Virus record (IMG/VR): IMGVR_UViG_3300008113_000003
Coordinates: 62,001 to 126,000 of that record
DNA from: a virus
Length of the DNA stretch: 64,000 bases
Reading direction: 5' to 3' (one strand)
Part shown: piece after piece, positions 1 through 64,000 of the stretch
How the letters are laid out: the number at the start of each line of letters is the position of its first letter
How positions within the stretch are numbered: position 1 is the first letter of the stretch
Made by a program: the position numbers and the translations under genes
Notes under the pieces: model-generated
Told to the model about the DNA's origin: nothing
What the model saw: the letters and a program-made list of their open reading frames with translations, nothing else
Databases searched by the model: none

Positions 1-1366
1 TCACTGTTTTGTTCATGATAGCAACTGGCGTGAAGTCATCCCCCGCTAAAAGCGATTTTAAGATCGCTGGAGAGAATCCGCTCACCAATGCGGCACCATG
101 TTTACCAAAGCTAACTGGTACGTTATCATGTCTGCTTTGAATGTTCCAGAACACAATTTTTGGGGTTGTGTATCCAGCTTCATTGTAATGACGCTCAATC
201 ATTTTCATAGCCGTTTCGTTTGAACGAGTAGCTTGATTGAACTCCATATCTGACATAATCAAGATAGTTGTTGGCATTTCTTCTTTTGGAACTGAGTGTT
301 TAACAGCTTGGTCCAAAAGCATTCTGAAAGTGGCCTCAAGATCTGTGCTCATACCCCATTCAGCACTCTCCAATTGTTGCATTCTAGAAACAATGTCACC
401 ATTTAAGTATTGCAACTTTGGTGTTGAGGAGAATGTGATGAAAGCGTCCTTAAATGGACCGACATTTCTTTCAGAGATGTATAATCCCAAAGAAACACAC
501 ACATCCATACAAGAAAGATTTGCGTTATTACCCGCTGGTGTGCACATTGAACCAGATACGTCACATACTGGTAAAATTCTTTCCTCAGTGTTTGTCAAGT
601 AGTTTGGAAGTGACTCCCACTGCTTAACGCCCACAACTTTGTCACCACCAAATTTTAATGACTTTAACACGTCATATGGATACAAAGCACCAGCCTTGAT
701 TGTTTTTGCTGTATTTTTGAACTCATCAAATCTAACACCATCGTTTTTAACAAACGCTTTGGTGTATCTTGACATAGCCAAAGATGGTACGTGGTTGTAA
801 GTGATTTGTGACCACTTACCAGCGCACATCAACTGCTCAACAACTTTGGTTTTTTCTACCAAAGATTTACGGTATTCTTTTGGGGATAAACCAAGATGTC
901 TTTCCAAAGCAATTGCTTGTTTACCTTTTCTTGGCATCCATTTAGCACAAAGACCATCGTTGTTGTTTAAAGCAACCTCAATTAACCCTTTAGCTTGCCC
1001 TTCCAAAGAAGTACCAAACAATGACAACATGTCATCCCAACGACCAAACTCAGGGATATACTGAATATTCTTTGCCAAAGATTCTGAATGATTCTCAGCA
1101 AGATATTTAAGGATATCTCTAAAGATTTTTCTTTCACCAGCACCAGAACGTGCATCTCTAGCCCAGAAAAGAATTCTCAAAGCGGTCACAGGGCTTTCGT
1201 TGAAAGCCTTGCTAAATTTAGCAGTCAATCTACCAACATCTTGGCCACGCATTGCACCTATCATAAAGAATAGGTCAACACATGCATTCAAAGATGATGA
1301 GTTAGTTACCATACCATTTTCAGTGGTAGTATTTTCTGTTCTCAAAGCGTCAACTAAACGTGTCAT
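1..1366 (-). CDS. DUF2828-type von Willebrand A protein (Ro60/TROVE-like), 3' end outside window
   Basis: Read on the minus strand from an ATG at 1366, open to the window edge, so about 455 N-terminal residues are visible and the C-terminus is missing. The N-terminal half has the pattern I associate with DUF2828 and the related TROVE/Ro60 fold: WARDARSGAGER near residue 70, then KWMPRKGKQ and a YRKSL...WSQITYNHVPSLAMSRY stretch. It is followed by a von Willebrand A domain with a MIDAS-type DVSGSM motif near residue 267. Proteins of this sort are known or suspected to bind RNA. A host-type promoter lies directly upstream. Family assignment comes from remembered motif patterns; the phage role is unknown. 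RNA handling or RNA quality control is an inference. Confidence 0.75.
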   Translation of the reverse strand, partial: MTRLVDALRTENTTTENGMVTNSSSLNACVDLFFMIGAMRGQDVGRLTAKFSKAFNESPVTALRILFWARDARSGAGERKIFRDILKYLAENHSESLAKNIQYIPEFGRWDDMLSLFGTSLEGQAKGLIEVALNNNDGLCAKWMPRKGKQAIALERHLGLSPKEYRKSLVEKTKVVEQLMCAGKWSQITYNHVPSLAMSRYTKAFVKNDGVRFDEFKNTAKTIKAGALYPYDVLKSLKFGGDKVVGVKQWESLPNYLTNTEERILPVCDVSGSMCTPAGNNANLSCMDVCVSLGLYISERNVGPFKDAFITFSSTPKLQYLNGDIVSRMQQLESAEWGMSTDLEATFRMLLDQAVKHSVPKEEMPTTILIMSDMEFNQATRSNETAMKMIERHYNEAGYTTPKIVFWNIQSRHDNVPVSFGKHGAALVSGFSPAILKSLLAGDDFTPVAIMNKTV

Positions 1367-1391
1367 ATTGTTTATTATTTTAAATTGGGTA

Positions 1392-1423
1392 CAAATATAG
1401 TAACAAAAATGTTAAAAACCAAA
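1392..1423 (-). promoter_or_regulatory. Bacteroidetes-type promoter of the DUF2828 gene
   Basis: On the minus strand the sequence reads TTTG (1423-1420), a 20-base spacer, then TATATTTG (1399-1392). This matches the Bacteroidetes primary-sigma consensus TTTG / TAnnTTTG. The -7 element ends 26 bases upstream of the ATG at 1366, which leaves a short AT-rich leader. Confidence 0.7.
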
Positions 1424-1440
1424 TTTTTTTTAAAAATTTT

Positions 1441-1746
1441 TTAAATTTCTTTTGGTCCGTACAGAAATTCACCGTTATCGTCCATACCTTTAACCTCAAT
1501 TAGATCGTCTTTTAATAGATCCTCAAAAGTCTCCGATATTATATACTTATTGGTTTTATCAATCAAGTATTCCAACTGTCCTTCCATTAAAAGGCAAGAA
1601 CCAGTTTCTTCGTAATTTCGTGTTATTGTCTCGGTGAGAAACTTTTTTAAGATTTTTCGGTCCATAAACAAACCAGCTTTTTCAAAAAAGTTTTCTGAAT
1701 CCAAAACATACATAACATGTTTTACGTATTCTGTTATTTCTTTCAT
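1441..1746 (-). CDS. Hypothetical protein, 101 aa
   Basis: Small soluble protein with mixed charge and predicted helices; I recognise no domain. It begins MKEITEYVKH and ends with a GEFLYGPKEI tail. The ATG start at 1746 lies 23 bases after the stop of the 118-residue gene upstream, so the two are probably co-transcribed. No cysteine pairs, signal peptide or membrane segment are visible. The stop is followed by about 15 bases of A/T homopolymer runs and then the promoter of the DUF2828 gene, so it may be transcribed separately from that gene. Confidence 0.6.
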   Translation of the reverse strand: MKEITEYVKHVMYVLDSENFFEKAGLFMDRKILKKFLTETITRNYEETGSCLLMEGQLEYLIDKTNKYIISETFEDLLKDDLIEVKGMDDNGEFLYGPKEI

Positions 1747-1769
1747 GGTACAATATTAAGAACTATTCC

Positions 1770-2126
1770 TTACATAACCAAATTTTTACCGTAAATTTTT
1801 TCAATATCATCTATGTACTCGTTTGACCACCCCTTTAATATGTTAAAGTAGTTTATAAAGTCTTTGTAGTTTTTTCTGTTAATAGTAAATGTTTCGGTGC
1901 GTGTGTCCTCAAACATGGTTTTTGTTTTCGAGTTAAAGTAAAGGCTTCCTATTGAGCATTCGTGTTGGTGATCGGTGTCCTGTATTTGATTTACGGACAA
2001 GTATTCGTGATTACCATCTGGAGAGATATAGTAAATTTTAAATTCGTGATTTATATAATCACTCACGCTGAACTTGCAAATAAACAAACTGTTCATTTGC
2101 GTTAATTTAATTGTGAAGTCTTTCAT
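1770..2126 (-). CDS. Hypothetical protein, 118 aa
   Basis: Unrecognised small protein (MKDFTIKLTQ...). The pattern of alternating hydrophobic and polar residues over the first 80 positions suggests beta structure, and the last 30 residues look helical. The start at 2126 has a purine-rich stretch just upstream (AAGGAAAAAAG on the minus strand), one of the few Shine-Dalgarno-like sites in the window. It is the first gene of the leftward unit and is divergent from the plus-strand gene at 2201, with 74 bases between them. Confidence 0.6.
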   Translation of the reverse strand: MKDFTIKLTQMNSLFICKFSVSDYINHEFKIYYISPDGNHEYLSVNQIQDTDHQHECSIGSLYFNSKTKTMFEDTRTETFTINRKNYKDFINYFNILKGWSNEYIDDIEKIYGKNLVM

Positions 2127-2145
2127 CTTTTTTCCTTTTTTAGAC

Positions 2146-2152
2146 TATTTAT
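2146..2152 (+). promoter_or_regulatory. TATTTAT element upstream of the plus-strand gene at 2201
   Basis: AGACTATTTATTATTAA occurs in the 74-base divergent region. Nearly the same string (AGACTATTTAT) precedes the minus-strand gene starting at 9799. It belongs to the set of recurring TATTTAT sites described in the findings. Its role as a phage promoter element is an inference, and in AT-rich DNA single copies can arise by chance. Confidence 0.3.
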
Positions 2153-2200
2153 TATTAACTGGAGATAATAAAACGACTTCACTAATAAATATATCAGATT

Positions 2201-2602
2201 ATGACAAAAAAAGTAAAATTCACAGAAAGACAAATAAAAATGCTTGCGGAAGTAGAGGCTCTTAAATTGAAGAACCCTGTTAATGAGGGGATTGAAGATA
2301 TGTTAGGAAAACATCTAGGTGATGATGAAGATAAAAAAATTGAGTATCCTTCACAAGAAGATTTAGCTGGTATGGATCCAGAGACTGAAATGGGCGGTGA
2401 CGACTCGATTAAAGTTACTGATATGAAGGGCGCTTCAGAGTTATTAGGTTATTTAGATAAACTAGAAGAAGCAAAATCCATCTTAAGTAAAATTGCCGCA
2501 AAGGAAGAGGATGATAACATCAAGGGTAGAATTTACGCACATTACGAAAAAACACAAAAACTAATCTTTGAACTAATCAAAGAATTTGGAATTGTTCACT
2601 AA
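2201..2602 (+). CDS. Acidic hypothetical protein, 133 aa
   Basis: One of only two plus-strand genes. The N-terminus is a basic amphipathic helix (MTKKVKFTERQIKMLAEVEA) followed by an acidic middle (residues 40-75) and a helical C-terminal third rich in K and E. The N-terminal pattern with T-E-R-Q resembles that of the gene at 9461 (KITESQL), so both may carry a common N-terminal targeting segment. It is followed within 10 bases by a hairpin terminator and is likely a single-gene transcript. Function unknown. Confidence 0.65.
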   Translation: MTKKVKFTERQIKMLAEVEALKLKNPVNEGIEDMLGKHLGDDEDKKIEYPSQEDLAGMDPETEMGGDDSIKVTDMKGASELLGYLDKLEEAKSILSKIAAKEEDDNIKGRIYAHYEKTQKLIFELIKEFGIVH

Positions 2603-2611
2603 AAACTTAAG

Positions 2612-2635
2612 GCCCTCTTGACTGAGGGCTTTTTT
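2612..2635 (+). terminator. Rho-independent terminator after the 133-aa gene
   Basis: A perfect 6-bp stem, GCCCTC (2612-2617) with GAGGGC (2624-2629), closes a 6-base loop and is followed at once by a run of six T. It lies 9 bases past the stop of the plus-strand gene at 2201-2602 and points the same way. Confidence 0.85.
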
Positions 2636-2670
2636 GTTTATTTTAGCTGTATTTTCCCTATATTTATAGG

Positions 2671-3309
2671 GTGTCTAAACCATATAAAATATTATTGTAT
2701 AACAACGGTAAACGTATTAAGGTTATCGATCAGATTGCCACATATAATGAATCCGTTAAAGTTTACAACCAGATATTGGAATCAAACGTTTGTTTCTTTC
2801 CAAAAGAATATGATTGGTTAGGTAGAGAAACTGATTATGAATTGGTTTTAATTGGCCCAAAGACGGGTACTTCAATAAATCACTTTAGAAATGAAATGGG
2901 TGCACTTGTTAAAGTTAAACCAAAGGGTGATTTTGTTATAAAAAAAATTAGTCCCTACCCCATCGAAGAGGTGTTTAAACATAAGAACACCGATCAAAAA
3001 CACACATTTAGAACTTTAGTTAAAAATTTCCTGGTAAATAATAATAACACAAGAGTTGTACTGTCTTTTAACAACAAACTTGTTATTGAGTACTTTGAAA
3101 ACGAGCAGCTTGACGTATTTGTTCTTAAAAACCAAGAAGACTCGTTAAGGTTAAATGAAACCATTAAAGTTTTTACCCAAACAAATGGGTTGACAAACTT
3201 TATATTTTTTAATGATCCAACAATTGATACGGTGAGAAGGGTTTATGATGCTTTAGAGGCTAATTACGGGATTTCCAGAGAATGGATGGCCAGAACATCA
3301 ACAAGATGA
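2671..3309 (+). CDS. Hypothetical protein, 212 aa (GTG start)
   Basis: Soluble protein of mixed alpha/beta composition with no motif I can name. The best start is GTG at 2671, giving MSKPYKILLYNNGKR; no in-frame ATG occurs for about 70 codons. A TATTTATAGG string ends directly before the GTG, leaving almost no leader. The stop codon (TGA, 3307-3309) abuts the stop codon of the convergent minus-strand gene at 3310 with no base between them, and no terminator is present. Transcripts from the two strands must therefore overlap unless they are stopped inside the opposing gene. Confidence 0.65.
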   Translation: MSKPYKILLYNNGKRIKVIDQIATYNESVKVYNQILESNVCFFPKEYDWLGRETDYELVLIGPKTGTSINHFRNEMGALVKVKPKGDFVIKKISPYPIEEVFKHKNTDQKHTFRTLVKNFLVNNNNTRVVLSFNNKLVIEYFENEQLDVFVLKNQEDSLRLNETIKVFTQTNGLTNFIFFNDPTIDTVRRVYDALEANYGISREWMARTSTR

Positions 3310-3525
3310 TTAGCTTCTTTTAAAGATAAACCTGACATCATTTATTATGATCTCAAAAGTTCTTTTAGAAGTGTAACCGTGCACTGTTTTATTTATAAAT
3401 TTAAAAACTTCCTGTTGTAAAACTTCATGCTTACTTTCATTTAGTTTAATATAAACTTCAGTATTTTTGTTTTCACCACTACTTGTGATTGTTGTTGCGA
3501 TATTATTTATCTGCTCTAGTTTCAT
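3310..3525 (-). CDS. Hypothetical protein, 71 aa
   Basis: Small protein with a probable beta-rich C-terminal half (residues 45-70). The start ATG overlaps the end of the upstream 68-residue gene by 4 bases (3522-3525), typical of translational coupling. The stop codon sits directly against the stop of the convergent plus-strand gene. No recognised domain. Confidence 0.55.
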   Translation of the reverse strand: MKLEQINNIATTITSSGENKNTEVYIKLNESKHEVLQQEVFKFINKTVHGYTSKRTFEIIINDVRFIFKRS

Positions 3526-3728
3526 AAATATCTAAATACCTTTGAGATAAAATTTTTAAACCTAGCCCATTTAGATGGCTCCTTTTTAATATAGTTATCA
3601 AAATTATTGATTTCTTTACCCAAACCTTTTTTTACGGCATCGGCATAAGCTTTTTTAGCTTTCTCAATTTCAAATTTATCTTTATTTATCTCCTTTTCAA
3701 AAGTTTTATAAAGTCTATCGTCTTCCAT
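3522..3728 (-). CDS. Hypothetical basic helical protein, 68 aa
   Basis: Lysine-rich, strongly helical small protein (MEDDRLYKTFEKEINKDKFE...) with a hydrophobic/aromatic C-terminus, WARFKNFISKVFRYL. That end could be an amphipathic membrane-binding helix. It overlaps the next gene by 4 bases. A TATTTAT element lies just upstream of the ATG at 3728. Function unknown. Confidence 0.55.
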   Translation of the reverse strand: MEDDRLYKTFEKEINKDKFEIEKAKKAYADAVKKGLGKEINNFDNYIKKEPSKWARFKNFISKVFRYL

Positions 3729-3729
3729 A

Positions 3730-4305
3730 TTATTTTTTTAAATAAATAGTAAAATCTTCGTTTTCTAAATAACCCTGTACTAATTTTGGTATTGCGATAT
3801 GCGATAATCGATTTACCATATTCTCTGGATTATATAGGTTTAAAGGTGATAACCCAGATCTTTCATCTAAGAAATTAAACGCCACGCCTTTATTACACAT
3901 ATTATAGGCCATCTCAATCTTTCTAATAACCTCATCCATACCCACAAACCAGGTAAATACGCCTGATCCAATTACATAGTCAAACTTTTCGTTTATCTTA
4001 TCAATGTCAGAACATATGAATTTTTTTGTCGGGTACAACTGATTAGCGTAAACGATATATTTGTGGTTAATATCGATACCTGTGTAATCTATATTATTAT
4101 GGTTGTTATTGGCTATGTAATCGTTTAAATGGCCCAACCCACAGCCATAATCAAGTAAAGATGAGTTATCTTCTATACCAATACCAAATAAGGTCTTAAA
4201 TCGCTTCCTTTGCGTTTCTTGGTCTGTCCAACCAACAGCCATTGGTGTTGTAATTGGGTAGTCTTCAAGGTACATATTGTACACGCCAATAATATCACTG
4301 CTCAT
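3730..4305 (-). CDS. SAM-dependent methyltransferase (class I fold)
   Basis: A Rossmann-type methyltransferase of about 191 residues. Motif I is visible as LDYGCGLGHL at residues 51-60 and the acidic end of strand 2 as GIDIN at 76-80. A SDIDKINEKFDYVIGSGVF stretch supplies the motif II/III region. I chose the ATG at 4305 (MSSDIIGVYN) because the longer reading to 4335 needs a TTG start and would overlap the upstream membrane-protein gene by 41 bases instead of 11. The substrate is unknown. It lies between a membrane protein and a cytidylyltransferase-like enzyme, so surface-glycan or small-molecule modification is possible, but DNA methylation is unlikely because no target-base motif is seen. 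Confidence 0.7.
   Translation of the reverse strand: MSSDIIGVYNMYLEDYPITTPMAVGWTDQETQRKRFKTLFGIGIEDNSSLLDYGCGLGHLNDYIANNNHNNIDYTGIDINHKYIVYANQLYPTKKFICSDIDKINEKFDYVIGSGVFTWFVGMDEVIRKIEMAYNMCNKGVAFNFLDERSGLSPLNLYNPENMVNRLSHIAIPKLVQGYLENEDFTIYLKK
3742..3748 (-). promoter_or_regulatory. TATTTAT element upstream of the 68-aa gene
   Basis: On the minus strand TTTACTATTTATTTAAAA lies about 15-25 bases before the ATG at 3728, inside the last codons of the methyltransferase gene. It fits the recurrent TATTTAT pattern seen before other phage genes. Promoter function is inferred only. Confidence 0.3.
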
Positions 4306-4639
4306 CTGGTAACTTTGATTCAATATATAATTCAATTATGTTGATGTAATAAACGACACCCGATATAAATGCGGCATCAAAGATAGTAAAAATAATCTTT
4401 TGATACAAATCTAGGTTTGTTTTCCCGAAAAGAATTGCTGTCGGGGAAAAACCCAAAACGGGTACAACATATAAACCAACCCAAAAACCAAAACACATCA
4501 TGCAATGTAATAAAGAACCAAAAAATTTTGATCTGGTTTTTATTACTTCCCTGAATGGTTTAAATAGTTTACTTTGGACCACAATAGATGTGATTCCATA
4601 GCATATAAAAACAAAATATGTTAAGGTAATCCAATTCAT
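4295..4639 (-). CDS. Small integral membrane protein with CxxC motif
   Basis: 114 residues with three hydrophobic segments: about 3-20, 42-72 and 83-105. The second contains HCMMCFGFW, a Cys-x-x-Cys in a membrane context. This pattern is reminiscent of DUF1360-type phage and bacterial membrane proteins, but that link is from memory and not secure. The start follows the stop of the cytidylyltransferase gene by one base, so the two are probably one operon. Its 3' end overlaps the methyltransferase start by 11 bases. Confidence 0.6.
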   Translation of the reverse strand: MNWITLTYFVFICYGITSIVVQSKLFKPFREVIKTRSKFFGSLLHCMMCFGFWVGLYVVPVLGFSPTAILFGKTNLDLYQKIIFTIFDAAFISGVVYYINIIELYIESKLPDEQ

Positions 4640-4640
4640 A

Positions 4641-5102
4641 TTATTCGGTTTCTTTACCAGCTCTGTTAATAATATCAGGGTTTTGTTTAATTGTTTGTAT
4701 GGTTATTAAATCTTTAATTTTTGTTGTTGACCAATTATGAGATCTTGTCGTGTAAATAACTTTAATCGGTAAGTGGTCACCAGTAAATCTTTTACCGATA
4801 TAATCATCACCCAAGATTCTAATGTCTGGTTTGTAAAACTCCATTAACTTAATCAAATCCTCTTCTGTTTGGTATGTAACTACCTCGTCAATATATTTGA
4901 TCGCCATTAATGTTTTATACCTCTCATACAAAGGTATAACGGGCTTATACTTTGTAAACCTAGTTTCAGATGGGTCAATTTGTAAAAACACCATAAAATA
5001 ATCACAGTGTCTTTTAGCTTCCTCAAAAGTATAAATGTAACCTGGATGTAATAAATCAAAATTACCAGCTGTAAATCCTATAACCCCTTTTGTAGCGTCC
5101 AT
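4641..5102 (-). CDS. Cytidylyltransferase-like nucleotidyltransferase
   Basis: 153 residues of the HIGH-motif nucleotidyltransferase fold, close in shape to glycerol-3-phosphate cytidylyltransferase (TagD) and RfaE C-terminal domains. The N-terminal signature is GNFDLLHPGY (residues 13-22), so the second histidine of the usual HxGH motif is Tyr22. The C-terminal nucleotide-binding motif reads RSHNWSTTKIK (120-130), matching the R...STT.I pattern. Such enzymes join CTP or ATP to a phosphorylated small molecule for cell-surface or nucleotide-sugar chemistry. The real substrate is unknown. It heads a small cluster with a membrane protein and a methyltransferase. Confidence 0.75.
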   Translation of the reverse strand: MDATKGVIGFTAGNFDLLHPGYIYTFEEAKRHCDYFMVFLQIDPSETRFTKYKPVIPLYERYKTLMAIKYIDEVVTYQTEEDLIKLMEFYKPDIRILGDDYIGKRFTGDHLPIKVIYTTRSHNWSTTKIKDLITIQTIKQNPDIINRAGKETE

Positions 5103-5114
5103 TATTTAATTTTT

Positions 5115-5600
5115 TTATTCCTCGGTTTTAGCGGCATCAGCTTCAACCTCATTATTCTCAGTGTTTAATTCAGGCCCCTCAACAATAGGTTCCTCAGTTT
5201 TTTTAGATCTTTTTTTACCAGTACCCATAATAGATAGTGGGGTATCAAAAGAAAGTTGTTTAAGTTCATCATAACTTAATTTACCAAATAACCCTTTCAA
5301 TTCAGTCATCTTTTCACTGAATAACTCCTGTTTCTTTTGTAGATCAAGGTTATACTCAATTATATTACTAAAGATGGTATACATCTCTTCAAATGAGAAT
5401 AAATCACTGAACATGATGTAGTAGATAAACCCAGTGTCCTCAGAAACCTTTTGCTTTTTTAATTTAATTTCTTCTGGTACGTGATCTTCAAGTATCGACC
5501 AGGTTGGGTCCAACCAGAAGTCAATAACTCTAACATCAGCGTTTACCCTAAAACCGATAAGGTTATCAGGGTATTTTTTAAACATTTCGTCTAATTTCAT
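5115..5600 (-). CDS. Hypothetical protein with acidic tail, 161 aa
   Basis: Unrecognised soluble protein. Residues 1-125 look folded, with an aromatic-rich centre (FIYYIMFSDLFSFEEMY) and a helical stretch around 85-115. A KKRSKK basic patch follows, then a disordered acidic tail of about 30 residues (EEPIVEGPELNTENNEVEADAAKTEE in part). The start overlaps the stop of the upstream 69-residue membrane gene by 4 bases. Confidence 0.6.
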   Translation of the reverse strand: MKLDEMFKKYPDNLIGFRVNADVRVIDFWLDPTWSILEDHVPEEIKLKKQKVSEDTGFIYYIMFSDLFSFEEMYTIFSNIIEYNLDLQKKQELFSEKMTELKGLFGKLSYDELKQLSFDTPLSIMGTGKKRSKKTEEPIVEGPELNTENNEVEADAAKTEE

Positions 5601-5806
5601 ATGTTAATTCCGTTTATAATACATGTTATTATGTAAGAGACAGATAACCCAAGATAGATTAACTCTTTATGTGTTAATGTATATTTTTTTGGTTCGATAT
5701 CAACAATATTACGATAGAATAAGAATATGTGTCTTAATATGACCAAAATAGATAATATAAGGCCCACTAACAGCGCCTTATTGATTAATCCAAGTAGTAT
5801 GTCCAT
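5597..5806 (-). CDS. Small membrane protein, two transmembrane helices
   Basis: 69 residues with hydrophobic segments at about 4-30 and 47-66 and a short polar loop (DIEPKKYTLTHKE) between them. The size and topology would fit a holin or a small inner-membrane accessory protein. There is no lysis gene next to it, so neither is claimed. It overlaps the next gene by 4 bases. Confidence 0.55.
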   Translation of the reverse strand: MDILLGLINKALLVGLILSILVILRHIFLFYRNIVDIEPKKYTLTHKELIYLGLSVSYIITCIINGINI

Positions 5807-5847
5807 AATTTATTTTTTTATAAAAATAGACATAAAAAGTGATATTA

Positions 5848-6321
5848 TCAATAATTGTTTAAAAAATACTTATCAAGTGTTTTGTAGACTTCAAAAAAAA
5901 GGTCGTGTTCAGATTTTGTTTTGGTTATCTCGATCGACATTACATCATCCCAAAAATTAATGATTTTACTAAATAACCCCTTTGTTTTGGTGCTATTACC
6001 ATAATAGATGTCCATAAAATAAGCCAAGAAGTAATAATAGTGCTCACCCTTTTCTTGAAAGAAAATGTTTTCTTTCTTAAAATTATCCAAATTTCTTTTC
6101 CAGCACCAGTTAAAATGATTTACTTGATCGTCCTGATAAAGAATCACGTCATCACCAAGGTAAGTATCTTCAATTATATAAGTTAATGAAATGGAGAAGT
6201 CTCTAAATAATTCAACCTTTTCAGTTGTAATATTATTTATCGTGTTTAAATAGGCTAACTGTTCAAAACTTAACGGTTTTGAAAAATATTCTAAAAACTT
6301 ATGTATGTGTCCCCTACTCAT
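5848..6321 (-). CDS. Hypothetical protein, 157 aa
   Basis: Aromatic-rich soluble protein (MSRGHIHKFLEYFSKPLSFEQ...) with clusters such as HYYYFLAYFMDIYYG around residues 98-112. No known motif was seen. It lies downstream of the hairpin at 6334-6363 and may start its own short transcript from the TATTTATAA string at 6361-6370. Confidence 0.6.
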   Translation of the reverse strand: MSRGHIHKFLEYFSKPLSFEQLAYLNTINNITTEKVELFRDFSISLTYIIEDTYLGDDVILYQDDQVNHFNWCWKRNLDNFKKENIFFQEKGEHYYYFLAYFMDIYYGNSTKTKGLFSKIINFWDDVMSIEITKTKSEHDLFFEVYKTLDKYFLNNY

Positions 6322-6333
6322 CTTCTATAATAA

Positions 6334-6363
6334 ATAAGGGCCTCATGTTGATGAAGCCCTTAT
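6334..6363 (-). terminator. Hairpin after the acidic 1019-aa gene, possible terminator
   Basis: ATAAGGGC pairs with GCCCTTAT (8 bp). Inside, after one C.A mismatch, TCAT pairs with ATGA around a GTTG loop. It lies 39 bases past the stop at 6402. The base run after the stem on the minus strand is TATTTATTATAG, which is AT-rich but not a clean U tract, so termination may be partial. Confidence 0.5.
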
Positions 6364-6401
6364 AAATATAAATTTTTAAAAAAAAATGTAAACTAAACGA
6401 C

Positions 6402-9400
6402 TTACAATAATTTCTTCTTGCTAACGCTTTTCCAGAAAACATCGTTTTCATTGATTTGCTTAGCTTTTTTCTCTTCAGAAATAACCGCTTGGTCATAAGA
6501 AACCATTTTCATCATTTTTTGTATCTCTAATGAAACAACATCTTCGTTTACCTTTTTATCTTTTTTCTTTTTATTATCATCACCTGGCAATGCATCACTT
6601 CTTTCATATGAATCATCGTTGTTGATGTTAAGACCTTTAGATGTATAATCCATGTCTCTTACATCTCTTCTAGCTTTAACAGCTTGCATTAGTTTTTCAC
6701 CACCCTTAGAGTCGTAATCAACATTTGCCTCACCTTCTTTATCAGGTAAACCGTTTGCTTGCGCAACAATTCTATCTTTAAAGTCATCACCACTGTCATT
6801 AACATAATCAAGATCTAACATGCTATTTCTACCGTGTTGTTTAACATCGATACTATCTTCCCAATCACTGTTATTGTGTTTTTGGTTTTTTAAGTTATCA
6901 ACTTTTTGATCAACGGTTTTTTGAGTTTTTTCAGCAGCTTTGATCATTTCCTCAGCTTCTTTTTCATTTTTAGCGTTTTCAGAATCTACATTCTTACCTT
7001 TCTTGGCAACAAATTTAGCCAATTCAGCTTCCTCTAAAAAATCTTCGTCATCATTGTCAACGTCAAAATTACCCATTTTTTCAATGTTTTTCAAATCTTT
7101 CATTGATGGTTCTTTTTCATCAGAAAAATCATCATCTTCAGTATCTTTGTATTTGCTATCTTGTTTTTCACCATAAGCTCTAATGAACTCAGCTTTTTTC
7201 ATAGCTCTAGGTTGTAACTCGTCAACTGTATCCAAAGCATCGGTTAAATTATCATCCATAAGTAAACCTGTTTTTTCTAAGAAAGATCTTTTGGTTGGTG
7301 ATACTAATAGATTTAATATGCTATTATTAGAACCTTTTGCGAATAATCTATCGCAATACTCCAAATAACTTTCCTCAGGGGTTTTTTGTATGAAATTAAT
7401 AAAGTTATCAGCGTTAGCATCTCTACTTGATTCGAATTGACTAAAATACTGATTAAATTTATCTTTAATATCGTCTGTATTTAACCCTTTAGCTAATGTA
7501 GCCATAGATTTTTCGATCGAGTTCATGAAATTTGTAAAGTATTTCATTTCTCTTTCGTATTGATCGCTTACAGCAACCTCATCGTCTTCAACGTCAGCTT
7601 CATCATTATATTCCATAAGCTCATCAGCTGGGCCTTCTACACCGATAGGGCCGACTGGTGCCATGCTAACTGGAGCTGGTGTCATATCACCTTCTGGTGC
7701 ATTTTCACCTTCCATTTCATTCATCAAGAAATCAAATACATGACTTAAATTTTCTTTTGCAACAGCCATGTGATCAGCAGCCCAATCATGTCCACTATTT
7801 AAAATAGCTTCAATTTTACCGTGATCAAATTTCATTAAGACATCAGCTTGTCTTTTGATTTGCTCTAAATTAGAGAAGAACATGTATCTGCTACTATCCT
7901 CATCACCTTCCGATAAATCAAATTCGTTCATCCAACCACCTTCTTCTAAATCAGCACCATCTCTTTCACCTTTACCAAATTTCTTTTTAGCCTCATTCCA
8001 GTCTTCCATTGAAAGATCCCAACCGTCAACCGCTTTAGCAACGTGTTCTTTAGCTTCAGAATAAGAATGACCGTGCTCAACACAATGTTTCAACTGGTCA
8101 TAAATAGCAGGGTTAATTCCAGCAGCCTCATCAACTTCACCTTCGCCAAACATATCCATTCCCATACCTTCATCCTCTAACATAGCTTCCGCTGTGTTTT
8201 TAGCTTCTTCGATGGCTTCTTGGTAATCACCATTTTCTAAATATTCTTCAATAGTATCTAAACCATTTGCAAATGTGGCTGTATCAGCAAGATCAGATGT
8301 ACCCATACCTGGTAACATTCTACTAATAAACATGTTAACCAACTTAACACCTGTTTCTCTAGCACCAATTCTTTCAACACTTGCCTCAATTTTTGCGTAT
8401 TTGTTAGCAAAACCACTAGCTGGTTCTTCTTCCTCTAACGCATCATTTTCTTCGTAAACCATTTCCTCTGGATCTAAACCTCTTCTAAAAGCGTCTTCAT
8501 AAAGTTTTTCTTGGGATTCCATTTTACCACCCCAAAGTTCTGAAATATAGCTAGAAACTTCGTTTGCACAAGAAGAGCCTTCACTCATCATGCAAGATTT
8601 AACCATTTCCATGCATATTTCAGCATCTTCCATCATTGATTTACAATAGCCTTCATATGTCTCACCTTCATTTAATGTTTCAGGTAAAAACCCTTCTCTA
8701 ACTAAAGTTTCGTACATGCATTCTGCAAGTTGATTATTTTCCATAATACCGCCCATGCACTTTGATGCGAATTCGGGTGTTAATTGTATGTTTTCCATAG
8801 TATTTGTATTTTCTAAGTTTTTATTTTCTTCTGTATAATTTTCATCCAACAATTCGATGGATTCATTTAATTGTTCAATAACAGATTCATTGATATTTTC
8901 CATTTTAATCATATCAATTGTTTCTGATAAATATTTTTCTCTGATTAATTTTGCTATAAATTCTGGTGACTTACCAGTTTCTTCAGCAATATGAGAGCAA
9001 TACCCATAACACCCCTCGCACATTTCTTCTTTAGACTCACCGATAAGTTTGATGGGTTTATCTACAGCTCCTTGTGAGCAATATGGGAATGCAAGGCATT
9101 TAGGTTCGATGGCCACTAAATGACCACCATTGTAAGAAGGCTTTTGCTTTAAATCACCACCAAACCATTCTAATAAATCACCTTCGGTTACTAAATTACC
9201 TTCAGTGCTATATAAATGTTCTTTAACATAACCTTGTGGTGGTACAGCTATTCTACCCACACCAACACCATTTTTAACATTGGAATCTTTCCATGTGTTA
9301 AAAAGCCTACTGTTTAATTTTTTCTTTGATATTCTACCTAACGGACCGATAAACCCACCATATGTTGGGCTACCTGGGTCACCTAAAACAGAAGCGACAG

Positions 9401-9461
9401 AAGCTGATTCGTTAACCAACGTTTTTTCAACAATGTTTTTTAAAAAATCCTCTTTTTTCAT
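6402..9461 (-). CDS. Large acidic protein, 1019 aa, probable virion-associated or scaffold-like
   Basis: Function not recognised. Residues 1-70 contain a Gly/Pro-rich segment after an N-terminal helix (MKKEDFLKNIVEKTLVNES). A cysteine cluster follows at about 122-152 (PYCSQG, MCEGCYGYC), which could bind metal. From about residue 190 to the end the protein is dominated by Glu, Asp and Asn and looks helical and partly disordered, with long D/E runs (for example EDDDFSDEKE and NDDEDFLEEAE). The C-terminus turns basic (DNKKKKDKK, SVSKKKLL). Size, acidity and the N-terminal helix would suit an internal head or core protein, but this is inference only. Its ATG overlaps the stop of the 112-residue gene by 1 base. 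Confidence 0.6.
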   Translation of the reverse strand: MKKEDFLKNIVEKTLVNESASVASVLGDPGSPTYGGFIGPLGRISKKKLNSRLFNTWKDSNVKNGVGVGRIAVPPQGYVKEHLYSTEGNLVTEGDLLEWFGGDLKQKPSYNGGHLVAIEPKCLAFPYCSQGAVDKPIKLIGESKEEMCEGCYGYCSHIAEETGKSPEFIAKLIREKYLSETIDMIKMENINESVIEQLNESIELLDENYTEENKNLENTNTMENIQLTPEFASKCMGGIMENNQLAECMYETLVREGFLPETLNEGETYEGYCKSMMEDAEICMEMVKSCMMSEGSSCANEVSSYISELWGGKMESQEKLYEDAFRRGLDPEEMVYEENDALEEEEPASGFANKYAKIEASVERIGARETGVKLVNMFISRMLPGMGTSDLADTATFANGLDTIEEYLENGDYQEAIEEAKNTAEAMLEDEGMGMDMFGEGEVDEAAGINPAIYDQLKHCVEHGHSYSEAKEHVAKAVDGWDLSMEDWNEAKKKFGKGERDGADLEEGGWMNEFDLSEGDEDSSRYMFFSNLEQIKRQADVLMKFDHGKIEAILNSGHDWAADHMAVAKENLSHVFDFLMNEMEGENAPEGDMTPAPVSMAPVGPIGVEGPADELMEYNDEADVEDDEVAVSDQYEREMKYFTNFMNSIEKSMATLAKGLNTDDIKDKFNQYFSQFESSRDANADNFINFIQKTPEESYLEYCDRLFAKGSNNSILNLLVSPTKRSFLEKTGLLMDDNLTDALDTVDELQPRAMKKAEFIRAYGEKQDSKYKDTEDDDFSDEKEPSMKDLKNIEKMGNFDVDNDDEDFLEEAELAKFVAKKGKNVDSENAKNEKEAEEMIKAAEKTQKTVDQKVDNLKNQKHNNSDWEDSIDVKQHGRNSMLDLDYVNDSGDDFKDRIVAQANGLPDKEGEANVDYDSKGGEKLMQAVKARRDVRDMDYTSKGLNINNDDSYERSDALPGDDNKKKKDKKVNEDVVSLEIQKMMKMVSYDQAVISEEKKAKQINENDVFWKSVSKKKLL

Positions 9462-9799
9462 TAATTAGGTGAATTTTTAAGGTCACTTACCCAGAAACTT
9501 CTTCTGGTCCATAACTGTTTATATAGCTGAACCAACACATTTCTCGTTATTTCAACCACTTTATTTTCAAAATCTTTATTACTTTTAACGGTATCTTTTA
9601 CGATATCTTTTACCTTAGTTTCAAACTGAGAGCCACGTGTAATGTTTAAGAAATCCTTTATTTCATTCTTAATCAAAACTTTAATGTCGCTCTTATCCGT
9701 TGGGGTAAGGGCTTCATTTATTGGTGTTTTATCATCCATTTCAACCAAACATTCTTTCAAATACTGGTCTAATTGGCTTTCGGTTATTTTAACTTTCAT
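9461..9799 (-). CDS. Hypothetical protein with KITESQL N-terminus, 112 aa
   Basis: A short helical protein beginning MKVKITESQLDQYLKE, followed by a charged helical region. The N-terminal block has the look of short leader segments found on several phage proteins (see findings). It overlaps the 1019-residue gene by one base (TAATG), so the two are likely translated together. A TATTTAT element lies about 20 bases upstream of the ATG. Function unknown. Confidence 0.55.
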   Translation of the reverse strand: MKVKITESQLDQYLKECLVEMDDKTPINEALTPTDKSDIKVLIKNEIKDFLNITRGSQFETKVKDIVKDTVKSNKDFENKVVEITRNVLVQLYKQLWTRRSFWVSDLKNSPN

Positions 9800-9815
9800 G
9801 GTACGTTTTATTAAT

Positions 9816-9822
9816 ATAAATA
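9816..9822 (-). promoter_or_regulatory. TATTTAT element upstream of the 112-aa gene
   Basis: On the minus strand AAGACTATTTATATTAA lies 17-30 bases before the ATG at 9799, in the short gap after the spanin-like gene. It shares AGACTATTTAT with the plus-strand copy at 2142-2152. Candidate start of the transcript for the 112- and 1019-residue genes. Confidence 0.35.
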
Positions 9823-9840
9823 GTCTTTAAATCGGAAATG

Positions 9841-10248
9841 TTACAATAAAAGTAGTAATGTCAGTATAAAAATACCCCCACTTGTTATGTAGGAAATATT
9901 TCTTTGTTTCTTAAAAACTTTTATATTATGGTTTAAGTCCGAAATATGCTCGTCTTTTGTCTCAATAACTTTGTTTTTGTTTGTTATAATTGTATCTTTT
10001 TCTAAGATAATATGTTTTTGGTCTATTATAATACTATCCTTTTGAACCGACTGTTTAGTTATTAAATTAAGGCTATCTCTTGTAACCCCTATCTCAGCTT
10101 TTAATAACTGGTGATCCTTTTTAAGGATCAATGCGTTTCTTATTGCCGTGCAAGGTACGCAGCAGGTTGAATCACTTAAATTCGTCTGCGAAAGAGCTGG
10201 AGAGCTCACTGCTAGACATAGCATTAATACGATTAATATCTTTTTCAT
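9841..10248 (-). CDS. Spanin-like envelope protein (signal peptide plus C-terminal TM)
   Basis: 135 residues. A signal peptide covers about 1-20 (MKKILIVLMLCLAVSSPALS) and is followed by a TCCVPC cysteine cluster. A long helical or coiled-coil segment runs over 40-112, and a hydrophobic C-terminal helix (ISYITSGGIFILTLLLLL) ends the protein. The gene overlaps the 3' end of the upstream 112-residue spanin-like gene by 77 bases in another frame, which is the usual Rz/Rz1 arrangement. The topology also resembles unimolecular spanins, which have an exported N-terminus and a C-terminal anchor. I see no canonical lipobox, so outer-membrane lipidation is not supported. The lysis role is inferred from architecture and context. 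Confidence 0.5.
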   Translation of the reverse strand: MKKILIVLMLCLAVSSPALSQTNLSDSTCCVPCTAIRNALILKKDHQLLKAEIGVTRDSLNLITKQSVQKDSIIIDQKHIILEKDTIITNKNKVIETKDEHISDLNHNIKVFKKQRNISYITSGGIFILTLLLLL

Positions 10249-10510
10249 GTGCCTTTTTTTCCTTATTTAGTTTATTTTTTAAACCAGCCAACTCAATACC
10301 GTAAGCCGCTATCTTAGCATTCCTACTTTCAACAGATTTACTTAAAGAATCTATTTTTAAATCACTTTTTGTTATCGCTAAGTTTAATGAGTCTATTGTT
10401 TTTTGATAATGGCTAGTATCAATAACACCACTATCTTTCTTAAAAACGCTCATGTAAATTAGGAAACCAATACCAGCAAAAAGAATTAAAAAGATTATAT
10501 TTTTTTTCAT
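10172..10510 (-). CDS. Inner-membrane spanin-like protein (Rz-like)
   Basis: 112 residues with one N-terminal transmembrane helix (about 4-22, IIFLILFAGIGFLIYMSVF). A long coiled-coil periplasmic segment follows (about 35-100) with heptad-like spacing of L and I, and the protein ends in a serine-rich C-terminus. This matches the i-spanin layout. Its 3' end overlaps the next gene by 77 bases, and the amidase-fold gene lies one gene upstream. The family is assigned on topology and overlap only, because spanins diverge too far in sequence. Confidence 0.55.
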   Translation of the reverse strand: MKKNIIFLILFAGIGFLIYMSVFKKDSGVIDTSHYQKTIDSLNLAITKSDLKIDSLSKSVESRNAKIAAYGIELAGLKNKLNKEKKAHEKDINRINAMSSSELSSSFADEFK

Positions 10511-11070
10511 TATAATGGGTTTTGTGATTGTTTGTTTTGTGTGATCTTAATTAAATTATTTCTACCAATTTGTACATCATTATATGACCTACCAATTGTA
10601 TTTAATAAATTTAGCAAATCTTGGTTTAAAATCAAGGTTCCACCAATTAAATTAATCTTAGGGTCTTCATCATTTGTATCAACCACAATTTCTTTAACCC
10701 CATCCAAAGCTGGGTTTTTAACAACGTCAGCTGTTAAAATAACACGGCCATTTTCTAATCTAATATTAACATAAGGTAACATCAAACCAGTGGCATTGAT
10801 AAAATCGCCAATGGCTTTTGTAAACTCAGCTTTACTTTCATCAGATAACTGAACGTCATCGGCTTTACTTAGATAACCAACAGTGTTAATATTGTCAAAA
10901 GTCAACTCCTCACCATCTTTTGATTCAACCTCAACAGGTTCTGTTCTAACCATTTCATCATTTTCGTTTAATAACGATTTAGTTTTTTTAACCGATTCCT
11001 GTAATTGAACCGTTCTCACTTTGTTTAGTAATGATTTAATATCATCGTAGCTTTTATCGTAATTGTTCAT
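10510..11070 (-). CDS. Hypothetical protein, 186 aa
   Basis: An N-terminal helical region of about 40 residues (MNNYDKSYDDIKSLLNKV...) is followed by an acidic linker. A C-terminal domain of about 130 residues follows with predicted beta strands (PYVNIRLENGRVILTADVV and KINLIGGTLILN). The first segment resembles other N-terminal helices in this phage that end in N-E. The start overlaps the end of the amidase-fold gene by 17 bases and the stop overlaps the i-spanin-like start by one base. Function unknown. Confidence 0.55.
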   Translation of the reverse strand: MNNYDKSYDDIKSLLNKVRTVQLQESVKKTKSLLNENDEMVRTEPVEVESKDGEELTFDNINTVGYLSKADDVQLSDESKAEFTKAIGDFINATGLMLPYVNIRLENGRVILTADVVKNPALDGVKEIVVDTNDEDPKINLIGGTLILNQDLLNLLNTIGRSYNDVQIGRNNLIKITQNKQSQNPL

Positions 11071-11680
11071 GTTTGTATTCCTTATTTATTAGTTCATTTA
11101 TTTTCTTAAAATCAGCCGCTGGTGATAAATCGTAGTTGTTTTTTGTGTAGTTACTTCTATTCAGTATACCCTTTTGCGTATTTGGTTTATTTATAACAAT
11201 ATTATTTCCTATAAAATCTTTTATTATGCCGTATTCTATACATAAATAGTCTATTAATTCCGCAAGTTTCGTGTACTGTTCTTCGGAATAAGTAGCCCAA
11301 TGTCTTTTATTTCTCCAGGGTATTTCAACAACATCACCAAAATACTCAGAACCTTTCCAGGTAAAGTATTTATCCAAAGCAAGATCTTTACTTAACCACC
11401 CAACATTTTCTAAACAAATTGTTATTGAGTTTTTTTCTATTTGTTGCTCCCACATCAATAAACTATAATACTTGGGATCAAAATGTTGGTAAACCTCACC
11501 ATTTTGTGAAATAAAAAAACACGGTAATCGGTTGTATTTACCGTTGTACCGTGTTTTAATTTTTGTCAAGTACTCATCCATGGTACATGACGTATGTGTA
11601 AGAATTATTTGCTTCTTTTTAGTTTTGTTTTTCTGTATGTTCTCATTACCCTCAAAGTAATACTCTTTATTGACTATCAT
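11054..11680 (-). CDS. N-acetylmuramoyl-L-alanine amidase fold (amidase_2), ligands partly changed
   Basis: 208 residues with the amidase_2 layout: IILTHT with His29, a central NSITICLENVGW strand (84-95), YSEEQYTKLAELI (131-143), and a late segment GILNRSNYTKNNYDLSP (171-187). In typical members the last segment begins with a zinc-binding His (V-x-G-H) followed by K/R-x-D-P-G. Here that position reads N-R-S-N, so the second His appears to be lost. The protein may use other ligands or bind peptidoglycan without cleaving it. It sits beside spanin-like and membrane genes, so a lysis or cell-wall role fits. Start at 11680 overlaps the membrane protein gene by 14 bases. Confidence 0.65.
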   Translation of the reverse strand: MIVNKEYYFEGNENIQKNKTKKKQIILTHTSCTMDEYLTKIKTRYNGKYNRLPCFFISQNGEVYQHFDPKYYSLLMWEQQIEKNSITICLENVGWLSKDLALDKYFTWKGSEYFGDVVEIPWRNKRHWATYSEEQYTKLAELIDYLCIEYGIIKDFIGNNIVINKPNTQKGILNRSNYTKNNYDLSPAADFKKINELINKEYKHEQLR

Positions 11681-12476
11681 CTTTTGTGAAAACCATAATA
11701 TTTTCTATTCCGTTATTCTTAATTTCATTAGTTTTATCGTAAACAGGATAGTTCTCTAAATCGCTTTCAGTTGTTTTTTCTTCAATAACGGGCTCTTCAA
11801 TTTCATTTTGTATATCAATTAAAGAATCCTCTTCAAAATCGTTATTATCTTCAACCACGTATTCTTCTCTATATTGTGAGTTAGCCAAAGCTGTTGGTTC
11901 GTCAGCTAAATCTTCCTCAGTGATTTTAGGCAACTTACCTTCTTTACGTAATTCATCAACTTTTTCCCAAACTTTTTTTGCTTCCTCATTTAAATTTGGT
12001 TGCGTTACAGCATCATTTACAGCATCATTTACAGCATTATCTGGTCTAATATAATCCACTAATGATTTAATGAAACCTAAAGCGACTAGTGGTAAAATAG
12101 CACCACTGACAATAGATAATATTCTTTTTTGTTCAATCGGATCACTATCAACTAGGCCGAATAATTCAACCCAGGATTGGTAATCATTTAAGTGGGTATA
12201 AGCAAAAAAAGCGTTACCCATGGCCTGCATTGCTGTTAAAATAAAGAACAAGACCCATACAATACCCTTGTTCATTTTTTTAAGCGCTATGATTGAGGCT
12301 AAAGAAGCCGCAGCACCAACCTCAAAGGCTAACGCTAATGTAACGGCTAACCATTTAGGGTTTGATAATTCAAAGAAATCAATTACGTGTATTGTTGAAA
12401 TCAACGATACCATCACATATAATGTGACAAATGTACCTATAATAAAATTTCTTGTTAATTTATTTTCTGTTTGCAT
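11667..12476 (-). CDS. Four-helix membrane protein with acidic cytoplasmic tail
   Basis: 269 residues. Hydrophobic segments occur at about 9-33, 40-64, 70-94 and 118-143. A polar, acidic tail follows (145-269) that starts with a small tandem repeat, NDAV three times. Topology suggests an inner-membrane protein with a long cytoplasmic tail. The position just upstream of the amidase-fold gene and two spanin-like genes makes a holin or holin regulator conceivable, but the tail is much longer than in known holins. No family recognised. Confidence 0.6.
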   Translation of the reverse strand: MQTENKLTRNFIIGTFVTLYVMVSLISTIHVIDFFELSNPKWLAVTLALAFEVGAAASLASIIALKKMNKGIVWVLFFILTAMQAMGNAFFAYTHLNDYQSWVELFGLVDSDPIEQKRILSIVSGAILPLVALGFIKSLVDYIRPDNAVNDAVNDAVTQPNLNEEAKKVWEKVDELRKEGKLPKITEEDLADEPTALANSQYREEYVVEDNNDFEEDSLIDIQNEIEEPVIEEKTTESDLENYPVYDKTNEIKNNGIENIMVFTKDDSQ

Positions 12477-12478
12477 AA

Positions 12479-12655
12479 TTACTTGTTTTTAGCTGCTTCT
12501 TTTTTAGCAATAGCTATTGCAGCTTGTTGTGGGTATTTAGACTTTATTTCTTGAACCATTTTTAGTTCATTTTCATTTAAATTTGATTCATCGATCTGAG
12601 ATATTCTTTCATCAGCCTGGGCAATCAAACTATTTAATTTCTGTAACGAATCCAT
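12479..12655 (-). CDS. Small helical protein, 58 aa
   Basis: An ATG at 12655 gives 58 codons ending in TAA at 12479-12481. The protein is helical: MDSLQKLNSLIAQADERI at the start and a Lys/Ala-rich tail (AIAIAKKEAAKNK). It fills an otherwise empty 180-base gap, lies one base after the ArdC-like gene and ends two bases before the start of the membrane protein. Both fit a real coupled gene. Function unknown. Confidence 0.6.
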   Translation of the reverse strand: MDSLQKLNSLIAQADERISQIDESNLNENELKMVQEIKSKYPQQAAIAIAKKEAAKNK

Positions 12656-12656
12656 C

Positions 12657-14195
12657 TTATAAAATTGTTTTTTTAAATTCTGTTATAATATTTTTGATAT
12701 TACTTAAAGCTTCATTTATTTCTTCCGTAGCATCTGGCTCATTAACATTGGGTGCGTATGTTTCAATTTGCTTGATGATAAACATAGAAACGTCTCTAAT
12801 TAATTTTTGGTGTTTTCTAACGCCATCTTTGTTAGTTTTGTACATGGCTAAATAATTAATAGAGTGTTCGATTGGGAAATCGTAACTTTTCATTACGGTA
12901 TAAGCAACTGATTCCGCTTGTAACTCCCTCTCCTGATGACTACCGCCTCTACCAACATAAAAACCTAATTTACTATTTGCTTCATGGTGTAACAGCTCAT
13001 GTGCTAATTCATGAACAAACGTTGATAGTAAATCAGCACCAAGGCTGTTGGTTAACAATTCAATGTGTCCGCCTTTACTAACACCTCTAGCACCGCCTAA
13101 ATTAGATGAGTCTGTTATCTTAATACCACTAGCTTGTGAAAACTCTTTTAGAGCTTTAATCATGATAGCCGACTTTTCATCCTCAGTATCCTCATCACTA
13201 AACCATTTTGGCCCTTCTGGGGTGTTTATTTGTTCTCTACCTGGTATTGGTTGTACATTTTTATTGTCATAGATGGCAACCTCAGTAAAATCTTTGGCAG
13301 CGCTAACTTTAAAATACCCCTTCTTTTTTGCCCAAACCCAAAATGCGTTATATTTTTCTTTTGGTATTGGCATTTTTTTATTGGGGAGTAGTTTAATACC
13401 ACTTTCTTTAGCGTATTCTTCAGCCGATTTTGGGTAATTTGCAATAATTTTATAAACGTTTCCAGCTAAGCTACCACTATTTGTTTTTTTACTGATCATG
13501 ATTTTTTTGGCGTTTTCTACTGGCTCATAACCTCTACCAAACCAATATGGTATTGATCCAAACTCTTTCGCCCCTTTAGTTGCTTGCAACCATATCATAA
13601 ACATATTAAAAAAGCTATATGAATATTCACCTGTTTCAAGAATGTAAGACTTAGACGCTTTATTAAACTCAGCGATATCATCCAAGAGTTTTTTATCATC
13701 CAAACTTTCACCTAACTCACTAATATATGCATCTAAAATATCTAATGTGACTCTACTAGATTTAGTTTTAACCGTCTCATAAGCATCTTTTATATTTTCT
13801 AAAAAATCTTTTGTTTTTGTAAGTTGCTCAATGTCACTATAAACACCAATTTCTTTATGACCACTAATATCATGACCAAGTTTTTCATTCGCAGCTTTTA
13901 CCGCATCATTCGCTATCTTAGCAATCTCATCCGCTGACTTAAATCTGTCATTCCAAAACCACTGTTTTCCTTTGAGATCCCAAGAGGCACCATATTTTTT
14001 CATGACATCCTTAACAGCAAAAGTTTCATCGCTAGCCTTTTTTGGGTCTGGGTTATCAGAAACAACAACGATTCTTTTTTGGTTAAAATCATCGATTTTA
14101 CTTTTTACCGTAATTTGTTCGTCAGTCGGTTGTAAAGCTTTAATTAGAGTTAAAGCTTCCATGATTGGTGATTTAGTGTATTTAAGTGTTAGCAT
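12657..14195 (-). CDS. ArdC-like anti-restriction protein with zinc metallopeptidase domain
   Basis: 512 residues. About residues 40-100 resemble a DUF5710-like module (KKYGASWDLKGKQWFW). The region around 185-260 (YSFFNMFMIWLQ, then PYWFGRGYEPVENAKKIMI) resembles the N-terminal ssDNA-binding domain of ArdC-type proteins. The C-terminal part has HELAHELLHH near 395-404 and ERELQAESVAYTV near 420, the zinc-peptidase ligand set (HExxH...E) found in ArdC and ImmA/IrrE-like proteins. ArdC proteins shield incoming DNA from restriction. Assignment rests on motifs; a protease role against a host factor is the main alternative. Confidence 0.75.
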   Translation of the reverse strand: MLTLKYTKSPIMEALTLIKALQPTDEQITVKSKIDDFNQKRIVVVSDNPDPKKASDETFAVKDVMKKYGASWDLKGKQWFWNDRFKSADEIAKIANDAVKAANEKLGHDISGHKEIGVYSDIEQLTKTKDFLENIKDAYETVKTKSSRVTLDILDAYISELGESLDDKKLLDDIAEFNKASKSYILETGEYSYSFFNMFMIWLQATKGAKEFGSIPYWFGRGYEPVENAKKIMISKKTNSGSLAGNVYKIIANYPKSAEEYAKESGIKLLPNKKMPIPKEKYNAFWVWAKKKGYFKVSAAKDFTEVAIYDNKNVQPIPGREQINTPEGPKWFSDEDTEDEKSAIMIKALKEFSQASGIKITDSSNLGGARGVSKGGHIELLTNSLGADLLSTFVHELAHELLHHEANSKLGFYVGRGGSHQERELQAESVAYTVMKSYDFPIEHSINYLAMYKTNKDGVRKHQKLIRDVSMFIIKQIETYAPNVNEPDATEEINEALSNIKNIITEFKKTIL

Positions 14196-14199
14196 TTGA

Positions 14200-14493
14200 T
14201 TATTTGTTTTCTAATGAGCTTAATTCTTTATCGATTTCAGCTTGTCTGGTAACGTCTAACATTTTTCTATCGGTTGACTGGATCATACGTTTTTCAGCTC
14301 TAAGACCTTCAATTCTTAAATCCTCATGTGTAACTATAATCATTTCCAATGAATCAACTTTGTTAGACATTTTGTCAATTCTTTTATTTAGACTTCTTAC
14401 ATCGCTATTACATGTTCTCATGAATAGTAATAATAACATAACCAAGACTATCTTGGTAAAATGTTTGTTCAAAATTTGTTCGATTTTGTTCAT
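14200..14493 (-). CDS. Single-pass membrane protein with coiled coil, 97 aa
   Basis: An N-terminal hydrophobic helix (about 14-26, IVLVMLLLLFMRTC) is followed by a coiled-coil-like charged region (30-95). It is similar in layout to the i-spanin-like protein at 10172 but has no overlapping partner gene. It lies 29 bases after the sigma factor gene and 4 bases before the ArdC-like gene. A TATTTATAAG string ends just before its ATG. Role unknown. Confidence 0.55.
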   Translation of the reverse strand: MNKIEQILNKHFTKIVLVMLLLLFMRTCNSDVRSLNKRIDKMSNKVDSLEMIIVTHEDLRIEGLRAEKRMIQSTDRKMLDVTRQAEIDKELSSLENK

Positions 14494-14522
14494 ACTTATA
14501 AATATTTAGTTTTTAATTAAAA

Positions 14523-15329
14523 TTACAATAAATTAAAGATTCCCCCAGAATAGAACCTAAGTTTTTTAATAGCTTTTTCCTTAATTTGCCTAACACGTTC
14601 TTTGGTTAACTCCAAATCCTCAGATATTTCTTGAAGGGTGCATTCATTACCATCTAAACCAAAATATCTAACAATAACAAGCTTTTCAGTCTCCGTTAAG
14701 TTATTTAAAACGTTATTTAAAGCGTTAATTAGATTTACCCTGTCGCTGTCATAAGCTTCGTCTGGTCTTGGTGATGATTTATCTTCATAAATATCGTACA
14801 ATGATAATCCCTCGTCATCATATTTATCATCAAGCCTTTCAACGGATGGTAAATTTGAGAACCCGTTAATGACATCGTTTTCAGTCATTGAAGCGAAATT
14901 CTTTTGTGCTTCTTTGTTAGCTTTACGAACATCATTAATTACGTTAATTGGTAATCTGATCATTCTTGAATTATCGTGCAATGACTGGATAATTGACTGT
15001 TTAATCCACCAAACGGCATAGGATAGGAATCTAACCTCTTCCTGTTCGTAATTAAACCTTTCAGCCGCTTTTAATAGACCAAGATTACCCTCAGATATTA
15101 AATCCTCAAAATTCAAACCTTGACCCTGGTATTGTTTCGCTACGGTAATGACATATCTAAGGTTTGAATAAATAAGCTTTTCTTTTGCTTTACTATCCCC
15201 AGTTTTAATTTGTTTGAGCAACTCACGCTCCTCAAGTCGGCTAAGTGGCTCATGTTTTCTTACGTCTTGTAAGTAATTTGCGATCTCTCTTTGATCGATC
15301 CAGTGTGATGTGTCAATTCTCTGTGTCAT
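14523..15329 (-). CDS. RNA polymerase sigma-70 family factor
   Basis: 268 residues with the full set of sigma-70 regions: 1.2 (about 15-40), 2 (50-125, including NLRYVITVAKQYQGQGLNFEDLISEGNLGLL and SYAVWWIKQSI), 3, and 4 (about 212-260, LTETEKLVIVRYFGL and LTKERVRQIKEKAIKKL). The layout and length match the short primary sigma factors of Bacteroidetes more than T4 gp55. Region 2.4 (SRMIRLP) is well kept, but the region 3 segment is shortened and acidic. It probably redirects host polymerase to phage promoters, perhaps the TATTTAT elements. Which promoters it reads is inference. Confidence 0.9.
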   Translation of the reverse strand: MTQRIDTSHWIDQREIANYLQDVRKHEPLSRLEERELLKQIKTGDSKAKEKLIYSNLRYVITVAKQYQGQGLNFEDLISEGNLGLLKAAERFNYEQEEVRFLSYAVWWIKQSIIQSLHDNSRMIRLPINVINDVRKANKEAQKNFASMTENDVINGFSNLPSVERLDDKYDDEGLSLYDIYEDKSSPRPDEAYDSDRVNLINALNNVLNNLTETEKLVIVRYFGLDGNECTLQEISEDLELTKERVRQIKEKAIKKLRFYSGGIFNLL

Positions 15330-15948
15330 TGTCTGTATTGTAGCGTTTTAAAATTAATTTTTCTTCCTCTGTTAAACTTTCATAACCGTATTCAATTATT
15401 TTATCCAGAATTGGGTCAATAATATCCATACTGATTTTTATATCCTTACCCCTATCTTTTTTCTCCGTTGCGTTTTTTATCTCTTCTTCCAATAAAGCGA
15501 TGTATTGTTCTCTTGCTTTTGCCACTAAGTCAACAAAATATTGTATTTTATTTAACGTTAACTCGTTATGTCTTTTTGGGCCTTCCATATAAAGGTGTTT
15601 ATAATATTCATCCGTTACATGCTTTGAGTATCTTTCTTTTGTTATATCAAATAAGAAAAATGATTCTGTATATTCAGAATACATTTTCTTAAAGAACTTA
15701 TCCAGAAACTTCATATTCTCTTTTGAGTGAAAGATTAATATGATTGAAGCTGGCCCAAAAATCCACTTTAATTGGTGCTCATTATCAAGTATTGGTTTTA
15801 ACCCATGTTTAAAATTATCGGGATACTTTCCGACAAAAAACATAATATACTTCCTAGGTTTTTTCCCAAATATTTTGTTAAAAAACAGATAGACCTCGTA
15901 CTTTATTTTAAAAACTATCCAATCTAATATTTTAACCATTTGCGTCAA
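15313..15948 (-). CDS. Hypothetical protein with DUF6576-like C-terminus, 211 aa
   Basis: The N-terminal third is aromatic and basic (IVFKIKYEVYLFFNKIFGKKPRKY). The middle is mixed. The last 40 residues read DIIDPILDKIIEYGYESLT then EEEKLILKRYN, a pattern like the short DUF6576 motif seen at the C-terminus of Bacteroidetes rhomboid proteases. The gene overlaps gp46 by 17 bases at its start and the sigma factor by 17 bases at its end, so translation is probably coupled. Role unknown; co-expression with the sigma factor may mean a transcription function. Confidence 0.55.
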   Translation of the reverse strand: MTQMVKILDWIVFKIKYEVYLFFNKIFGKKPRKYIMFFVGKYPDNFKHGLKPILDNEHQLKWIFGPASIILIFHSKENMKFLDKFFKKMYSEYTESFFLFDITKERYSKHVTDEYYKHLYMEGPKRHNELTLNKIQYFVDLVAKAREQYIALLEEEIKNATEKKDRGKDIKISMDIIDPILDKIIEYGYESLTEEEKLILKRYNTDNDTEN

Positions 15949-18313
15949 CTACCTTTGAAATGTTATCTGTTTTTTCTACCCTTACAATATTATCAGCCCA
16001 ATCTTGTACATATGGGTTGTGGCTAATTACCCAAATGTGTTCAAACAATGTTTTTAATTTTTCGAAGAACATACCTAATCTGTCCAAGTTATCATTAGAT
16101 ACTTTACCTGTAACCTCATCAAAGACGATGATATTTGGTTTAGGTAATGAACATACCTTACTCAATACACATCTTAATGCTAATGAACTAACAGTTTTTT
16201 CATAACCAGAACCTGATGCCAATGGTTTTTCAATGCCACTCTCGCAATCAATCATCCAAAACTCAATCTCATTTTTATCATTCATGCGCATTTCAAGATC
16301 AAAATCACAGGTATCTGATAAAAGGATTTTTAAGTGGCTATTGATTAACGGAATCATGGTACTTAATACCATTTTAGAGATACCGTTTTTACCGTATACA
16401 TCTAAGTAAACTCTGAAGATCTTGTCCACAACCTCTTCACGCTTAAGTTCGGTGATCAAATTATTGTACTCACCGATTTTGGTTTCGGATAATTCAATAT
16501 CTTTTCTAAGGCCGTTGATTTGTAGCATCAAAGCTTCTTTCTCATTAGTCTCATTTTCAACCTTAAACTTCAATCTTTGTAAATCGGTATCGATTATCTT
16601 GTTTTTCTCCAAAGCCTCTTTTGCCAAACCATAAGCCTTTAACTTTTCTTCACCACGCTCTAAACTACCGTTATAGTTTGTTAATTCCATTTGTTTGTTT
16701 TGCAACAATAATTCCGCTTTGTTATAAGCATCCCATAAAGTTTTAATGGTATCGTAACTCACTATCCTTTCAGACAACTCTTCAATGTTTGTAGTTGCCT
16801 TTTTGTGTGCGGTATTTTTAGTTTTTAACTTTTTATTGTTTTCTGAGATCTCTTTTTTATGGTCAACACCTTCTAATGGTCTTTGGCATGATTGACAAAT
16901 TTCACCATCTTCAAGCATCTTAATGGTTTTTTCAATCGCAGCAATTTCCATTCTTAACTCAACCTCTTTTTCTCTAGCATCACGAATGTTTGATACAGCT
17001 GTCGCATAGGCATCAACATCAAACACTTCTTTAGGCATTGGGTTATCTTTTTTTAACTGCTCAATTTCACCCTCTTTAGTTTTAATAAAACCCCTAACTT
17101 TTTCAATACCAGCTAAAATATCATCCTCATTTAATTTGTACATTTCAGTATCAACATTAACACGGATGTTATTTAATTTATCCCTTTCAGCGTCAAAAGT
17201 TTTTAATAAATCGACCTTAGCTTTAAGACTAATATTTAAAGCAGCAATAAACTCATTGTTACTCTTAATCTTATCATTTTCTACTTCAATTTTAGTAAGA
17301 ATCTCTTGTGAATTGTTATGGTACAATTTAGATTTTTCTTTCCACTCCTGGTGTTTTTTCTTGGCAATCTTTTCTTTTTCCCTAAAGAACTCCAAACCAA
17401 TGAATTTGGTTAAAATTCTGCCACGCTCAGTTGGTTTAGTTTTGATTAAATCATCTAGGTTGTCACCAGTTGTTAGAATAGTAATTAAAAAGTCATCGTA
17501 TGAGCCAACATAGGTTTTAATTAATTCATCTGTGAATTTTCTTTGTTCACCATTTAATTGTTTAACACCACCTTTTGGTAATACTTGGTAGAAATCTAAC
17601 TCACTTTTGCATGTGTACTCACCATTCCTACCTTGTTTCCTGTTGATTTTTCTGCTGATAATATAGTCATCACCCTCAATTTCAACCATACCCTTAACAC
17701 TAACAGTATCCTCATCACTAAATCGGTTAAATACATCTTCCATCTTGTCAGTTTTTGATGTTACACCGAAGAATAGGAACAACAATAAATCAACCGTCAT
17801 TGTTGTTTTACCGCCAAAATTGGCTGGGTTTGATACAACAGACGTAATACCTAGTTTATCGGTAAAGTCAATTCTATTGTTCTCCCCAAAAGATAAGAAG
17901 TTCGAAAACTGAATTTGTTTAATCTTAAACTTTTTATATCTATTAGTTTGTTCCTTGTAATCCTCTAGTTCAACATTTACTGAGTTATCAAGTTTCATCA
18001 AGTAATCCATTGGGATATCAATCTTTTGATCCTTTAGATAACTTTCAATCAATTGTTTTTGGTAGTTTTCATCCAAAATAACTTCAGATGCATCGGCAGT
18101 GCCTTCAGCAACAACATCACTATTTTTTATTGATATTGGTTTGAAAATTACCTTAACCTTAGTTGTTTTGTATTTGTTTTGAAAATACTTCTCAATTTGC
18201 TTTTCCTTATGTGTTGAGTGATTATCCAACGTGTCTTCCCAAATAACCTTAATTTGGTTATTGCTGTCGTACAAGTCAGCTGACTCTATTTTAGATTTCG
18301 TCATATACGTCAT
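15932..18313 (-). CDS. 46: SbcC/Rad50-like recombination endonuclease subunit (gp46-like)
   Basis: 793 residues. An N-terminal extension of about 130 residues precedes the ATPase head (FSNFLSFGENNRIDF). The P-loop reads PANFGGKTT (163-171), so the usual first Gly is Pro. Coiled-coil arms flank a zinc hook CQSC near residue 476. The C-terminal head has the ABC signature region SGSGYEKTVSSLA and Walker B NIIVFDE near 732. With the gp47-like nuclease it forms the Mre11-Rad50-type complex that processes DNA ends for recombination-dependent replication. The two genes are separated by one small gene. Confidence 0.9.
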   Translation of the reverse strand: MTYMTKSKIESADLYDSNNQIKVIWEDTLDNHSTHKEKQIEKYFQNKYKTTKVKVIFKPISIKNSDVVAEGTADASEVILDENYQKQLIESYLKDQKIDIPMDYLMKLDNSVNVELEDYKEQTNRYKKFKIKQIQFSNFLSFGENNRIDFTDKLGITSVVSNPANFGGKTTMTVDLLLFLFFGVTSKTDKMEDVFNRFSDEDTVSVKGMVEIEGDDYIISRKINRKQGRNGEYTCKSELDFYQVLPKGGVKQLNGEQRKFTDELIKTYVGSYDDFLITILTTGDNLDDLIKTKPTERGRILTKFIGLEFFREKEKIAKKKHQEWKEKSKLYHNNSQEILTKIEVENDKIKSNNEFIAALNISLKAKVDLLKTFDAERDKLNNIRVNVDTEMYKLNEDDILAGIEKVRGFIKTKEGEIEQLKKDNPMPKEVFDVDAYATAVSNIRDAREKEVELRMEIAAIEKTIKMLEDGEICQSCQRPLEGVDHKKEISENNKKLKTKNTAHKKATTNIEELSERIVSYDTIKTLWDAYNKAELLLQNKQMELTNYNGSLERGEEKLKAYGLAKEALEKNKIIDTDLQRLKFKVENETNEKEALMLQINGLRKDIELSETKIGEYNNLITELKREEVVDKIFRVYLDVYGKNGISKMVLSTMIPLINSHLKILLSDTCDFDLEMRMNDKNEIEFWMIDCESGIEKPLASGSGYEKTVSSLALRCVLSKVCSLPKPNIIVFDEVTGKVSNDNLDRLGMFFEKLKTLFEHIWVISHNPYVQDWADNIVRVEKTDNISKVVDANG

Positions 18314-18725
18314 AATTATCTTTTGGTTGTTTTTTGATTAGTGTTACTGGTTTTTTTACTGGTTTTGGTTCTTCTTGTTTAATCTCATAAACTGGTTCCT
18401 TTGGTTGTTCAATAACAACTTCAGGTTCTTTTTCAACAACTGGTTCCGCAACCTTTTTCTTTCTACCACCTTTTTTCTTTGGTTGTTCAATAACAACTTC
18501 AGGTTCTTTTTCAACAACTGGTCTTTCTTCAACAGGTGGTCCGTTAAAGATCATATCAGCTTCAGTTTTATTAAAAAACATTGCAAATGATTCACCATAT
18601 TTTTTTAAATCAAAACCCTTTCTAAGTGTTTTGTTGATAAAATCATCTACATCGTTTATTCCGTTTACTTTACAAAAATCCAATATATCATCATGTAAAG
18701 ATTTTTCTATGTTAATACTACGCAT
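18291..18725 (-). CDS. Repeat-containing hypothetical protein between gp46 and gp47, 144 aa
   Basis: Residues 1-55 look like a small helical domain (MRSINIEKSLHDDILDFCKV...), possibly a ribbon-helix-helix-like DNA-binding fold. The rest is a disordered Pro/Glu/Val/Lys-rich tail with a perfect repeat, VVEKEPEVVIEQPK twice, separated by a KKKGGRKKK basic patch. The coding DNA holds an exact 46-bp direct repeat. It overlaps the gp46 gene by 23 bases and the gp47 gene by 8. The position suggests a partner of the nuclease complex, but this is only inferred. Confidence 0.6.
   Translation of the reverse strand: MRSINIEKSLHDDILDFCKVNGINDVDDFINKTLRKGFDLKKYGESFAMFFNKTEADMIFNGPPVEERPVVEKEPEVVIEQPKKKGGRKKKVAEPVVEKEPEVVIEQPKEPVYEIKQEEPKPVKKPVTLIKKQPKDNYDVYDEI
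18399..18522. repeat. Exact 46-bp direct repeat inside the 144-aa gene
   Basis: The copies at 18399-18444 and 18477-18522 are identical over 46 bases, with a 78-base period (26 codons, in frame). They encode the duplicated acidic peptide of the protein. Recent duplication is likely because synonymous positions have not diverged. Confidence 0.9.
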
Positions 18726-19515
18726 TTACCAACATTTCATTGTTTTCTTCGATATCACTGATATCTGTTATTTTAAAGGTCAAATACTTAACAGGGTTTT
18801 CAATATCAAAAAATTCATATGACAATAACTTATTATCCTGAATTTTAACGATATTAAAGCCGTGGTCGCTGACAGTTTCACCAAAGTTTTGTTGGATTAG
18901 TGATCCCACCATAATAATTGGTGTGCTGTCCTGCATAAAAACTTGTCTTTTATGAATATCACCACAAAGAACCATGTCACAATGTCTGAATTTATTCACT
19001 TCAGCACCGTGGGTAAATTTAAATCCTTGTTCATTTACAGCTCCAACAATTGTTCCATGGTATAATCCAACGTATAATCCGTCAAAAGGTCGCATTTCTA
19101 ATTGTTCTGGTGCCATATGATTGTCAAAAATACTGAATACTGACCAAACAACGTTTTCGTCTTGGTATAGGCCAGACTTTGTGTAATAAACAATATTATC
19201 AGCATCTAAAGCGTTAATGATGGGTGTTAGAGCGTCCATACGCTCTTTATTCTGTTCAACAATGTCATGGTTCCCTGGGATGATAATAACCTTACCAGCG
19301 GCTTTAGAACAACCATTTAAGAACCAAGACACCTCACTAACCAATTCGGGGCTAATTTGGTTTCTAGAATGAACGATATCACCAGCAATAACGATTCTTT
19401 CTGGTTTAATCTTTTTCATTTGATCAAAAAAGTTCTCGCAAATTGCTCTGAACTCATTATGTCTTTGGATATTCCTAAAGTGAATATCTGCAATATGTGC
19501 AATAGTTTCTATCAT
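18718..19515 (-). CDS. 47: SbcD/Mre11-like nuclease subunit (gp47-like)
   Basis: 265 residues with the calcineurin-like phosphoesterase motifs in order: ADIHF (Asp10, His12), AGDIVHSR (Asp46), PGNHD (82-84), YHGT (His153) and GDIHKR (185-190). This is the nuclease partner of the gp46-like ATPase, acting on DNA ends during recombination and replication restart. The C-terminal region is short compared with cellular Mre11, as in T4 gp47. The start overlaps the PD-(D/E)XK gene by 4 bases. Confidence 0.9.
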   Translation of the reverse strand: MIETIAHIADIHFRNIQRHNEFRAICENFFDQMKKIKPERIVIAGDIVHSRNQISPELVSEVSWFLNGCSKAAGKVIIIPGNHDIVEQNKERMDALTPIINALDADNIVYYTKSGLYQDENVVWSVFSIFDNHMAPEQLEMRPFDGLYVGLYHGTIVGAVNEQGFKFTHGAEVNKFRHCDMVLCGDIHKRQVFMQDSTPIIMVGSLIQQNFGETVSDHGFNIVKIQDNKLLSYEFFDIENPVKYLTFKITDISDIEENNEMLVNA

Positions 19516-20255
19516 AGTATAAGTCTTTTCATTTTATAGTGTTCGATAAGCATTTCAGCTTCTTTTTTCATGTAACCAATTGGTATCAACCTAAATGTTT
19601 GAATGTTTTTATCCCAGTAAAATAAACCACCACGGTTAAATTTCTTACCAGTTTCTCTCTCGTACATCACACCGTACACAGATAATTGTATGGTGTAATC
19701 ATTATACTGACAGTGAGCTAAATGGTTTAATGGGAAATGTAAAAATTCACCATATTTGTTTTCATACTCAAACTTTTTGTTTGTTTTGAAATCCCATACA
19801 TTAAAGAACATACCATCTGGTAAATCCTCAATGATATCCGAAGTACCTGCAACACCCTCATCATCGTTAAATTCAATTGACATAATGTGTTCTGGTTTAA
19901 GGTACGGGCTATCTATTAAAGATAAACCCTCTTCGTAACAAACATCTCTAAACGCACCGATAACAATTTTCTCAAATTCATCTCTTGGTGAGTACATTCT
20001 ATTTGGTGCTAACAAAAACCTTTCAAGAATTTCGTGTAACGCTGTACCATACTCATTGGCCATTCGGTTTATTTCTCTCCACTCAGCGATAACCTCTTCT
20101 TTAGTTACACCCTTTCTGTTTGCCACTCTTTCGGCATGGTAATCTTCGTCAAATTTTTCTTTGTACTGCCCCAATACAGTAGTAACTGACGTATACTTAA
20201 CAGTAGGTTTTTTACTGTTACTATACGTGTGGGTTGCGTGATCTAATGTTATCAT
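19512..20255 (-). CDS. PD-(D/E)XK nuclease (RecB/Cas4-like)
   Basis: 247 residues with a complete nuclease core: GTALHEILE (70-78), Glu128, GTSDI with Asp140, DFKTN with Asp155 and Lys157, and QLSVY (190-194). The last is the QxxxY motif of RecB/AddB/Cas4-type nucleases. No iron-sulphur cysteine set is present. Its place in the operon between primase and gp47 suggests a role in recombination, replication-fork processing or degradation of host DNA. The exact job is unknown. It overlaps both neighbours by 4 bases. Confidence 0.85.
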   Translation of the reverse strand: MITLDHATHTYSNSKKPTVKYTSVTTVLGQYKEKFDEDYHAERVANRKGVTKEEVIAEWREINRMANEYGTALHEILERFLLAPNRMYSPRDEFEKIVIGAFRDVCYEEGLSLIDSPYLKPEHIMSIEFNDDEGVAGTSDIIEDLPDGMFFNVWDFKTNKKFEYENKYGEFLHFPLNHLAHCQYNDYTIQLSVYGVMYERETGKKFNRGGLFYWDKNIQTFRLIPIGYMKKEAEMLIEHYKMKRLIL

Positions 20256-21214
20256 TCTTTAATTCTTTTACTTGTTTGTAATAATTTACCTAAATTCTCT
20301 GGTCCATACTTCTCATAGTACAATGAAATATCAACACCTTTAGGTAGCGTTAAGACCAAAACTCTTTTATAGAGTCGGCCAGCATCTAATTTATTGTATA
20401 TTCCAACGGTATCATTCCACGCATCTGGATCGAGTGCAATAATAATGAAATTTTTTGATTTAAAGTATAGTTCGTTAAATAATTTTTCAGACATTTTTTT
20501 ACCGAGCAAAGGAACGCTGTTGGGCACAACGATATGATCGAAAACACCCTCAACTAAAAAAACTGGTTTTTCCCAGTTAATCAAAGCTTCGTTAAAAATT
20601 AATGTCTGTTTTTCAACAGCTGGATTCAAGTATTTGAACTTGGTTGTTTTTGGGCTAATTGACCTTGTTACAAAAAAGTTTAACTTACCATCCGCATCGT
20701 ATGAAGGTACCACAACACGGTTTTGGTATTTACCTTCCATACAAAAACCTATCTTGTATTTTTTAATATGTGAATCATTTAACCCTCTGCTATAGAGGTA
20801 ATCAAATGCTCCGTTAAATCTGGGGTTGCTTAATTTACCATCAAGTGCTATGTATTCATCAGGTAATCTTAACTCGTCTTTTTTCTCTTCAACAGTTTTT
20901 TGCTGGATGAATTTAAAGTTAAGTTTATAGAATTGGTCTAGGGTTTTTTTGTCGGAATACCTTTTAAATAAAAAAGATAGCCTACCTTTGGTACCGTCAG
21001 TTTCACCACACGACCAACAATTATATACACCATCTTTATAGGAAATCTCAAGATTACCCTTTTTATCGAATTCAACCCCTTTCATAGCGGAGCAATTCGG
21101 GCAGTCAAAACTAATTTGTTTTTTACGTTTATAATGCTTTCTGGGTTCGCCCAAAAAGGACTCTAGTAAGTCAATTAGCTTATCTGTCTCTAATTCGTTA
21201 TTTAGTAAATCCAT
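20252..21214 (-). CDS. 61: DnaG-like DNA primase (gp61 role)
   Basis: 320 residues. The N-terminal zinc ribbon is CPNC (38-41) and CWSC (66-69). The TOPRIM domain has VEGVFD (221-226) and ALDPDAW (260-266). This is the minimal DnaG/gp61 primase layout, without a fused helicase; the DnaB-like helicase is a separate gene at 50404. It makes RNA primers on the lagging strand. It is the first gene after a strong host-type promoter and leads the operon primase - nuclease - gp47 - gp46 - sigma factor. Confidence 0.85.
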   Translation of the reverse strand: MDLLNNELETDKLIDLLESFLGEPRKHYKRKKQISFDCPNCSAMKGVEFDKKGNLEISYKDGVYNCWSCGETDGTKGRLSFLFKRYSDKKTLDQFYKLNFKFIQQKTVEEKKDELRLPDEYIALDGKLSNPRFNGAFDYLYSRGLNDSHIKKYKIGFCMEGKYQNRVVVPSYDADGKLNFFVTRSISPKTTKFKYLNPAVEKQTLIFNEALINWEKPVFLVEGVFDHIVVPNSVPLLGKKMSEKLFNELYFKSKNFIIIALDPDAWNDTVGIYNKLDAGRLYKRVLVLTLPKGVDISLYYEKYGPENLGKLLQTSKRIKE

Positions 21215-21222
21215 AATTCCTA

Positions 21223-21254
21223 CAAAGATAAGAAATTATTTCATTACAAACAAA
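21223..21254 (-). promoter_or_regulatory. Bacteroidetes-type promoter of the primase operon
   Basis: On the minus strand TTTG (21254-21251), a 20-base spacer and TATCTTTG (21230-21223) match the TTTG / TAnnTTTG consensus exactly. The element ends 8 bases upstream of the primase ATG at 21214, so the transcript would have an almost absent leader. It lies in the only gap between the resolvase and primase genes. Confidence 0.75.
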
Positions 21255-21255
21255 T

Positions 21256-21855
21256 TTATTTGAAAATTTCTTTCATGTGGGCAAAAGCAAGCATAACGGT
21301 GTAAGCATCGGACATATCAAAGTTTTCTTTTTTCAATTGACCCTTTTTATCCAGTAACCAATTAATTTGTGGTTCTCTCTTGCTAACTTTATCCCAGATA
21401 AGTTTTTTCTTATCAACATCTTTTGGTAATCCACCGAATAAGACCAGTTTTCCCGCACTACCTGGTTGCATAAACTCAGGGAATGCATATCTTCTTGCTT
21501 CGTATGTTGAGATGTATTCTGGGACAACACCAATCACATCATAGCATATTTTGGTAACCATTCCGTTAAAACGTAATAAGGTCCCAACGGTATTAACGTT
21601 GTTTGACCTTAATAATGGTTCTTCAATAACTACGTGTTTGATATTGAGTGTTTTGTACTTCTGTACAAAATCATAAAACAAATCAGCTTTTTTGATAAGC
21701 TCTTCAGTCTTTGTTTTAGGTTCGGGTTTGGCTTTTGGAGAAATGTGTGTTAACTCCAAAAGCTCCCCTTTATTGTTGAATAATGAAATTCCGATTGTTT
21801 TAGTTGAAACGTCTAGTCCAAGTAAGTAATATTCTTCTTGTATCTCTTTTATCAT
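21256..21855 (-). CDS. RuvC-like Holliday junction resolvase
   Basis: 199 residues of the RNase H/RuvC fold. The first acidic motif is LLGLDVSTKTIGISLF (Asp15), the second VVIEEP (Glu78 or Glu79), and the last FDMSDAYTVML (Asp180/Asp183). The length is close to bacterial RuvC. T4 uses gp49 (endonuclease VII), which is unrelated, so this would be the functional replacement for resolving branched DNA before packaging. It lies between the virion block and the primase operon, after a 10-base gap. Confidence 0.8.
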   Translation of the reverse strand: MIKEIQEEYYLLGLDVSTKTIGISLFNNKGELLELTHISPKAKPEPKTKTEELIKKADLFYDFVQKYKTLNIKHVVIEEPLLRSNNVNTVGTLLRFNGMVTKICYDVIGVVPEYISTYEARRYAFPEFMQPGSAGKLVLFGGLPKDVDKKKLIWDKVSKREPQINWLLDKKGQLKKENFDMSDAYTVMLAFAHMKEIFK

Positions 21856-21865
21856 AAAATTTTAA

Positions 21866-23740
21866 TTATAGTCTTATTTTGACATTAAACGACACAACAT
21901 CATACCAATACTTTTTAATTGGTTGTGTTGGTTTGCAAATCGCCAATAAATTGCCATCAGCATCATGGATACCTAATTGTGTGATGATAACAGGGTATAG
22001 ATCACCATTTGTTGATTTGAATGATGCCCAATCTTCCGTTTGGTCAACCCCCATCATATCCTTTGCCGTATCATTTGTTGATTTAAAGAACTCGTCTGAA
22101 GAGGCTAAACAAACAATATTTAAAGATTTTTCGGTGTTATAACTGTTGTATGACAACATATAATCGGTAGTTCCAGTATAAATAAACTGTGTGCTATCCC
22201 ATAGAATGTCAGTGCCATCTTTTGTTACGATTAATTCATATGTATCATTACTATCTGTGGTTCTAACATCGCCTCTACTATCAGCTGTTACTGGTGTATT
22301 TGATGAGTCCGATGTTATATCATAATTTTTAACCATGCTACTACCAGTACCAGACGTGTAAATGTAGCCGTCAAAAATGTTATGGAAATATGAATCAACG
22401 ATCAATGGATGTGTGATAACAATAAACCCTTTATCTAAGTAAGCCGCACCAACGCAAACATCATTTTTATAGTTGTATGTTGGTTTTTCTTGGGCACCTG
22501 GTGTGAAAACTCTAGTTCCGTTTATAACTTCGCTATATGCATCACCCCAGTTATTAAAGTTTACGTATGGGGGTTTAATCGCATCTGTAAATAATAAAAC
22601 AACGTTACTTTCATATGTTGTTGAACTAACTGTTGCCAAATCTGGTCTAATACCAAGGGTGCCAATACTAATATCTGGTTCAGATAATTTTTTATCCAAA
22701 TTATTATTTATTCCAGCATGGTTATATGTACCATATAGTTCAATTGTACCTGGACCTGTCCAACCAGTCATAATGCCTAAACGTTTTGGGTCAGTAACAC
22801 TTGATGTTGCACCTGTGTAGTAAGGTAATTCTAATTTAATAGTCTTACCATCAATGATTTCACCGTATTTGTTATTTGGTATCTCAAATATCATATACAA
22901 ATCGTTTGGAACTGGTAAATTCCATGGTTTGTTTGTTTCAAACTCATTACAACCAATTGTTTGCATAACAGTAGCGTAATACTCACCAGTGTAACCTGTT
23001 GTTGGGTGAACAAGTAGGGTATCTGTTGATCCCGTAAATGTGTTGTCAATAGCTGTCCATTTGTATGCAACACCATTTTTAGTAACAGCAACGGTATCAT
23101 TTGTACCAGCAGCGCTTAATACACCATAAGCCGATCTTGAGTATTTTTTATACTCTTCATTGGTAACAGGTAGATTAAGTGATTTTAGTAAGTTAGCAAA
23201 GATTGTGTTATTATCTTGTCTACCAACAAAGAAACCTGGTAAAATGTCAGTTGTGTTTAGTGTTGTTCCGCTAAATGTGTGATTTAGTTGTTGAAAACCG
23301 TTTGATAAATCAAAAGGTACACTTTCATTAACCAAAACAACACTTTCAACCGTTTTTAAGACGTTATAATTTGTTGGATTAACATCATATTCGATGTAAC
23401 CACGGCAAGCACCACCATATTGAGGTTGTGAAAACTGTGTATCGTTATATGCAACGGAAAAAACGTATGCATATCCGCCATTAGCCGCAATTTGTGCTGG
23501 ATTATCGCTAAGATTGGATAACGATTGGAATTTACCTAAAGCCGTATTTGAACCTAGGTTATTTAATTTTACGTATAAACCAGTATTTGTTGAAACCTCT
23601 GTGTGTGTAATTACAACATTTTGGGCTAATGTTGGTACATACGCTGGGTTTTCTAATAAATAGAACTCAGCTATACCATTCGTACCAGTACTAATGGTTC
23701 TACTATAATATGGGACTCTAACTTTTAATATCGCACTCAT
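21866..23740 (-). CDS. Virion protein with fibre/collar-type C-terminus, 624 aa
   Basis: Rich in Thr, Ser, Asn, Gly and Tyr with beta-strand patterning, as in phage baseplate or fibre proteins. The last 45 residues (IITQLGIHDADGNLLAI, then a PIKK motif) closely match the C-terminus of the 910-residue protein at 26124 (FTQIGIFDTDG, then PITRKY). This pattern resembles tail-collar/fibre-connector proteins. It is the last gene of the 25 kb structural block. Exact role not known. Confidence 0.65.
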   Translation of the reverse strand: MSAILKVRVPYYSRTISTGTNGIAEFYLLENPAYVPTLAQNVVITHTEVSTNTGLYVKLNNLGSNTALGKFQSLSNLSDNPAQIAANGGYAYVFSVAYNDTQFSQPQYGGACRGYIEYDVNPTNYNVLKTVESVVLVNESVPFDLSNGFQQLNHTFSGTTLNTTDILPGFFVGRQDNNTIFANLLKSLNLPVTNEEYKKYSRSAYGVLSAAGTNDTVAVTKNGVAYKWTAIDNTFTGSTDTLLVHPTTGYTGEYYATVMQTIGCNEFETNKPWNLPVPNDLYMIFEIPNNKYGEIIDGKTIKLELPYYTGATSSVTDPKRLGIMTGWTGPGTIELYGTYNHAGINNNLDKKLSEPDISIGTLGIRPDLATVSSTTYESNVVLLFTDAIKPPYVNFNNWGDAYSEVINGTRVFTPGAQEKPTYNYKNDVCVGAAYLDKGFIVITHPLIVDSYFHNIFDGYIYTSGTGSSMVKNYDITSDSSNTPVTADSRGDVRTTDSNDTYELIVTKDGTDILWDSTQFIYTGTTDYMLSYNSYNTEKSLNIVCLASSDEFFKSTNDTAKDMMGVDQTEDWASFKSTNGDLYPVIITQLGIHDADGNLLAICKPTQPIKKYWYDVVSFNVKIRL

Positions 23741-23746
23741 TTTATG

Positions 23747-23992
23747 TTATTTTCTTAATATTTGACCTTTTATTGTTATGTTTTTTGATATTGCGTATAC
23801 ATTATCATTATAGTCCCCAGTTATATCAGTAACTATTTGATTTACAGTTGATAACGCATTGTAGTTACCATCTTCATCTGAAATAGAAAAAGTAACTGGT
23901 TTAAAACCTTGTTCTAAAAGTCTTCTTCTACCCAACTCTGTTAGGTAAACTTTAATTTCTTCGGTGCTTCCGCTTTGTGGTACGAACCCCAT
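23747..23992 (-). CDS. Small virion protein with LTxxGR motif, 81 aa
   Basis: Begins MGFVPQSGSTEEIKVYLTELGRRRLLEQG, sharing the LT-x-x-GR motif and spacing with the N-termini of the 126-residue and 910-residue genes at 25744 and 26124. Residues 30-50 carry a SISDEDGNY segment that matches the same family. It has no long C-terminal extension and may be a small adaptor subunit of the baseplate or fibre. 92 bases of AT-rich DNA precede it. Confidence 0.6.
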   Translation of the reverse strand: MGFVPQSGSTEEIKVYLTELGRRRLLEQGFKPVTFSISDEDGNYNALSTVNQIVTDITGDYNDNVYAISKNITIKGQILRK

Positions 23993-24083
23993 GTTTTTAG
24001 TTTATTTAATTATATTAATTTTATTGTACAAATCAAGTTATTATTCCTATATAATAAATATATGGTTATTTTGTTTTTTCATT

Positions 24084-24713
24084 TTAAGTTTTAACTAGTA
24101 TTAGACTAATAACAACTTCTTCGGTAATTCGACTGTTAAATTCGCTATCAGCAAAACAGTTTATATTAAAGCTCAAATCAATTCCACCAACTCTCCTATC
24201 TGGATCATTTGATGTTTTACCGTAATGTTGTGCATCTAAGACGTTTAGGTTTAAAACTTCATAATAAGCCGAAAACTCTAATGTCGTTAACGGTAGTAAC
24301 ATTTTATTTGAACCTAGCAATCCAACTGGGGTGACAAGGGTTAACCTACCAATTAGTTTACCGTTATTTGTTAATTGATATACTTGGTAGTGTTTAGTAC
24401 CAACAATTGATTCGCTACCAGTTAAATTTGTCTCATCATATTCGTTAACCAGTATCAGTTTTAAAGTGTTTAAATTAGATTTTAATTTAGGGTCTCTAAA
24501 CTGTGCTTTAGCAAATGTTAAATTATTAAAATATATTGATTTTGTGTTTGGGTTCAAAATACTAAACTTACCCTCAGATTCACTGGTGATATATTTGTCT
24601 GGCCCAACAACACTGATACCTGGTGTATTTATGTAAAAATCAACTTTAGGTATACTAAAGTTAAAAATGGGCATTTTGTACTCGACTCTTCTTCCTACTG
24701 TTATTGTTGCCAT
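24084..24713 (-). CDS. Virion-block hypothetical protein, 209 aa
   Basis: A beta-rich protein without a recognised domain (MATITVGRRVEYKMPIFNF...). It contains a Pro/Gly-poor core with repeated hydrophobic strands and ends in EEVVISLILVKT. Its place between LTxxGR family genes and fibre-like genes suggests a structural role in the tail or baseplate. The start lies 5 bases after the stop of the 341-residue gene upstream. Confidence 0.5.
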   Translation of the reverse strand: MATITVGRRVEYKMPIFNFSIPKVDFYINTPGISVVGPDKYITSESEGKFSILNPNTKSIYFNNLTFAKAQFRDPKLKSNLNTLKLILVNEYDETNLTGSESIVGTKHYQVYQLTNNGKLIGRLTLVTPVGLLGSNKMLLPLTTLEFSAYYEVLNLNVLDAQHYGKTSNDPDRRVGGIDLSFNINCFADSEFNSRITEEVVISLILVKT

Positions 24714-24718
24714 ATTAA

Positions 24719-25744
24719 TTATCCTATTTCTGGTAATGGGCCCCCGTCAACACTTGAACTACTTTCCATATCATAAACATAACCAACGGTTGTTTGTGAT
24801 ATTGTTCCATTGTAATCAACGATTATTTTAAACTCTTTGTTACCAGTACAAATATTTGAATTGAATAATTGTTCCGTACTAGCGTCTAGTTGAGCCGTGA
24901 CTTTAAACATATAACCACTCATAAAATTAAATGGGCTAATGTTAGGTTCCGCTGCTAAACCCTGGTTCTGCATTGTGTAGGTTACACCTATGCCACCAAT
25001 TACTGGTGTTGTAAAGGATGTTATGTAAAGATTACCACCACTACTAACTGTTGATGTTTGCGTTGTTCCGTATCCAGTATAACCAATGGCACCCTCTATC
25101 CATGAAACAGACATCGATGAAATCCCAGTATTTTCAATAAGATATACACTTGGGTGTGGCAAATAAGATACATTTATCGTATCACCACTTATATCAACCC
25201 AGTTATTAAAAAAAGACGTGCTTATATTAACATAACCGTTTGTATATGGATTACTTGTTGATCCACTATAAGCGCCAGCGTAATCATAAACTTTTAAATC
25301 CGATAATTTAAGTTTTTTCTTGTTATTACCGAAGACAGCGTAAACATCAACAGCGATAGTATACCCATTTGAACCAACGGTATAGTTTTCCCCATCACCA
25401 TTAAAATTAAAATACAGGTCAAATTCTGTATAATAAACCTCACCTTTAACCAAAGTATTGATTTTTTTAAATTGGGTGTAATCAACGGCTATAGTTCTCG
25501 AGGCACGTGAGTTATTACCGATAAAACCGTTACCCATGGGCATATTATAAAAATCGGAAGTTTTTTCAACCAGATTATAAGAACCGTTTATAAATTCAAA
25601 ATCGGATAAATCATTTGATCTATACGGGTGAAAATCGTAATTTTCTATTAAAGCGTTAACACCATTTGTATTATATGATGCGTAATCATAAGGCGCTTTA
25701 AGGTGTATACCGTTTAAATTTTTAAGGTTGTATTGTCTAGCCAT
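24719..25744 (-). CDS. Virion-block protein, probable tail or fibre component, 341 aa
   Basis: Gly/Ser/Tyr/Asn-rich beta-type protein (MARQYNLKNLNGIHLKAPYD...) with segments such as GYTGYGTTQTSTVSSGG typical of fibre shafts. No enzymatic motif is visible. It overlaps the 126-residue LTxxGR gene by 1 base. The role is inferred from composition and position only. Confidence 0.55.
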   Translation of the reverse strand: MARQYNLKNLNGIHLKAPYDYASYNTNGVNALIENYDFHPYRSNDLSDFEFINGSYNLVEKTSDFYNMPMGNGFIGNNSRASRTIAVDYTQFKKINTLVKGEVYYTEFDLYFNFNGDGENYTVGSNGYTIAVDVYAVFGNNKKKLKLSDLKVYDYAGAYSGSTSNPYTNGYVNISTSFFNNWVDISGDTINVSYLPHPSVYLIENTGISSMSVSWIEGAIGYTGYGTTQTSTVSSGGNLYITSFTTPVIGGIGVTYTMQNQGLAAEPNISPFNFMSGYMFKVTAQLDASTEQLFNSNICTGNKEFKIIVDYNGTISQTTVGYVYDMESSSSVDGGPLPEIG

Positions 25745-26124
25745 TAGTCCTTATATGTTATTATTTTAATCGTTTCTGTCGAAAGGTCTGGATCGTATGC
25801 AATGTAATTGTTTTCAGCTCTTTGGTTAACGCCCAAAAAACCATGAGTGAACAGTATATTGTTATCCACAGAGCCTCGTTTAGAGTCCTGTGTATAGACT
25901 TCACTTGTATTATTAACTTCTGTGGAATCATAAAATTTTATTGTTGGTATTGTTTGTCCAGTTAAAACATGGGGATCAACACCGCTCATCTGGTCATAGT
26001 TTGAGTTGTCTATTAACGAAAAATATTTAATTTCATTCCTAAAACCATTGTTTACGAAAGCTTCTCTACCCTTGTCCGTAAGGTATATCTCAAAAGTATA
26101 TTTATTTCTTTTTATAAATCCCAT
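25744..26124 (-). CDS. LTxxGR-family virion protein, 126 aa
   Basis: The N-terminus MGFIKRNKYTFEIYLTDKGREAF matches the LTxxGR modules of the neighbouring 81- and 910-residue proteins. It is followed by a SLIDNSNYDQM segment equivalent to their D/N-rich loop. The C-terminal half is polar and beta-like. It overlaps both neighbours by one base, so the three genes are tightly linked. A small baseplate or fibre adaptor is the likely class. Confidence 0.6.
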   Translation of the reverse strand: MGFIKRNKYTFEIYLTDKGREAFVNNGFRNEIKYFSLIDNSNYDQMSGVDPHVLTGQTIPTIKFYDSTEVNNTSEVYTQDSKRGSVDNNILFTHGFLGVNQRAENNYIAYDPDLSTETIKIITYKD

Positions 26125-28856
26125 TAGAAGTCAATTGTAGCTTGTATTACGACCATATCAGAATTATATTTTCTTGTTATTGGTTCTGAAAATTTACCAA
26201 TAGCCACCATAACACCATCAGTATCAAAAATACCTATTTGTGTAAACGCAACTTTATCTTGGTCAGCATTAAAAGTTGGGTTATCGGTTGATATATATTG
26301 ATTAGGTAGCACGTTACAAGTTAATTGTGTTTTATATATTGTGGCTTTAATATCAGTTTCTATATTACCAAAGAAAAATACCTCATCACCAAAGCTAAAA
26401 TCTGTGGATGAGATACCAGGTATGGTAATATAATCACTTAAATTATAGATATCCGTCTCACTATTGTCAAGCATATATTGATCAATATTTACTCTAAGAG
26501 CTGATATGGTATCTTTTGTTAAAACATTTGTTGATACTGTTTGACCAGCACCAGAATTATCTAAGTAGAACATTGTTATTTCACTACCCTGTGTTGGTGT
26601 GAAATTTAACTCAACACGTCTATCGTCAATTGTTTCATTTGTAACAAAAACACCATATGTTGTTGCATTTAATAACATACCTTTATAGAACAACCAAACT
26701 GTTGAGTTATTTGGTTGTTTATCCAATTTAAGTGATATCCTGTTAGGTGCTATTGTTGATTTATAAATTGCGTTAGCGTTTGTGTTTGAGTTAATTGTTG
26801 CTAATGAAGGTACTGTTATAACTTGTTTAATCGTCTTAGATGTAATACTAGTACCTGTTAAGTAATAAATTTGTAAAAGATCTGGGCTTACACCATAACC
26901 TTGTCCAAAAACAATAACCCTTCTATTATTAGGCCCAACAGCGTATGTTGTTGGATATGCATAATACGTTCCGTCACTCAAAGTATCATCCGATGCTTGT
27001 GTTTGTACAGTACCGTTAAAAATCACAATTATTTCACCAACTGGTGTATTCCCTAATTCAAAAACATCAAAAACGTTAACATCAATAACCGAATGAGATG
27101 CTAATTTATCAACATCGTAATCAAGAATATCAGCGTGTAATTCAAAATTAGTACCGCTTATATTCATAACACCAGTCACACAACCATTTGTACCTAAAAA
27201 CCCACTCACATCAATATAAGCCCAGTTAGTTGGGTCAGGTTTAATACCAGTTGACGACTTTTGCCACAACATTAGTATTTGATTGGTTTTATAACCAATA
27301 CCAGTTTCATCCTCATAATCTTTTAAGAATGAAAATTCGGTGTAGTTTGGATCCTCTATTTTTTTATTAAACTGAAATAAAACATCTTTTGGTGTTGTGG
27401 TTGTGTTTTGTATTGTTGTATAATCCTCACAATGCATACCAGTTATACCAGCACTATCAATAAACATATACGTTACATACAAATACTCACCTGGCTGTAA
27501 AATACCAGTTGTGCTTGTGTTACCACAAACACCTGGTTCTGTTAAATTTAACAGCGGTTTTGGTAATGTCCAGTTTCTGTTTGATTTATAAGATAAAGCT
27601 GATAATAGTTCAGGGTCTTCAATTATAACAATTTTTTCATCAACAAAAACTTTACCAACAACATTTTTATCGTTTTCTTGGTCAACAAGATCATAGTATG
27701 GGTATTTTGTAAGGCCTAAACCAGCCTGTGTTGTCTCATTTAAATATTGTAGCTGAGTATCAGCCACAAACGTGTAACCAACCGTATCAGCAACACCATT
27801 TGTAAATTGTTGTTTATGCCACATTATATGAGGAACTTTAAGTTTAAACGTTGAACGGTAAAAACCTTCACCGTAAAAGTTAGAAACCGTGTTATTTGTA
27901 TAATGTATAACCCCTATTTTTGAATTGGTGTTGTAATAGTTAAAATTTATTGCCGTACCTAAATAATCTTTTGATACAACATCGTACTTAGATTTGTCGA
28001 CTGTTGAGTCTAAACCTATTATGTCCTCAATATTAATAATATTCATATTCCAAACAGGAACATCCAGTTCAGATTGTGTATTATTGTTTGAGAAATCTAG
28101 TAACCCCCCTTGCCAGTAAGCTATTGGGCTTGCCTGATCATAATAATCTTTAATGGTATCTTTACCAGGGTAAATAAACGCATCAACTTCATAAGAATCA
28201 AAGGTTGGTAAATCACGATCAACGATAATTGTGATTGTTGTACCGCTCGTCAAACCAGTTAAATTATATGTGGGTGCACTATTAATAGATTTAATGACGT
28301 ACATCAAATATTGAACGGGTTCAACTGTTATTTGATCAGCTGGTACTTGTGTTGTTGTATAATTTGTTGTATAACCGCTTGTTTTAAATTTAACAAACAG
28401 ATAGTCACCCTCTTTTATGGTTGTGTCATATGAAGAATTTATTGTACCACCATTATAAGTTAAATCAAGAGCTGTGGAACTAGTAGCTGTTGTACCAGTT
28501 AATGGACCAGCTAACCACAAATTTGAATCAATGCTTATTGTTGAGCCAGTTGTATCATAATTAAAAAAACCTCTTTCTATTGCTGATGCGTAAACCTCAT
28601 TTGGTATTGCATTAACGATTGTTATTGGGTTTAGAACGTTAATACCGTCATATGTTAATGGTAAGCTCAAACCTAATACATTATCCGATGGTCTTAAAAT
28701 ATTAACATTTGGAAATGAATCGTTTGAATAATCCATTTCGCCATCCCCAAGACCAAAATATGTGAAATTTAAGGTCCCTTCAGCTAGATTTCTCCTACCG
28801 TTATTGGTTAATTTAACATTAACTAACGGATCGTTTTTCTTAATTATATAGCTCAT
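26124..28856 (-). CDS. Large LTxxGR-family virion protein with fibre/collar C-terminus, 910 aa
   Basis: N-terminal module (about residues 1-45) with VKLTNNGRRNLAEG followed by YFGLGDGEMDYSND. A long beta-rich, Thr/Asn/Gly/Tyr-rich body follows with no enzyme motif. The C-terminal 45 residues (FTQIGIFDTDG, PITRKYNSDMV) are homologous to the end of the 624-residue protein. The D-G-E and Q-I-G-I-F-D patterns are reminiscent of tail-collar/fibre proteins. It probably links baseplate and fibres. An ATATTTAT-type element lies upstream of its ATG. Confidence 0.65.
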   Translation of the reverse strand: MSYIIKKNDPLVNVKLTNNGRRNLAEGTLNFTYFGLGDGEMDYSNDSFPNVNILRPSDNVLGLSLPLTYDGINVLNPITIVNAIPNEVYASAIERGFFNYDTTGSTISIDSNLWLAGPLTGTTATSSTALDLTYNGGTINSSYDTTIKEGDYLFVKFKTSGYTTNYTTTQVPADQITVEPVQYLMYVIKSINSAPTYNLTGLTSGTTITIIVDRDLPTFDSYEVDAFIYPGKDTIKDYYDQASPIAYWQGGLLDFSNNNTQSELDVPVWNMNIINIEDIIGLDSTVDKSKYDVVSKDYLGTAINFNYYNTNSKIGVIHYTNNTVSNFYGEGFYRSTFKLKVPHIMWHKQQFTNGVADTVGYTFVADTQLQYLNETTQAGLGLTKYPYYDLVDQENDKNVVGKVFVDEKIVIIEDPELLSALSYKSNRNWTLPKPLLNLTEPGVCGNTSTTGILQPGEYLYVTYMFIDSAGITGMHCEDYTTIQNTTTTPKDVLFQFNKKIEDPNYTEFSFLKDYEDETGIGYKTNQILMLWQKSSTGIKPDPTNWAYIDVSGFLGTNGCVTGVMNISGTNFELHADILDYDVDKLASHSVIDVNVFDVFELGNTPVGEIIVIFNGTVQTQASDDTLSDGTYYAYPTTYAVGPNNRRVIVFGQGYGVSPDLLQIYYLTGTSITSKTIKQVITVPSLATINSNTNANAIYKSTIAPNRISLKLDKQPNNSTVWLFYKGMLLNATTYGVFVTNETIDDRRVELNFTPTQGSEITMFYLDNSGAGQTVSTNVLTKDTISALRVNIDQYMLDNSETDIYNLSDYITIPGISSTDFSFGDEVFFFGNIETDIKATIYKTQLTCNVLPNQYISTDNPTFNADQDKVAFTQIGIFDTDGVMVAIGKFSEPITRKYNSDMVVIQATIDF

Positions 28857-28869
28857 TTTTTGTTTTTAT

Positions 28870-28878
28870 ATAAATATC
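28870..28878 (-). promoter_or_regulatory. GATATTTAT element upstream of the 910-aa virion gene
   Basis: In the 36-base gap after the 2672-residue gene, the minus strand reads AACGATATTTATATAAAA, ending about 10-15 bases before the ATG at 28856. It shares ACGATATTTAT with the element before gp25 at 46871-46879. Candidate phage late-type promoter inside the structural block; function inferred. Confidence 0.4.
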
Positions 28879-28892
28879 GTTATTTTATAAAT

Positions 28893-31800
28893 TTATGGTA
28901 GGCTTATGTAATCTCTTGGGTCAACCGTGTCAATTGTTAAATTATTTGCACCGTCAAAGTCAATTTTAACAACTCTACCTTCACTTATATCTTTTAATTT
29001 TATTGTTCTTGTTATTAATCTACCAACATTTGTTTTTGTTGACACAAAATACCCATTTTCAATACCATTATCGTTTGTATCAAATAATGCGTAATTATCC
29101 ATGAAACCTGACTTATATCTACTAAGATTTCTTGTTACATCAGTTTTAACACTAATTGTAATAGATTCTCCGTAATTAACAACAATGTTTTCGTCAAAAT
29201 ATTTATTTTTTGTTAACACCCTATTGTATAAAGTACTATTAGATGTGTTATTTTCAACAATAACAGTGACATTTGAGGCACCGTTTTGGTTGATGATTAA
29301 TCTAACTTCTGGTTTAAATCCAGTTATTAACTCAACATTTTCAGGTAATGGTGGTGCTGTCATTATTCTAGGTTTTAATTGGTCTAATTTTGTCAAATCA
29401 GCTTCAAATAAAACACCAAATATTGTTTTTGCTGTATGCCCACAAGGATTTGTTATGGTTAAACCACCAATAAACTCACCAGTTAACGGTAATCCGTTAT
29501 CATCTCTTTCATAATAATAGTCCATTATTATGTCATTTTCTATTCTTCTAAATCCAGTTAAACCGTATTCTTTAACACTTCTAAGGTTTGTGTTTTTAGC
29601 ATCAAATAGTTTATTAACACCGTTTAATAATTTAGCGTTCGTTGTTGCACCACTAAATGTTTGTTCGGTAAATGATGTTTTTAATTTTAAATTCTTATCA
29701 AAGAAATATAAATTATTTTTTGTGGTTGTATCAAGTGATTCGATTTTACCTTCATAAATTTTAACTTTACACCTATCTTTTTTAAATGTAAATTTATTAA
29801 CTAACATAAAGTCACGTTCTTCCCAGTTAGTTGATAGATGAGGTTCTGTTGTTGTTGAAAATGATCCAACCCCATTAACCGTTCTATATAAAACGTTTCT
29901 ACTAACAGTGTATTTTTTACTGTGATAATTAGAATTACTATTATACGTAGTACCAGTCGCTATAAAACCTAATATACCGTTATCTTCAGTTGTTCTTGCT
30001 AAACGGTGGAACATTGGTTGTATATTAAATGGGCCGTTAATGTACATCCAAAGTACTTGGCCACATAATAATGGCGATAAGAAACTTGGGACTACTTGTG
30101 TAAGCGTATAACTATTTTGTATTAAATTAGTGTCTTGTGTACCACTAAAAGTCATTAAACTGTCCGTAGTACCCGTGTAATTTAATGTTGATCCAGTAAT
30201 CCTAAAATAACTTAAAATGTCAGAATTTTCCGATATTGTATTGGTATCTCCAGGTAATGTTGTGTAGAACATATCTGCAATCAATATATTTGTTGACCCA
30301 GTAAATGGTAAAGAATAAGTATAACCACCTGAGTTAGCAGTTGTTGGTAATAAATTTTTAACCCTATAAGCCGATGGCCCAAGCGAATATAGATTTGGAT
30401 TGGTTGTTACACCAGTAATATCTTTAGTCCAAAATGGGTTATTTGCGTTTGCACCAGTTATTGGCATTTCATACCAGCCAGTACCACCTGTTGGTGATGT
30501 TCCAGCGGTAGTACCCGTTGGGTTATACCAAAAACTATATTTAGAATCAATCGAAAAATTAGATCCTGGGTAATAAACGATTTCACCAGCAAAATAATCA
30601 TTTGTTGGGTCCCAGGTTAACGGTTTATTATAAACATATTCATATAAATCATATATTGCTGTTGAACCAGAACCACTAATATAGACTTTAGCAATATCAC
30701 CTAAATTTAATTTTTGAGTTGGTGATCCGTTTAATAGTATTGGTTCTGAATATCTGTATGGTGCAACATTTGGTTTAACGATTTCATAGTTAGGTAACTT
30801 ATCGTACCCTATTGGTGTAAATCTTTTTAGATCGTAATTTTCAATAGGTATAAAACAAGTTCTGGCACCATTTGGCCTGTATATTGGGTGTATTTCAAAT
30901 GTACTTGATGAACCAGATATTTTACACAAATGATCCGCTGTTATATCCTCAATACAAACATATAATCTATCAACATCAATTGTTTCAACTGTTGTACCAC
31001 TTGTAGTTTCTACAACTTTTCTATAATCATTTAATTTAATTTTAACTATGTCATTTATAACATAGTTATTTACGCTAGAACTAAAATAAGGTACGACTGC
31101 TAAAATATCTTTATATAGTTTTGTACCGTAAACACTATTCTCCTTTTTAAAGTAACCGTATGTTGAACCGCTGATTAGTTTATATCTTTTTTTAGAGATT
31201 AAACTTTCGGATAAATTGGTGTTAAAATCTAATTGGTTGTAGTCGGCAAGACCCTCATCATATCCAATAAAATCAATGGTTGTACCAGTAACTTCAACAT
31301 CATTCTTATACAATTTTAAAAAGGTATAATCTAATTTATTAAGGTTAGCGGTTCTAAGTTTTGGTGTTTTACCGATAAAAATACTTTTTGTTATATTAAC
31401 ATTTTCAATTGTTTGTGGTGTGTTACCTAAATAATTACCTGTAGATGTAATCGTGTACGATTTTTCTAACCCAGGAAATGAGTAGTATATTTGAACACTG
31501 TCGCTATAATACGTAGGAGTATTCGTTAATTCTTTACCTCTAACTGTTAACTCAAAATCAACATAATCGTTATTAAAGTTTTTTTCGTAAATTGAAACAT
31601 CACCGATTTGCGAGGTAGCCTTGTTTTTCTCAAAATATTTACCATACAATAAACCAAAATTATTAACTTCATCATACGACTGATTTATATTTAGTTTATG
31701 TACAAATTGGTACCTGTCAAAACTATTATCTATTTTAGTTAAGTATCTATCAATTGTGTGGTCATCGTTATAACCAATTGGCTCTATTGATAAAGCATCT

Positions 31801-34800
31801 TCAAAATAGTGGTTGTTAATTAAACCCCTACCACCATTAAAGTAAACCCTAAATCTAGGGTCATCTAATGAATCGTAGGTGGTTTCATTAGCGTAATCTA
31901 TATCAATTGTCTCATATCTAGATAGTTTACATGACTTACCTATCGGTTCAATAACCAAATAAACTTTTGTGTCGACAAAAAATACCCCTTCATGTGTAAA
32001 ATTAACCACTCTAAGTAAACTTTCATCAGCGCCACTAAAATTAAATAATTGCTCATATATTATAACCCCAAATTGGTCCATTAATTTAATTAAAACCGAT
32101 TGTTGTGTAGCAAATTCTGATTCAAAAAACAGGTCAATATCAAATTTAAAGTACTTATTTTGTTTTATTAAGAAATAACCATTACTTAAACTAATATTAC
32201 GATTAACAATATTGAAATTTGTATTAAGTGACTCAAAATCAATATAGTTATTTTTGTCTGGAATCAATTCTAAAGATTCGACTAATGTCTGTGTTGCGAT
32301 TGAATTCTCGTCTGGTGTGTAAAAAGGACCAAGTTTGTCTTCATCTAGTGAATAAAACCCGTCAAATGATAAAGTATTAGAATCACTTATATATAATTCA
32401 TCATTTAATAAATTATCAATAACTTTATAGGTTTCCTGATCCGTTGCACCACTATATACTTGATACAAGTATAATGATTTAGTTAAATTAAATGATATTC
32501 TATCCGATAAAGGGTTAATTAAATTCTTTTTAAGATAGGCGGAATTTATATGCATATAAGGATCCGTTGTTGTCCTACCTGTATAATGTTGATACATACC
32601 AGGAACCACTGTTGTGACTGTTGTACCAGTTGGTGTTGTTGTTGTACCAGTAACGGTATCAAACGTAACTTCATAATAAGTTGAGCTATGTTTTACAATA
32701 TCACCTTTATAATAAACCACACCGTTTGTCCAAATATTTTCTTTCTGGTATGGTATAATCCAATTAGATGCCGCACCGTACAAAGCATTATTTGGTTTTG
32801 TTGTTGCGGTATTTTTTGAATAACCGTAATATTTGGCTTGTTCAATTGTTAAATATTTACCAGATTCATCATAATAATCGGTAATACCAGCTGTAGACAT
32901 TGATATTGTATCTCCAGTAAATTTAAAATAGCATGTATGTGGTTTTGGTATTGGGCATAAGAAGTCTACGTCAGCTGCTAAATGTGCATGCCCAAAAGAT
33001 ATTGCCTCAATGTAATAATTTCTTTCATCAATTGATGTCGCATCCAATGGAACGCCATCCAATTTTAGATCTATAATTTTATTTGTTGATCCAAAATAAC
33101 CGCTGTTATAGAATGTTAAATAACCAGTTGTTGATGTAATTGAGCTAGAGTGGTTAACAATACCCGACCCACCACCTTCACTCACTAAAGTTGTTCCAGC
33201 TGTTGTTTTACCGTCATGTATCGTTAAATCATCCCCAGTATTTGTTGTAAAAGTTATTTGGTATGTACCAGGACCTTCTGGTAATTTAACAACATGAGTG
33301 TTACCCACAATAGGGTCTGGTGTTAATAATATGGTATTTGAATCTTTAAATGTTAATGTTTTTGCATCAGCATCAAAAGGTATGTACTCATATACCATCT
33401 CACCATTAACCGTTAATGAATCAGGGGTATGCTTCTGCATTAAAACCAAATCAGTTATTTCAACATCATTCGGAAAATTCCTCATATTCCAAATTGTAAA
33501 ATAATTTGTTGTAAACGTTAAATCTTTTGAGTATGTTCTCGTTGTACCGCTAAGACCACTAATACCATCTAATTGTGTACCACTTATATAACCATCATAG
33601 ATAAGTAAATCATCTAAACCTTCTAATGTGAATGTCACCTTATATGTACCAGGGCCATTTGGTAATGTTATCGTATCCGTATCATAACCAGCGTCTAATA
33701 AAACATAACTCTTTCTAAACTCTGGATAGGTATTAATCTGAATTGGATTAATGAATAGAGTGTTGGTATTTAATCTATATAATTTATTGTCATATGTGAT
33801 AAAAGTACCATTTTTTTGCGTTTCAGTAAGTGGTATAACAAATAAATCGGATATGTAACAATCAGAACCGTAGTTAAGATCATTATAAAACGATAGTGAG
33901 CTTGTACCAGCTGTTACTACTGAACTATAAGTAAGCGTAGAACCTGAGGTGTATGGTAAATTAGCCAATAACGGGCTACCGTTATTTGGACCATTATAAA
34001 CAACAAGATCATCGTTGCTCGTGTATTTAAATGTAAGTAAATAATCACCTGATCCAGGTAATGTAATTTGTTTACTAATTGGGTAATAATTAGGCCCCAC
34101 GGTGTTATCACCTATACCAAATGATGGTACGTTACCTTTATTTACATTTCCGTAATATAACAAATCGTTACCAAAATCTAAGCCATCTTCCCATTTATAT
34201 ATTTGTACATCTGAATTACAAGCATCTTCTATACCATAGTAAAAACCGAAATATTCATTAATAGTCGGATCGTATCCAATGTAGTTTTTACCTTTAAAAC
34301 CTTCAAATGTAAATGTTGAGGATTCCCCAACAATTGGTAATTTATTGGTACCAATTGGATTAAATGGGTTTGTTAAACCTTGGTTAACAGGTCTTTTTGC
34401 TAATTCCTGAAATTCAGAACCATCTGTACCTAACCAACTAACGCTATTGTTTAAACCATGTTTATAGATAAATTTATTATCCATAAACTTAGAGTTCTGT
34501 ATTTTCTTACCCGCATTTAATATTGTTGTTGCTGGTGTAAATTGTTGAACTAATTTTACCCAAGATGAGTCAAAATAACTTAAGAATTCTAAATCTTTTG
34601 TGTTTGTCATTGGTGACGAAACGGAATTTAGATAGTCGTAATATATTTTTGTTAGCGTTGGGTATGTTTTAATTGTTTTTCTGTTATCTGGCTTGATGTA
34701 ATTATCAAGTGATTTTTGTAAAAACTGGTTAAAAGTTAAATCACCACCATTAATTGTTGGTACAAAAGCGAAGTTTAAATCACTATTAATATCAACAGCA

Positions 34801-36911
34801 TTTCTATTGTAATATCTATAAACAGATAGATCAAATATCTTATCTGAAGCTAAATAAACCTCTAATTCCTTAGAGTTAATAACTAATTTAGAGTGTGGTT
34901 CATAGTATTCAGTATACCCAACAGAGTCTTCTGATAACCTTAAAACCTCTTCAGTGCTATAAACCCAAGATTTTACGTTATCGGTATATCTATCAACCGT
35001 AAACATACTCACACCACCTCTTTTTTCAAAAGCTTGTATGTACTGTTTACCGAAATCATATGGTCCGAAATTTTTACCGTCATTTGTTGTTGTAAACCCA
35101 CTTTCTTGGTACCTAACATCATGCGGTACTGTTGGATAACCATCTTTATCAAAAGGTAATAATGTTAGTAACGTTTCATCTGAATAAGCCCCACGGTATA
35201 TTTCAAAGGATTTGTCTGTGAAGTTAACTGGGTTTCTCGCAATGTATACCTTTTCATCTATTTCAAAAATAGAATCTGGTAAACCAACTAAATTTAAAAT
35301 AAACTCAATTGATTTTCTGGTTCCCTTTGATTTCCACAGATAATAAGCGTTTATAAAGATTCTTCTCCATAGCTCAATGTCAATTTCAGCTGGAGTTAAC
35401 CCAGGTTCAACATTAAGATCCTTAATGTTGAATAGGGATTCGATGATAGTGTTCTCATCCTCAACATTATAGGTCTCAAAACCCAACATGTTACCAAAAT
35501 TTTTAACCAACAAATCTGGAATGTTCTCAATTTTGTCATAAGTTAAATTTGTCATGAAGGTTATACCATCAATGTATTTTCTTATGTTATCGAAATTCCT
35601 ACCAATGAGACTAAACATTAGATTTATTTTTCTATCATCGGTGTCAAACTCCTTTAAAGAATCTGTTGTTAAAAATCTGGTAATCAGATTTGTTTTTGTT
35701 GCATCAAAATCATCCGATATCTGATTTAATTTTGTCAAATAAGCATCAAAATCTGTTGTAAAAATATCGATGTTAGTTTCATCTAATTGTGGGAATACCA
35801 GGTGTTCTTCTGTGTTTAATCTTGCACCAGAATCTGTTACTTTTGTATACCTAATAACCGATGAATAAACTTTTAGATCATAGTTATAATCCATCAAAAA
35901 TTTACCCATGTCGGATAAACTATTTTGGAATTCATCGAATTTTTCTAACGAAGGTTTTAACCAGAATGTTGTGTTAACCGTTTGGTTATTATTAACCACA
36001 CTACCAAATGGGTTACCCTGTACAACCAAATATATACCATTATCGGTATCAGTTTGTGAACTAGGTAATGTTACATTTAATATTTTATATTCTGTGTCAT
36101 TAAAATAAACAACAAAGTCGCTATAGCGTTTAGAAAAGTTCCTAACTGGATTTATATTTTCTTCGTCAGTAATAGTTGTACCAGTTGCTGTAAATTCAAC
36201 GCCAAAAGGGTTATCAATGTTATTTAAGTTTATCTTAAATTCAGAGGTATCTTTGTTACTGTTGTAACTATAATCTGTTACTGTTGGTGATAACAAACCC
36301 AAAACATTTAATTTGATTGATGCTGGGTATTTTTGTGATATCTCAACAATAGTATTTTTAACCGTTTCTTTTAGTGGTGAATATAAAACATAATTTTCAA
36401 GTTTTTTCTTATCAAAAAGAATGGTTACTGTTAAATTGTTTTCAATCTTAGCGTTAATAGATTCAACTAAATTAGTTGATGACTGTGTATTCCTGTTTGG
36501 GTTTAGGTTATTAATCGATTGAGCTGTGTATGATCTTGTTTCAGGACTAATATTTGCGGTTTTACCCTCAACTGGTCTTTGTGAAACACTTGTATTAATC
36601 GAAAAATTACCTAAAGTAAAGAATGGGTCACCAGAAATCTCATTATTATTGTTTGCAAATTGCAAACCAACCGCTTTATCACCAATGTTACCCCTTCCAG
36701 ATATAGCATTTGGGACACCTTGTCTTTTTACAAATCTTAGTGCCTGTTCATAGGCCAAATACGTTGCACAGGGCACATATTTATTTTGCCCATTAATATT
36801 ATATGTTCTGTATCCATTACAGCCTAGACTAGCCGAAGCTGCAAGAGCCGCTTCTGGTGTATCGTATAAATCAGCTATTAACGGTGTGTTTGAGTAACTA
36901 AGATTAGCCAT
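28893..36911 (-). CDS. Giant baseplate/tail protein, 2672 aa, with tail-protein-I-like and CUB-like domains
   Basis: The largest complete gene here. Around residues 440-560 a region typical of tail protein I (gpI/wedge-type) occurs, with WRRIFINAYYLWKSKGT and RKSIEFILNLVGL. Three related modules follow at about 945-1030, 1085-1165 and 1205-1290. Each starts with a LP-(x)-GPGTY or GSGDY strand and contains a DD-L-x-(I/V)-x-(D/N)G motif and a Ser/Thr-rich strand; together they look like CUB-type beta sandwiches. The rest is Tyr/Asn/Thr-rich beta structure. It may combine a wedge component with receptor- or sugar-binding modules. The domain names are inferences from pattern. Confidence 0.65.
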   Translation of the reverse strand: MANLSYSNTPLIADLYDTPEAALAASASLGCNGYRTYNINGQNKYVPCATYLAYEQALRFVKRQGVPNAISGRGNIGDKAVGLQFANNNNEISGDPFFTLGNFSINTSVSQRPVEGKTANISPETRSYTAQSINNLNPNRNTQSSTNLVESINAKIENNLTVTILFDKKKLENYVLYSPLKETVKNTIVEISQKYPASIKLNVLGLLSPTVTDYSYNSNKDTSEFKINLNNIDNPFGVEFTATGTTITDEENINPVRNFSKRYSDFVVYFNDTEYKILNVTLPSSQTDTDNGIYLVVQGNPFGSVVNNNQTVNTTFWLKPSLEKFDEFQNSLSDMGKFLMDYNYDLKVYSSVIRYTKVTDSGARLNTEEHLVFPQLDETNIDIFTTDFDAYLTKLNQISDDFDATKTNLITRFLTTDSLKEFDTDDRKINLMFSLIGRNFDNIRKYIDGITFMTNLTYDKIENIPDLLVKNFGNMLGFETYNVEDENTIIESLFNIKDLNVEPGLTPAEIDIELWRRIFINAYYLWKSKGTRKSIEFILNLVGLPDSIFEIDEKVYIARNPVNFTDKSFEIYRGAYSDETLLTLLPFDKDGYPTVPHDVRYQESGFTTTNDGKNFGPYDFGKQYIQAFEKRGGVSMFTVDRYTDNVKSWVYSTEEVLRLSEDSVGYTEYYEPHSKLVINSKELEVYLASDKIFDLSVYRYYNRNAVDINSDLNFAFVPTINGGDLTFNQFLQKSLDNYIKPDNRKTIKTYPTLTKIYYDYLNSVSSPMTNTKDLEFLSYFDSSWVKLVQQFTPATTILNAGKKIQNSKFMDNKFIYKHGLNNSVSWLGTDGSEFQELAKRPVNQGLTNPFNPIGTNKLPIVGESSTFTFEGFKGKNYIGYDPTINEYFGFYYGIEDACNSDVQIYKWEDGLDFGNDLLYYGNVNKGNVPSFGIGDNTVGPNYYPISKQITLPGSGDYLLTFKYTSNDDLVVYNGPNNGSPLLANLPYTSGSTLTYSSVVTAGTSSLSFYNDLNYGSDCYISDLFVIPLTETQKNGTFITYDNKLYRLNTNTLFINPIQINTYPEFRKSYVLLDAGYDTDTITLPNGPGTYKVTFTLEGLDDLLIYDGYISGTQLDGISGLSGTTRTYSKDLTFTTNYFTIWNMRNFPNDVEITDLVLMQKHTPDSLTVNGEMVYEYIPFDADAKTLTFKDSNTILLTPDPIVGNTHVVKLPEGPGTYQITFTTNTGDDLTIHDGKTTAGTTLVSEGGGSGIVNHSSSITSTTGYLTFYNSGYFGSTNKIIDLKLDGVPLDATSIDERNYYIEAISFGHAHLAADVDFLCPIPKPHTCYFKFTGDTISMSTAGITDYYDESGKYLTIEQAKYYGYSKNTATTKPNNALYGAASNWIIPYQKENIWTNGVVYYKGDIVKHSSTYYEVTFDTVTGTTTTPTGTTVTTVVPGMYQHYTGRTTTDPYMHINSAYLKKNLINPLSDRISFNLTKSLYLYQVYSGATDQETYKVIDNLLNDELYISDSNTLSFDGFYSLDEDKLGPFYTPDENSIATQTLVESLELIPDKNNYIDFESLNTNFNIVNRNISLSNGYFLIKQNKYFKFDIDLFFESEFATQQSVLIKLMDQFGVIIYEQLFNFSGADESLLRVVNFTHEGVFFVDTKVYLVIEPIGKSCKLSRYETIDIDYANETTYDSLDDPRFRVYFNGGRGLINNHYFEDALSIEPIGYNDDHTIDRYLTKIDNSFDRYQFVHKLNINQSYDEVNNFGLLYGKYFEKNKATSQIGDVSIYEKNFNNDYVDFELTVRGKELTNTPTYYSDSVQIYYSFPGLEKSYTITSTGNYLGNTPQTIENVNITKSIFIGKTPKLRTANLNKLDYTFLKLYKNDVEVTGTTIDFIGYDEGLADYNQLDFNTNLSESLISKKRYKLISGSTYGYFKKENSVYGTKLYKDILAVVPYFSSSVNNYVINDIVKIKLNDYRKVVETTSGTTVETIDVDRLYVCIEDITADHLCKISGSSSTFEIHPIYRPNGARTCFIPIENYDLKRFTPIGYDKLPNYEIVKPNVAPYRYSEPILLNGSPTQKLNLGDIAKVYISGSGSTAIYDLYEYVYNKPLTWDPTNDYFAGEIVYYPGSNFSIDSKYSFWYNPTGTTAGTSPTGGTGWYEMPITGANANNPFWTKDITGVTTNPNLYSLGPSAYRVKNLLPTTANSGGYTYSLPFTGSTNILIADMFYTTLPGDTNTISENSDILSYFRITGSTLNYTGTTDSLMTFSGTQDTNLIQNSYTLTQVVPSFLSPLLCGQVLWMYINGPFNIQPMFHRLARTTEDNGILGFIATGTTYNSNSNYHSKKYTVSRNVLYRTVNGVGSFSTTTEPHLSTNWEERDFMLVNKFTFKKDRCKVKIYEGKIESLDTTTKNNLYFFDKNLKLKTSFTEQTFSGATTNAKLLNGVNKLFDAKNTNLRSVKEYGLTGFRRIENDIIMDYYYERDDNGLPLTGEFIGGLTITNPCGHTAKTIFGVLFEADLTKLDQLKPRIMTAPPLPENVELITGFKPEVRLIINQNGASNVTVIVENNTSNSTLYNRVLTKNKYFDENIVVNYGESITISVKTDVTRNLSRYKSGFMDNYALFDTNDNGIENGYFVSTKTNVGRLITRTIKLKDISEGRVVKIDFDGANNLTIDTVDPRDYISLP

Positions 36912-37800
36912 TATTTCCTACTATGTTGTTTAACCCTTTTGTTGTGTCTATATTATTTCTTCTTGTTCTAACTTCATACAATTTATTGTCTGTAGTATCT
37001 TTAATCTCATATAAATCATATTGAGCATAAATGTTACCATCAAAATCATACAAGGTATAGATACCATCTTCCATTGATTTGGTTTGATCTGAGTATAAGG
37101 CAATTGCCAAACTTTCAGCGTCATAATTAACTAATTCAACCTCAAGTATTTGTGGTGTAAAACTAGTGTTTGTGATTATAACATTTTGACCCTTGTAACC
37201 AATAAATGGTGTTGCCGTTGGTTTAAAACTTGGGGCAGCGTTTGGTGTTACTGTGCAAAACAACAGGGATCCAACATTATTGTAAGTATATTTAATTGTT
37301 TTTACCGAGCTATTCGGTGTGTCAACTTGTACTGGTTCAACAATAAAAGATGACGTTACAATTCTATAGATATTTGATTGTTTACTACCATTTTCATTTA
37401 AGTATTCAACCCTATACCCGTCTAAACCGTTATTAGTAAACTTACTTCTAAATTCAGTGGGTACATTTGTTGTGTTAAAAACAAGGCCCTTAATATCTGG
37501 GAATGTTGCCAATTCAGCACAATCCTCAATCTGTAATCTTATTTGAGCTGGTCTAATGTAAACGGTATAAAAACCTTTTGCATTAAAAACAGTTTTAGGT
37601 AACTCTAAATTATACATACCACCTAACACCTCAAGTGGGTTAGTTGGGTCAAGTACCTGTTTCATAACATCGGTACCCTTTAATTTTGTAATTGTTTGGG
37701 TTTCAGTTGCATTTCTTGTTTTACTATATAAAACAATAACTTCTATATCTGAAGGGTCAACATCCGCTGGTCTTTTAACACCATATACACCAATTGCCAT
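36904..37800 (-). CDS. Virion-block hypothetical protein, 298 aa
   Basis: Beta-rich protein beginning MAIGVYGVKRPADVDPSDIEV. Its alternating strand pattern and segments such as FYTVYIRPAQIRLQIED and YTLYDFDGNIYAQYDLYEI suggest a stacked beta fold. It overlaps the 2672-residue gene by 8 bases and follows the 262-residue gene by 2. Likely a baseplate component; no family recognised. Confidence 0.55.
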   Translation of the reverse strand: MAIGVYGVKRPADVDPSDIEVIVLYSKTRNATETQTITKLKGTDVMKQVLDPTNPLEVLGGMYNLELPKTVFNAKGFYTVYIRPAQIRLQIEDCAELATFPDIKGLVFNTTNVPTEFRSKFTNNGLDGYRVEYLNENGSKQSNIYRIVTSSFIVEPVQVDTPNSSVKTIKYTYNNVGSLLFCTVTPNAAPSFKPTATPFIGYKGQNVIITNTSFTPQILEVELVNYDAESLAIALYSDQTKSMEDGIYTLYDFDGNIYAQYDLYEIKDTTDNKLYEVRTRRNNIDTTKGLNNIVGNNG

Positions 37801-37802
37801 AT

Positions 37803-38591
37803 TTATTGATCTTTAAAATTATATCCTCTTGTGTTTATTTTGTAGTACCCAAATCCTGTTTTTACCAATTCATTTAAATCTTTAACATTTTTTAGTTTTC
37901 TGATTGGTTCAAACACATTATTTGTTCCTCTGTCTATAAATACTTCAGATAAAACTTTTGGTTCATCAACCATGTCAGAATAATAATTTAATCCTGGTTT
38001 AACCGTCTCATCCAAATTATTTCTCATATATTTAAATATAGTATTTCCAGTGGCATTATCAACATAAAATATGGGATTTGGTGTATCTAAATACAAAACA
38101 TATTCAATTCTAGCGTCAGATTCCAATAAAATCATTCCAACCACATTAGTACCACTTATTTCTATCCTTTTACCAACCCTAATATTTTCTGGTGCGGGTT
38201 TTTCTATGGTACCTTTACCGTCAACAATTTTAATAGGTTTATCGGTTCTTTCATTTTCAAATTGTTTTAAAGCCACATTTTTAGGGTAACTAAGATCCAA
38301 TAAAGAAAATTTACTATCTGTAACACCTTCTATGAAATATTTTTCGGTAGAGGGTAAAAAATGATTTTTAACTTCCTCAAAAGTTGATATGTTATTTTTA
38401 TTTGTAACATAATTTTTAGTCGGTTTACCTTTTGCGAATAGTTCGTTATCGGTTATTGTAGCTTCAATTTGTGCTATCCTATCGTTAGATTCATATTGAT
38501 ATGGTAATACAAAAGAACCATTTGGGTCAATTCTTGACTCAAGGTAAACATTAATTACTTTATCCTTACCATTTATTAATATTGTTGCCAT
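37803..38591 (-). CDS. Virion-block hypothetical protein, 262 aa
   Basis: Begins MATILINGKDKVINVYLE. Mixed alpha/beta protein with a strand-rich middle (RIEISGTNVVGMILLE). No recognised motif. Its stop lies 2 bases from the next gene and its start overlaps the 709-residue gene by 1 base. Position in the block indicates a baseplate part; an equivalent of a T4 wedge protein such as gp8 is possible but not demonstrated. Confidence 0.5.
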   Translation of the reverse strand: MATILINGKDKVINVYLESRIDPNGSFVLPYQYESNDRIAQIEATITDNELFAKGKPTKNYVTNKNNISTFEEVKNHFLPSTEKYFIEGVTDSKFSLLDLSYPKNVALKQFENERTDKPIKIVDGKGTIEKPAPENIRVGKRIEISGTNVVGMILLESDARIEYVLYLDTPNPIFYVDNATGNTIFKYMRNNLDETVKPGLNYYSDMVDEPKVLSEVFIDRGTNNVFEPIRKLKNVKDLNELVKTGFGYYKINTRGYNFKDQ

Positions 38592-40720
38592 TATTTTAAA
38601 TCAATGTTAATTGGTATTGTTATTTTTTCTGTTACTGACCCATTTGAATTTAATTCACTGTAAACAATAACTAATGAACCTTTAATATTCATCTCTTTTA
38701 TTATCCCAGAATAGAATAATCCGTGTTGCCCAAAAACCATATCAAGTGAAATAATCATTTCTTCCTCATATAATAATTTTTTAGAGCTAGTTGTTGCAAC
38801 TAAAGCAAAAGTTTGCTCTTTAAAAGATGGTTCTGTTACTAATTTTTGTGAAAGATTCTGTGTTGTATATTCATTACCTGGCCCAGAAAGAGCACCGTTT
38901 GGATTAACTGACCCTTCTAATATACTCATGTTAATAAAAGACCTCTGGTAAAGATTGTTGTAAACATCTTGGTTGTGTGATAAAGATGTTTCTTGAGTCA
39001 CCTCATCTGAGTAGACCTCAAAATCGTTACTAAATAAAGTTTCTAGATAATTAAAAGTCTTTTTATTAATTGTTTTTGGTAAGACATAAGCCTCACTATA
39101 TAAATCACTACCTGTTGGGAAATTCTGTATCTCATACGAAAGATTTGCAGTGGTTGTTAAATCAATACTTTGTTCGTTTGAGGTAAATTTTATGTCCTCT
39201 AAAATAATACTATTAATTAGGAAATCTGACCCCTCATTTATGTTTTTTAATTTAATAGCTTCTATCGATCTTTTAGACCCTCTTATATTCGTTGACCCAC
39301 ATTTTATATCTCTTATATTTAATAAACCAATAGTTTTTACATCAATATTTGTAGCTTTTTGTAAAAGATACCCCTGGTAATTACCTTGTGATATATATTT
39401 TGTGGTGACTAGCATGTATCCATAATCTGGGTCATCCACCCAGTCGGTTTTTTCTTCTATTTTAACATCAACCGCCTCAGTTTCAGTAATAAACCCTTCT
39501 TTAGCTGTTAAATATTTTGTGTCAACTAAATAATAAGGCCCAATTATTTTTTCTTTAAATGGTAATATGTTTGTGTAAACCGATACTGGTTGTGTTGGTG
39601 TAACATTTGTTGGTTGCTCATTTTTAACAAAAAATTTTGACCAGTAATCATCATAAGCAAATTCATACAAATCAACTTTGTCAACTTCTATGTCAAATTT
39701 ATCCGTTGTATTATTTAAGTCAAAAATTTTATATTTTTTTGATGAAAAATCTAATTCATATTTTAGGTATAGACTTTTTTGATCGAAAGTTTCAACGTTT
39801 TGTAACCACTTCTTTTTATTGTTACTTTTTGCTGAAGGTATAAATTCTATTTTTCTACCGTTTAAAGCGTCCCAAAAATAAAATTTTGCATAAAAATCAG
39901 ATTTTATGTATTTTTTTAAAAAGAAAAATGAATAACCGTCAACACCCTCAGATAAATTAAATACGGGTCTTTTTTGTGTGATTCCCTCTGTCGTAACCGA
40001 TTCAATTATATTGCCAAACTCATCAAGTATGTTGTAGCTCCTAGTTTCCCTTTTCTCTTTAAAAAGATATCTATCAGAAGCGTAGATCGGTATTGTTGTT
40101 ATTCTTTTTTGTTTTTCAACTTCATAAGTGTCGTATATTTCTATGATTAAAAAAGAATTATACAAATATGTCTTATTGTTAAAACCGTATTTTAAATCAA
40201 CCCAGATATCTTTTTTATCCCAGAAGGGTAAAGCAAATGTGTTATAAAAATGTGGGTACCCTGGTTTTGCTGGGTAATTTTTTCTTAGCTCAACCATTGG
40301 GTCGACAACCACGTATGGTTTAATATCATTTATTTCACTTCTAGTTAATTCAAGAGTGTCATCAAATTGCGGTGTCATTAATCCATCTTCATTTCTAAGC
40401 TCAAATAATTCGGTTTTAATAGCAGTTTTTGATGATATTACTTTATTACTGTACTCACTAAATGGTGTCTCAATGTAACTTTTTATTTGCTCAATCTCAT
40501 CGTTTAAAAGATATCGCAAAAAAAAGATATCAAATTCAATGGTATTATTGACATGTTTATATTCAATTGATTCGAAATCAATCACATCATTAATATTATT
40601 TAATGATTCAATATTCAATGTTTTTTCAAAAACAAAGTCGGTATCAGAAGCATTGTCTTCCGAAAAAACAAATAAATTTGTCACCAAAGATGTGTTTTGT
40701 TTAAAAGGTTTTTTTAACAT
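38591..40720 (-). CDS. Virion-block large protein, probable baseplate component, 709 aa
   Basis: Tyr/Phe/Lys/Asn-rich protein (MLKKPFKQNTSLVTNLFVF...) with a predominance of beta strands. A C-terminal stretch, IISLDMVFGQHGLFYSG, precedes a final strand pair (ITIPINIDLK). No enzyme or binding motif identified. It overlaps the 556-residue gene by 7 bases. The size and position fit an elongated wedge or fibre-attachment protein. Confidence 0.55.
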   Translation of the reverse strand: MLKKPFKQNTSLVTNLFVFSEDNASDTDFVFEKTLNIESLNNINDVIDFESIEYKHVNNTIEFDIFFLRYLLNDEIEQIKSYIETPFSEYSNKVISSKTAIKTELFELRNEDGLMTPQFDDTLELTRSEINDIKPYVVVDPMVELRKNYPAKPGYPHFYNTFALPFWDKKDIWVDLKYGFNNKTYLYNSFLIIEIYDTYEVEKQKRITTIPIYASDRYLFKEKRETRSYNILDEFGNIIESVTTEGITQKRPVFNLSEGVDGYSFFFLKKYIKSDFYAKFYFWDALNGRKIEFIPSAKSNNKKKWLQNVETFDQKSLYLKYELDFSSKKYKIFDLNNTTDKFDIEVDKVDLYEFAYDDYWSKFFVKNEQPTNVTPTQPVSVYTNILPFKEKIIGPYYLVDTKYLTAKEGFITETEAVDVKIEEKTDWVDDPDYGYMLVTTKYISQGNYQGYLLQKATNIDVKTIGLLNIRDIKCGSTNIRGSKRSIEAIKLKNINEGSDFLINSIILEDIKFTSNEQSIDLTTTANLSYEIQNFPTGSDLYSEAYVLPKTINKKTFNYLETLFSNDFEVYSDEVTQETSLSHNQDVYNNLYQRSFINMSILEGSVNPNGALSGPGNEYTTQNLSQKLVTEPSFKEQTFALVATTSSKKLLYEEEMIISLDMVFGQHGLFYSGIIKEMNIKGSLVIVYSELNSNGSVTEKITIPINIDLK

Positions 40721-42384
40721 TTTTTATCTGTATAAGTTTTAAATGAATCATCATTAGTATCGTCATTATTATCACCAAATAAATCGTCCGTAACATTTCT
40801 TATGTAATCCACAGTGACGTTAACCGAATCAATATTTGTTATGTCATTTACATTTAAAACGTATTTTTTGGTTTTATTTTTTTCACTTAAAACATGAAAA
40901 TTTAATTTTTGGTACGCATATCTACTACCATTTAAAAACGGATAATCTATTAAATTACCTTCGTCATCAGAAAAGCCGAGATCTAATATATCTTTCCAAA
41001 TAAATTTATCGTTTTTTCTACTGTAAACAGCATACGGTGGTATGAACTTATTTGAGGCTGAGTCTTCTATATATGTTGATTTTAATCTTAATTTTATTTC
41101 ATAAAATGGTTTGTACTTGAATATCACATCATTATGGAAAAAATTATGCATAATCGGTGATATTAGTGTTTCGGTTAACAATTCAGAAGAATATTCGCAA
41201 ATGCCATAATCTAAAACATTATTTAAATCTGGTTTATCGGAAACTTCCGATGTTGATTTTTCGGCCACTGTTTTTATACCCTCTCCAGGGTTTGTATAAT
41301 CAATTAAATAATTAAAATTTGACTCAACACTCTCAAATACTTTTTTTTGTGTTGACCCGTTTTTTATGATACCTAAATAACATTCCGTTATTGGTTCGTT
41401 TTTGTTATCATATAAATTTGTTATATCAAGATCATCAGTAAAGTAATAGTTAATTAAACCATTATTATATAGATTGTTTGAAAATCCACATTGATCGAGA
41501 TCTTCCGATATTGAAACAATTTTTAATTGTTTAACATAGTATTCTAAAACCTCGTTATCAACAACTTTAGACATAAAAAATTTAGGGTTTATTAAATCGT
41601 ATGGCGCTGGTCTCGGTTTTTTTAAAGCGTTTAAAATAGTTGTATCATCTTTTGTTTGAACGCTCCTTATAACACCAGTATATGCGTTTTGTTGTGTTGT
41701 TGGTGTTGGTACTGCCGCAGCTATAGTATTTAAATTTGGTAAACTTTGTCTATCAACAGGTTTTGCCTCAAAAAATTTTTTGTTGTCCATAGGGAAATCT
41801 ATGGTTATTTTATTACCGTCAACATTTATAACATTATAAGTTCCAGTTTCTAGTTTTGCTGTATCTTCACTCCTAATGTAAACTGTATCACCAACTAAAA
41901 AATTATGTTCAAAATGTAATAAGAATGAAAAGTTTTTACTGGGGAATTTTATATTTGGGTATAAAACACTTGCGGGTAAACCTTTGCTTAGGTCAATATC
42001 AAATATCTTATTTTTATTATCTGTTGATGTCGTGTATTTTATTGAATAACTTTTTTTACCTTTTAAACCATTAAATTTAACTGGTATTGCTAAAACAACG
42101 GACCAGTTTTCTTTATTAAACAAAAAAATGTTTTTATTTACGTTTATTTTTACACTCCTATAATATACGTCTCTTGAGATAATAGGTGATATGGTTCCAT
42201 AAACTTTATATTTTAAATTTTCATTTTTTTCTTTAACATATTGGTCATCTTGCGATACATTAGTAAATAAATTATATTCATTTCTAACCATAGCTGGTTG
42301 CTCTAGTATCACCCTAGATTTTAAAGTTTCGTTGGCTCCACCAAAAAACTTATTTTCACCCAATACTTCAATAATATTACTCAT
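40714..42384 (-). CDS. Virion-block protein, probable baseplate component, 556 aa
   Basis: Begins MSNIIEVLGENKFFGGANET. Lys/Asn/Tyr-rich with mixed strands. It includes a segment near residues 170-205 (VGDTVYIRSEDTAKLETGT, then YNVINVDGNKITIDF) that resembles a small beta-barrel of the kind found in hub or wedge proteins. Overlaps both neighbours by 7-8 bases. Role inferred from context only. Confidence 0.5.
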   Translation of the reverse strand: MSNIIEVLGENKFFGGANETLKSRVILEQPAMVRNEYNLFTNVSQDDQYVKEKNENLKYKVYGTISPIISRDVYYRSVKINVNKNIFLFNKENWSVVLAIPVKFNGLKGKKSYSIKYTTSTDNKNKIFDIDLSKGLPASVLYPNIKFPSKNFSFLLHFEHNFLVGDTVYIRSEDTAKLETGTYNVINVDGNKITIDFPMDNKKFFEAKPVDRQSLPNLNTIAAAVPTPTTQQNAYTGVIRSVQTKDDTTILNALKKPRPAPYDLINPKFFMSKVVDNEVLEYYVKQLKIVSISEDLDQCGFSNNLYNNGLINYYFTDDLDITNLYDNKNEPITECYLGIIKNGSTQKKVFESVESNFNYLIDYTNPGEGIKTVAEKSTSEVSDKPDLNNVLDYGICEYSSELLTETLISPIMHNFFHNDVIFKYKPFYEIKLRLKSTYIEDSASNKFIPPYAVYSRKNDKFIWKDILDLGFSDDEGNLIDYPFLNGSRYAYQKLNFHVLSEKNKTKKYVLNVNDITNIDSVNVTVDYIRNVTDDLFGDNNDDTNDDSFKTYTDKKC

Positions 42385-44623
42385 TGTTTGTAAAATAATT
42401 TTTTTCTATTGATTTTAAACCGTTAGCACCATCCCAATATCCAAAGTAGTAGTAATTACCATTGTATTTATTTGATACATCTGGGTTAAAGGATGTTGGT
42501 TGTGCGTTACCAGTGTAAAAACCATATGATGTGTAAACTTTATTATCTATCAAATCTTTTAATTCATCTGTAATATCATATATTGATGTTTCTAATACAG
42601 GGAATTTATTTTCAAAACTTGTTGATGATATAAACGGTCCCATGGTAAGTATTGGGCTATAAGCCTGGGTAAATCTTCTATGTACCCCAGCATCGTTTGT
42701 TGTAGCCTCATTACTTTTAGCTAACTCAACAGCAAATAAACTCAAATTTAAAGGCCCATCAGAGTTGTCCCCAAAGTTATAAGTTCTACCATCACCATAA
42801 AAATTAGTACCTGTTTGATAATCTAAAAAGTCACTACTACTAAATATTTCACTAAACACTTTACCCTGATTTAAACCAAACAAACCAGAACCAATTCCTA
42901 TGTGATATTCATAATCTTTAACTTTTTCATTATATGAATTTAGCGGTGATACCCAAGTATAATTTATAATATTTTTTGGAAATATGACCGCTGGGTCATA
43001 ATTTTTATCATAATTTTCGTTAGTATAATCAATCTTTTCAAAATCAAAACCAGGTGCGACATCAAATAGATATCTTGGTATTAACGTTGATCCTATTATT
43101 TCAATGTTATTTACATAAACAGCCTCTTCTCTACTAACAGGAAAATTCCATTCGATATCCTTGTTAGGGTTTACGGTGGGGAAATAAGTTACCTCACTAC
43201 CAACATAAGATACGTTATCAGCTCTATGTTTATTATATTTAGTTTTTATTGTATAAAATTTTCTTTTTCTATTAATTAAATCATACTCAAATAAACCGTT
43301 TTTAGTACCTTCCCAACCACCCGTTAAAGGTTCACCGTCCCTAGAAGCTGGTATTCTAATACCAGGCGTTGGTGATATTTTATAACCACCCCACGGTATT
43401 CGTGTTTGGTAAGATTCGCCATTTTCATATAACTCAAATGCGTAGTAACCTTTTGTTGGTATACTATTTTCAGTATCATCTGTGGGCACCAAATCACCGA
43501 ATTGAGTTAATTTATAATAGTCCATGTACATCGGTAACGATATTCTAAATATACCCGTACCCTTTTCAGCTTTAAAAGCACCAACCCTAACTCTACTACC
43601 TGGTGTTAGTTTATCATCTAATCTGTAAACAACAACCACCATGTCATCAAGCGGCCAAACCTCACATGTATCACGATTTAAATTTTTATCAAAACCATAT
43701 AACTCTATTTTCTTATCATTATAAAGTGAAAAGTTGTAGTTTTGATCTATGTAATAACCAGCGCTTGGGGTAGCTACCCAACCAAAAAATATGGCTGTTG
43801 GTGTGTATCTGTAATTAACTTTAAAATCGCATCTTGTAATACCAACATCGTGCTCAACGTCATCACCCCAAAAAGGTGAAACATTTACTTGTTTTACCTC
43901 ATTAAAAATATTAGGCATCTCATTAATGTTTGTTTTAACTTCAACATTAAAAGTACCGTCATTTTGATAAATATAATTAGGTATTTTATTGACATCGGAG
44001 CTATTTGCACTAGTTGTTGATTCAGCTATTGTTTTTATGCTGGTGTACTGCGTTGTTGATTCAACTAAATCATTAGCTGACAACTCAAAACTTTTTGTGT
44101 CAAAAAGGTCAAAGTCCATCATAATATTATGTGAACCAACTGGTACACCGAATATCATATAATCACCAGAGTCGTTAGTTATTGCTGTGTACTTATAATA
44201 TTTTTCCATTATCTCAACATATTGTGGGTAATGGACAAAATCGCTGATGTTTGGTAGATTACCAACAGCTCTATGACTAGGATTTTGGTTTCTAGTTCTT
44301 GGTAATAAATTATACCTAACTCCATTAGGGAATTGATCATTAACAGTTTCAAATGGATACAATTCAGTTATCTCTGGTCTTAACTTATCATCAGCTTCTA
44401 TGGGTACAAATATAGATACCCTCGCATTTTGCAAGCCATAGCCATTGGTTGTTTGAACTCTACCAACAATAACACCAAAATCAGATGAGGATTTTCTGTA
44501 AACATCCGTACTGGATATTTTTAAACTTAAGATTTCTAGATTATCAAAATCGTCTTCTAAGTTTACTTGAATCCTATCATTTGTTTGGCTATCATTTAAA
44601 ACTATTCTAATGTTTTTTTCCAT
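42377..44623 (-). CDS. Baseplate-type protein with carboxypeptidase-regulatory-like (transthyretin-like) domain, 748 aa
   Basis: Residues about 45-175 contain a transthyretin-like beta-sandwich pattern: GVIVGRVQTTNGYGLQNARV, then an AITNDSGDYMIFGVPVG segment and a final HNIMMDFD strand. This matches the CarboxypepD_reg pattern G.V.....G.p...A.V followed by T...G.Y.f..vp.G. The rest is beta-rich with no other motif. Such domains are used for protein-protein or sugar contacts on the outside of many Bacteroidetes proteins. It lies next to gp6 and gp25, so a wedge or fibre-attachment role is likely. Confidence 0.6.
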   Translation of the reverse strand: MEKNIRIVLNDSQTNDRIQVNLEDDFDNLEILSLKISSTDVYRKSSSDFGVIVGRVQTTNGYGLQNARVSIFVPIEADDKLRPEITELYPFETVNDQFPNGVRYNLLPRTRNQNPSHRAVGNLPNISDFVHYPQYVEIMEKYYKYTAITNDSGDYMIFGVPVGSHNIMMDFDLFDTKSFELSANDLVESTTQYTSIKTIAESTTSANSSDVNKIPNYIYQNDGTFNVEVKTNINEMPNIFNEVKQVNVSPFWGDDVEHDVGITRCDFKVNYRYTPTAIFFGWVATPSAGYYIDQNYNFSLYNDKKIELYGFDKNLNRDTCEVWPLDDMVVVVYRLDDKLTPGSRVRVGAFKAEKGTGIFRISLPMYMDYYKLTQFGDLVPTDDTENSIPTKGYYAFELYENGESYQTRIPWGGYKISPTPGIRIPASRDGEPLTGGWEGTKNGLFEYDLINRKRKFYTIKTKYNKHRADNVSYVGSEVTYFPTVNPNKDIEWNFPVSREEAVYVNNIEIIGSTLIPRYLFDVAPGFDFEKIDYTNENYDKNYDPAVIFPKNIINYTWVSPLNSYNEKVKDYEYHIGIGSGLFGLNQGKVFSEIFSSSDFLDYQTGTNFYGDGRTYNFGDNSDGPLNLSLFAVELAKSNEATTNDAGVHRRFTQAYSPILTMGPFISSTSFENKFPVLETSIYDITDELKDLIDNKVYTSYGFYTGNAQPTSFNPDVSNKYNGNYYYFGYWDGANGLKSIEKNYFTNNE

Positions 44624-44625
44624 AA

Positions 44626-46440
44626 TTAATTAATTCCTGTTGCAATAACTGGTATAACTTTTATATCAGTATCACCATTTCTAATGTTTAGCATTTGATA
44701 TTCATCAACAATTATGTAATTGCCTGTTATATCTATTTCACCAGTTGCGGAATCAATTAATGATTGGCTTGTTGTGTTTGTTGAATAACCAACTCCAGTT
44801 TTATTAAATGCTTTAATATAATTAACGTTTAAAACACCATCAACTTGCGTAATCTTTTTGATCATCTCACCAACACTGTAACTCTTACCTAATTGTTTTT
44901 TCTCATCCAAAAATTCGTTTTCAACAATTGTGGTTATATTTGATACCGCTGATATTTGTTGACCGTTTTCAACCAAAACACCAATTTCAAAACCTAAATC
45001 AATGATTTCAGCTGGTTTAACAACCACATAATCGTTTATCATTCTAAACTTGGATAAATAAGCGGCTATGTTTTCCATCAATAAAGATGTCACCGTGTTT
45101 GATATATCACCATTAGCGTCATAAGACAAGACACCTATTTCAATTTTATTTTGTTTTTGTGTTATACTGGTTTTTGCTGGGGTACCAAATTTACTTGGCA
45201 TACTTAATAGTAGGACTTTGTAGTCATTTAACGTTACAGCCCTATTTTGTGCAGCAAAATTATAACCAATATAGTTCCTTAACTCCTCAACCGTTGGTTC
45301 GTCAGAACCCCCGACAGCTGGTGTTGTATTTGTAACCGTTATTGATGATTGTACGGTTGAATTAATTGCTGTATCTGGGCCGTTTATAGTCGATGTTAAT
45401 CTGTTAATAGTTGTTATTGTACCAGGGCCAGTATTTGTTCCAACACCGCCACCAATTCTATATCTAACAAATATTGTTGTGTTAGCTATTGGTGCCATAC
45501 CAAGGCTACCATTTCTTAAAAAACTTTTAAGGTCAAAAGTACCCCCATCTAGGAAATCGTCTAGAATATCAAAAGATGAATCCGTTTGGGCACCAAAGGT
45601 TATTGTACAAAAACCTTTTGGGGTAAACTCGGTAATGTATCTTTTATCTATTTTTTGGTAAATACCTTTTGCGATACCACTTACTCTAGGTGAATTTATG
45701 TCTTCAACAAAAACACTATCTTCAGCTAATGAAGGTACTTCATACCACTTATTTGGACTACTGATAAATTCGCTATCGGTTGGTGTCGCTGTAAAAGTCG
45801 TACCAGCTTTATGGATTACAGACTCAACAGATAAAACGTTGTTTTCTGGTAAAGTTATTTTGTAGAAAGGTATTGAGTTTACAAACGTTTGGTTATAAAC
45901 TTTTGTCGTACCAGCTATAACAATACCAGTTTTTGTAATTGAGTAAGCTGTTATCTTGTTGTTAACAAAAATAGGTCTCTTTGTTCTATCAACGTTACCA
46001 GAACTATTTGTGGCTAAATTAAAATCAACATCATACACCAATTCATATGTATTTTCGCCATTTGAAACTTGTGTACCAGCTTTAATAACTGGTAAGTATC
46101 TTATATCCTCTTGATCTCCGTAAACAGGTACTTGAGCTGTAAACTCAACAACCGCAACAGCTGAAGATTTTGTGGGTAATTTAAGACCATATGTCTTAGC
46201 AATATTATATAACGATTGTCGTTCTTGTGCGTAATCTAAAACAGTTTCTTGCAACGCCCTATCGATTTGATAGTTTAAGTTATCAGCAATAGCCGCATTT
46301 AAATCTAAGAATACTGATAGTATTGACGCATCGTTAAAGCTTTGTACAACCTCTGGGTAATACTGTTTGATATAGTTTATTTGCTCCGTTTTTAAAGAAG
46401 CAAAATCTCTTTTACTATAATTTATTTGTCTGTTTGCCAT
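44626..46440 (-). CDS. 6: Baseplate wedge subunit gp6-like (baseplate J-like)
   Basis: 604 residues. The N-terminus NYSKRDFASLKTEQINYIKQYYPEVV, then FNDASILSVFLDLNAAIADNLNYQIDRALQE is the characteristic gp6/J-like helical segment. The C-terminal half contains the conserved TVEELRNYIGYNFAAQNRAVTLNDY stretch (about 385-410) and an ends-with-beta domain. It forms the wedge scaffold of contractile-tail baseplates with gp25 and gp7-type proteins. It starts one base before the gp25 stop, and is cotranscribed with it. No SD-like site is present. Confidence 0.85.
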   Translation of the reverse strand: MANRQINYSKRDFASLKTEQINYIKQYYPEVVQSFNDASILSVFLDLNAAIADNLNYQIDRALQETVLDYAQERQSLYNIAKTYGLKLPTKSSAVAVVEFTAQVPVYGDQEDIRYLPVIKAGTQVSNGENTYELVYDVDFNLATNSSGNVDRTKRPIFVNNKITAYSITKTGIVIAGTTKVYNQTFVNSIPFYKITLPENNVLSVESVIHKAGTTFTATPTDSEFISSPNKWYEVPSLAEDSVFVEDINSPRVSGIAKGIYQKIDKRYITEFTPKGFCTITFGAQTDSSFDILDDFLDGGTFDLKSFLRNGSLGMAPIANTTIFVRYRIGGGVGTNTGPGTITTINRLTSTINGPDTAINSTVQSSITVTNTTPAVGGSDEPTVEELRNYIGYNFAAQNRAVTLNDYKVLLLSMPSKFGTPAKTSITQKQNKIEIGVLSYDANGDISNTVTSLLMENIAAYLSKFRMINDYVVVKPAEIIDLGFEIGVLVENGQQISAVSNITTIVENEFLDEKKQLGKSYSVGEMIKKITQVDGVLNVNYIKAFNKTGVGYSTNTTSQSLIDSATGEIDITGNYIIVDEYQMLNIRNGDTDIKVIPVIATGIN

Positions 46441-46441
46441 T

Positions 46442-46858
46442 TTATACTGTTATTGATAATTTATCGCTCGTTGAGAATGTTTTGGAGCTTATTGTGTAAT
46501 CTAAGTTTATTCTGATTTGGTGTTCCTTTTCGGTATCATTTAAAAATTCAGGCTCATTCCCAACATTTGTAATGTTAATTGCATTTAATTTTAAATTTGG
46601 TATGTATTTTTCAACCGCATCCTGAATCTCATTTTCTATTTTACCTAATGTTGTTTCATCAAGCGGTTCAAAGATATATTGATACAAGTTAGTCCCAAAG
46701 TCTGGTAAGTAATACCTAGATCCCTTTCTTGTTAAAAGAAGGTGTATTAACATTGATTTCACCTCAGCTTCTGGTATTGTCGTTAAACCAACATAATCAC
46801 CGCTACTTGATTCCGTAAAAGGGAAATCAATACCAAATGTTTGTTTTTTAATTGCCAT
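46442..46858 (-). CDS. 25: Baseplate wedge subunit gp25 (GPW/gp25 family)
   Basis: 138 residues. The family core is visible: a conserved LLTRKGSRYYLPDFGTNLYQYIFEPLDE (about 40-67) followed by a helix (IENEIQDAVEKYIP) and strands to the end. gp25 nucleates sheath assembly onto the baseplate with gp6. This is the first gene of the structural block, lying 95 bases downstream of nrdA, behind a terminator and a GATATTTAT element. Confidence 0.9.
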   Translation of the reverse strand: MAIKKQTFGIDFPFTESSSGDYVGLTTIPEAEVKSMLIHLLLTRKGSRYYLPDFGTNLYQYIFEPLDETTLGKIENEIQDAVEKYIPNLKLNAINITNVGNEPEFLNDTEKEHQIRINLDYTISSKTFSTSDKLSITV

Positions 46859-46870
46859 ATTCTTTTATAA

Positions 46871-46879
46871 ATAAATATC
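46871..46879 (-). promoter_or_regulatory. GATATTTAT element upstream of gp25
   Basis: On the minus strand TTACGATATTTATTTATAAAA lies 12-30 bases before the gp25 ATG at 46858, just past the nrdA terminator. Its position, straight after a terminator and before the 25 kb structural operon, makes it the strongest promoter candidate of this motif class. The match with 28870-28878 includes ACGATATTTAT. Confidence 0.45.
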
Positions 46880-46902
46880 GTAATAATTTATTTTTTGTAA
46901 AT

Positions 46903-46933
46903 AAAAAAAAATCCCGCCAATGTGACGGGATTT
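46903..46933 (-). terminator. Rho-independent terminator after nrdA
   Basis: An 8-bp perfect stem (AAATCCCG at 46909-46916 with CGGGATTT at 46926-46933) with a 9-base loop. On the minus strand it is followed by a run of nine T (46911-46903). It lies 21 bases past the nrdA stop and separates the replication operon from the structural operon. Confidence 0.9.
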
Positions 46934-46953
46934 CAATAATATCGCTGTTTTAC

Positions 46954-49368
46954 TTATGCGCTACACCCAAAACAATCAAATTGGCTGTTTTCTGGTTTTA
47001 CCGTTTCCTGAACTTGTATTGGTTCTGGTTTAGGTGCGATTGCAGCGGTTGGTGTCTCACTGTTACTGATACTGATTGCTAAGTGTTTTGCACCAGTTGA
47101 GATAGCTTTTGTTCTAACATAGTAACAAAGTGATTTAAGACCACGTTTCCAAGCCCAGAAGTGACTAGATGACAATTTCTGAACGGTTGGTGCCTGGAAA
47201 TAAACGTTCATAGATTGTGATTGGTCAATAAATGGTGCTCTATCAGCGGCCATATCAATCAATTCTTTCTGTGAAACTTCCCAAATTGTTCTATATTTTT
47301 GGATTAAGTGCTCAATTCTCTTAATTTTCTTCTCATAATGCTTATCAGTTGGGTCCAAAAATTTGTTAAAATTAATATTTTGGATCGACCCTTCGTTCAT
47401 AATAATCTCATTTTTAAAAGCTTCTGACCAAATACCCAAATCTTCAAAATCCTCAATCAAATATTTGTTAGCGATTAAGAACTCACCACCTACAACTCTT
47501 CTATTGAATAGATTAGATGGGATAACTTCTGTCATTTCATATGAACCTGTTATTTTAGCGGAAGAGGCCACTGGCATTTGTGCGGTAAATAGGCTATTGC
47601 AAATACCATGTTCTTTAACCAATTCTTTTAATGAATCCCAATCCCACATTAAGTCAGATGGATCAACACCCCACATATCAAATTGATAAATACCTTTTGA
47701 CATTGGGGAACCTTTGAAGTGTTTGTAAGGTTTGTATTCACCAGTTTTACACAATTCATTACTTTCGCTGATAGCAGCAAAATAAATCGTTTCAAAAATT
47801 CTTTTGTTAAGTGTTTTAGCCTCTTCAGACGTGAACACATAGTCCATTAAAAAGAATACATCAGCAAGTCCTTGAACACCAATAGCAATTGCTCTTTGTT
47901 CCAAACCGCCTTTTTTACCCTTTTCAGTTGAATATGAGTTAATGTCAACTACTTTATTCAGAGCCCTAACAATCTTTCTAACCTCAAAGTAAAGTTGGTC
48001 AAAATCAAATGTTTTGTTTTTAACGTAATTTTTAACAACCACAGATGATAATGTACAGATAGCTGTTGTCTTTTCATCTGTAAACTGATAAATTTCGTTA
48101 CAAAGATTTGATTGTTTGATAACCCCAATATTTTGGTGGTTTGTTTTTTTATTGGCATTGTCTTTTGAACAAAGATATGGTACCCCAGTTTCAACCTGTG
48201 ACTCAATAACTTTAATCCAGATTTCCTGGGCCTTTACTTTCTTACCTAAGCCCATTTCTACAGCTTTATTGTAGTTGGCTTCATACTCATCCCCAAAACA
48301 CTCTTGGAGTGGCTTAATACCGTTCTTAACGATGTCATTAGGGCAGAATAAATACCAATCACCATCTTCTTCAACCGCTCTCATGAAATTATCTGGAATC
48401 CATAACGCTGTGAATAAATCTCTTGCTCTTAATTCTTCAGCACCAGTGTTCTTTTTAATTTCAAGCAGGTCAAAAATATCTTTGTGCCATGGCTCAATAT
48501 AGATTGCTGCACTTCCTGGTCTACGCCCTTGTTGGTTAAAGAAACGAAGTGATTCGTTTACAATCTTAAGGTATTTTAATAACCCACCAGCAAAACCACC
48601 AGATGTTTTAATTCTACTCTCTTTACTACGGATATTTGACATACATAGTCCAATACCAGCTGCGTCAGCAGAATAAACAGAGATGTCTCTTAAACTATCT
48701 AAAAGACCGTTTCTAGAGTCATCGTTATTGTAGTGTAACACACATGACGCTAATTGTGGTATTTTGGTACCAGAATTAATCATAATAGGTGTTGCTGGTG
48801 AAATGTATTGGTTAGACAATGCCTCGTAATACTCAACAGCCTCTTCAAATGATTTGGTAACCCATAAAGCCACACGCATATACATGTGTTGGGGTCTCTC
48901 AATTTGTTTACCTTGAGATGTTTTTGTTAAGTACATTTCATGTAAAGATCTCCAGGCAAAATAGTCAAATTGGAAATCTCTATCATGATTAATAACGGCA
49001 TCTACGTTATCAACACCATAATCCTCAATCATTTTTATCAATTCATCATTGATGATGCTATCTTCAGCTAATAATTTCATTGTTTCGCTAAAGCTAGGGT
49101 TTGTCTCTTTGTGATAAGAAGAGATGGCAATATTGGCGGCTAATTTACTGTAATCATAATGACTACCAGTATATGAAGCAGCTATTTCAGCCAACAACTT
49201 ATCAATCTCTTTTGTTGTTACAACCCCCTCATTTGGTAATGAAGTGATTACTTTTATAAAAATTTCGTCTGAGCTAACTTTTAACCCTTTAGCCGCTTTT
49301 TTAATTCTAGTTAAAATCTTTGACGGGTTAAATGAGGTTTGCTCATCATTACGTTTTTGTATGATCAT
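46954..49368 (-). CDS. nrdA: Ribonucleoside-diphosphate reductase alpha subunit (class Ia)
   Basis: 804 residues. The N-terminus (residues 1-90) looks like an ATP-cone regulatory domain (MIIQKRNDEQTSFNPSKILTRI). The active-site residues are present: QLASC209, NLCNE (N421, C423, E425) and C438. The C-terminal redox pair is CFGC in the last residues (CFGCSA). It reduces ribonucleotides to supply dNTPs for phage replication, with the beta subunit encoded directly upstream at 50346-49396. The gene ends at a strong terminator. Confidence 0.95.
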   Translation of the reverse strand: MIIQKRNDEQTSFNPSKILTRIKKAAKGLKVSSDEIFIKVITSLPNEGVVTTKEIDKLLAEIAASYTGSHYDYSKLAANIAISSYHKETNPSFSETMKLLAEDSIINDELIKMIEDYGVDNVDAVINHDRDFQFDYFAWRSLHEMYLTKTSQGKQIERPQHMYMRVALWVTKSFEEAVEYYEALSNQYISPATPIMINSGTKIPQLASCVLHYNNDDSRNGLLDSLRDISVYSADAAGIGLCMSNIRSKESRIKTSGGFAGGLLKYLKIVNESLRFFNQQGRRPGSAAIYIEPWHKDIFDLLEIKKNTGAEELRARDLFTALWIPDNFMRAVEEDGDWYLFCPNDIVKNGIKPLQECFGDEYEANYNKAVEMGLGKKVKAQEIWIKVIESQVETGVPYLCSKDNANKKTNHQNIGVIKQSNLCNEIYQFTDEKTTAICTLSSVVVKNYVKNKTFDFDQLYFEVRKIVRALNKVVDINSYSTEKGKKGGLEQRAIAIGVQGLADVFFLMDYVFTSEEAKTLNKRIFETIYFAAISESNELCKTGEYKPYKHFKGSPMSKGIYQFDMWGVDPSDLMWDWDSLKELVKEHGICNSLFTAQMPVASSAKITGSYEMTEVIPSNLFNRRVVGGEFLIANKYLIEDFEDLGIWSEAFKNEIIMNEGSIQNINFNKFLDPTDKHYEKKIKRIEHLIQKYRTIWEVSQKELIDMAADRAPFIDQSQSMNVYFQAPTVQKLSSSHFWAWKRGLKSLCYYVRTKAISTGAKHLAISISNSETPTAAIAPKPEPIQVQETVKPENSQFDCFGCSA

Positions 49369-49395
49369 TTTATTTTTTTATTTGTTTAGTTTAAT

Positions 49396-50346
49396 TTAAA
49401 AATCGTCAGTAAAGCTAAGTTTCTCGTTAAGTTTAGCTTTCTGATACTCTACGGTTCTTGATTCAAAAAAGTTCCCTTTTGTCTCCACGGCAATTTGTTC
49501 CATGAATTTAAAAGGTTGTTCAACATTAAATTCTTTTTTGCACCCAAATTTAGTCAACAAACCATCTGTGACAAACTCTAAATATTGTTTCATTAGATTT
49601 GAGTTCATACCAATAAGTGACACTGGTAATGACTCTGTGATAAATTCTTTTTCGATATCCAAAGCAGATAATAAAATCTCTCTGATTCTAGATTCTGAAG
49701 GTTTATTCTCAACGTGGTTGTTGATTAAATGAATTGCGAAATCACAATGCAAGTTTTCATCTTTAAAGATAAGTGTGTTTGCGTTGCATAACCCCTGCAT
49801 CAAACCTCTGGATTTTAACCAAAAGATTGAACAGAATGATCCTGAGAAGAAAATACCCTCTACAGCAGCAAACGCAACTAGTCTTTCTTGAAAAGAAGCG
49901 TTTTCAATCCAATCCAAAGCCCATTTAGCTTTTCTTTGTACGGCTGGTAAATGTTCCAATGCCCTGAAACTTTCTAGTTTTTCTTGTGCGTTTGATATGT
50001 AGGTATCAATCAACAAAGAATACATAAGGCTGTGGATGTTTTCCATTGCTATTTGCATGCCATAAAAAAACTTGGCTTCTGGATATTGGACTTCCTTTAA
50101 AAAATTCTCGGCAAGGTTTTCATTAACAATACCGTCCGATGAAGCAAAGAACGATAAAATGTTTTTAATGAAATACTTCTCGTTATCCGTTAGATTTTGC
50201 CAATCCCTGATATCGTTAGATAAATCGACTTCTTCGGCTGTCCAAAACGCAGCCTGGTGTTGTTTGTAAAACTCCCAAATGTCGTTGTGTTCGATGGGGA
50301 AAATAACAAATCTGTTTGGATTTTCCTGTAAAATTTTTTCTTGCAT
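49396..50346 (-). CDS. nrdB: Ribonucleoside-diphosphate reductase beta subunit (class Ia)
   Basis: 316 residues from the ATG at 50346 ([13 protein letters not shown]). A longer reading to 50400 would need a TTG start and adds an unlikely N-terminus. The diiron ligands and radical tyrosine region are visible: [13 protein letters not shown] (Glu, His and Tyr), FAAVEGIFF, and [12 protein letters not shown]. It forms the radical-holding partner of NrdA. Just upstream is a TATCTTTG element that could act as an extra promoter inside the operon. Confidence 0.95.
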
Positions 50347-50389
50347 AATTCTTATTAATCTTAATTTTTCTTGTTTAAATAAATATGGG

Positions 50390-50397
50390 CAAAGATA
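50390..50397 (-). promoter_or_regulatory. Possible Bacteroidetes -7 element upstream of nrdB
   Basis: TATCTTTG on the minus strand matches TAnnTTTG, and lies 44 bases before the nrdB ATG and just before the helicase stop. No TTTG occurs at the right distance (the -33 position reads AGTG), so it is weaker than the other three. It is also followed by a CATATTTATTTAAA string. Confidence 0.35.
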
Positions 50398-50403
50398 CAA
50401 TTA

Positions 50404-51816
50404 TTACCCTAAATCTTCACTAATTTCTGTTGTTTCTTCTTTATCTTTTTTTAACCCTTCAAGATATTTCCTTCTACTTTCAATACTTTGCTGTTGTTTT
50501 TGGGTCTCAAAACCTTTTTCAGTTAGCATATCATTTGTGTCAATTAAAATCCTTGAATTGTCAAATAAGCAATCTTTAAATATCATACCATCATCACCCA
50601 TACGGTTTTTAAGGATTGATATTGTTGCCACCTTTTGATCTTTTTGTTCAAGAGTCTTACCTATACTCATGATAAAGTGAGCGATTTGTGCCTTTTTAAG
50701 GTTACCACCCATATTTTCAGTCTTAACCACCTCAACACTTGTAGAACTTCTATTACCCTGTGTTGCGGTCCAACCAGCAACATTCATCTCATCTACCATA
50801 CTTTCAAACGCACGCATGATTTTACCTTCATTTGACCATTCTTCTGAATTTGAAAACTCTTTCTCCATAGAAAGACAGTCAATGTAGTCTAAGACAAGCA
50901 TGTCCACTTTAGTACCCTTAGAATTGATTTTTTTGATGATGTTTTTAATTTTATTAATTGTAACACCATCGGCTGGTAATTTTTGTAAGTACAGATTATT
51001 TTTGTGTTGGTCTTTAATAATTTTAATTTTACTTTGTATTAAAGATTTATTATCTGATAACTCACTAAGGGGTATACCAGTTAAAGCTGAAAAGTGTTTT
51101 CTCTGTACAGCTTCTTCTTTATCCTCAAAAAATATTTGTAATACGGTTTTTCCGTTAAGGAATGCGCTACTAGCGACTTTTGTTAGGAATGTTGTTTTAC
51201 CAACACCAAGTGGTGCGATAACTAGACCAACTTCACCTTTTGACAAACCACCTTTTGTGCAGTCATCAATACCCTGAATACCTGTTGGCATTGGGTCTCT
51301 ATAATCTTCAGATAATACTTTATCTATGTTATCGAATAATAAGATAGGATCTTGTTCTTCCTTAAAAGTAATAGCATCCTTAATCTTTTTTTCGATCTCA
51401 TCATAGTCCGAAATAACACCACGATCTAATTTCGTTTTTATTTCATTTACAGCACTACGTATAGATTGTAATTTACAGAATTTTTTAGCGTTATTCTGTG
51501 TGTTTAGGTTACCAACTTTACAATCCTCTATATCGTTGATGGTATCATCTAATTGCGTTCTAAAAGCTTCGTGCTCAACAGGAATCTCATTTTTAACCTC
51601 AAGTCTTAACGATGGGAAATTTAATAATACATCGTGTTTTTCATGGTATTTTTTAATTATGTGAGCAATTTTCTGAAAAGCTTCAGATGGAAAATATTTG
51701 GGTTCAATAATGTCAATTATCGATTCACCAAATTTATGGTCTGTAATTATTTCATTGATTAATTGTAATTGAAAGTCTTTGCCTAAATCTTCAAAGCTGC
51801 TTATTATGTTAGCCAT
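50404..51816 (-). CDS. 41: DnaB-like replicative helicase (gp41 role)
   Basis: 470 residues. An N-terminal helical domain (1-150) precedes the RecA-like motor with Walker A APLGVGKTT (201-209) and Walker B MLVLDYIDCL near 305. DnaB-type motifs follow, including ATQGNRSS near 355 and a later KNRMG motif. It unwinds the fork ahead of the polymerase and recruits the primase encoded at 20252. It is cotranscribed with the genes upstream and ends next to nrdB. Confidence 0.9.
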   Translation of the reverse strand: MANIISSFEDLGKDFQLQLINEIITDHKFGESIIDIIEPKYFPSEAFQKIAHIIKKYHEKHDVLLNFPSLRLEVKNEIPVEHEAFRTQLDDTINDIEDCKVGNLNTQNNAKKFCKLQSIRSAVNEIKTKLDRGVISDYDEIEKKIKDAITFKEEQDPILLFDNIDKVLSEDYRDPMPTGIQGIDDCTKGGLSKGEVGLVIAPLGVGKTTFLTKVASSAFLNGKTVLQIFFEDKEEAVQRKHFSALTGIPLSELSDNKSLIQSKIKIIKDQHKNNLYLQKLPADGVTINKIKNIIKKINSKGTKVDMLVLDYIDCLSMEKEFSNSEEWSNEGKIMRAFESMVDEMNVAGWTATQGNRSSTSVEVVKTENMGGNLKKAQIAHFIMSIGKTLEQKDQKVATISILKNRMGDDGMIFKDCLFDNSRILIDTNDMLTEKGFETQKQQQSIESRRKYLEGLKKDKEETTEISEDLG

Positions 51817-51828
51817 TTAATTTTATTT

Positions 51829-52311
51829 TTATTGTACTTGTAAACTGTATCCAAGGTATTCTGTTTCTAACTCTTTTGTTGGAGTGCATAAGCATTTTTG
51901 AATGCGTGTGATTAACTCATAGATGTGCTGACGAATGTCTACAGTGTATCTAACTTTTACTGGGTAGATTGTAGCATCCCACTCTCTGTAAGCAATTACA
52001 TTACCATCATGTTTAACCACGATTTTCATCATATCTTTCGAACCGTTTTGTTCGTAATCTGGTGTTTCCAAAAAATGGCGTTGGTGCTCAGTAATGAAGT
52101 CTAATGCTCTGTCTTTTAAAACACTTTGGATCAGTTCAACATTCTCATCAATTGCGTATTTAAAATTCATTGAGTTTATCGCTTTGTTATTAAAACCGAT
52201 AATGTTAAAGAATCTTTGTACAATAATGTTGTCGTTCAGATAAAGTGTAAATTCAAATTTACGTTGTTCTTTTTTTTCTTCCATGTTATTTGTTTTTTGT
52301 GTTGTATGCAT
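51829..52311 (-). CDS. Hypothetical protein, 160 aa, in the replication operon
   Basis: No recognised domain. Residues 10-160 look alpha/beta, with patches RKFEFTLYLNDNIIVQRFFN and VRYTVDIRQHIYELITRIQ. The N-terminus may begin at Met10 (MEEKKEQRKFEF) rather than Met1. It lies between helicase and the flap nuclease, so a role in replication is likely but not shown. The start overlaps the nuclease gene by 26 bases if Met1 is used. Confidence 0.5.
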   Translation of the reverse strand: MHTTQKTNNMEEKKEQRKFEFTLYLNDNIIVQRFFNIIGFNNKAINSMNFKYAIDENVELIQSVLKDRALDFITEHQRHFLETPDYEQNGSKDMMKIVVKHDGNVIAYREWDATIYPVKVRYTVDIRQHIYELITRIQKCLCTPTKELETEYLGYSLQVQ

Positions 52312-53338
52312 TTTCTTCCTTTTTTATAATAGTAATAAAACTTGACCAGAAAACAAAGAAAGCGTCATCATTTTTTGGTAAAAAATTTAATAATTGGTCC
52401 TCTTTCATCATTTCCATGATTTTTTTGATACCGCCACGACCTTCAGGTGATAAAGTTTCGTTTACCATTTCACTTATAGCTTCCTTTAACTCTTCAGTAA
52501 CGTGCGGTTCTTTTAGGTTGATTATTTTATTCATTACCGAAAAATAATCTGTCCCGTATGTTCCCCATTTGGTTTCACCGTTAATGATCGTGTTTAATGT
52601 TTTATCATTCGGTTTTTCAATTAATAGTTCTTTTGTTCTATCAATAACCCAATCCTGGTTAACAGTTTGTTTTTTTATTTCTGGGAAATATTTTAATACC
52701 TTTTGCTCACCAATATTTTGCAAACCAGATATGTTATCACTCGTATCCCCAGCAATCATTTTGATAATACCAACATTTGAATAGTGGTAGTCAAAATAAC
52801 TGTCAAAGTTATCGATGTTAACCATAACCTTAGCGTTTTTTATTGTTAAACAAACCTTTGTGTTTTCATCAAGAAGTTGTAGTAAGTCACGATCGTTAGT
52901 ATAAACAATTTTATTCTCGTTCGGGGAATTCATTGAATAGTATGCTATACCATCATCAGCTTCGCAACCATCAATTTCAACTTGTCTAATTGATAATTCT
53001 TCCAGGTATTGTTTGATTCGGATTCTTTGTCGATCCAAATCGTGTTTTTCATCAATTGTTACCTTATTGTCACGGTTTTGTTTGTAGTATGGATAGTAAC
53101 CTTGTCTATATTCTTTAGAACCCTTACCTTCCCAGAATACAACAACCTTTGTAACTGCGTAATCTTGATAAAACCTTTTAATGGTGTTAATAAAGTGGAA
53201 TATGGTACCAACGCTTCCCTCTTTTCCTTGGAGCTGCTTGGTACCATGAAATCCCTGTTTTAGTAGATATTCACCGTCTATAAGCAATGAGTTAATGGTT
53301 GTGTTAACTCTATGTCTTATTGGTTTATTAATCTTCAT
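52286..53338 (-). CDS. 5'-3' exonuclease / flap endonuclease (T4 Rnh role)
   Basis: 350 residues of the FEN/T4 RNase H family. Acidic metal-binding residues appear in order: Asp21 (LLIDGEY), GCEADD (124-129), YTNDRDLL (146-153) and IAGDTSDNI (195-203). A helix-hairpin-helix-like NIGEQKVLKYFP follows (208-219). It removes RNA primers and flaps on the lagging strand. It overlaps UvsX by 11 bases upstream. Confidence 0.9.
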   Translation of the reverse strand: MKINKPIRHRVNTTINSLLIDGEYLLKQGFHGTKQLQGKEGSVGTIFHFINTIKRFYQDYAVTKVVVFWEGKGSKEYRQGYYPYYKQNRDNKVTIDEKHDLDRQRIRIKQYLEELSIRQVEIDGCEADDGIAYYSMNSPNENKIVYTNDRDLLQLLDENTKVCLTIKNAKVMVNIDNFDSYFDYHYSNVGIIKMIAGDTSDNISGLQNIGEQKVLKYFPEIKKQTVNQDWVIDRTKELLIEKPNDKTLNTIINGETKWGTYGTDYFSVMNKIINLKEPHVTEELKEAISEMVNETLSPEGRGGIKKIMEMMKEDQLLNFLPKNDDAFFVFWSSFITIIKKEENAYNTKNK

Positions 53339-54341
53339 CAGAATATGAGATTTTTTGGTTAACCTCGTATTCCTCTAACTCAAAGTTAGCATCATCTAAC
53401 TTACTAGCCCAATACTCAAAAGTATCTTTTTTGTAAGCATCTAAAGCTGCTTTATCACGTTTATCATCTGTAATAAATCCGTGTGGTGTTACAATAAGTT
53501 TTGAGTCAGCGTAACCAAGACCATTAATGTGGTTTTTGTCTACAGTAACTTTAGTTCTTGTTGCAAAGTTGATTTTTCTACCTTTGCTTGTTGCATCAAT
53601 TTTGTTGATACCACCGTCAGCTTCGTTACCAAAACGGAAAACTAATGTAGCTGCTTGGTAGATAGCTTCACCACCCTTTGGTTTCATCTTAGGTTGGCCC
53701 ATTGGTGAATCTGGGAGTCTAACCCATGGTAAGTTACACACAACCAAACCGTTTAGGTATGGTGATGTTTCTTTACGGCTGTTGTTGATTCTTTGGTTAA
53801 TGCCCATATTAATCTTTTCAGCCAATACACCTGCGGTATGTTGTTTACCACCTTTACCTTCCCATGTCATCTTACATGGTACTGAACCAACTGAATCCCA
53901 GAAGAAACAAACATCATAAGGTAAATCACCTTTTGCTTGCATATCCAAAACTTCATTGATGTAATCGGTAACTTGTTCGATGAAATTAAAATCATCACGG
54001 TAAAGGAAGAATCCATCCCACTCACCAGTTTCTTCATTTCTTGAGCAGTCCAACCCCATGAGTTGGCAATGTTCAAAACTCCATTTTTTCTCGGTTACCA
54101 AATAAACTGGTAAGATACCCTTTTTCTGCGCATCAACTGATGCCGCAATTAATGCACTTGTTTTACCTGTGTTGGTATGACCAAGTAACATGTTAATGTG
54201 ACCCATACACGGACCTGGAACCCCAGATGCCTCTAAAAAGGCTTCACCACAATTCAGAAATAAATCTGCTTTGTATTTTGTTGTCGTACTCATTTTCTTT
54301 TTGAGATCATCAAAAGAAAATTCTTTTTTCTTTACTGCCAT
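53328..54341 (-). CDS. uvsX: RecA-like recombination protein UvsX
   Basis: 337 residues with Walker A GHTNTGKTS (54-62), Walker B VCFFWDS (144-150) and a RecA/UvsX core (GINQRINN, VVCNLPWVRLPDSPMGQPKMKPKGGEAI). The C-terminus is acidic (ELEEYEVNQKISYSDED). It loads on ssDNA coated by the gp32-like protein encoded just upstream, and drives strand exchange. A terminator-like hairpin lies between ssb and uvsX. Confidence 0.9.
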   Translation of the reverse strand: MAVKKKEFSFDDLKKKMSTTTKYKADLFLNCGEAFLEASGVPGPCMGHINMLLGHTNTGKTSALIAASVDAQKKGILPVYLVTEKKWSFEHCQLMGLDCSRNEETGEWDGFFLYRDDFNFIEQVTDYINEVLDMQAKGDLPYDVCFFWDSVGSVPCKMTWEGKGGKQHTAGVLAEKINMGINQRINNSRKETSPYLNGLVVCNLPWVRLPDSPMGQPKMKPKGGEAIYQAATLVFRFGNEADGGINKIDATSKGRKINFATRTKVTVDKNHINGLGYADSKLIVTPHGFITDDKRDKAALDAYKKDTFEYWASKLDDANFELEEYEVNQKISYSDED

Positions 54342-54358
54342 GGAATATTTAATATTTT

Positions 54359-54413
54359 AAAAAAAAGCATGGACACATACTTGGACATAATGTCCGAGTT
54401 AATATCCATGCTT
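54359..54413 (-). terminator. Nested hairpin with T run between ssb and uvsX
   Basis: An outer 9-bp stem, AAGCATGGA (54365-54373) with TCCATGCTT (54405-54413), encloses an inner 5-bp hairpin (GGACA with TGTCC, 54383-54395). On the minus strand the structure is followed by eight T (54366-54359). It has terminator features but sits inside the operon, so it probably gives partial termination and more ssb than uvsX. Confidence 0.75.
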
Positions 54414-54425
54414 AAGCTTTATTTT

Positions 54426-55382
54426 TTAGAATGGTAAATCGTCAATCTTTAGTTGAGCGTTTGGTACCTCTTCAGTCGCTGACCCTTCCGTCATAGACGA
54501 ATCATCATCAGCATCTTCTTCAGACATAGCAACTGGTGCTGGTGTCTCGTATTTAGTTTTAGGGGCTGGTGTTGCGGTTCCAGTGTATGTGCTTACACCA
54601 TCCTCAACTTTGGCGATAAAACATTTTTGTTCGGCATCCCAAATTGGTTCGCTACCTTCAGCAACGATGTTTAAATATTCAATAGATTTTTTCTTGAAGA
54701 CATCAGTCCACGCCATTGGATCGCTTAACCACTCAACTGATTGGTTTTCGTCCTCAGACAATTTAGACTCTCTATCAGGGATGATAGATGCAACTTTAGT
54801 AAAACCAACTTTGCTATCTTTTGATTTATCTCTAATCATAGAGATTGTAAGATCGAAACCTTCAAATGGGTTCCAGAATGCACCGTATTTTTTAACAAGT
54901 GGTGCAATTTTGTCCATGATACCTGAACCGTCTTGTACTGCTGGAAATCTCCAGAATTTTACACCTTCATGTTCTTTACCACGTTCGATAACACGAACAA
55001 TGAAGAACTGGCGTGATTTGTAATTGATGGCCAATTTCTTGTCTTCTTTGTCTGCACTCTTCATTAAGAATTTGTACATCTCATTCAACGGAGAATCTTC
55101 ACCATCTTGTGATGGGTCATAAAGTTTTGTCCATCTTTTACCAATTTTTAGGTTGTGGAAATAACCAACTTTGTACCATTTAGTTGGGTCATCTTGGTTA
55201 GGAAGAATCCTAACTGATTTTTCACCACTTTGTGCACCTTCATCAAGTGCAATTGTGAAATACTTTGTTAAGTCGACAGAACTAGATTGGGTAGTCTGTG
55301 TTGTTTTCGACTTTGCTTTTTCGTAGTCGGCCAGAGTGTCTGTTGCGGCCTTGGACCAATCGATTTTCTTGTAGTCAATCAT
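54426..55382 (-). CDS. 32: ssDNA-binding protein, gp32-like, with SSB-type C-terminal tip
   Basis: 318 residues. The core (about 35-240) follows the gp32 pattern: KSVRILPNQDDPTKWYKVGYFHN, then SRQFFIVRVIERG and GAFWNPFEGFDLTISM. The zinc-binding Cys/His cluster of T4 gp32 is not present; only one cysteine remains in the whole protein. The C-terminus is disordered and acidic (EEDADDDSSMTEGS) and ends in KIDDLPF, like the protein-docking tip of bacterial SSB. It coats ssDNA and directs helicase, primase and UvsX. First gene after a host-type promoter. Confidence 0.85.
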   Translation of the reverse strand: MIDYKKIDWSKAATDTLADYEKAKSKTTQTTQSSSVDLTKYFTIALDEGAQSGEKSVRILPNQDDPTKWYKVGYFHNLKIGKRWTKLYDPSQDGEDSPLNEMYKFLMKSADKEDKKLAINYKSRQFFIVRVIERGKEHEGVKFWRFPAVQDGSGIMDKIAPLVKKYGAFWNPFEGFDLTISMIRDKSKDSKVGFTKVASIIPDRESKLSEDENQSVEWLSDPMAWTDVFKKKSIEYLNIVAEGSEPIWDAEQKCFIAKVEDGVSTYTGTATPAPKTKYETPAPVAMSEEDADDDSSMTEGSATEEVPNAQLKIDDLPF

Positions 55383-55403
55383 AATTATATAAATTTTATG
55401 CTA

Positions 55404-55435
55404 CAAAAGTAAGAACAAAAACCACAAAAAACAAG
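55404..55435 (-). promoter_or_regulatory. Bacteroidetes-type promoter of the ssb operon
   Basis: CTTG (55435-55432), a 20-base spacer and TACTTTTG (55411-55404) on the minus strand fit TTTG / TAnnTTTG with one mismatch in the -33 element. It ends 22 bases before the ssb ATG at 55382. Confidence 0.65.
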
Positions 55436-55460
55436 TTTCTGGGGAAATATTTTTAAAAAT

Positions 55461-55766
55461 TTAGAAAATCGACTTGTACTTCTTAACCCCAAATACCAAT
55501 AAACCTCTGTAAACGCTTGTTGTTTCGTTTTGACTAGCGTTAACAGCTGTAACCTCTATAGATTGTATTGGCATTTCTAACATGCCCATCATTGAGAACG
55601 TTATGTCTTCAACACCGTTAATGGTTGTAACTACGGTATCATTTGTATTACCCAATGTTATAAAACCGTAATACTCTATTGTATAATCAGTTTCATTTAC
55701 AAAACCAATTGCTGGGTCACCAACAGTTAATTTTTGCGTAATTAATTCTTGTTGTATATGTCTCAT
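55461..55766 (-). CDS. Small virion-type hypothetical protein, 101 aa
   Basis: Beta-rich small protein (MRHIQQELITQKLTVGDPAIGF...) ending in VYRGLLVFGVKKYKSIF. No cysteines, signal or catalytic motif. It is the last gene of a leftward group with the 249-residue and 75-residue genes, 2 bases downstream of the 249-residue gene. A head or tail accessory subunit is plausible but unproven. Confidence 0.5.
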   Translation of the reverse strand: MRHIQQELITQKLTVGDPAIGFVNETDYTIEYYGFITLGNTNDTVVTTINGVEDITFSMMGMLEMPIQSIEVTAVNASQNETTSVYRGLLVFGVKKYKSIF

Positions 55767-55768
55767 TA

Positions 55769-56518
55769 TTAATAATTGCTTACAGGTTTTTCGTTATTAT
55801 TTGCGTTGTAAAAACTATTTCTAATGTCAGTTTCGTTGTAGTTATTCATAAGACTGTCCATCATAGATAGTTTGTCTGGTCTATTTTCAAGATCAGTTTG
55901 TGTTTTTGGTGCGTTTCCACCCATATACTCATCTTGAGTAACACTAAAAGGGTAAGAATCTTTAGCCAAAGCTTTTCTTCTTTCCTCTTCGGTTGGCGGT
56001 CTCATCAATTCAACTTGTTTTGTTAAAGCATTCATTTGTTGAATAACTGAGTCCATTTTTTGTAAACCTTGCTCAACACCATTAACTTTAGCAATGATGG
56101 ATTCGATTTTGTTACTAGCATCCGCAATTTTTTGGATAATGTTGTCTGTTTTACCAGACAAATCTTTACTAGTATTAACTAAATCAGTAACATCAATTTC
56201 GGTATCACCCTCAACTGGAGCCTCTGGAGCCACCTCTGGGGTAGCTGTGGTATCAACACCAGGATCTGCACCTAATTCAGCATCTGGAACGGCAGTATCC
56301 ACACCAGGATCTGTAGCAGGTGCCTCAGCACCTAATTCAGCATCTGGAACGGCAGTATCCACACCAGGATCTTCGGCTGGAACTTCTTCAGCTGGGGCAT
56401 CTTCCTCAGCTTCATAAAACTTATAATGATGACCCTCACCCAATTTTTCTTGGTAGGCCATAATACTATTAAATCTTTTTACCTCTTCGGATAATACTTT
56501 ATCTAATTTTTTGTTCAT
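55769..56518 (-). CDS. Acidic repeat protein with coiled coil, 249 aa
   Basis: An N-terminal helix (MNKKLDKVLSEEVKRFNSIM) is followed by an acidic, Ala/Pro-rich low-complexity region (about 35-110) with repeats of DPGVDTAVPDAELGA. A heptad-like helical coiled coil covers about 115-170 (DKIIQ... IESIIAKVNGVEQ), and the C-terminus is Asn/Asp-rich. The layout resembles phage scaffold or internal proteins. It overlaps the 75-residue gene by 4 bases. No function assigned. Confidence 0.6.
   Translation of the reverse strand: MNKKLDKVLSEEVKRFNSIMAYQEKLGEGHHYKFYEAEEDAPAEEVPAEDPGVDTAVPDAELGAEAPATDPGVDTAVPDAELGADPGVDTTATPEVAPEAPVEGDTEIDVTDLVNTSKDLSGKTDNIIQKIADASNKIESIIAKVNGVEQGLQKMDSVIQQMNALTKQVELMRPPTEEERRKALAKDSYPFSVTQDEYMGGNAPKTQTDLENRPDKLSMMDSLMNNYNETDIRNSFYNANNNEKPVSNY
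56268..56372. repeat. 45-bp exact direct repeat inside the 249-aa gene
   Basis: Copies at 56268-56312 and 56328-56372 are identical over 45 bases and 60 bases apart (20 codons, in frame). A shorter related piece lies next to them at 56253-56267. They code for the DPGVDTAVPDAELGA units and probably arose by recent duplication. Confidence 0.9.
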
Positions 56519-56742
56519 CTTAAATATGTTTTACGACTGTGACTTATTGGTGATTCTTCTCTTAGTAATTCTCTACCATCTTCCATCATTAATTTCTTTT
56601 CAATCAATGTTCTTTCAATTAAACCGTCTTTTGTTTTTACATAACAAACCCCAGTTTTTATATCACAAACTTCTTCACCGATTTGTGCTTCTTCAATTTT
56701 TTTACCCAAAAATTGGTCTAATTTACTATTAAAATTGCTCAT
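56515..56742 (-). CDS. Hypothetical protein, 75 aa
   Basis: Small helical protein (MSNFNSKLDQFLGKKIEEAQ...) with one Cys pair, EEVCDIKTGVCYVK. It is first in the leftward group with the 249- and 101-residue genes and overlaps the next gene by 4 bases. A GATATTTAT element lies upstream. Function unknown. Confidence 0.55.
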   Translation of the reverse strand: MSNFNSKLDQFLGKKIEEAQIGEEVCDIKTGVCYVKTKDGLIERTLIEKKLMMEDGRELLREESPISHSRKTYLR

Positions 56743-56757
56743 ACGCTTTTATTTACT

Positions 56758-56766
56758 ATAAATATC
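56758..56766 (-). promoter_or_regulatory. GATATTTAT element upstream of the 75-aa gene
   Basis: On the minus strand ACCAGATATTTATAGTAAA lies 16-30 bases before the ATG at 56742, just past the stop of the giant tail-hub gene. It contains the same GATATTTAT as the copies at 46871 and 28870. Candidate late promoter for the three small genes. Confidence 0.4.
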
Positions 56767-56819
56767 TGGTATTTCAATAAAAGTTGTTATTATAACAAAC
56801 TTATTCAAATTACCTTATT

Positions 56820-59800
56820 TTACCATTTTAAATTGTCACTGGAAGTGTTCATTCGTTTAAAATAATCAACAGCGAATGTGCTTCTACCCGCTGGTAAAAT
56901 ACCCCTGTCTTTTATATGGTATTTATCCCAACCAACATTACAACCGTAACAAACTTCAACCTTCCACGCAAAAATGTATGCGGCAACATAAGCCTGTAAC
57001 TCATCACTTGATAAACCAGTTACATTACTACCAGCAACAGATAAATCATACTTTATTGTTGGTATTTCGGTTTTAAGCTGTGCACGGAAATTATCAGTAT
57101 TTCTTTTCCAACCACCTTCAAGTAAATAATTTAATTGGGCTGTTACTGTAGATCCGACTGTATCAAAAGTTTTATTATTCCACTGTATTAATCCAACGTT
57201 GTTTTTACCGTTAATAACATCAGCCCCACTTTCAATAAGTGGGTTAAATGTACCACCAGTTTCTTTATGTATGTTACCTAAAGCAGCGGCTACCTCAATT
57301 TTACTCCAACCCCTATCTTTTAAATAATTTTTAATTTCAACTTTATTCGCCTCTGTTTCAGCGCTACCAATTGTTTTCTTATCTGGTGAACTACCACCAA
57401 ACACCAAATATGGTTTTGGATCTATTGCTGTTAACCCAAAATAACTACTATAATCGGTCGCAATACCAGTACGTACCTCAAAATGTAAATGCGGACCAGT
57501 ACCAATACCTTCTTTACCGCTTTTTGCTATGACATCCCCAGCTTTTACGTTTGCACCTTGTGTTGTTTTTGGTTCAGAAATATGACCGTATAGTGTTGAT
57601 ATGTTATGCTCCCTATGTGCGATTATGACTAATTTACCAAAACCGCTTGATTCTTTATCCCCAGCAAACACAACATTACCATTTAGAACTGAGTAAACTG
57701 TTGTTCCAACCGCAGCATCTAAGTCAATACCCTGGTGAAATTCAGATGCCCCTGTTGCTGGTGCTGTTCTATTACCAAAACCAGAGGTAGGTACTATTTT
57801 CGCCAAAGGATCAACCCAACTACTTATTTTTCGTTTAGTACCATCAACAAATCTTTTAGCTGGTGGTACGTAAATTTGATCTGAAGTAATATCTTTATCT
57901 AAAACCGTCCAATCTTGTGGCGCTTCTTTTGTACCTCTTACCGAAGAATTAATATAACTTTTAATGGTTCTATCTTTAGCTTCTGTACTTTTTAATTGGT
58001 CTTCCGTTGATATCGCAATGAAACTAACATACGATTTACCATCACTAATTGCGCCTAAAACATCTGCTTGATAAGTGGTTTCATCTGTTCCCCTACCAGC
58101 TGGTAAATAAGGGTCACTATATGACGCATTATAAATAAATTCACCAGACAAAGGACTTGTTTGGCCACTTACAGTACCAAATCCAAGTACAACAGGTGGT
58201 TTTTTATCAACATTGGCAAAGAAATTGTTACTATTCAAAATAGGGCTATTACCAGAGGTAACACCAATTACTGACCTATTATACTTTAATCTAGCATCTT
58301 CGTGTATTTTTGGTATAAATGGTGCTTTTCCGTATCTAAGTACAACAAAATATTTTTCACCAACTTTACCATTTGTTATTTTAGATGTATCAAAAGGTAA
58401 TAAAACAATATCATTACCTGCATTATATGCGTTTGTTATCCTAGTTTTATCGTTTTGTGTTAAATTGGTATTTAACCACGCTTTGTAATCAGGTATTACT
58501 TGAATTAACTTATATCTAGAGATACCATTAACAATTTTTGTTGGGTAACCATCAGGTGTTGTGTATGGTGTATAGACATCAACAAAAATTATATCACCAT
58601 TTTCAACGTATAATTTTGGGTTAACGTTTATACTCCATATAGATGACAGACCACCCGAATTTGGTTGAATTTGGACTGTTGAAAATGTTTCTTCTATACT
58701 ACCATTATGGTTACCATCTGGGAACATTGACCCAGTTGTTTTAAACACAATGTTTGTTAGATTGTAAGTTGAAAACCCTTGTAGTTCTTGGAAATTATTT
58801 TTAACCTTACCCGAGACCCAATATGAAGCACCAAGGAAATCATTTTTACTCTGTTCAGAATAATTACTAGGTATTTCAATATCTTTAGGGAACGTTACTT
58901 TTGGTAACGTTGCGTCATCCCCAACAATACCATCGGTTTGACTTGTTATTAAAGTTGTTTTAACACCTTTTAATGGCTGGTCTTGTGCTAAATATGTGGC
59001 TACTTCAGCTAATGGTTTTTGGCTAAATTCAAGTAATATTTGTTCATACTCGTTACCAGAAGTTGGGTATGTTTTGAGTAAATTTGATATGGATCTACCA
59101 ATACCAAGTTTAACAAACATATCATAAACAACAATGTCCGCAAAATATTTAACAGCTTCCGCTGGTTCTTGACTACCAGCAAGTAATGATGCGTTGTTAT
59201 ATAAATAAGCTATTAAAGCTTTTATAAGTAATTTATTATTTTGATCGCCATTTGTCATTAAATTAAGATATGACGCTGCAATCCATTGTCCACTATAGTT
59301 AACATATTTACCACCACTTTCAGCTTGTGAAAATAGGGCGAAACCATTATCAGTGCCACCCGCTACAGATGCTCTATTATTATAAGCATAAACCTGACCA
59401 TCTGTGTCTACTGGAACTCTGTTGTTAGGGTCAACATAACCACTAGCTTCAGCATTTATTTCAGCGGTTCTAAGTAACTGTGCCAATATTGACGTGTTTG
59501 CTGTTGGTTTTTTTGATATTGGTTGTCTAACACCTTTAAAAGTTGTTGTCATGGTGTTTGCTGTTATCTTATGGCTCACATTTGTTATCCAATATGTACC
59601 ATAAAATAAAGGTACGTTTTTAACATAAAAATATGTTAAAGGTTGTATACCAGCATTTCCTAAACTTGTAACTGTACAAGAATAAGATCTGTTTTCCATT
59701 GCCGTAAATAATTTACCACTTGATAATTGAGCAACGTTTTCAGGTGACGCTAAGTTAACCTGGGTAAATATACTCTCTTCTGTGTTAGCAAATTCATCCG

Positions 59801-62800
59801 TTGACAGTTGGATGTTTTGGAACATGTTTTGATTTTTATTACCAAAATCAACAATAAATGAAGAGACATTTGAATTTAAAATATCATTTGGTATACCCTC
59901 ATCTAGTATTATACCTTGATTATCCGTACCCAATTGTGATGTTTCTATGTCCAAACAAAATGTATTACTTAAATCAAATTCAGATAAATTGTTTTTCTTT
60001 TGCTTGTTACCAGCTGATACATTAGATGTCAAAGAACCTAACTGAAATATAAAAGCTGGATTTGAATCGAACATCTCAAGATTATTAAACACGCCAAACA
60101 TATCATGAGCAACCTCAAATGGGTCCTGGCTTTCAGCGATAGCACCATTTAAATTAACATAAGATGTTAATGGTAATAACAAGAATTCGTGATCGCTTGC
60201 TAAGGTTGATAAAACAGACCACATTGATTTTGATCTTAATGTGTTATCAACTTGCGTAACATTTTTTAAGTCATCCGCAATAACTTTTTTAAGCGCATCA
60301 ATATTGGCCAACACTTTACTACCATAAGGGTTATTCCCCCTATCAATAACCATTGCGTAATCATAAAGATCTTTTAATTTACCTTCAGTAACATCTGGTG
60401 TAATTCTTTTGTCCACGCAATTCTCATAATCAGTATCATCGGTTTCAACATTAAAGTTAAAAAATAATGGGTGGTTTAGTATATCATTTACACTAATTTG
60501 AGCTAAATCTTTACTCGTCTTTTTAATTAGTCTTTGGTCGTTTAAATCTATTTCATTAAATGAAACACTTCTATCGTATAAAGTTTTTATCCTATAATAC
60601 GTACCAGTTCTAAGTTCAATTTGTGATTTGGTTAACTCTTCATTATACTCATCAACATTTTTTGAATCCGCTAATTTATCCAAACCATCAATTTTTGTTT
60701 TTGACAATTCAGAGAATTTTTTTAGACCAGTATTAAAAGCTTCTATTTGTTTTGTTAAAATATTTTTGTTGGTATATTCGATAAACTCTTTAAGTTTTTC
60801 AACAGCTTTAATTTCATCAAAAGTGTTATAAAAATATTTTACCTCACCAACCTTTGTTAAAACACCATTTACTATTTTTTCTGTTACAACATATTGATTA
60901 AGGGTCCAATCGTAAATTTTGTTAGTCGCACCCTCAGCTGAAGGAAATATTGTTGCGTTATTAAAACTAGAGTCATAACCAAACATCGTACTATTTATAC
61001 GGTTGCGATATAATAAATCTTGTTGGCTGAATATATCACCTATATAATTTTTTATATACGGCATTAACAGTTTTAAATTACCCTCTGTTATTTCAATGTT
61101 TAGGGTGATAAAAAATACTCTTACTAATTCTGGTAATAAAGTTTTTGACACAGTTGGTTCAACACCACCTATATAATAAAGACCCAAATATTTTGTAATT
61201 AATTCGTTATAATTACCTGGTATTGTTTTAATGTCATAAGGACTAACTGGTTGATCACCAAATAATAGTGTTCTAAATAACAATCTATAATCGACCTTAC
61301 TAATAATACTGTCCGCTGTTCTTGTCTCACTAGCGTACATTATAATCGGATTAAATATATTAGAATTTAACCTAAGACCTTCTGGGTTTTCACCAGTGTT
61401 ATCAACATATAAAGATCCCGTTGTTGTATAGTTGTTAATTGTTATTTTAGAGTTCATAAACTCGTCAATAACAATTTTAGCTTTATTTTCTTGCCCAATT
61501 GTTAGTGCGTAGTTTAATATTTTAGATATATCATTTTTAGAAGCAAACTCAATAAAATAACCAGAGTAACCACATAAAAGAGCTGATATCTCTTCCCTTG
61601 TATAAGCCCTATCCAAAGTTAAAGTTTCTGGTAAATTTGAATAACCAAATATATTAGTGTGTTTAATTAATGATTGAAAATTAAAAGTATCAAAAGCTTG
61701 GGTAAAATAATTCTTTGTATTTGTATCAGCAAAATTTTTAAATAAAGCTCTAAAATCTTCTAATTTATCAAAACCAAAAATATCTACAATGCCATCTAAA
61801 GATTCTGTGTAAGTTTCTTGATATAGACTGGTGTCTGTTTGGTATTTTGAATAATCACGAATACTAAGATCCTCATTTAATGGATCACCCCATTCATATA
61901 ATTGCTTCACATTATCCCCATAACCATATTGTAATGTTTCAAAATAATCAATAACTTTAATATCTTTTAAATGTTGACCCTTTTGTGACCTATAAACGTT
62001 TGTGTTTGGGAAAATACTTCTAGTTTGATCAAACCAAAATAATTTAGATGTATTATAAACAAGACTCTTATTATTAAAATTTAATTCTTTAATTGCGGAT
62101 GGATCGGTTGTGTTCCCAATAATATATAAATCATCATACCTATCAAGATTTGACGTTACCATTGGGTTTGTTATATTTAATGTGGTTAGACCGTCATTGT
62201 AAACAATTTGATTATATTTTGGTAAAAAGAAGTTGTCGTTGTCCGATATTGAGTTTGGTATTGTGCGCTTTTGTGAGTATTTAAGTGCTGATGTTAAAGC
62301 TTTTTGATCTAAAAATTCTGAATAAATTGTATTAATTGAAACATTATTAGGGAGATAATCATAAAAAGTTTTATAATTAAAATTTAAAACACCCAATAAA
62401 TCATTATTTATATCATCGTAGTTAGTAAATGAAGATATCGTTAGACCAGTTACATATGGATCAACTAAATCGTTTGACCCAATAATGGTTGACACATTAT
62501 TTGTTTTATGGTAGGTATAATTTTTATTTGAAAATAATTCTTTAACACCTATCTCACCACCGCAACTTGGGTAAACGACATATGTACCTTGTTTATCCAA
62601 TGATGATAATTTAGAACTTTTTTCTGTGTTAAATTCTTTTGACCATATCGATAATAATAAAAGACCAATTTGTTCATGTTGTTTTTCAGTTGTTGCTGTT
62701 AATATATTTGATAAAAAATCTGTTAATTGCAAAAAAACATTTGTTCCATGAGCAATAACTGGCATGAAGGAATTTGGGTCAACATCATATAATGATAACA

Positions 62801-64000
62801 CCCTAAGAGTTTTATTAGGTCTTCTAGAATCTTTTTCAGCACCATCTGGGTGAAAAAGTAAATGTATTAATAAGGCGGCAAAATCTGATAAAACTACGTT
62901 ACCATTTTTTGCGTTTAAATTATTAACAGTACATAAGTCTTTTATTAATGTAAAAAAATAATCTGTTGTAATATAACCGCCAAGATAATTAGCTTTAATT
63001 TTTGACAGCATTAAAAAAAACTCCGTTTTTTTGGGTGATTTTGAAAATACAAAATTAGTGTCAAACGTAATTGTTTTTGTTAATGTATCTAAAGCAGCTT
63101 TTATCCCATTAAGATCGTGTTGGATTGTGGTTCCATAACTATTGTATGAAGCTAAGAAATTAATTTGTGTATCATTGTATGTTTTAAATGTTTTTAGATT
63201 ACCTTTAAAATTACCGATAATATGGTATGGTATACCGTTATCATTTAAATTAGTACCCTCATCTGTTTGTCCATCAAGACCTTCATTAAAGAAAAAATAT
63301 GACATCGCATTCATATAATTATTTAATACACCGTACCCACTAAAAGGTATGTGTGATGCGATATTATTATTTAAAGATATATAGGTATTAAGATTATAAT
63401 CGTAATATTTTTCTCTATAATTTTTACTTATATTAGTTTTACTGAAAGAATCGCTACCATTACTAACCGAATCATCAATATGTCTTGGTGTGATTGGTTT
63501 AACAAAAGGTGCTGTTGCTAATATAAGATTTTTATCGTCATACACATACGAACCATAATGTTTATTTTTTATGATCGGGTCATCAAATAAATCATAACCG
63601 TTTTTTGCTTTTAAACCATTTATTAAATCAAGATCGATTTTAGTGTCTTTTTCATAATCATTATAGTAATAAAAATCATACATACCACCAATATATAATA
63701 TTGTGTGTATCGGTAGTTCAACTAAACCTTGTGTTGTTTTAAACGCTGTTGATAAAAATTTAAGATCTAATGGCCCACCCACGTTAGATGGGCAAGAAAT
63801 ATGTCTTAAAAACATTTGGCTGCTTTTAAAAAATTTACCTGTATTAATTTCTTTTACGATATTTTGTGCAAAAATAGCGTGGTTATTAGGTGTATTAAAA
63901 CCTAAAGTACTACCATCTGCATCATCTCTTTCTTTTTTAAGTGTATCAAAAGTTCCATCAATAGTTTCCCCTGTAACACTACTCATCATAGCGTTTATAT
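56820..64000 (-). CDS. Giant tail hub protein with C-terminal M23 endopeptidase and tail lysozyme, 5' end open
   Basis: At least 2389 residues from an ATG at 63989, but the frame stays open to the window edge, so the true start may lie outside. The first 1400 residues are unrecognised. Around 1460 a hub-like segment appears (VPLFYGTYWITNVSHKITAN), like VgrG/gp27-type hub barrels. At about 2070-2190 an M23 (LytM) endopeptidase follows, with HQGIDLD and HLHFEV ligands. At about 2205-2389 a phage tail lysozyme follows, with HKETGG (Glu near 2242) and VGLIQWN. It should puncture and cleave peptidoglycan at infection. Numbering is from the ATG at 63989. Confidence 0.8.
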   Translation of the reverse strand, partial: INAMMSSVTGETIDGTFDTLKKERDDADGSTLGFNTPNNHAIFAQNIVKEINTGKFFKSSQMFLRHISCPSNVGGPLDLKFLSTAFKTTQGLVELPIHTILYIGGMYDFYYYNDYEKDTKIDLDLINGLKAKNGYDLFDDPIIKNKHYGSYVYDDKNLILATAPFVKPITPRHIDDSVSNGSDSFSKTNISKNYREKYYDYNLNTYISLNNNIASHIPFSGYGVLNNYMNAMSYFFFNEGLDGQTDEGTNLNDNGIPYHIIGNFKGNLKTFKTYNDTQINFLASYNSYGTTIQHDLNGIKAALDTLTKTITFDTNFVFSKSPKKTEFFLMLSKIKANYLGGYITTDYFFTLIKDLCTVNNLNAKNGNVVLSDFAALLIHLLFHPDGAEKDSRRPNKTLRVLSLYDVDPNSFMPVIAHGTNVFLQLTDFLSNILTATTEKQHEQIGLLLLSIWSKEFNTEKSSKLSSLDKQGTYVVYPSCGGEIGVKELFSNKNYTYHKTNNVSTIIGSNDLVDPYVTGLTISSFTNYDDINNDLLGVLNFNYKTFYDYLPNNVSINTIYSEFLDQKALTSALKYSQKRTIPNSISDNDNFFLPKYNQIVYNDGLTTLNITNPMVTSNLDRYDDLYIIGNTTDPSAIKELNFNNKSLVYNTSKLFWFDQTRSIFPNTNVYRSQKGQHLKDIKVIDYFETLQYGYGDNVKQLYEWGDPLNEDLSIRDYSKYQTDTSLYQETYTESLDGIVDIFGFDKLEDFRALFKNFADTNTKNYFTQAFDTFNFQSLIKHTNIFGYSNLPETLTLDRAYTREEISALLCGYSGYFIEFASKNDISKILNYALTIGQENKAKIVIDEFMNSKITINNYTTTGSLYVDNTGENPEGLRLNSNIFNPIIMYASETRTADSIISKVDYRLLFRTLLFGDQPVSPYDIKTIPGNYNELITKYLGLYYIGGVEPTVSKTLLPELVRVFFITLNIEITEGNLKLLMPYIKNYIGDIFSQQDLLYRNRINSTMFGYDSSFNNATIFPSAEGATNKIYDWTLNQYVVTEKIVNGVLTKVGEVKYFYNTFDEIKAVEKLKEFIEYTNKNILTKQIEAFNTGLKKFSELSKTKIDGLDKLADSKNVDEYNEELTKSQIELRTGTYYRIKTLYDRSVSFNEIDLNDQRLIKKTSKDLAQISVNDILNHPLFFNFNVETDDTDYENCVDKRITPDVTEGKLKDLYDYAMVIDRGNNPYGSKVLANIDALKKVIADDLKNVTQVDNTLRSKSMWSVLSTLASDHEFLLLPLTSYVNLNGAIAESQDPFEVAHDMFGVFNNLEMFDSNPAFIFQLGSLTSNVSAGNKQKKNNLSEFDLSNTFCLDIETSQLGTDNQGIILDEGIPNDILNSNVSSFIVDFGNKNQNMFQNIQLSTDEFANTEESIFTQVNLASPENVAQLSSGKLFTAMENRSYSCTVTSLGNAGIQPLTYFYVKNVPLFYGTYWITNVSHKITANTMTTTFKGVRQPISKKPTANTSILAQLLRTAEINAEASGYVDPNNRVPVDTDGQVYAYNNRASVAGGTDNGFALFSQAESGGKYVNYSGQWIAASYLNLMTNGDQNNKLLIKALIAYLYNNASLLAGSQEPAEAVKYFADIVVYDMFVKLGIGRSISNLLKTYPTSGNEYEQILLEFSQKPLAEVATYLAQDQPLKGVKTTLITSQTDGIVGDDATLPKVTFPKDIEIPSNYSEQSKNDFLGASYWVSGKVKNNFQELQGFSTYNLTNIVFKTTGSMFPDGNHNGSIEETFSTVQIQPNSGGLSSIWSINVNPKLYVENGDIIFVDVYTPYTTPDGYPTKIVNGISRYKLIQVIPDYKAWLNTNLTQNDKTRITNAYNAGNDIVLLPFDTSKITNGKVGEKYFVVLRYGKAPFIPKIHEDARLKYNRSVIGVTSGNSPILNSNNFFANVDKKPPVVLGFGTVSGQTSPLSGEFIYNASYSDPYLPAGRGTDETTYQADVLGAISDGKSYVSFIAISTEDQLKSTEAKDRTIKSYINSSVRGTKEAPQDWTVLDKDITSDQIYVPPAKRFVDGTKRKISSWVDPLAKIVPTSGFGNRTAPATGASEFHQGIDLDAAVGTTVYSVLNGNVVFAGDKESSGFGKLVIIAHREHNISTLYGHISEPKTTQGANVKAGDVIAKSGKEGIGTGPHLHFEVRTGIATDYSSYFGLTAIDPKPYLVFGGSSPDKKTIGSAETEANKVEIKNYLKDRGWSKIEVAAALGNIHKETGGTFNPLIESGADVINGKNNVGLIQWNNKTFDTVGSTVTAQLNYLLEGGWKRNTDNFRAQLKTEIPTIKYDLSVAGSNVTGLSSDELQAYVAAYIFAWKVEVCYGCNVGWDKYHIKDRGILPAGRSTFAVDYFKRMNTSSDNLKW

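Follow-up and report, generated by a model that had tools for sequence, protein, structure and literature searches.

The window, i.e. the whole stretch of 64,000 nucleotides analysed here, encodes a 2672-residue baseplate protein that carries three homologous copies of a small domain, each at its own insertion site. On balance, the copies are probably accessory, exchangeable adhesion modules, that is, carbohydrate-binding-module (CBM)-like jelly-rolls held in three fixed loops, in putative contact with host glycan. The observations behind this reading are the homology of the copies, their single predicted fold, the variable occupancy of the sites among relatives, two mosaic exchanges and a faster divergence of the copies.

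The baseplate protein and its three domain copies

The 2672-residue protein is the product of a single ORF, without interruption, in an IMG/VR virus record of 206 kb, and its synteny extends to relatives and to phage immuto. The gene, its baseplate neighbours and its conserved upstream block are located as follows:

28893..36911, minus strand: baseplate (wedge-type) protein of 2672 residues, carrying the array
46442..46858, minus strand: baseplate wedge gp25-like protein (PHROG 261, E 1.5e-17)
44626..46440, minus strand: baseplate wedge gp6 / Baseplate_J-like protein (PHROG 6, E 1.5e-22; PF04865 above cut-off)
35232..35726, minus strand: conserved tail-protein-I-like block, residues 396-560, including LWRR..N..YL.KSKGTRKSIEFIL.LVGLP, recognized by identity among relatives

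Along the direction of transcription, the order is gp25-like, gp6/Baseplate_J-like, five unassigned proteins, the 2672-residue protein and a 910-residue protein, and the same gene set surrounds the homologous protein in relatives whose contigs span that region. A similar order is found in Flavobacterium phage immuto, which encodes a distant homologue of the 2672-residue protein; there, a gp25-like gene, a wedge gene and two further genes precede a 1266-residue protein, the middle part of which matches residues 396-560; the isolate having both a gp6-like gene and the tail-I block is a phage infecting Flavobacterium. The gp25/gp6-like neighbours in the same cluster, together with the immuto gene order, support the ORF as a baseplate protein, as the sequence-only reading had proposed. 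PHROGs contain no family covering this protein or most of the neighbouring genes, and bacterial genomes, scanned for close relatives of the whole protein, yielded none. Searches of PDB sequences gave no usable match with the protein, one homologue or the domain profile, and none at all with the tail-I profile.

The same reading had placed a tail-protein-I-like segment upstream of the array. The block is real and conserved, with identities of 81-85% among domain-bearing relatives and of 24-30% to immuto gp109 and LR756508. Support from Pfam is weak: Tail_P2_I (PF09684) is matched below threshold, with a best E of 0.1, in two of 12 relatives. The KSKGT...GLP-type motif, the position and this weak Pfam signal make a tail protein I identity plausible.

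The most divergent protein of the tail cluster is the 709-residue product of the third gene upstream (38591-40720, minus strand), which is 37-46% identical to its counterparts in the lineages with a single c2 copy (L007 excepted), versus 52-58% for the 2672-residue protein. As divergence peaks there, the primary receptor-binding protein is probably not the 2672-residue protein, and the 709-residue protein is a better candidate for a primary receptor-binding protein or fibre. Elsewhere in the window, genes for ribonucleotide reductase subunits, a DnaB-like helicase, an exonuclease and a UvsX-like protein (46954-54341, minus strand) sit between the baseplate genes and a 2389-residue protein with tape-measure and metallo-endopeptidase matches (56820-63989), and the phage encodes an RNA polymerase sigma factor (14523-15329, minus strand; PHROG 351, E 1.8e-55).

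The array itself comprises the following parts:

33825..34094, minus strand: copy c1, residues 940-1029, insertion site 1; assigned by homology, sole copy in relative L020
33426..33704, minus strand: copy c2, residues 1070-1162, insertion site 2; AF2 pLDDT 92.5, sole copy in eight lineages
33048..33320, minus strand: copy c3, residues 1198-1288, insertion site 3; assigned by homology, seen only in the window and L006/L003
33765..33809, minus strand: scaffold hairpin between sites 1 and 2 (GTFITYDNKLYRLNT), kept in relatives, also those with empty sites
33339..33398, minus strand: scaffold strands between sites 2 and 3 (MVYEYIPFDADAKTLTFKDS), kept in relatives, also those with empty sites
33006..34184, minus strand: array cassette, residues 910-1302, the unit exchanged in L007, from the mosaic test and pairwise identities

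The three similar segments picked out by the sequence-only reading lie where it had put them, at residues 948-1026, 1082-1159 and 1209-1288 of the ORF, within domains of about 85-95 residues. Their pairwise alignments reach local scores of 117, 105 and 143; the highest scores among 500 shuffles of each pair were 69, 65 and 58, and the mutual identity of c1, c2 and c3 over the aligned domain is 32-39%. L14, G17, G19, Y21, F25 and D31 (c2 numbering) are conserved throughout the 15 copies from relatives, and Y-D-G is near-invariant across them; the DD-L-(T/L/V)-x-x-(D/N)G motif recognized in that reading is correct.

No additional copy of the domain was found elsewhere in the 206-kb record, in nine related viral records or in phage immuto, and the phage collection searched gave no relative (one chance match, E 8). 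Bacterial genome contigs, in a scan that reaches close relatives only, gave none either. As far as found, the domain thus appears to be without sequence relatives outside this phage group, and the outcome is a profile for a domain absent from the family libraries searched.

Predicted fold and family of the domain

AF2 predicts the same strand order for c1, c2 and c3, which bears out the suggestion of a duplicated beta-sandwich domain, with strand lengths of 5-11-4-5-10-6-10, 5-11-5-6-10-6-10 and 6-10-5-5-10-6-8, respectively. Neither outcome that the reading had named as refuting it, dissimilar sequences or differing folds, was observed. The AF2 alignment omits the L020 copy, because MAFFT had put it on site 2 while the flanking scaffold indicates site 1. 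Modelled alone, with the paralogues as alignment, c2 shows seven strands of at least three residues, at a pLDDT of 92.5 and a pTM of 0.83; the model of the 486-residue array region keeps this order in each copy, at a medium overall pLDDT of 64.6.

In Foldseek searches of the PDB with the single domain, CBM4, CBM29, CBM6, CBM61 and a porphyran CBM rank first; these are modest matches, with a probability of 1.00 but E values of at least 0.002 and TM scores of 0.45-0.68. Among viral models, the search retrieves domains of tail fibres, BppU, neck passage proteins and distal tail proteins. In the 15 copies, neither a CBM family nor the BACON profile is matched at E<=10, and the YDG domain PF18657 stays below its cut-off, with one copy of the 15 at 17.9 bits versus 25.

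The sequence-only reading had called the modules CUB-like. Genuine CUB domains, taken up from a host and then duplicated, could serve in protein binding or calcium-dependent adhesion, and the DDLxIYDG motif, the all-beta sandwich and the presence of CUB-containing proteins among the Foldseek matches of the three-domain model speak for them. However, at E<=10 Pfam CUB (PF00431) is matched neither in the entire phage record nor in the 15 copies, and hhalign against eight solved CUB domains (PDB chains fetched with a generic CUB consensus) gives a probability of 7.5%, over 19 columns around the YDG motif. None of the 15 copies has conserved cysteines, so that the disulfides of CUB are missing, as is its N-terminal segment; no CUB chain occurs in the top 50 of the single-domain search, and the scan of bacterial contigs, limited to close relatives, revealed no relative of the domain. 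The CUB matches of the three-domain model are of multi-jelly-roll proteins, which match as a class. Support for CUB goes no further than one shared D-x-L-x-I-Y-D-G motif, and a CUB identity is, in our assessment, very improbable.

Site occupancy, divergence and exchange among relatives

The relatives are IMG/VR viral contigs, all close ones metagenomic, retrieved by peptide-based scans that can miss divergent relatives. These scans reveal two sister clades, one with the domain and one without it, and a search directed at a conserved part of the scaffold added no genotype. On an otherwise collinear protein, three, one or no copies are present:

Three copies (c1, c2 and c3): window, L006/L003
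c2 only, eight lineages: L007/L008, L010/L011, L021, L022/L023, L024/L026/L027, L025, L028, L033
c1 only: L020, with sites 2 and 3 empty; the site is assigned from flanking scaffold, in one contig
Zero copies: L058-L077 clade, with scaffold strands between the sites retained

In L020 the linker is nearly that of the window (FGIGDNT--PNYYPIS). In the L058-L077 clade, whose records reach about 321 kb, the domain HMM has no match, and the loops, where measured, are 6-23 residues at site 1 and 9-12 at site 3, compared with 110 and 105 in the window. In a tabulation of seven full-length domain-bearing relatives, the array is the only place where a 50-residue bin has gaps of more than 8. The site loops tolerate zero, one or three domains, and the domain is dispensable, as the zero-copy clade indicates. 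In a tree, the copies group by site, with supports of 85/86 for c1, 96/90 for c2 and 99/99 for c3, which suggests that the sites have long been occupied by distinct domain lineages.

Between the window and L006, dN is 0.33 for c1, 0.25 for c2 and 0.17 for c3, whereas most large regions outside the copies show 0.03-0.11, with 0.20 in residues 2101-2350. The dN/dS of the copies is 0.18-0.36 and, being below 0.4, gives no sign of positive selection; the copies thus appear to diverge faster than their flanks, yet under purifying selection. Outside the array, the protein diverges most in residues 2101-2350 (29862-30611, minus strand), which show 20-44% identity per 50 residues to more distant domain-bearing relatives and include another Y-x-x-G-E-I-V-Y-Y-type segment.

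Two relatives carry mosaic arrays. The L007 protein is 90% identical to the window over residues 1-900, and on both flanks of the array its DNA is 84-89% identical to window/L006 and 72-74% to L022/L033, while in the array scaffold the preference is inverted, with 59-61% to window/L006 and 79-80% to L022/L033. A three-sequence test delimits the block to window residues 910-1302, with a descent of 72 versus at most 13 in 2000 shuffles, counts that are not formal probabilities since the shuffles assume independent sites. Inside the block 140 sites go with L022 and 68 with L006; outside, the counts are 191 and 694. A simple deletion of two copies from a window-like array was considered and rejected, because the alleles differ across the whole block and not just in copy number. 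That L007 and L008 were recovered from different samples argues against a chimera. Since the other pairs drop by about 10-13 points in the block while L007-L022 climbs from 74 to 79, L007 is more likely the recipient of the exchanged array.

Only one other segment switches partner along the 2472-residue L007 gene:

32637..32735, minus strand: CBM5/12-like segment of 33 residues, residues 1393-1425; PF02839 sub-threshold at E 0.3; second L007 mosaic stretch

Its segment score is 22-28, versus a 99% shuffle limit of 7-12. In L033, an exchange known from one contig, the upstream part is 88% like L022, but c2 is 89% like L021/L025 and 64% like L022, and the block corresponds to window residues ~1034-1164. 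Triples with L010/L028, run as controls, lack a mosaic block at the array. Judged from these alignments, L007 appears to have undergone a swap of the whole array, and L033 a swap of c2 only.

A probable accessory adhesion array and its alternatives

The strongest alternative to an adhesion array is that the copies are structural spacers: they would make no contact with the host, but fill out or rigidify a long arm of the wedge protein or touch adjacent baseplate subunits. The scaffold and gene order are unchanged in the domain-less relatives, and jelly-roll and Ig folds are frequent structural building blocks, as a spacer would have it. A part fixed by subunit contacts is, however, not expected to diverge faster than its surroundings, nor to be replaced by divergent alleles, with one copy for three, while the flanks remain 84-89% identical, and we regard a purely structural role as rather unlikely. 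It is less likely still that insertion-tolerant loops collect domains neutrally and that the mosaics reflect ordinary recombination of the tail cluster, devoid of function. Phage genes do recombine frequently, and here the copy number varies without other visible change, but recombination in L007 affects no part of the 2472-residue gene other than the array and a single CBM-like segment, and the purifying selection on the copies (dN/dS 0.18-0.36) indicates that they do something.

The proposal that the array contacts the host, made in the sequence-only reading as a candidate receptor-binding array, agrees with the pattern of variation, namely an occupancy of zero, one or three and the exchange of either the whole array or a single copy. 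The small CBM-like jelly-roll domains, in three fixed loops of the tail-protein-I-like baseplate protein, would be exposed at the surface and probably touch a host-surface glycan in a weak, multivalent contact. A role in adsorption may follow, in which the copies would raise avidity or tune host range before dedicated receptor-binding proteins engage, and the array may itself bind a receptor. Homologous recombination in the conserved scaffold that flanks them would carry arrays and single domains from one lineage to another. Counted against adhesion are the modest Foldseek matches (best E 0.002), the structural roles that jelly-rolls also serve, the existence of a domain-free clade, and the fact that divergence in the tail cluster is highest in another gene.

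Accessory binding domains are best documented for cultured siphophages of Gram-positive bacteria, and Ig-like domains are optional surface domains of phage structural proteins. The present domain differs from the latter in its predicted seven-strand jelly-roll with CBM-type matches, and in being inserted in loops instead of fused at a terminus. The galactose-binding-like jelly-rolls of CBM families 4, 29 and 6 are the best fold matches of the single domain, but they have 130-165 residues versus ~85-95 here, with no sequence match and a best E of 0.002, which is not significant. In the evolved Dit (evoDit) of lactococcal skunaviruses and other siphophages, a core tail-tip protein likewise carries insertions of carbohydrate-binding-type domains, which some close relatives have and others lack; these insertions are reported to aid skunavirus adsorption to exopolysaccharide-bearing strains (PMC10688798, PMC6669499), and an evolved Dit is reported to restore full infection of such strains (PMC10688798). 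Here, the scaffold is instead a tail-protein-I-like giant protein next to gp25/gp6-like genes, without a Dit match in its 2672 residues, and the domains belong to another family, with three sites per protein and a one/three-copy swap. BACON repeats are also carbohydrate-binding-type domains repeated in tail proteins (PMC6949934), but the copies here, which are not BACON by Pfam, occupy three separate loops parted by scaffold strands and are not arranged head to tail. By analogy, the array is best read as working like the CBM insertions of evolved Dits or the arrays of BACON, although its carrier protein is unrelated.

More tentatively, and at less than even chances, the three loops may be docking sites for a new small jelly-roll adhesion domain, with the flanking scaffold as recombination arms, so that host attachment would be reprogrammed by swapping the array or a single domain while the rest of the baseplate is untouched. 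The adhesion reading would mean that large uncultured phages use a comparable trick in another protein, where zero, one and three copies occur naturally alongside two mosaic exchanges. This series and the mosaics would make the effect of accessory-domain copy number and allele on host range testable with defined natural alleles.

Follow-up and report, generated by a model that had tools for sequence, protein, structure and literature searches.

A giant predicted tail-hub protein with two C-terminal wall hydrolases and an exchangeable lysin arm in an uncultured contractile-tailed phage

The 64,000-nucleotide stretch of DNA analysed here (the window; C1:62001-126000 of a 206,296-base virus record) encodes a giant protein that is best read, with a probability of roughly 0.8, as the central hub of a contractile, T4-type tail, carrying a C-terminal virion-associated lysin arm that is an exchangeable module. 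The domains, motifs, gene context, arm swapping and split genes on which this reading is built were all taken from the sequence. The element that appears to be new is a giant contractile-tail hub with an exchanged lysin arm, the fusion of two enzymes being in itself already known.

The true start of the hub-lysin gene lies 61 bases past the end of the window, and the protein is therefore 2413 amino acids long (C1:118820-126061). The original prediction, which gave 2389 amino acids, was thus right to call the protein giant and short on its length, and the size that it regarded as unusual is normal for the lineage, where full-length relatives have about 1600-2550 amino acids. Residues are numbered here on the 2389-residue translation of the window, not on the full ORF, and the features discussed are collected in Table 1.

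Table 1. Features of the hub-lysin gene and of other genes in the window (positions in the window)
Feature	Position	Strand	Residues and remarks
Separate Amidase_2 protein	11054..11680	-	third wall bond, other gene
910-aa protein	26124..28856	-
2672-aa protein	28893..36911	-
gp6-like baseplate wedge protein	44626..46440	-
gp25-like baseplate wedge protein	46442..46858	-	supports a contractile tail
Hub-lysin gene, in-window part	56820..63989	-	2389 aa; 3' part of the ORF
Phage_lysozyme2 (tail lysozyme) region	56823..57377	-	~2205-2389; Glu E2243 in NIHKETGG
Phage_lysozyme2 Pfam match	57069..57347		2215-2307
Peptidase_M23 domain	57468..57740	-	2084-2174
Arm linker	57741..59384	-	~1536-2083; helical at ~1530-1670, then fast-evolving segments
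Hub/arm junction	59355..59399	-	1531-1545 (GQVYAYNNR...); identity falls beyond
Conserved hub core	59505..60542	-	1150-1495; ends in YFYVKNVPLFYGTYWITNVSHKIT..MTTTFKGVR

Two wall hydrolases in one tail protein

A Pfam scan found both of the C-terminal domains at the positions where they had been predicted, an M23 endopeptidase and a Phage_lysozyme2-type domain with a glutamate in HKETGG, and both matches exceed the curated Pfam cut-offs. The Peptidase_M23 match (E 1.8e-25) includes the motifs FHQGID (H2085, D2089), YGH (H2136) and HLH (H2167, H2169), and these five residues are invariant in an alignment of five arms. When an AlphaFold model of residues 1190-2389 was searched with Foldseek, the M23 part fell on solved M23 enzymes (9gy1, 1.9e-9; LytM, 1e-8; lysostaphin). 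Apart from M23, some segments of the lysozyme and a helical stretch of the linker, the models were poor. The domain has the features by which family M23 is recognised, namely HxxxD, HxH and a further histidine on an M23 fold. The Phage_lysozyme2 match (E 1.2e-8) scores 35.7 bits, the cut-off being 28.2, and its conserved glutamate is invariant in an alignment of six lysozymes. The lysozyme had been said to follow M23 directly; the order stands, but the Pfam matches are separated by about 40 residues. In addition, matches to PHROG families 167 and 8537 span the two catalytic domain regions. From these family assignments, M23 is predicted to cut peptide cross-links and the lysozyme the glycan strand, and peptidoglycan hydrolase domains encoded in a tail-cluster gene are the mark of a virion-associated lysin.

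The fusion had also been called unusual, which does not hold in view of two precedents that make a two-enzyme tail protein an already known kind. Gp16 of Brochothrix phage NF5 (PDB 9m7n, titled 'tail-associated lysin', released 2025-12-17) likewise has a single chain with a tail domain (Prophage_tail PF06605, 97-339), Phage_lysozyme2 (617-769) and M23 (807-896), but it places the lysozyme before M23, has 915 rather than 2413 amino acids, carries another tail domain and comes from a phage of a Gram-positive host. Gp13 of phi29 (PDB 3csq) and its B103 relatives are virion proteins that also combine a lysozyme with M23, the M23 domain of gp13 having been described previously (PMC3314691). The phi29 gp13 lysozyme family provides the best named matches to the lysozyme of the hub-lysin, although gp13, whose PDB chain has 334 residues, is a small protein of the tail knob in a phage with a short tail, has the reverse domain order and lacks a hub. 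The tape-measure fusions of phig1e and Liebe were considered as precedents with the same domain order and set aside, only M23 being above the Pfam cut-off.

A separate Amidase_2 protein is encoded elsewhere in the window, and with M23 and the lysozyme it brings to three the wall-bond chemistries encoded in two genes. This protein is likely the lysis endolysin, lysis at the end of infection being more probably its task than that of the hub-lysin.

Gene neighbourhood and the presumed hub core

The hub-lysin gene lies in a contractile-tail baseplate cluster with homologues of sheath (phrog_23, 2.9e-55), tube, gp26 (T4_baseplate), gp53, gp25 and gp6, a gene content which indicates that the phage has a contractile tail. 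The genes running into it encode, in addition to the sheath, tube, gp26-like and gp53-like proteins, two long proteins of 857 and 919 amino acids in the place of the tape measure and proteins of 855 and 979 amino acids; the gp25-like and gp6-like wedge proteins are encoded in another part of the window. Recombinase, helicase and ribonucleotide reductase genes follow it, named by synteny with an annotated phage and, for the recombinase, also by tblastn. Two further proteins beside the baseplate genes, of 2672 and 910 amino acids, have no confident family match and are possibly fibres or adhesins.

Residues 1150-1495 are the best-conserved part of the protein in an alignment of 28 relatives (A6). 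A model of this core built from the 28 relatives has a mean pLDDT of 49, which is low confidence, and its top Foldseek matches in the PDB, at E values of 0.005-0.18 that are not significant alone, are mostly central hubs: VgrG, AlgoCIS (the Algoriphagus injection system), the R2 pyocin hub and T4 gp27, at 0.005-0.15, with the range reaching 0.18 when an Anabaena system, diffocin and Mu gp44 are included. By hhalign, the core and T4 gp27 gave an E value of 0.21, which is not significant, yet the match falls on corresponding last strands. Neither hmmsearch against the PDB nor a PHROG scan returned anything usable for the core. The modelled core thus bears a weak but consistent resemblance to tail hubs such as VgrG, the R2 pyocin hub and T4 gp27, which favours, for the core around residues 1400-1500, the original suggestion of a tail hub. 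The gene order agrees with that suggestion as well, and a hub is the favoured reading of the protein from the consistency of the evidence, not from a strong score.

One alternative is that the protein is not a hub, but a tape-measure-like or internal ejected protein with lysin domains. Many of the phage proteins with an M23 domain are tape measures, and an internal protein of cyanophage A4 also carries M23 (9k2v). However, the place of the tape measure is already filled by the 857- and 919-amino-acid genes, where the related gene order of Flavobacterium phage vB_FspM_immuto has its annotated tape measure, and the core weakly matches hubs, its motif ending like that of gp27. This alternative is accordingly considered very improbable.

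As the hub of a contractile tail, the protein would be comparable to T4 gp27-gp5, where the hub likewise brings a wall-cutting enzyme to the tip of the tube. The T4 arrangement differs in that gp27 and gp5 are separate proteins, with one lysozyme of another family and a needle in addition. We infer that the hub core (~1150-1495) would sit at the tail-tube tip, with the variable linker holding the M23 endopeptidase and the tail lysozyme. On contraction of the sheath, the tube would cross the outer membrane, and the arm would then perforate the wall locally to let the DNA enter, M23 acting on the cross-links and the lysozyme on the glycan; this activity and its timing are likewise deduced. A gp5-like OB or PAAR spike was not found in the virus record, so the tail tip is not fully accounted for, and the Gp5_OB search was silent in control genomes too.

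Exchange and separation of the arm among relatives

Relatives of the hub core were collected by scanning IMG/VR; in successive scans the number of stretches that encode them rose from 12 to 19 and 56, and finally to more than 560, of which 80 were kept. Scanned genome contigs contained no hub relatives, and tblastn searches of named phages with the hub core and with a distant hub (L028) gave no match. In comparisons with L004, L005 and L010, identity per 100 residues is 57-92% up to residue 1500, with about 90% at 1401-1500, and falls to 18-55% at 1601-1900.

The arms that follow the junction are of many kinds. M23 plus lysozyme is present in the window, L004, L007 and L022, whereas a lysozyme followed by an SGNH-like domain, without M23, is present in L005, L006, L009, L012 and L102. 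Other combinations are another lysozyme-like module with an SGNH-like domain (L010), DUF2272 with lysozyme-like and SGNH-like domains (L101), lysozyme with VanY (L098), M23 with Hydrolase_2, which is SleB-like (L023), and M23 with a module without a family (L091). Lysozyme alone is present in L028, GH19 slightly under the Pfam cut-off in L070 and Amidase_2 in L105. The SGNH-like calls rest on sub-threshold Pfam scores together with GDS and GxND motifs read by eye. Many distant hubs (for instance L054, L049, L071 and L129) end in a module of about 240 amino acids with no Pfam or PHROG match, which, judged from its position, may represent a wall-binding or wall-cutting domain that has not been described.

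In a tree of the hub core, the window forms one clade (100/99) with L033, L037, L034 and L036, tree rows that correspond to L004, L022, L006 (whose arm is as in L005) and L010, respectively, and this clade contains three arm types; a larger clade of 13 rows contains about ten. Within the five-row clade the tree does not resolve the forks and hence does not give the direction of each exchange. As hubs that are about 90% identical carry three arm types, arm exchange is recent relative to hub divergence, and the part beyond residue ~1535 is seen from these comparisons to be swapped among relatives. The cutting end thus looks like an exchangeable tool head, since in the relatives a nearly identical protein, presumed to lie at the tail tip, bears different wall-cutting enzymes there.

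All of the contigs are metagenomic, and the fusion or the differences between arms might in principle be artefacts of assembly. Yet L002 and L003 match the window, the diverged L004, L011, L007 and L022 carry M23 plus lysozyme, and the contigs come from several samples; moreover, the other arm is found consistently in L005, L006, L009 and L012, and the arms are in frame and conserved. Assembly artefact was therefore rejected, as independent contigs agree, and is hardly credible as an explanation.

In two relatives the arm is encoded separately. The hub gene of L043 ends in ...GIIYSDRGL and is followed, 11 bases on (L043:8862-8872), by a 900-amino-acid gene with DUF2272 and Hydrolase_2, whereas that of L092 ends in ...GEIYSDRGN and is followed, 36 bases on (L092:6153-6188), by an 832-amino-acid gene with M23 and Hydrolase_2. 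In both, the motif G-x-IYSDRG immediately precedes the break, which corresponds in position to window residue ~1535, and in the hub-core tree L043 and L092 are sister lineages. Either one polypeptide or two can thus make up hub and arm. The two reading frames differ in L043, and a frameshift origin of its split is possible. In L101, the hub is split at its other end, with the N-terminal ~1150 hub residues outside the ORF of the core (L101:4599-9356).

These split genes also bear on whether the arm is part of one long chain in the finished tail. T4 gp5 is cut during maturation, and by analogy the hub-lysin might be cut near residue 1535 during tail maturation, with the lysin remaining non-covalently bound; the separate arm genes of L043 and L092, which start from the junction, suggest that hub and arm can work unjoined. 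No protease site is apparent, however, and the junction stretch is not strongly conserved, so that cleavage is regarded as unlikely, if clearly less so than a tape measure or internal protein, and an uncut hub with a C-terminal lysin arm is preferred.

A broader proposal is that the hub has an exchange point near residue ~1535 where pairs or triples of hydrolases are shuffled, sometimes as a separate self-docking protein, such that the entry enzyme is matched to the host wall as tail fibres are to receptors; this is put forward tentatively, at somewhat less than even odds. Endolysins are mosaics of domains, and the relatives described here would extend the same mosaicism to the entry machinery of contractile tails, with near-identical hubs and different wall-cutting chemistries in a common uncultured lineage. 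They form a natural series in which to examine whether host range depends in part on the entry lysin, and for what reason a single tail tip should require the cutting of two or three kinds of bond. The split-gene relatives can be compared directly with the fused ones to learn whether hub and lysin need to be joined.

Comparison with Flavobacterium phage immuto

The gene order of the hub-lysin region is identical in Flavobacterium phage vB_FspM_immuto, which makes a Flavobacteria-like host a reasonable guess. The equivalent place in this order is occupied by QQO92155.1 (938 amino acids), which, like the hub-lysin, carries a wall peptidase in its C-terminal part, in this case a VanY carboxypeptidase. 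It differs from the hub-lysin in being less than half the size, in having one catalytic domain found, and in showing no detectable sequence similarity: in BLASTP, immuto proteins gave no more than chance matches to the hub and to the 979-amino-acid protein upstream, and hhalign of the hub against immuto was not significant. QQO92155.1 corresponds to L084:16511-19327; annotated 'carboxypeptidase', it probably represents a tail hub that ends in VanY.
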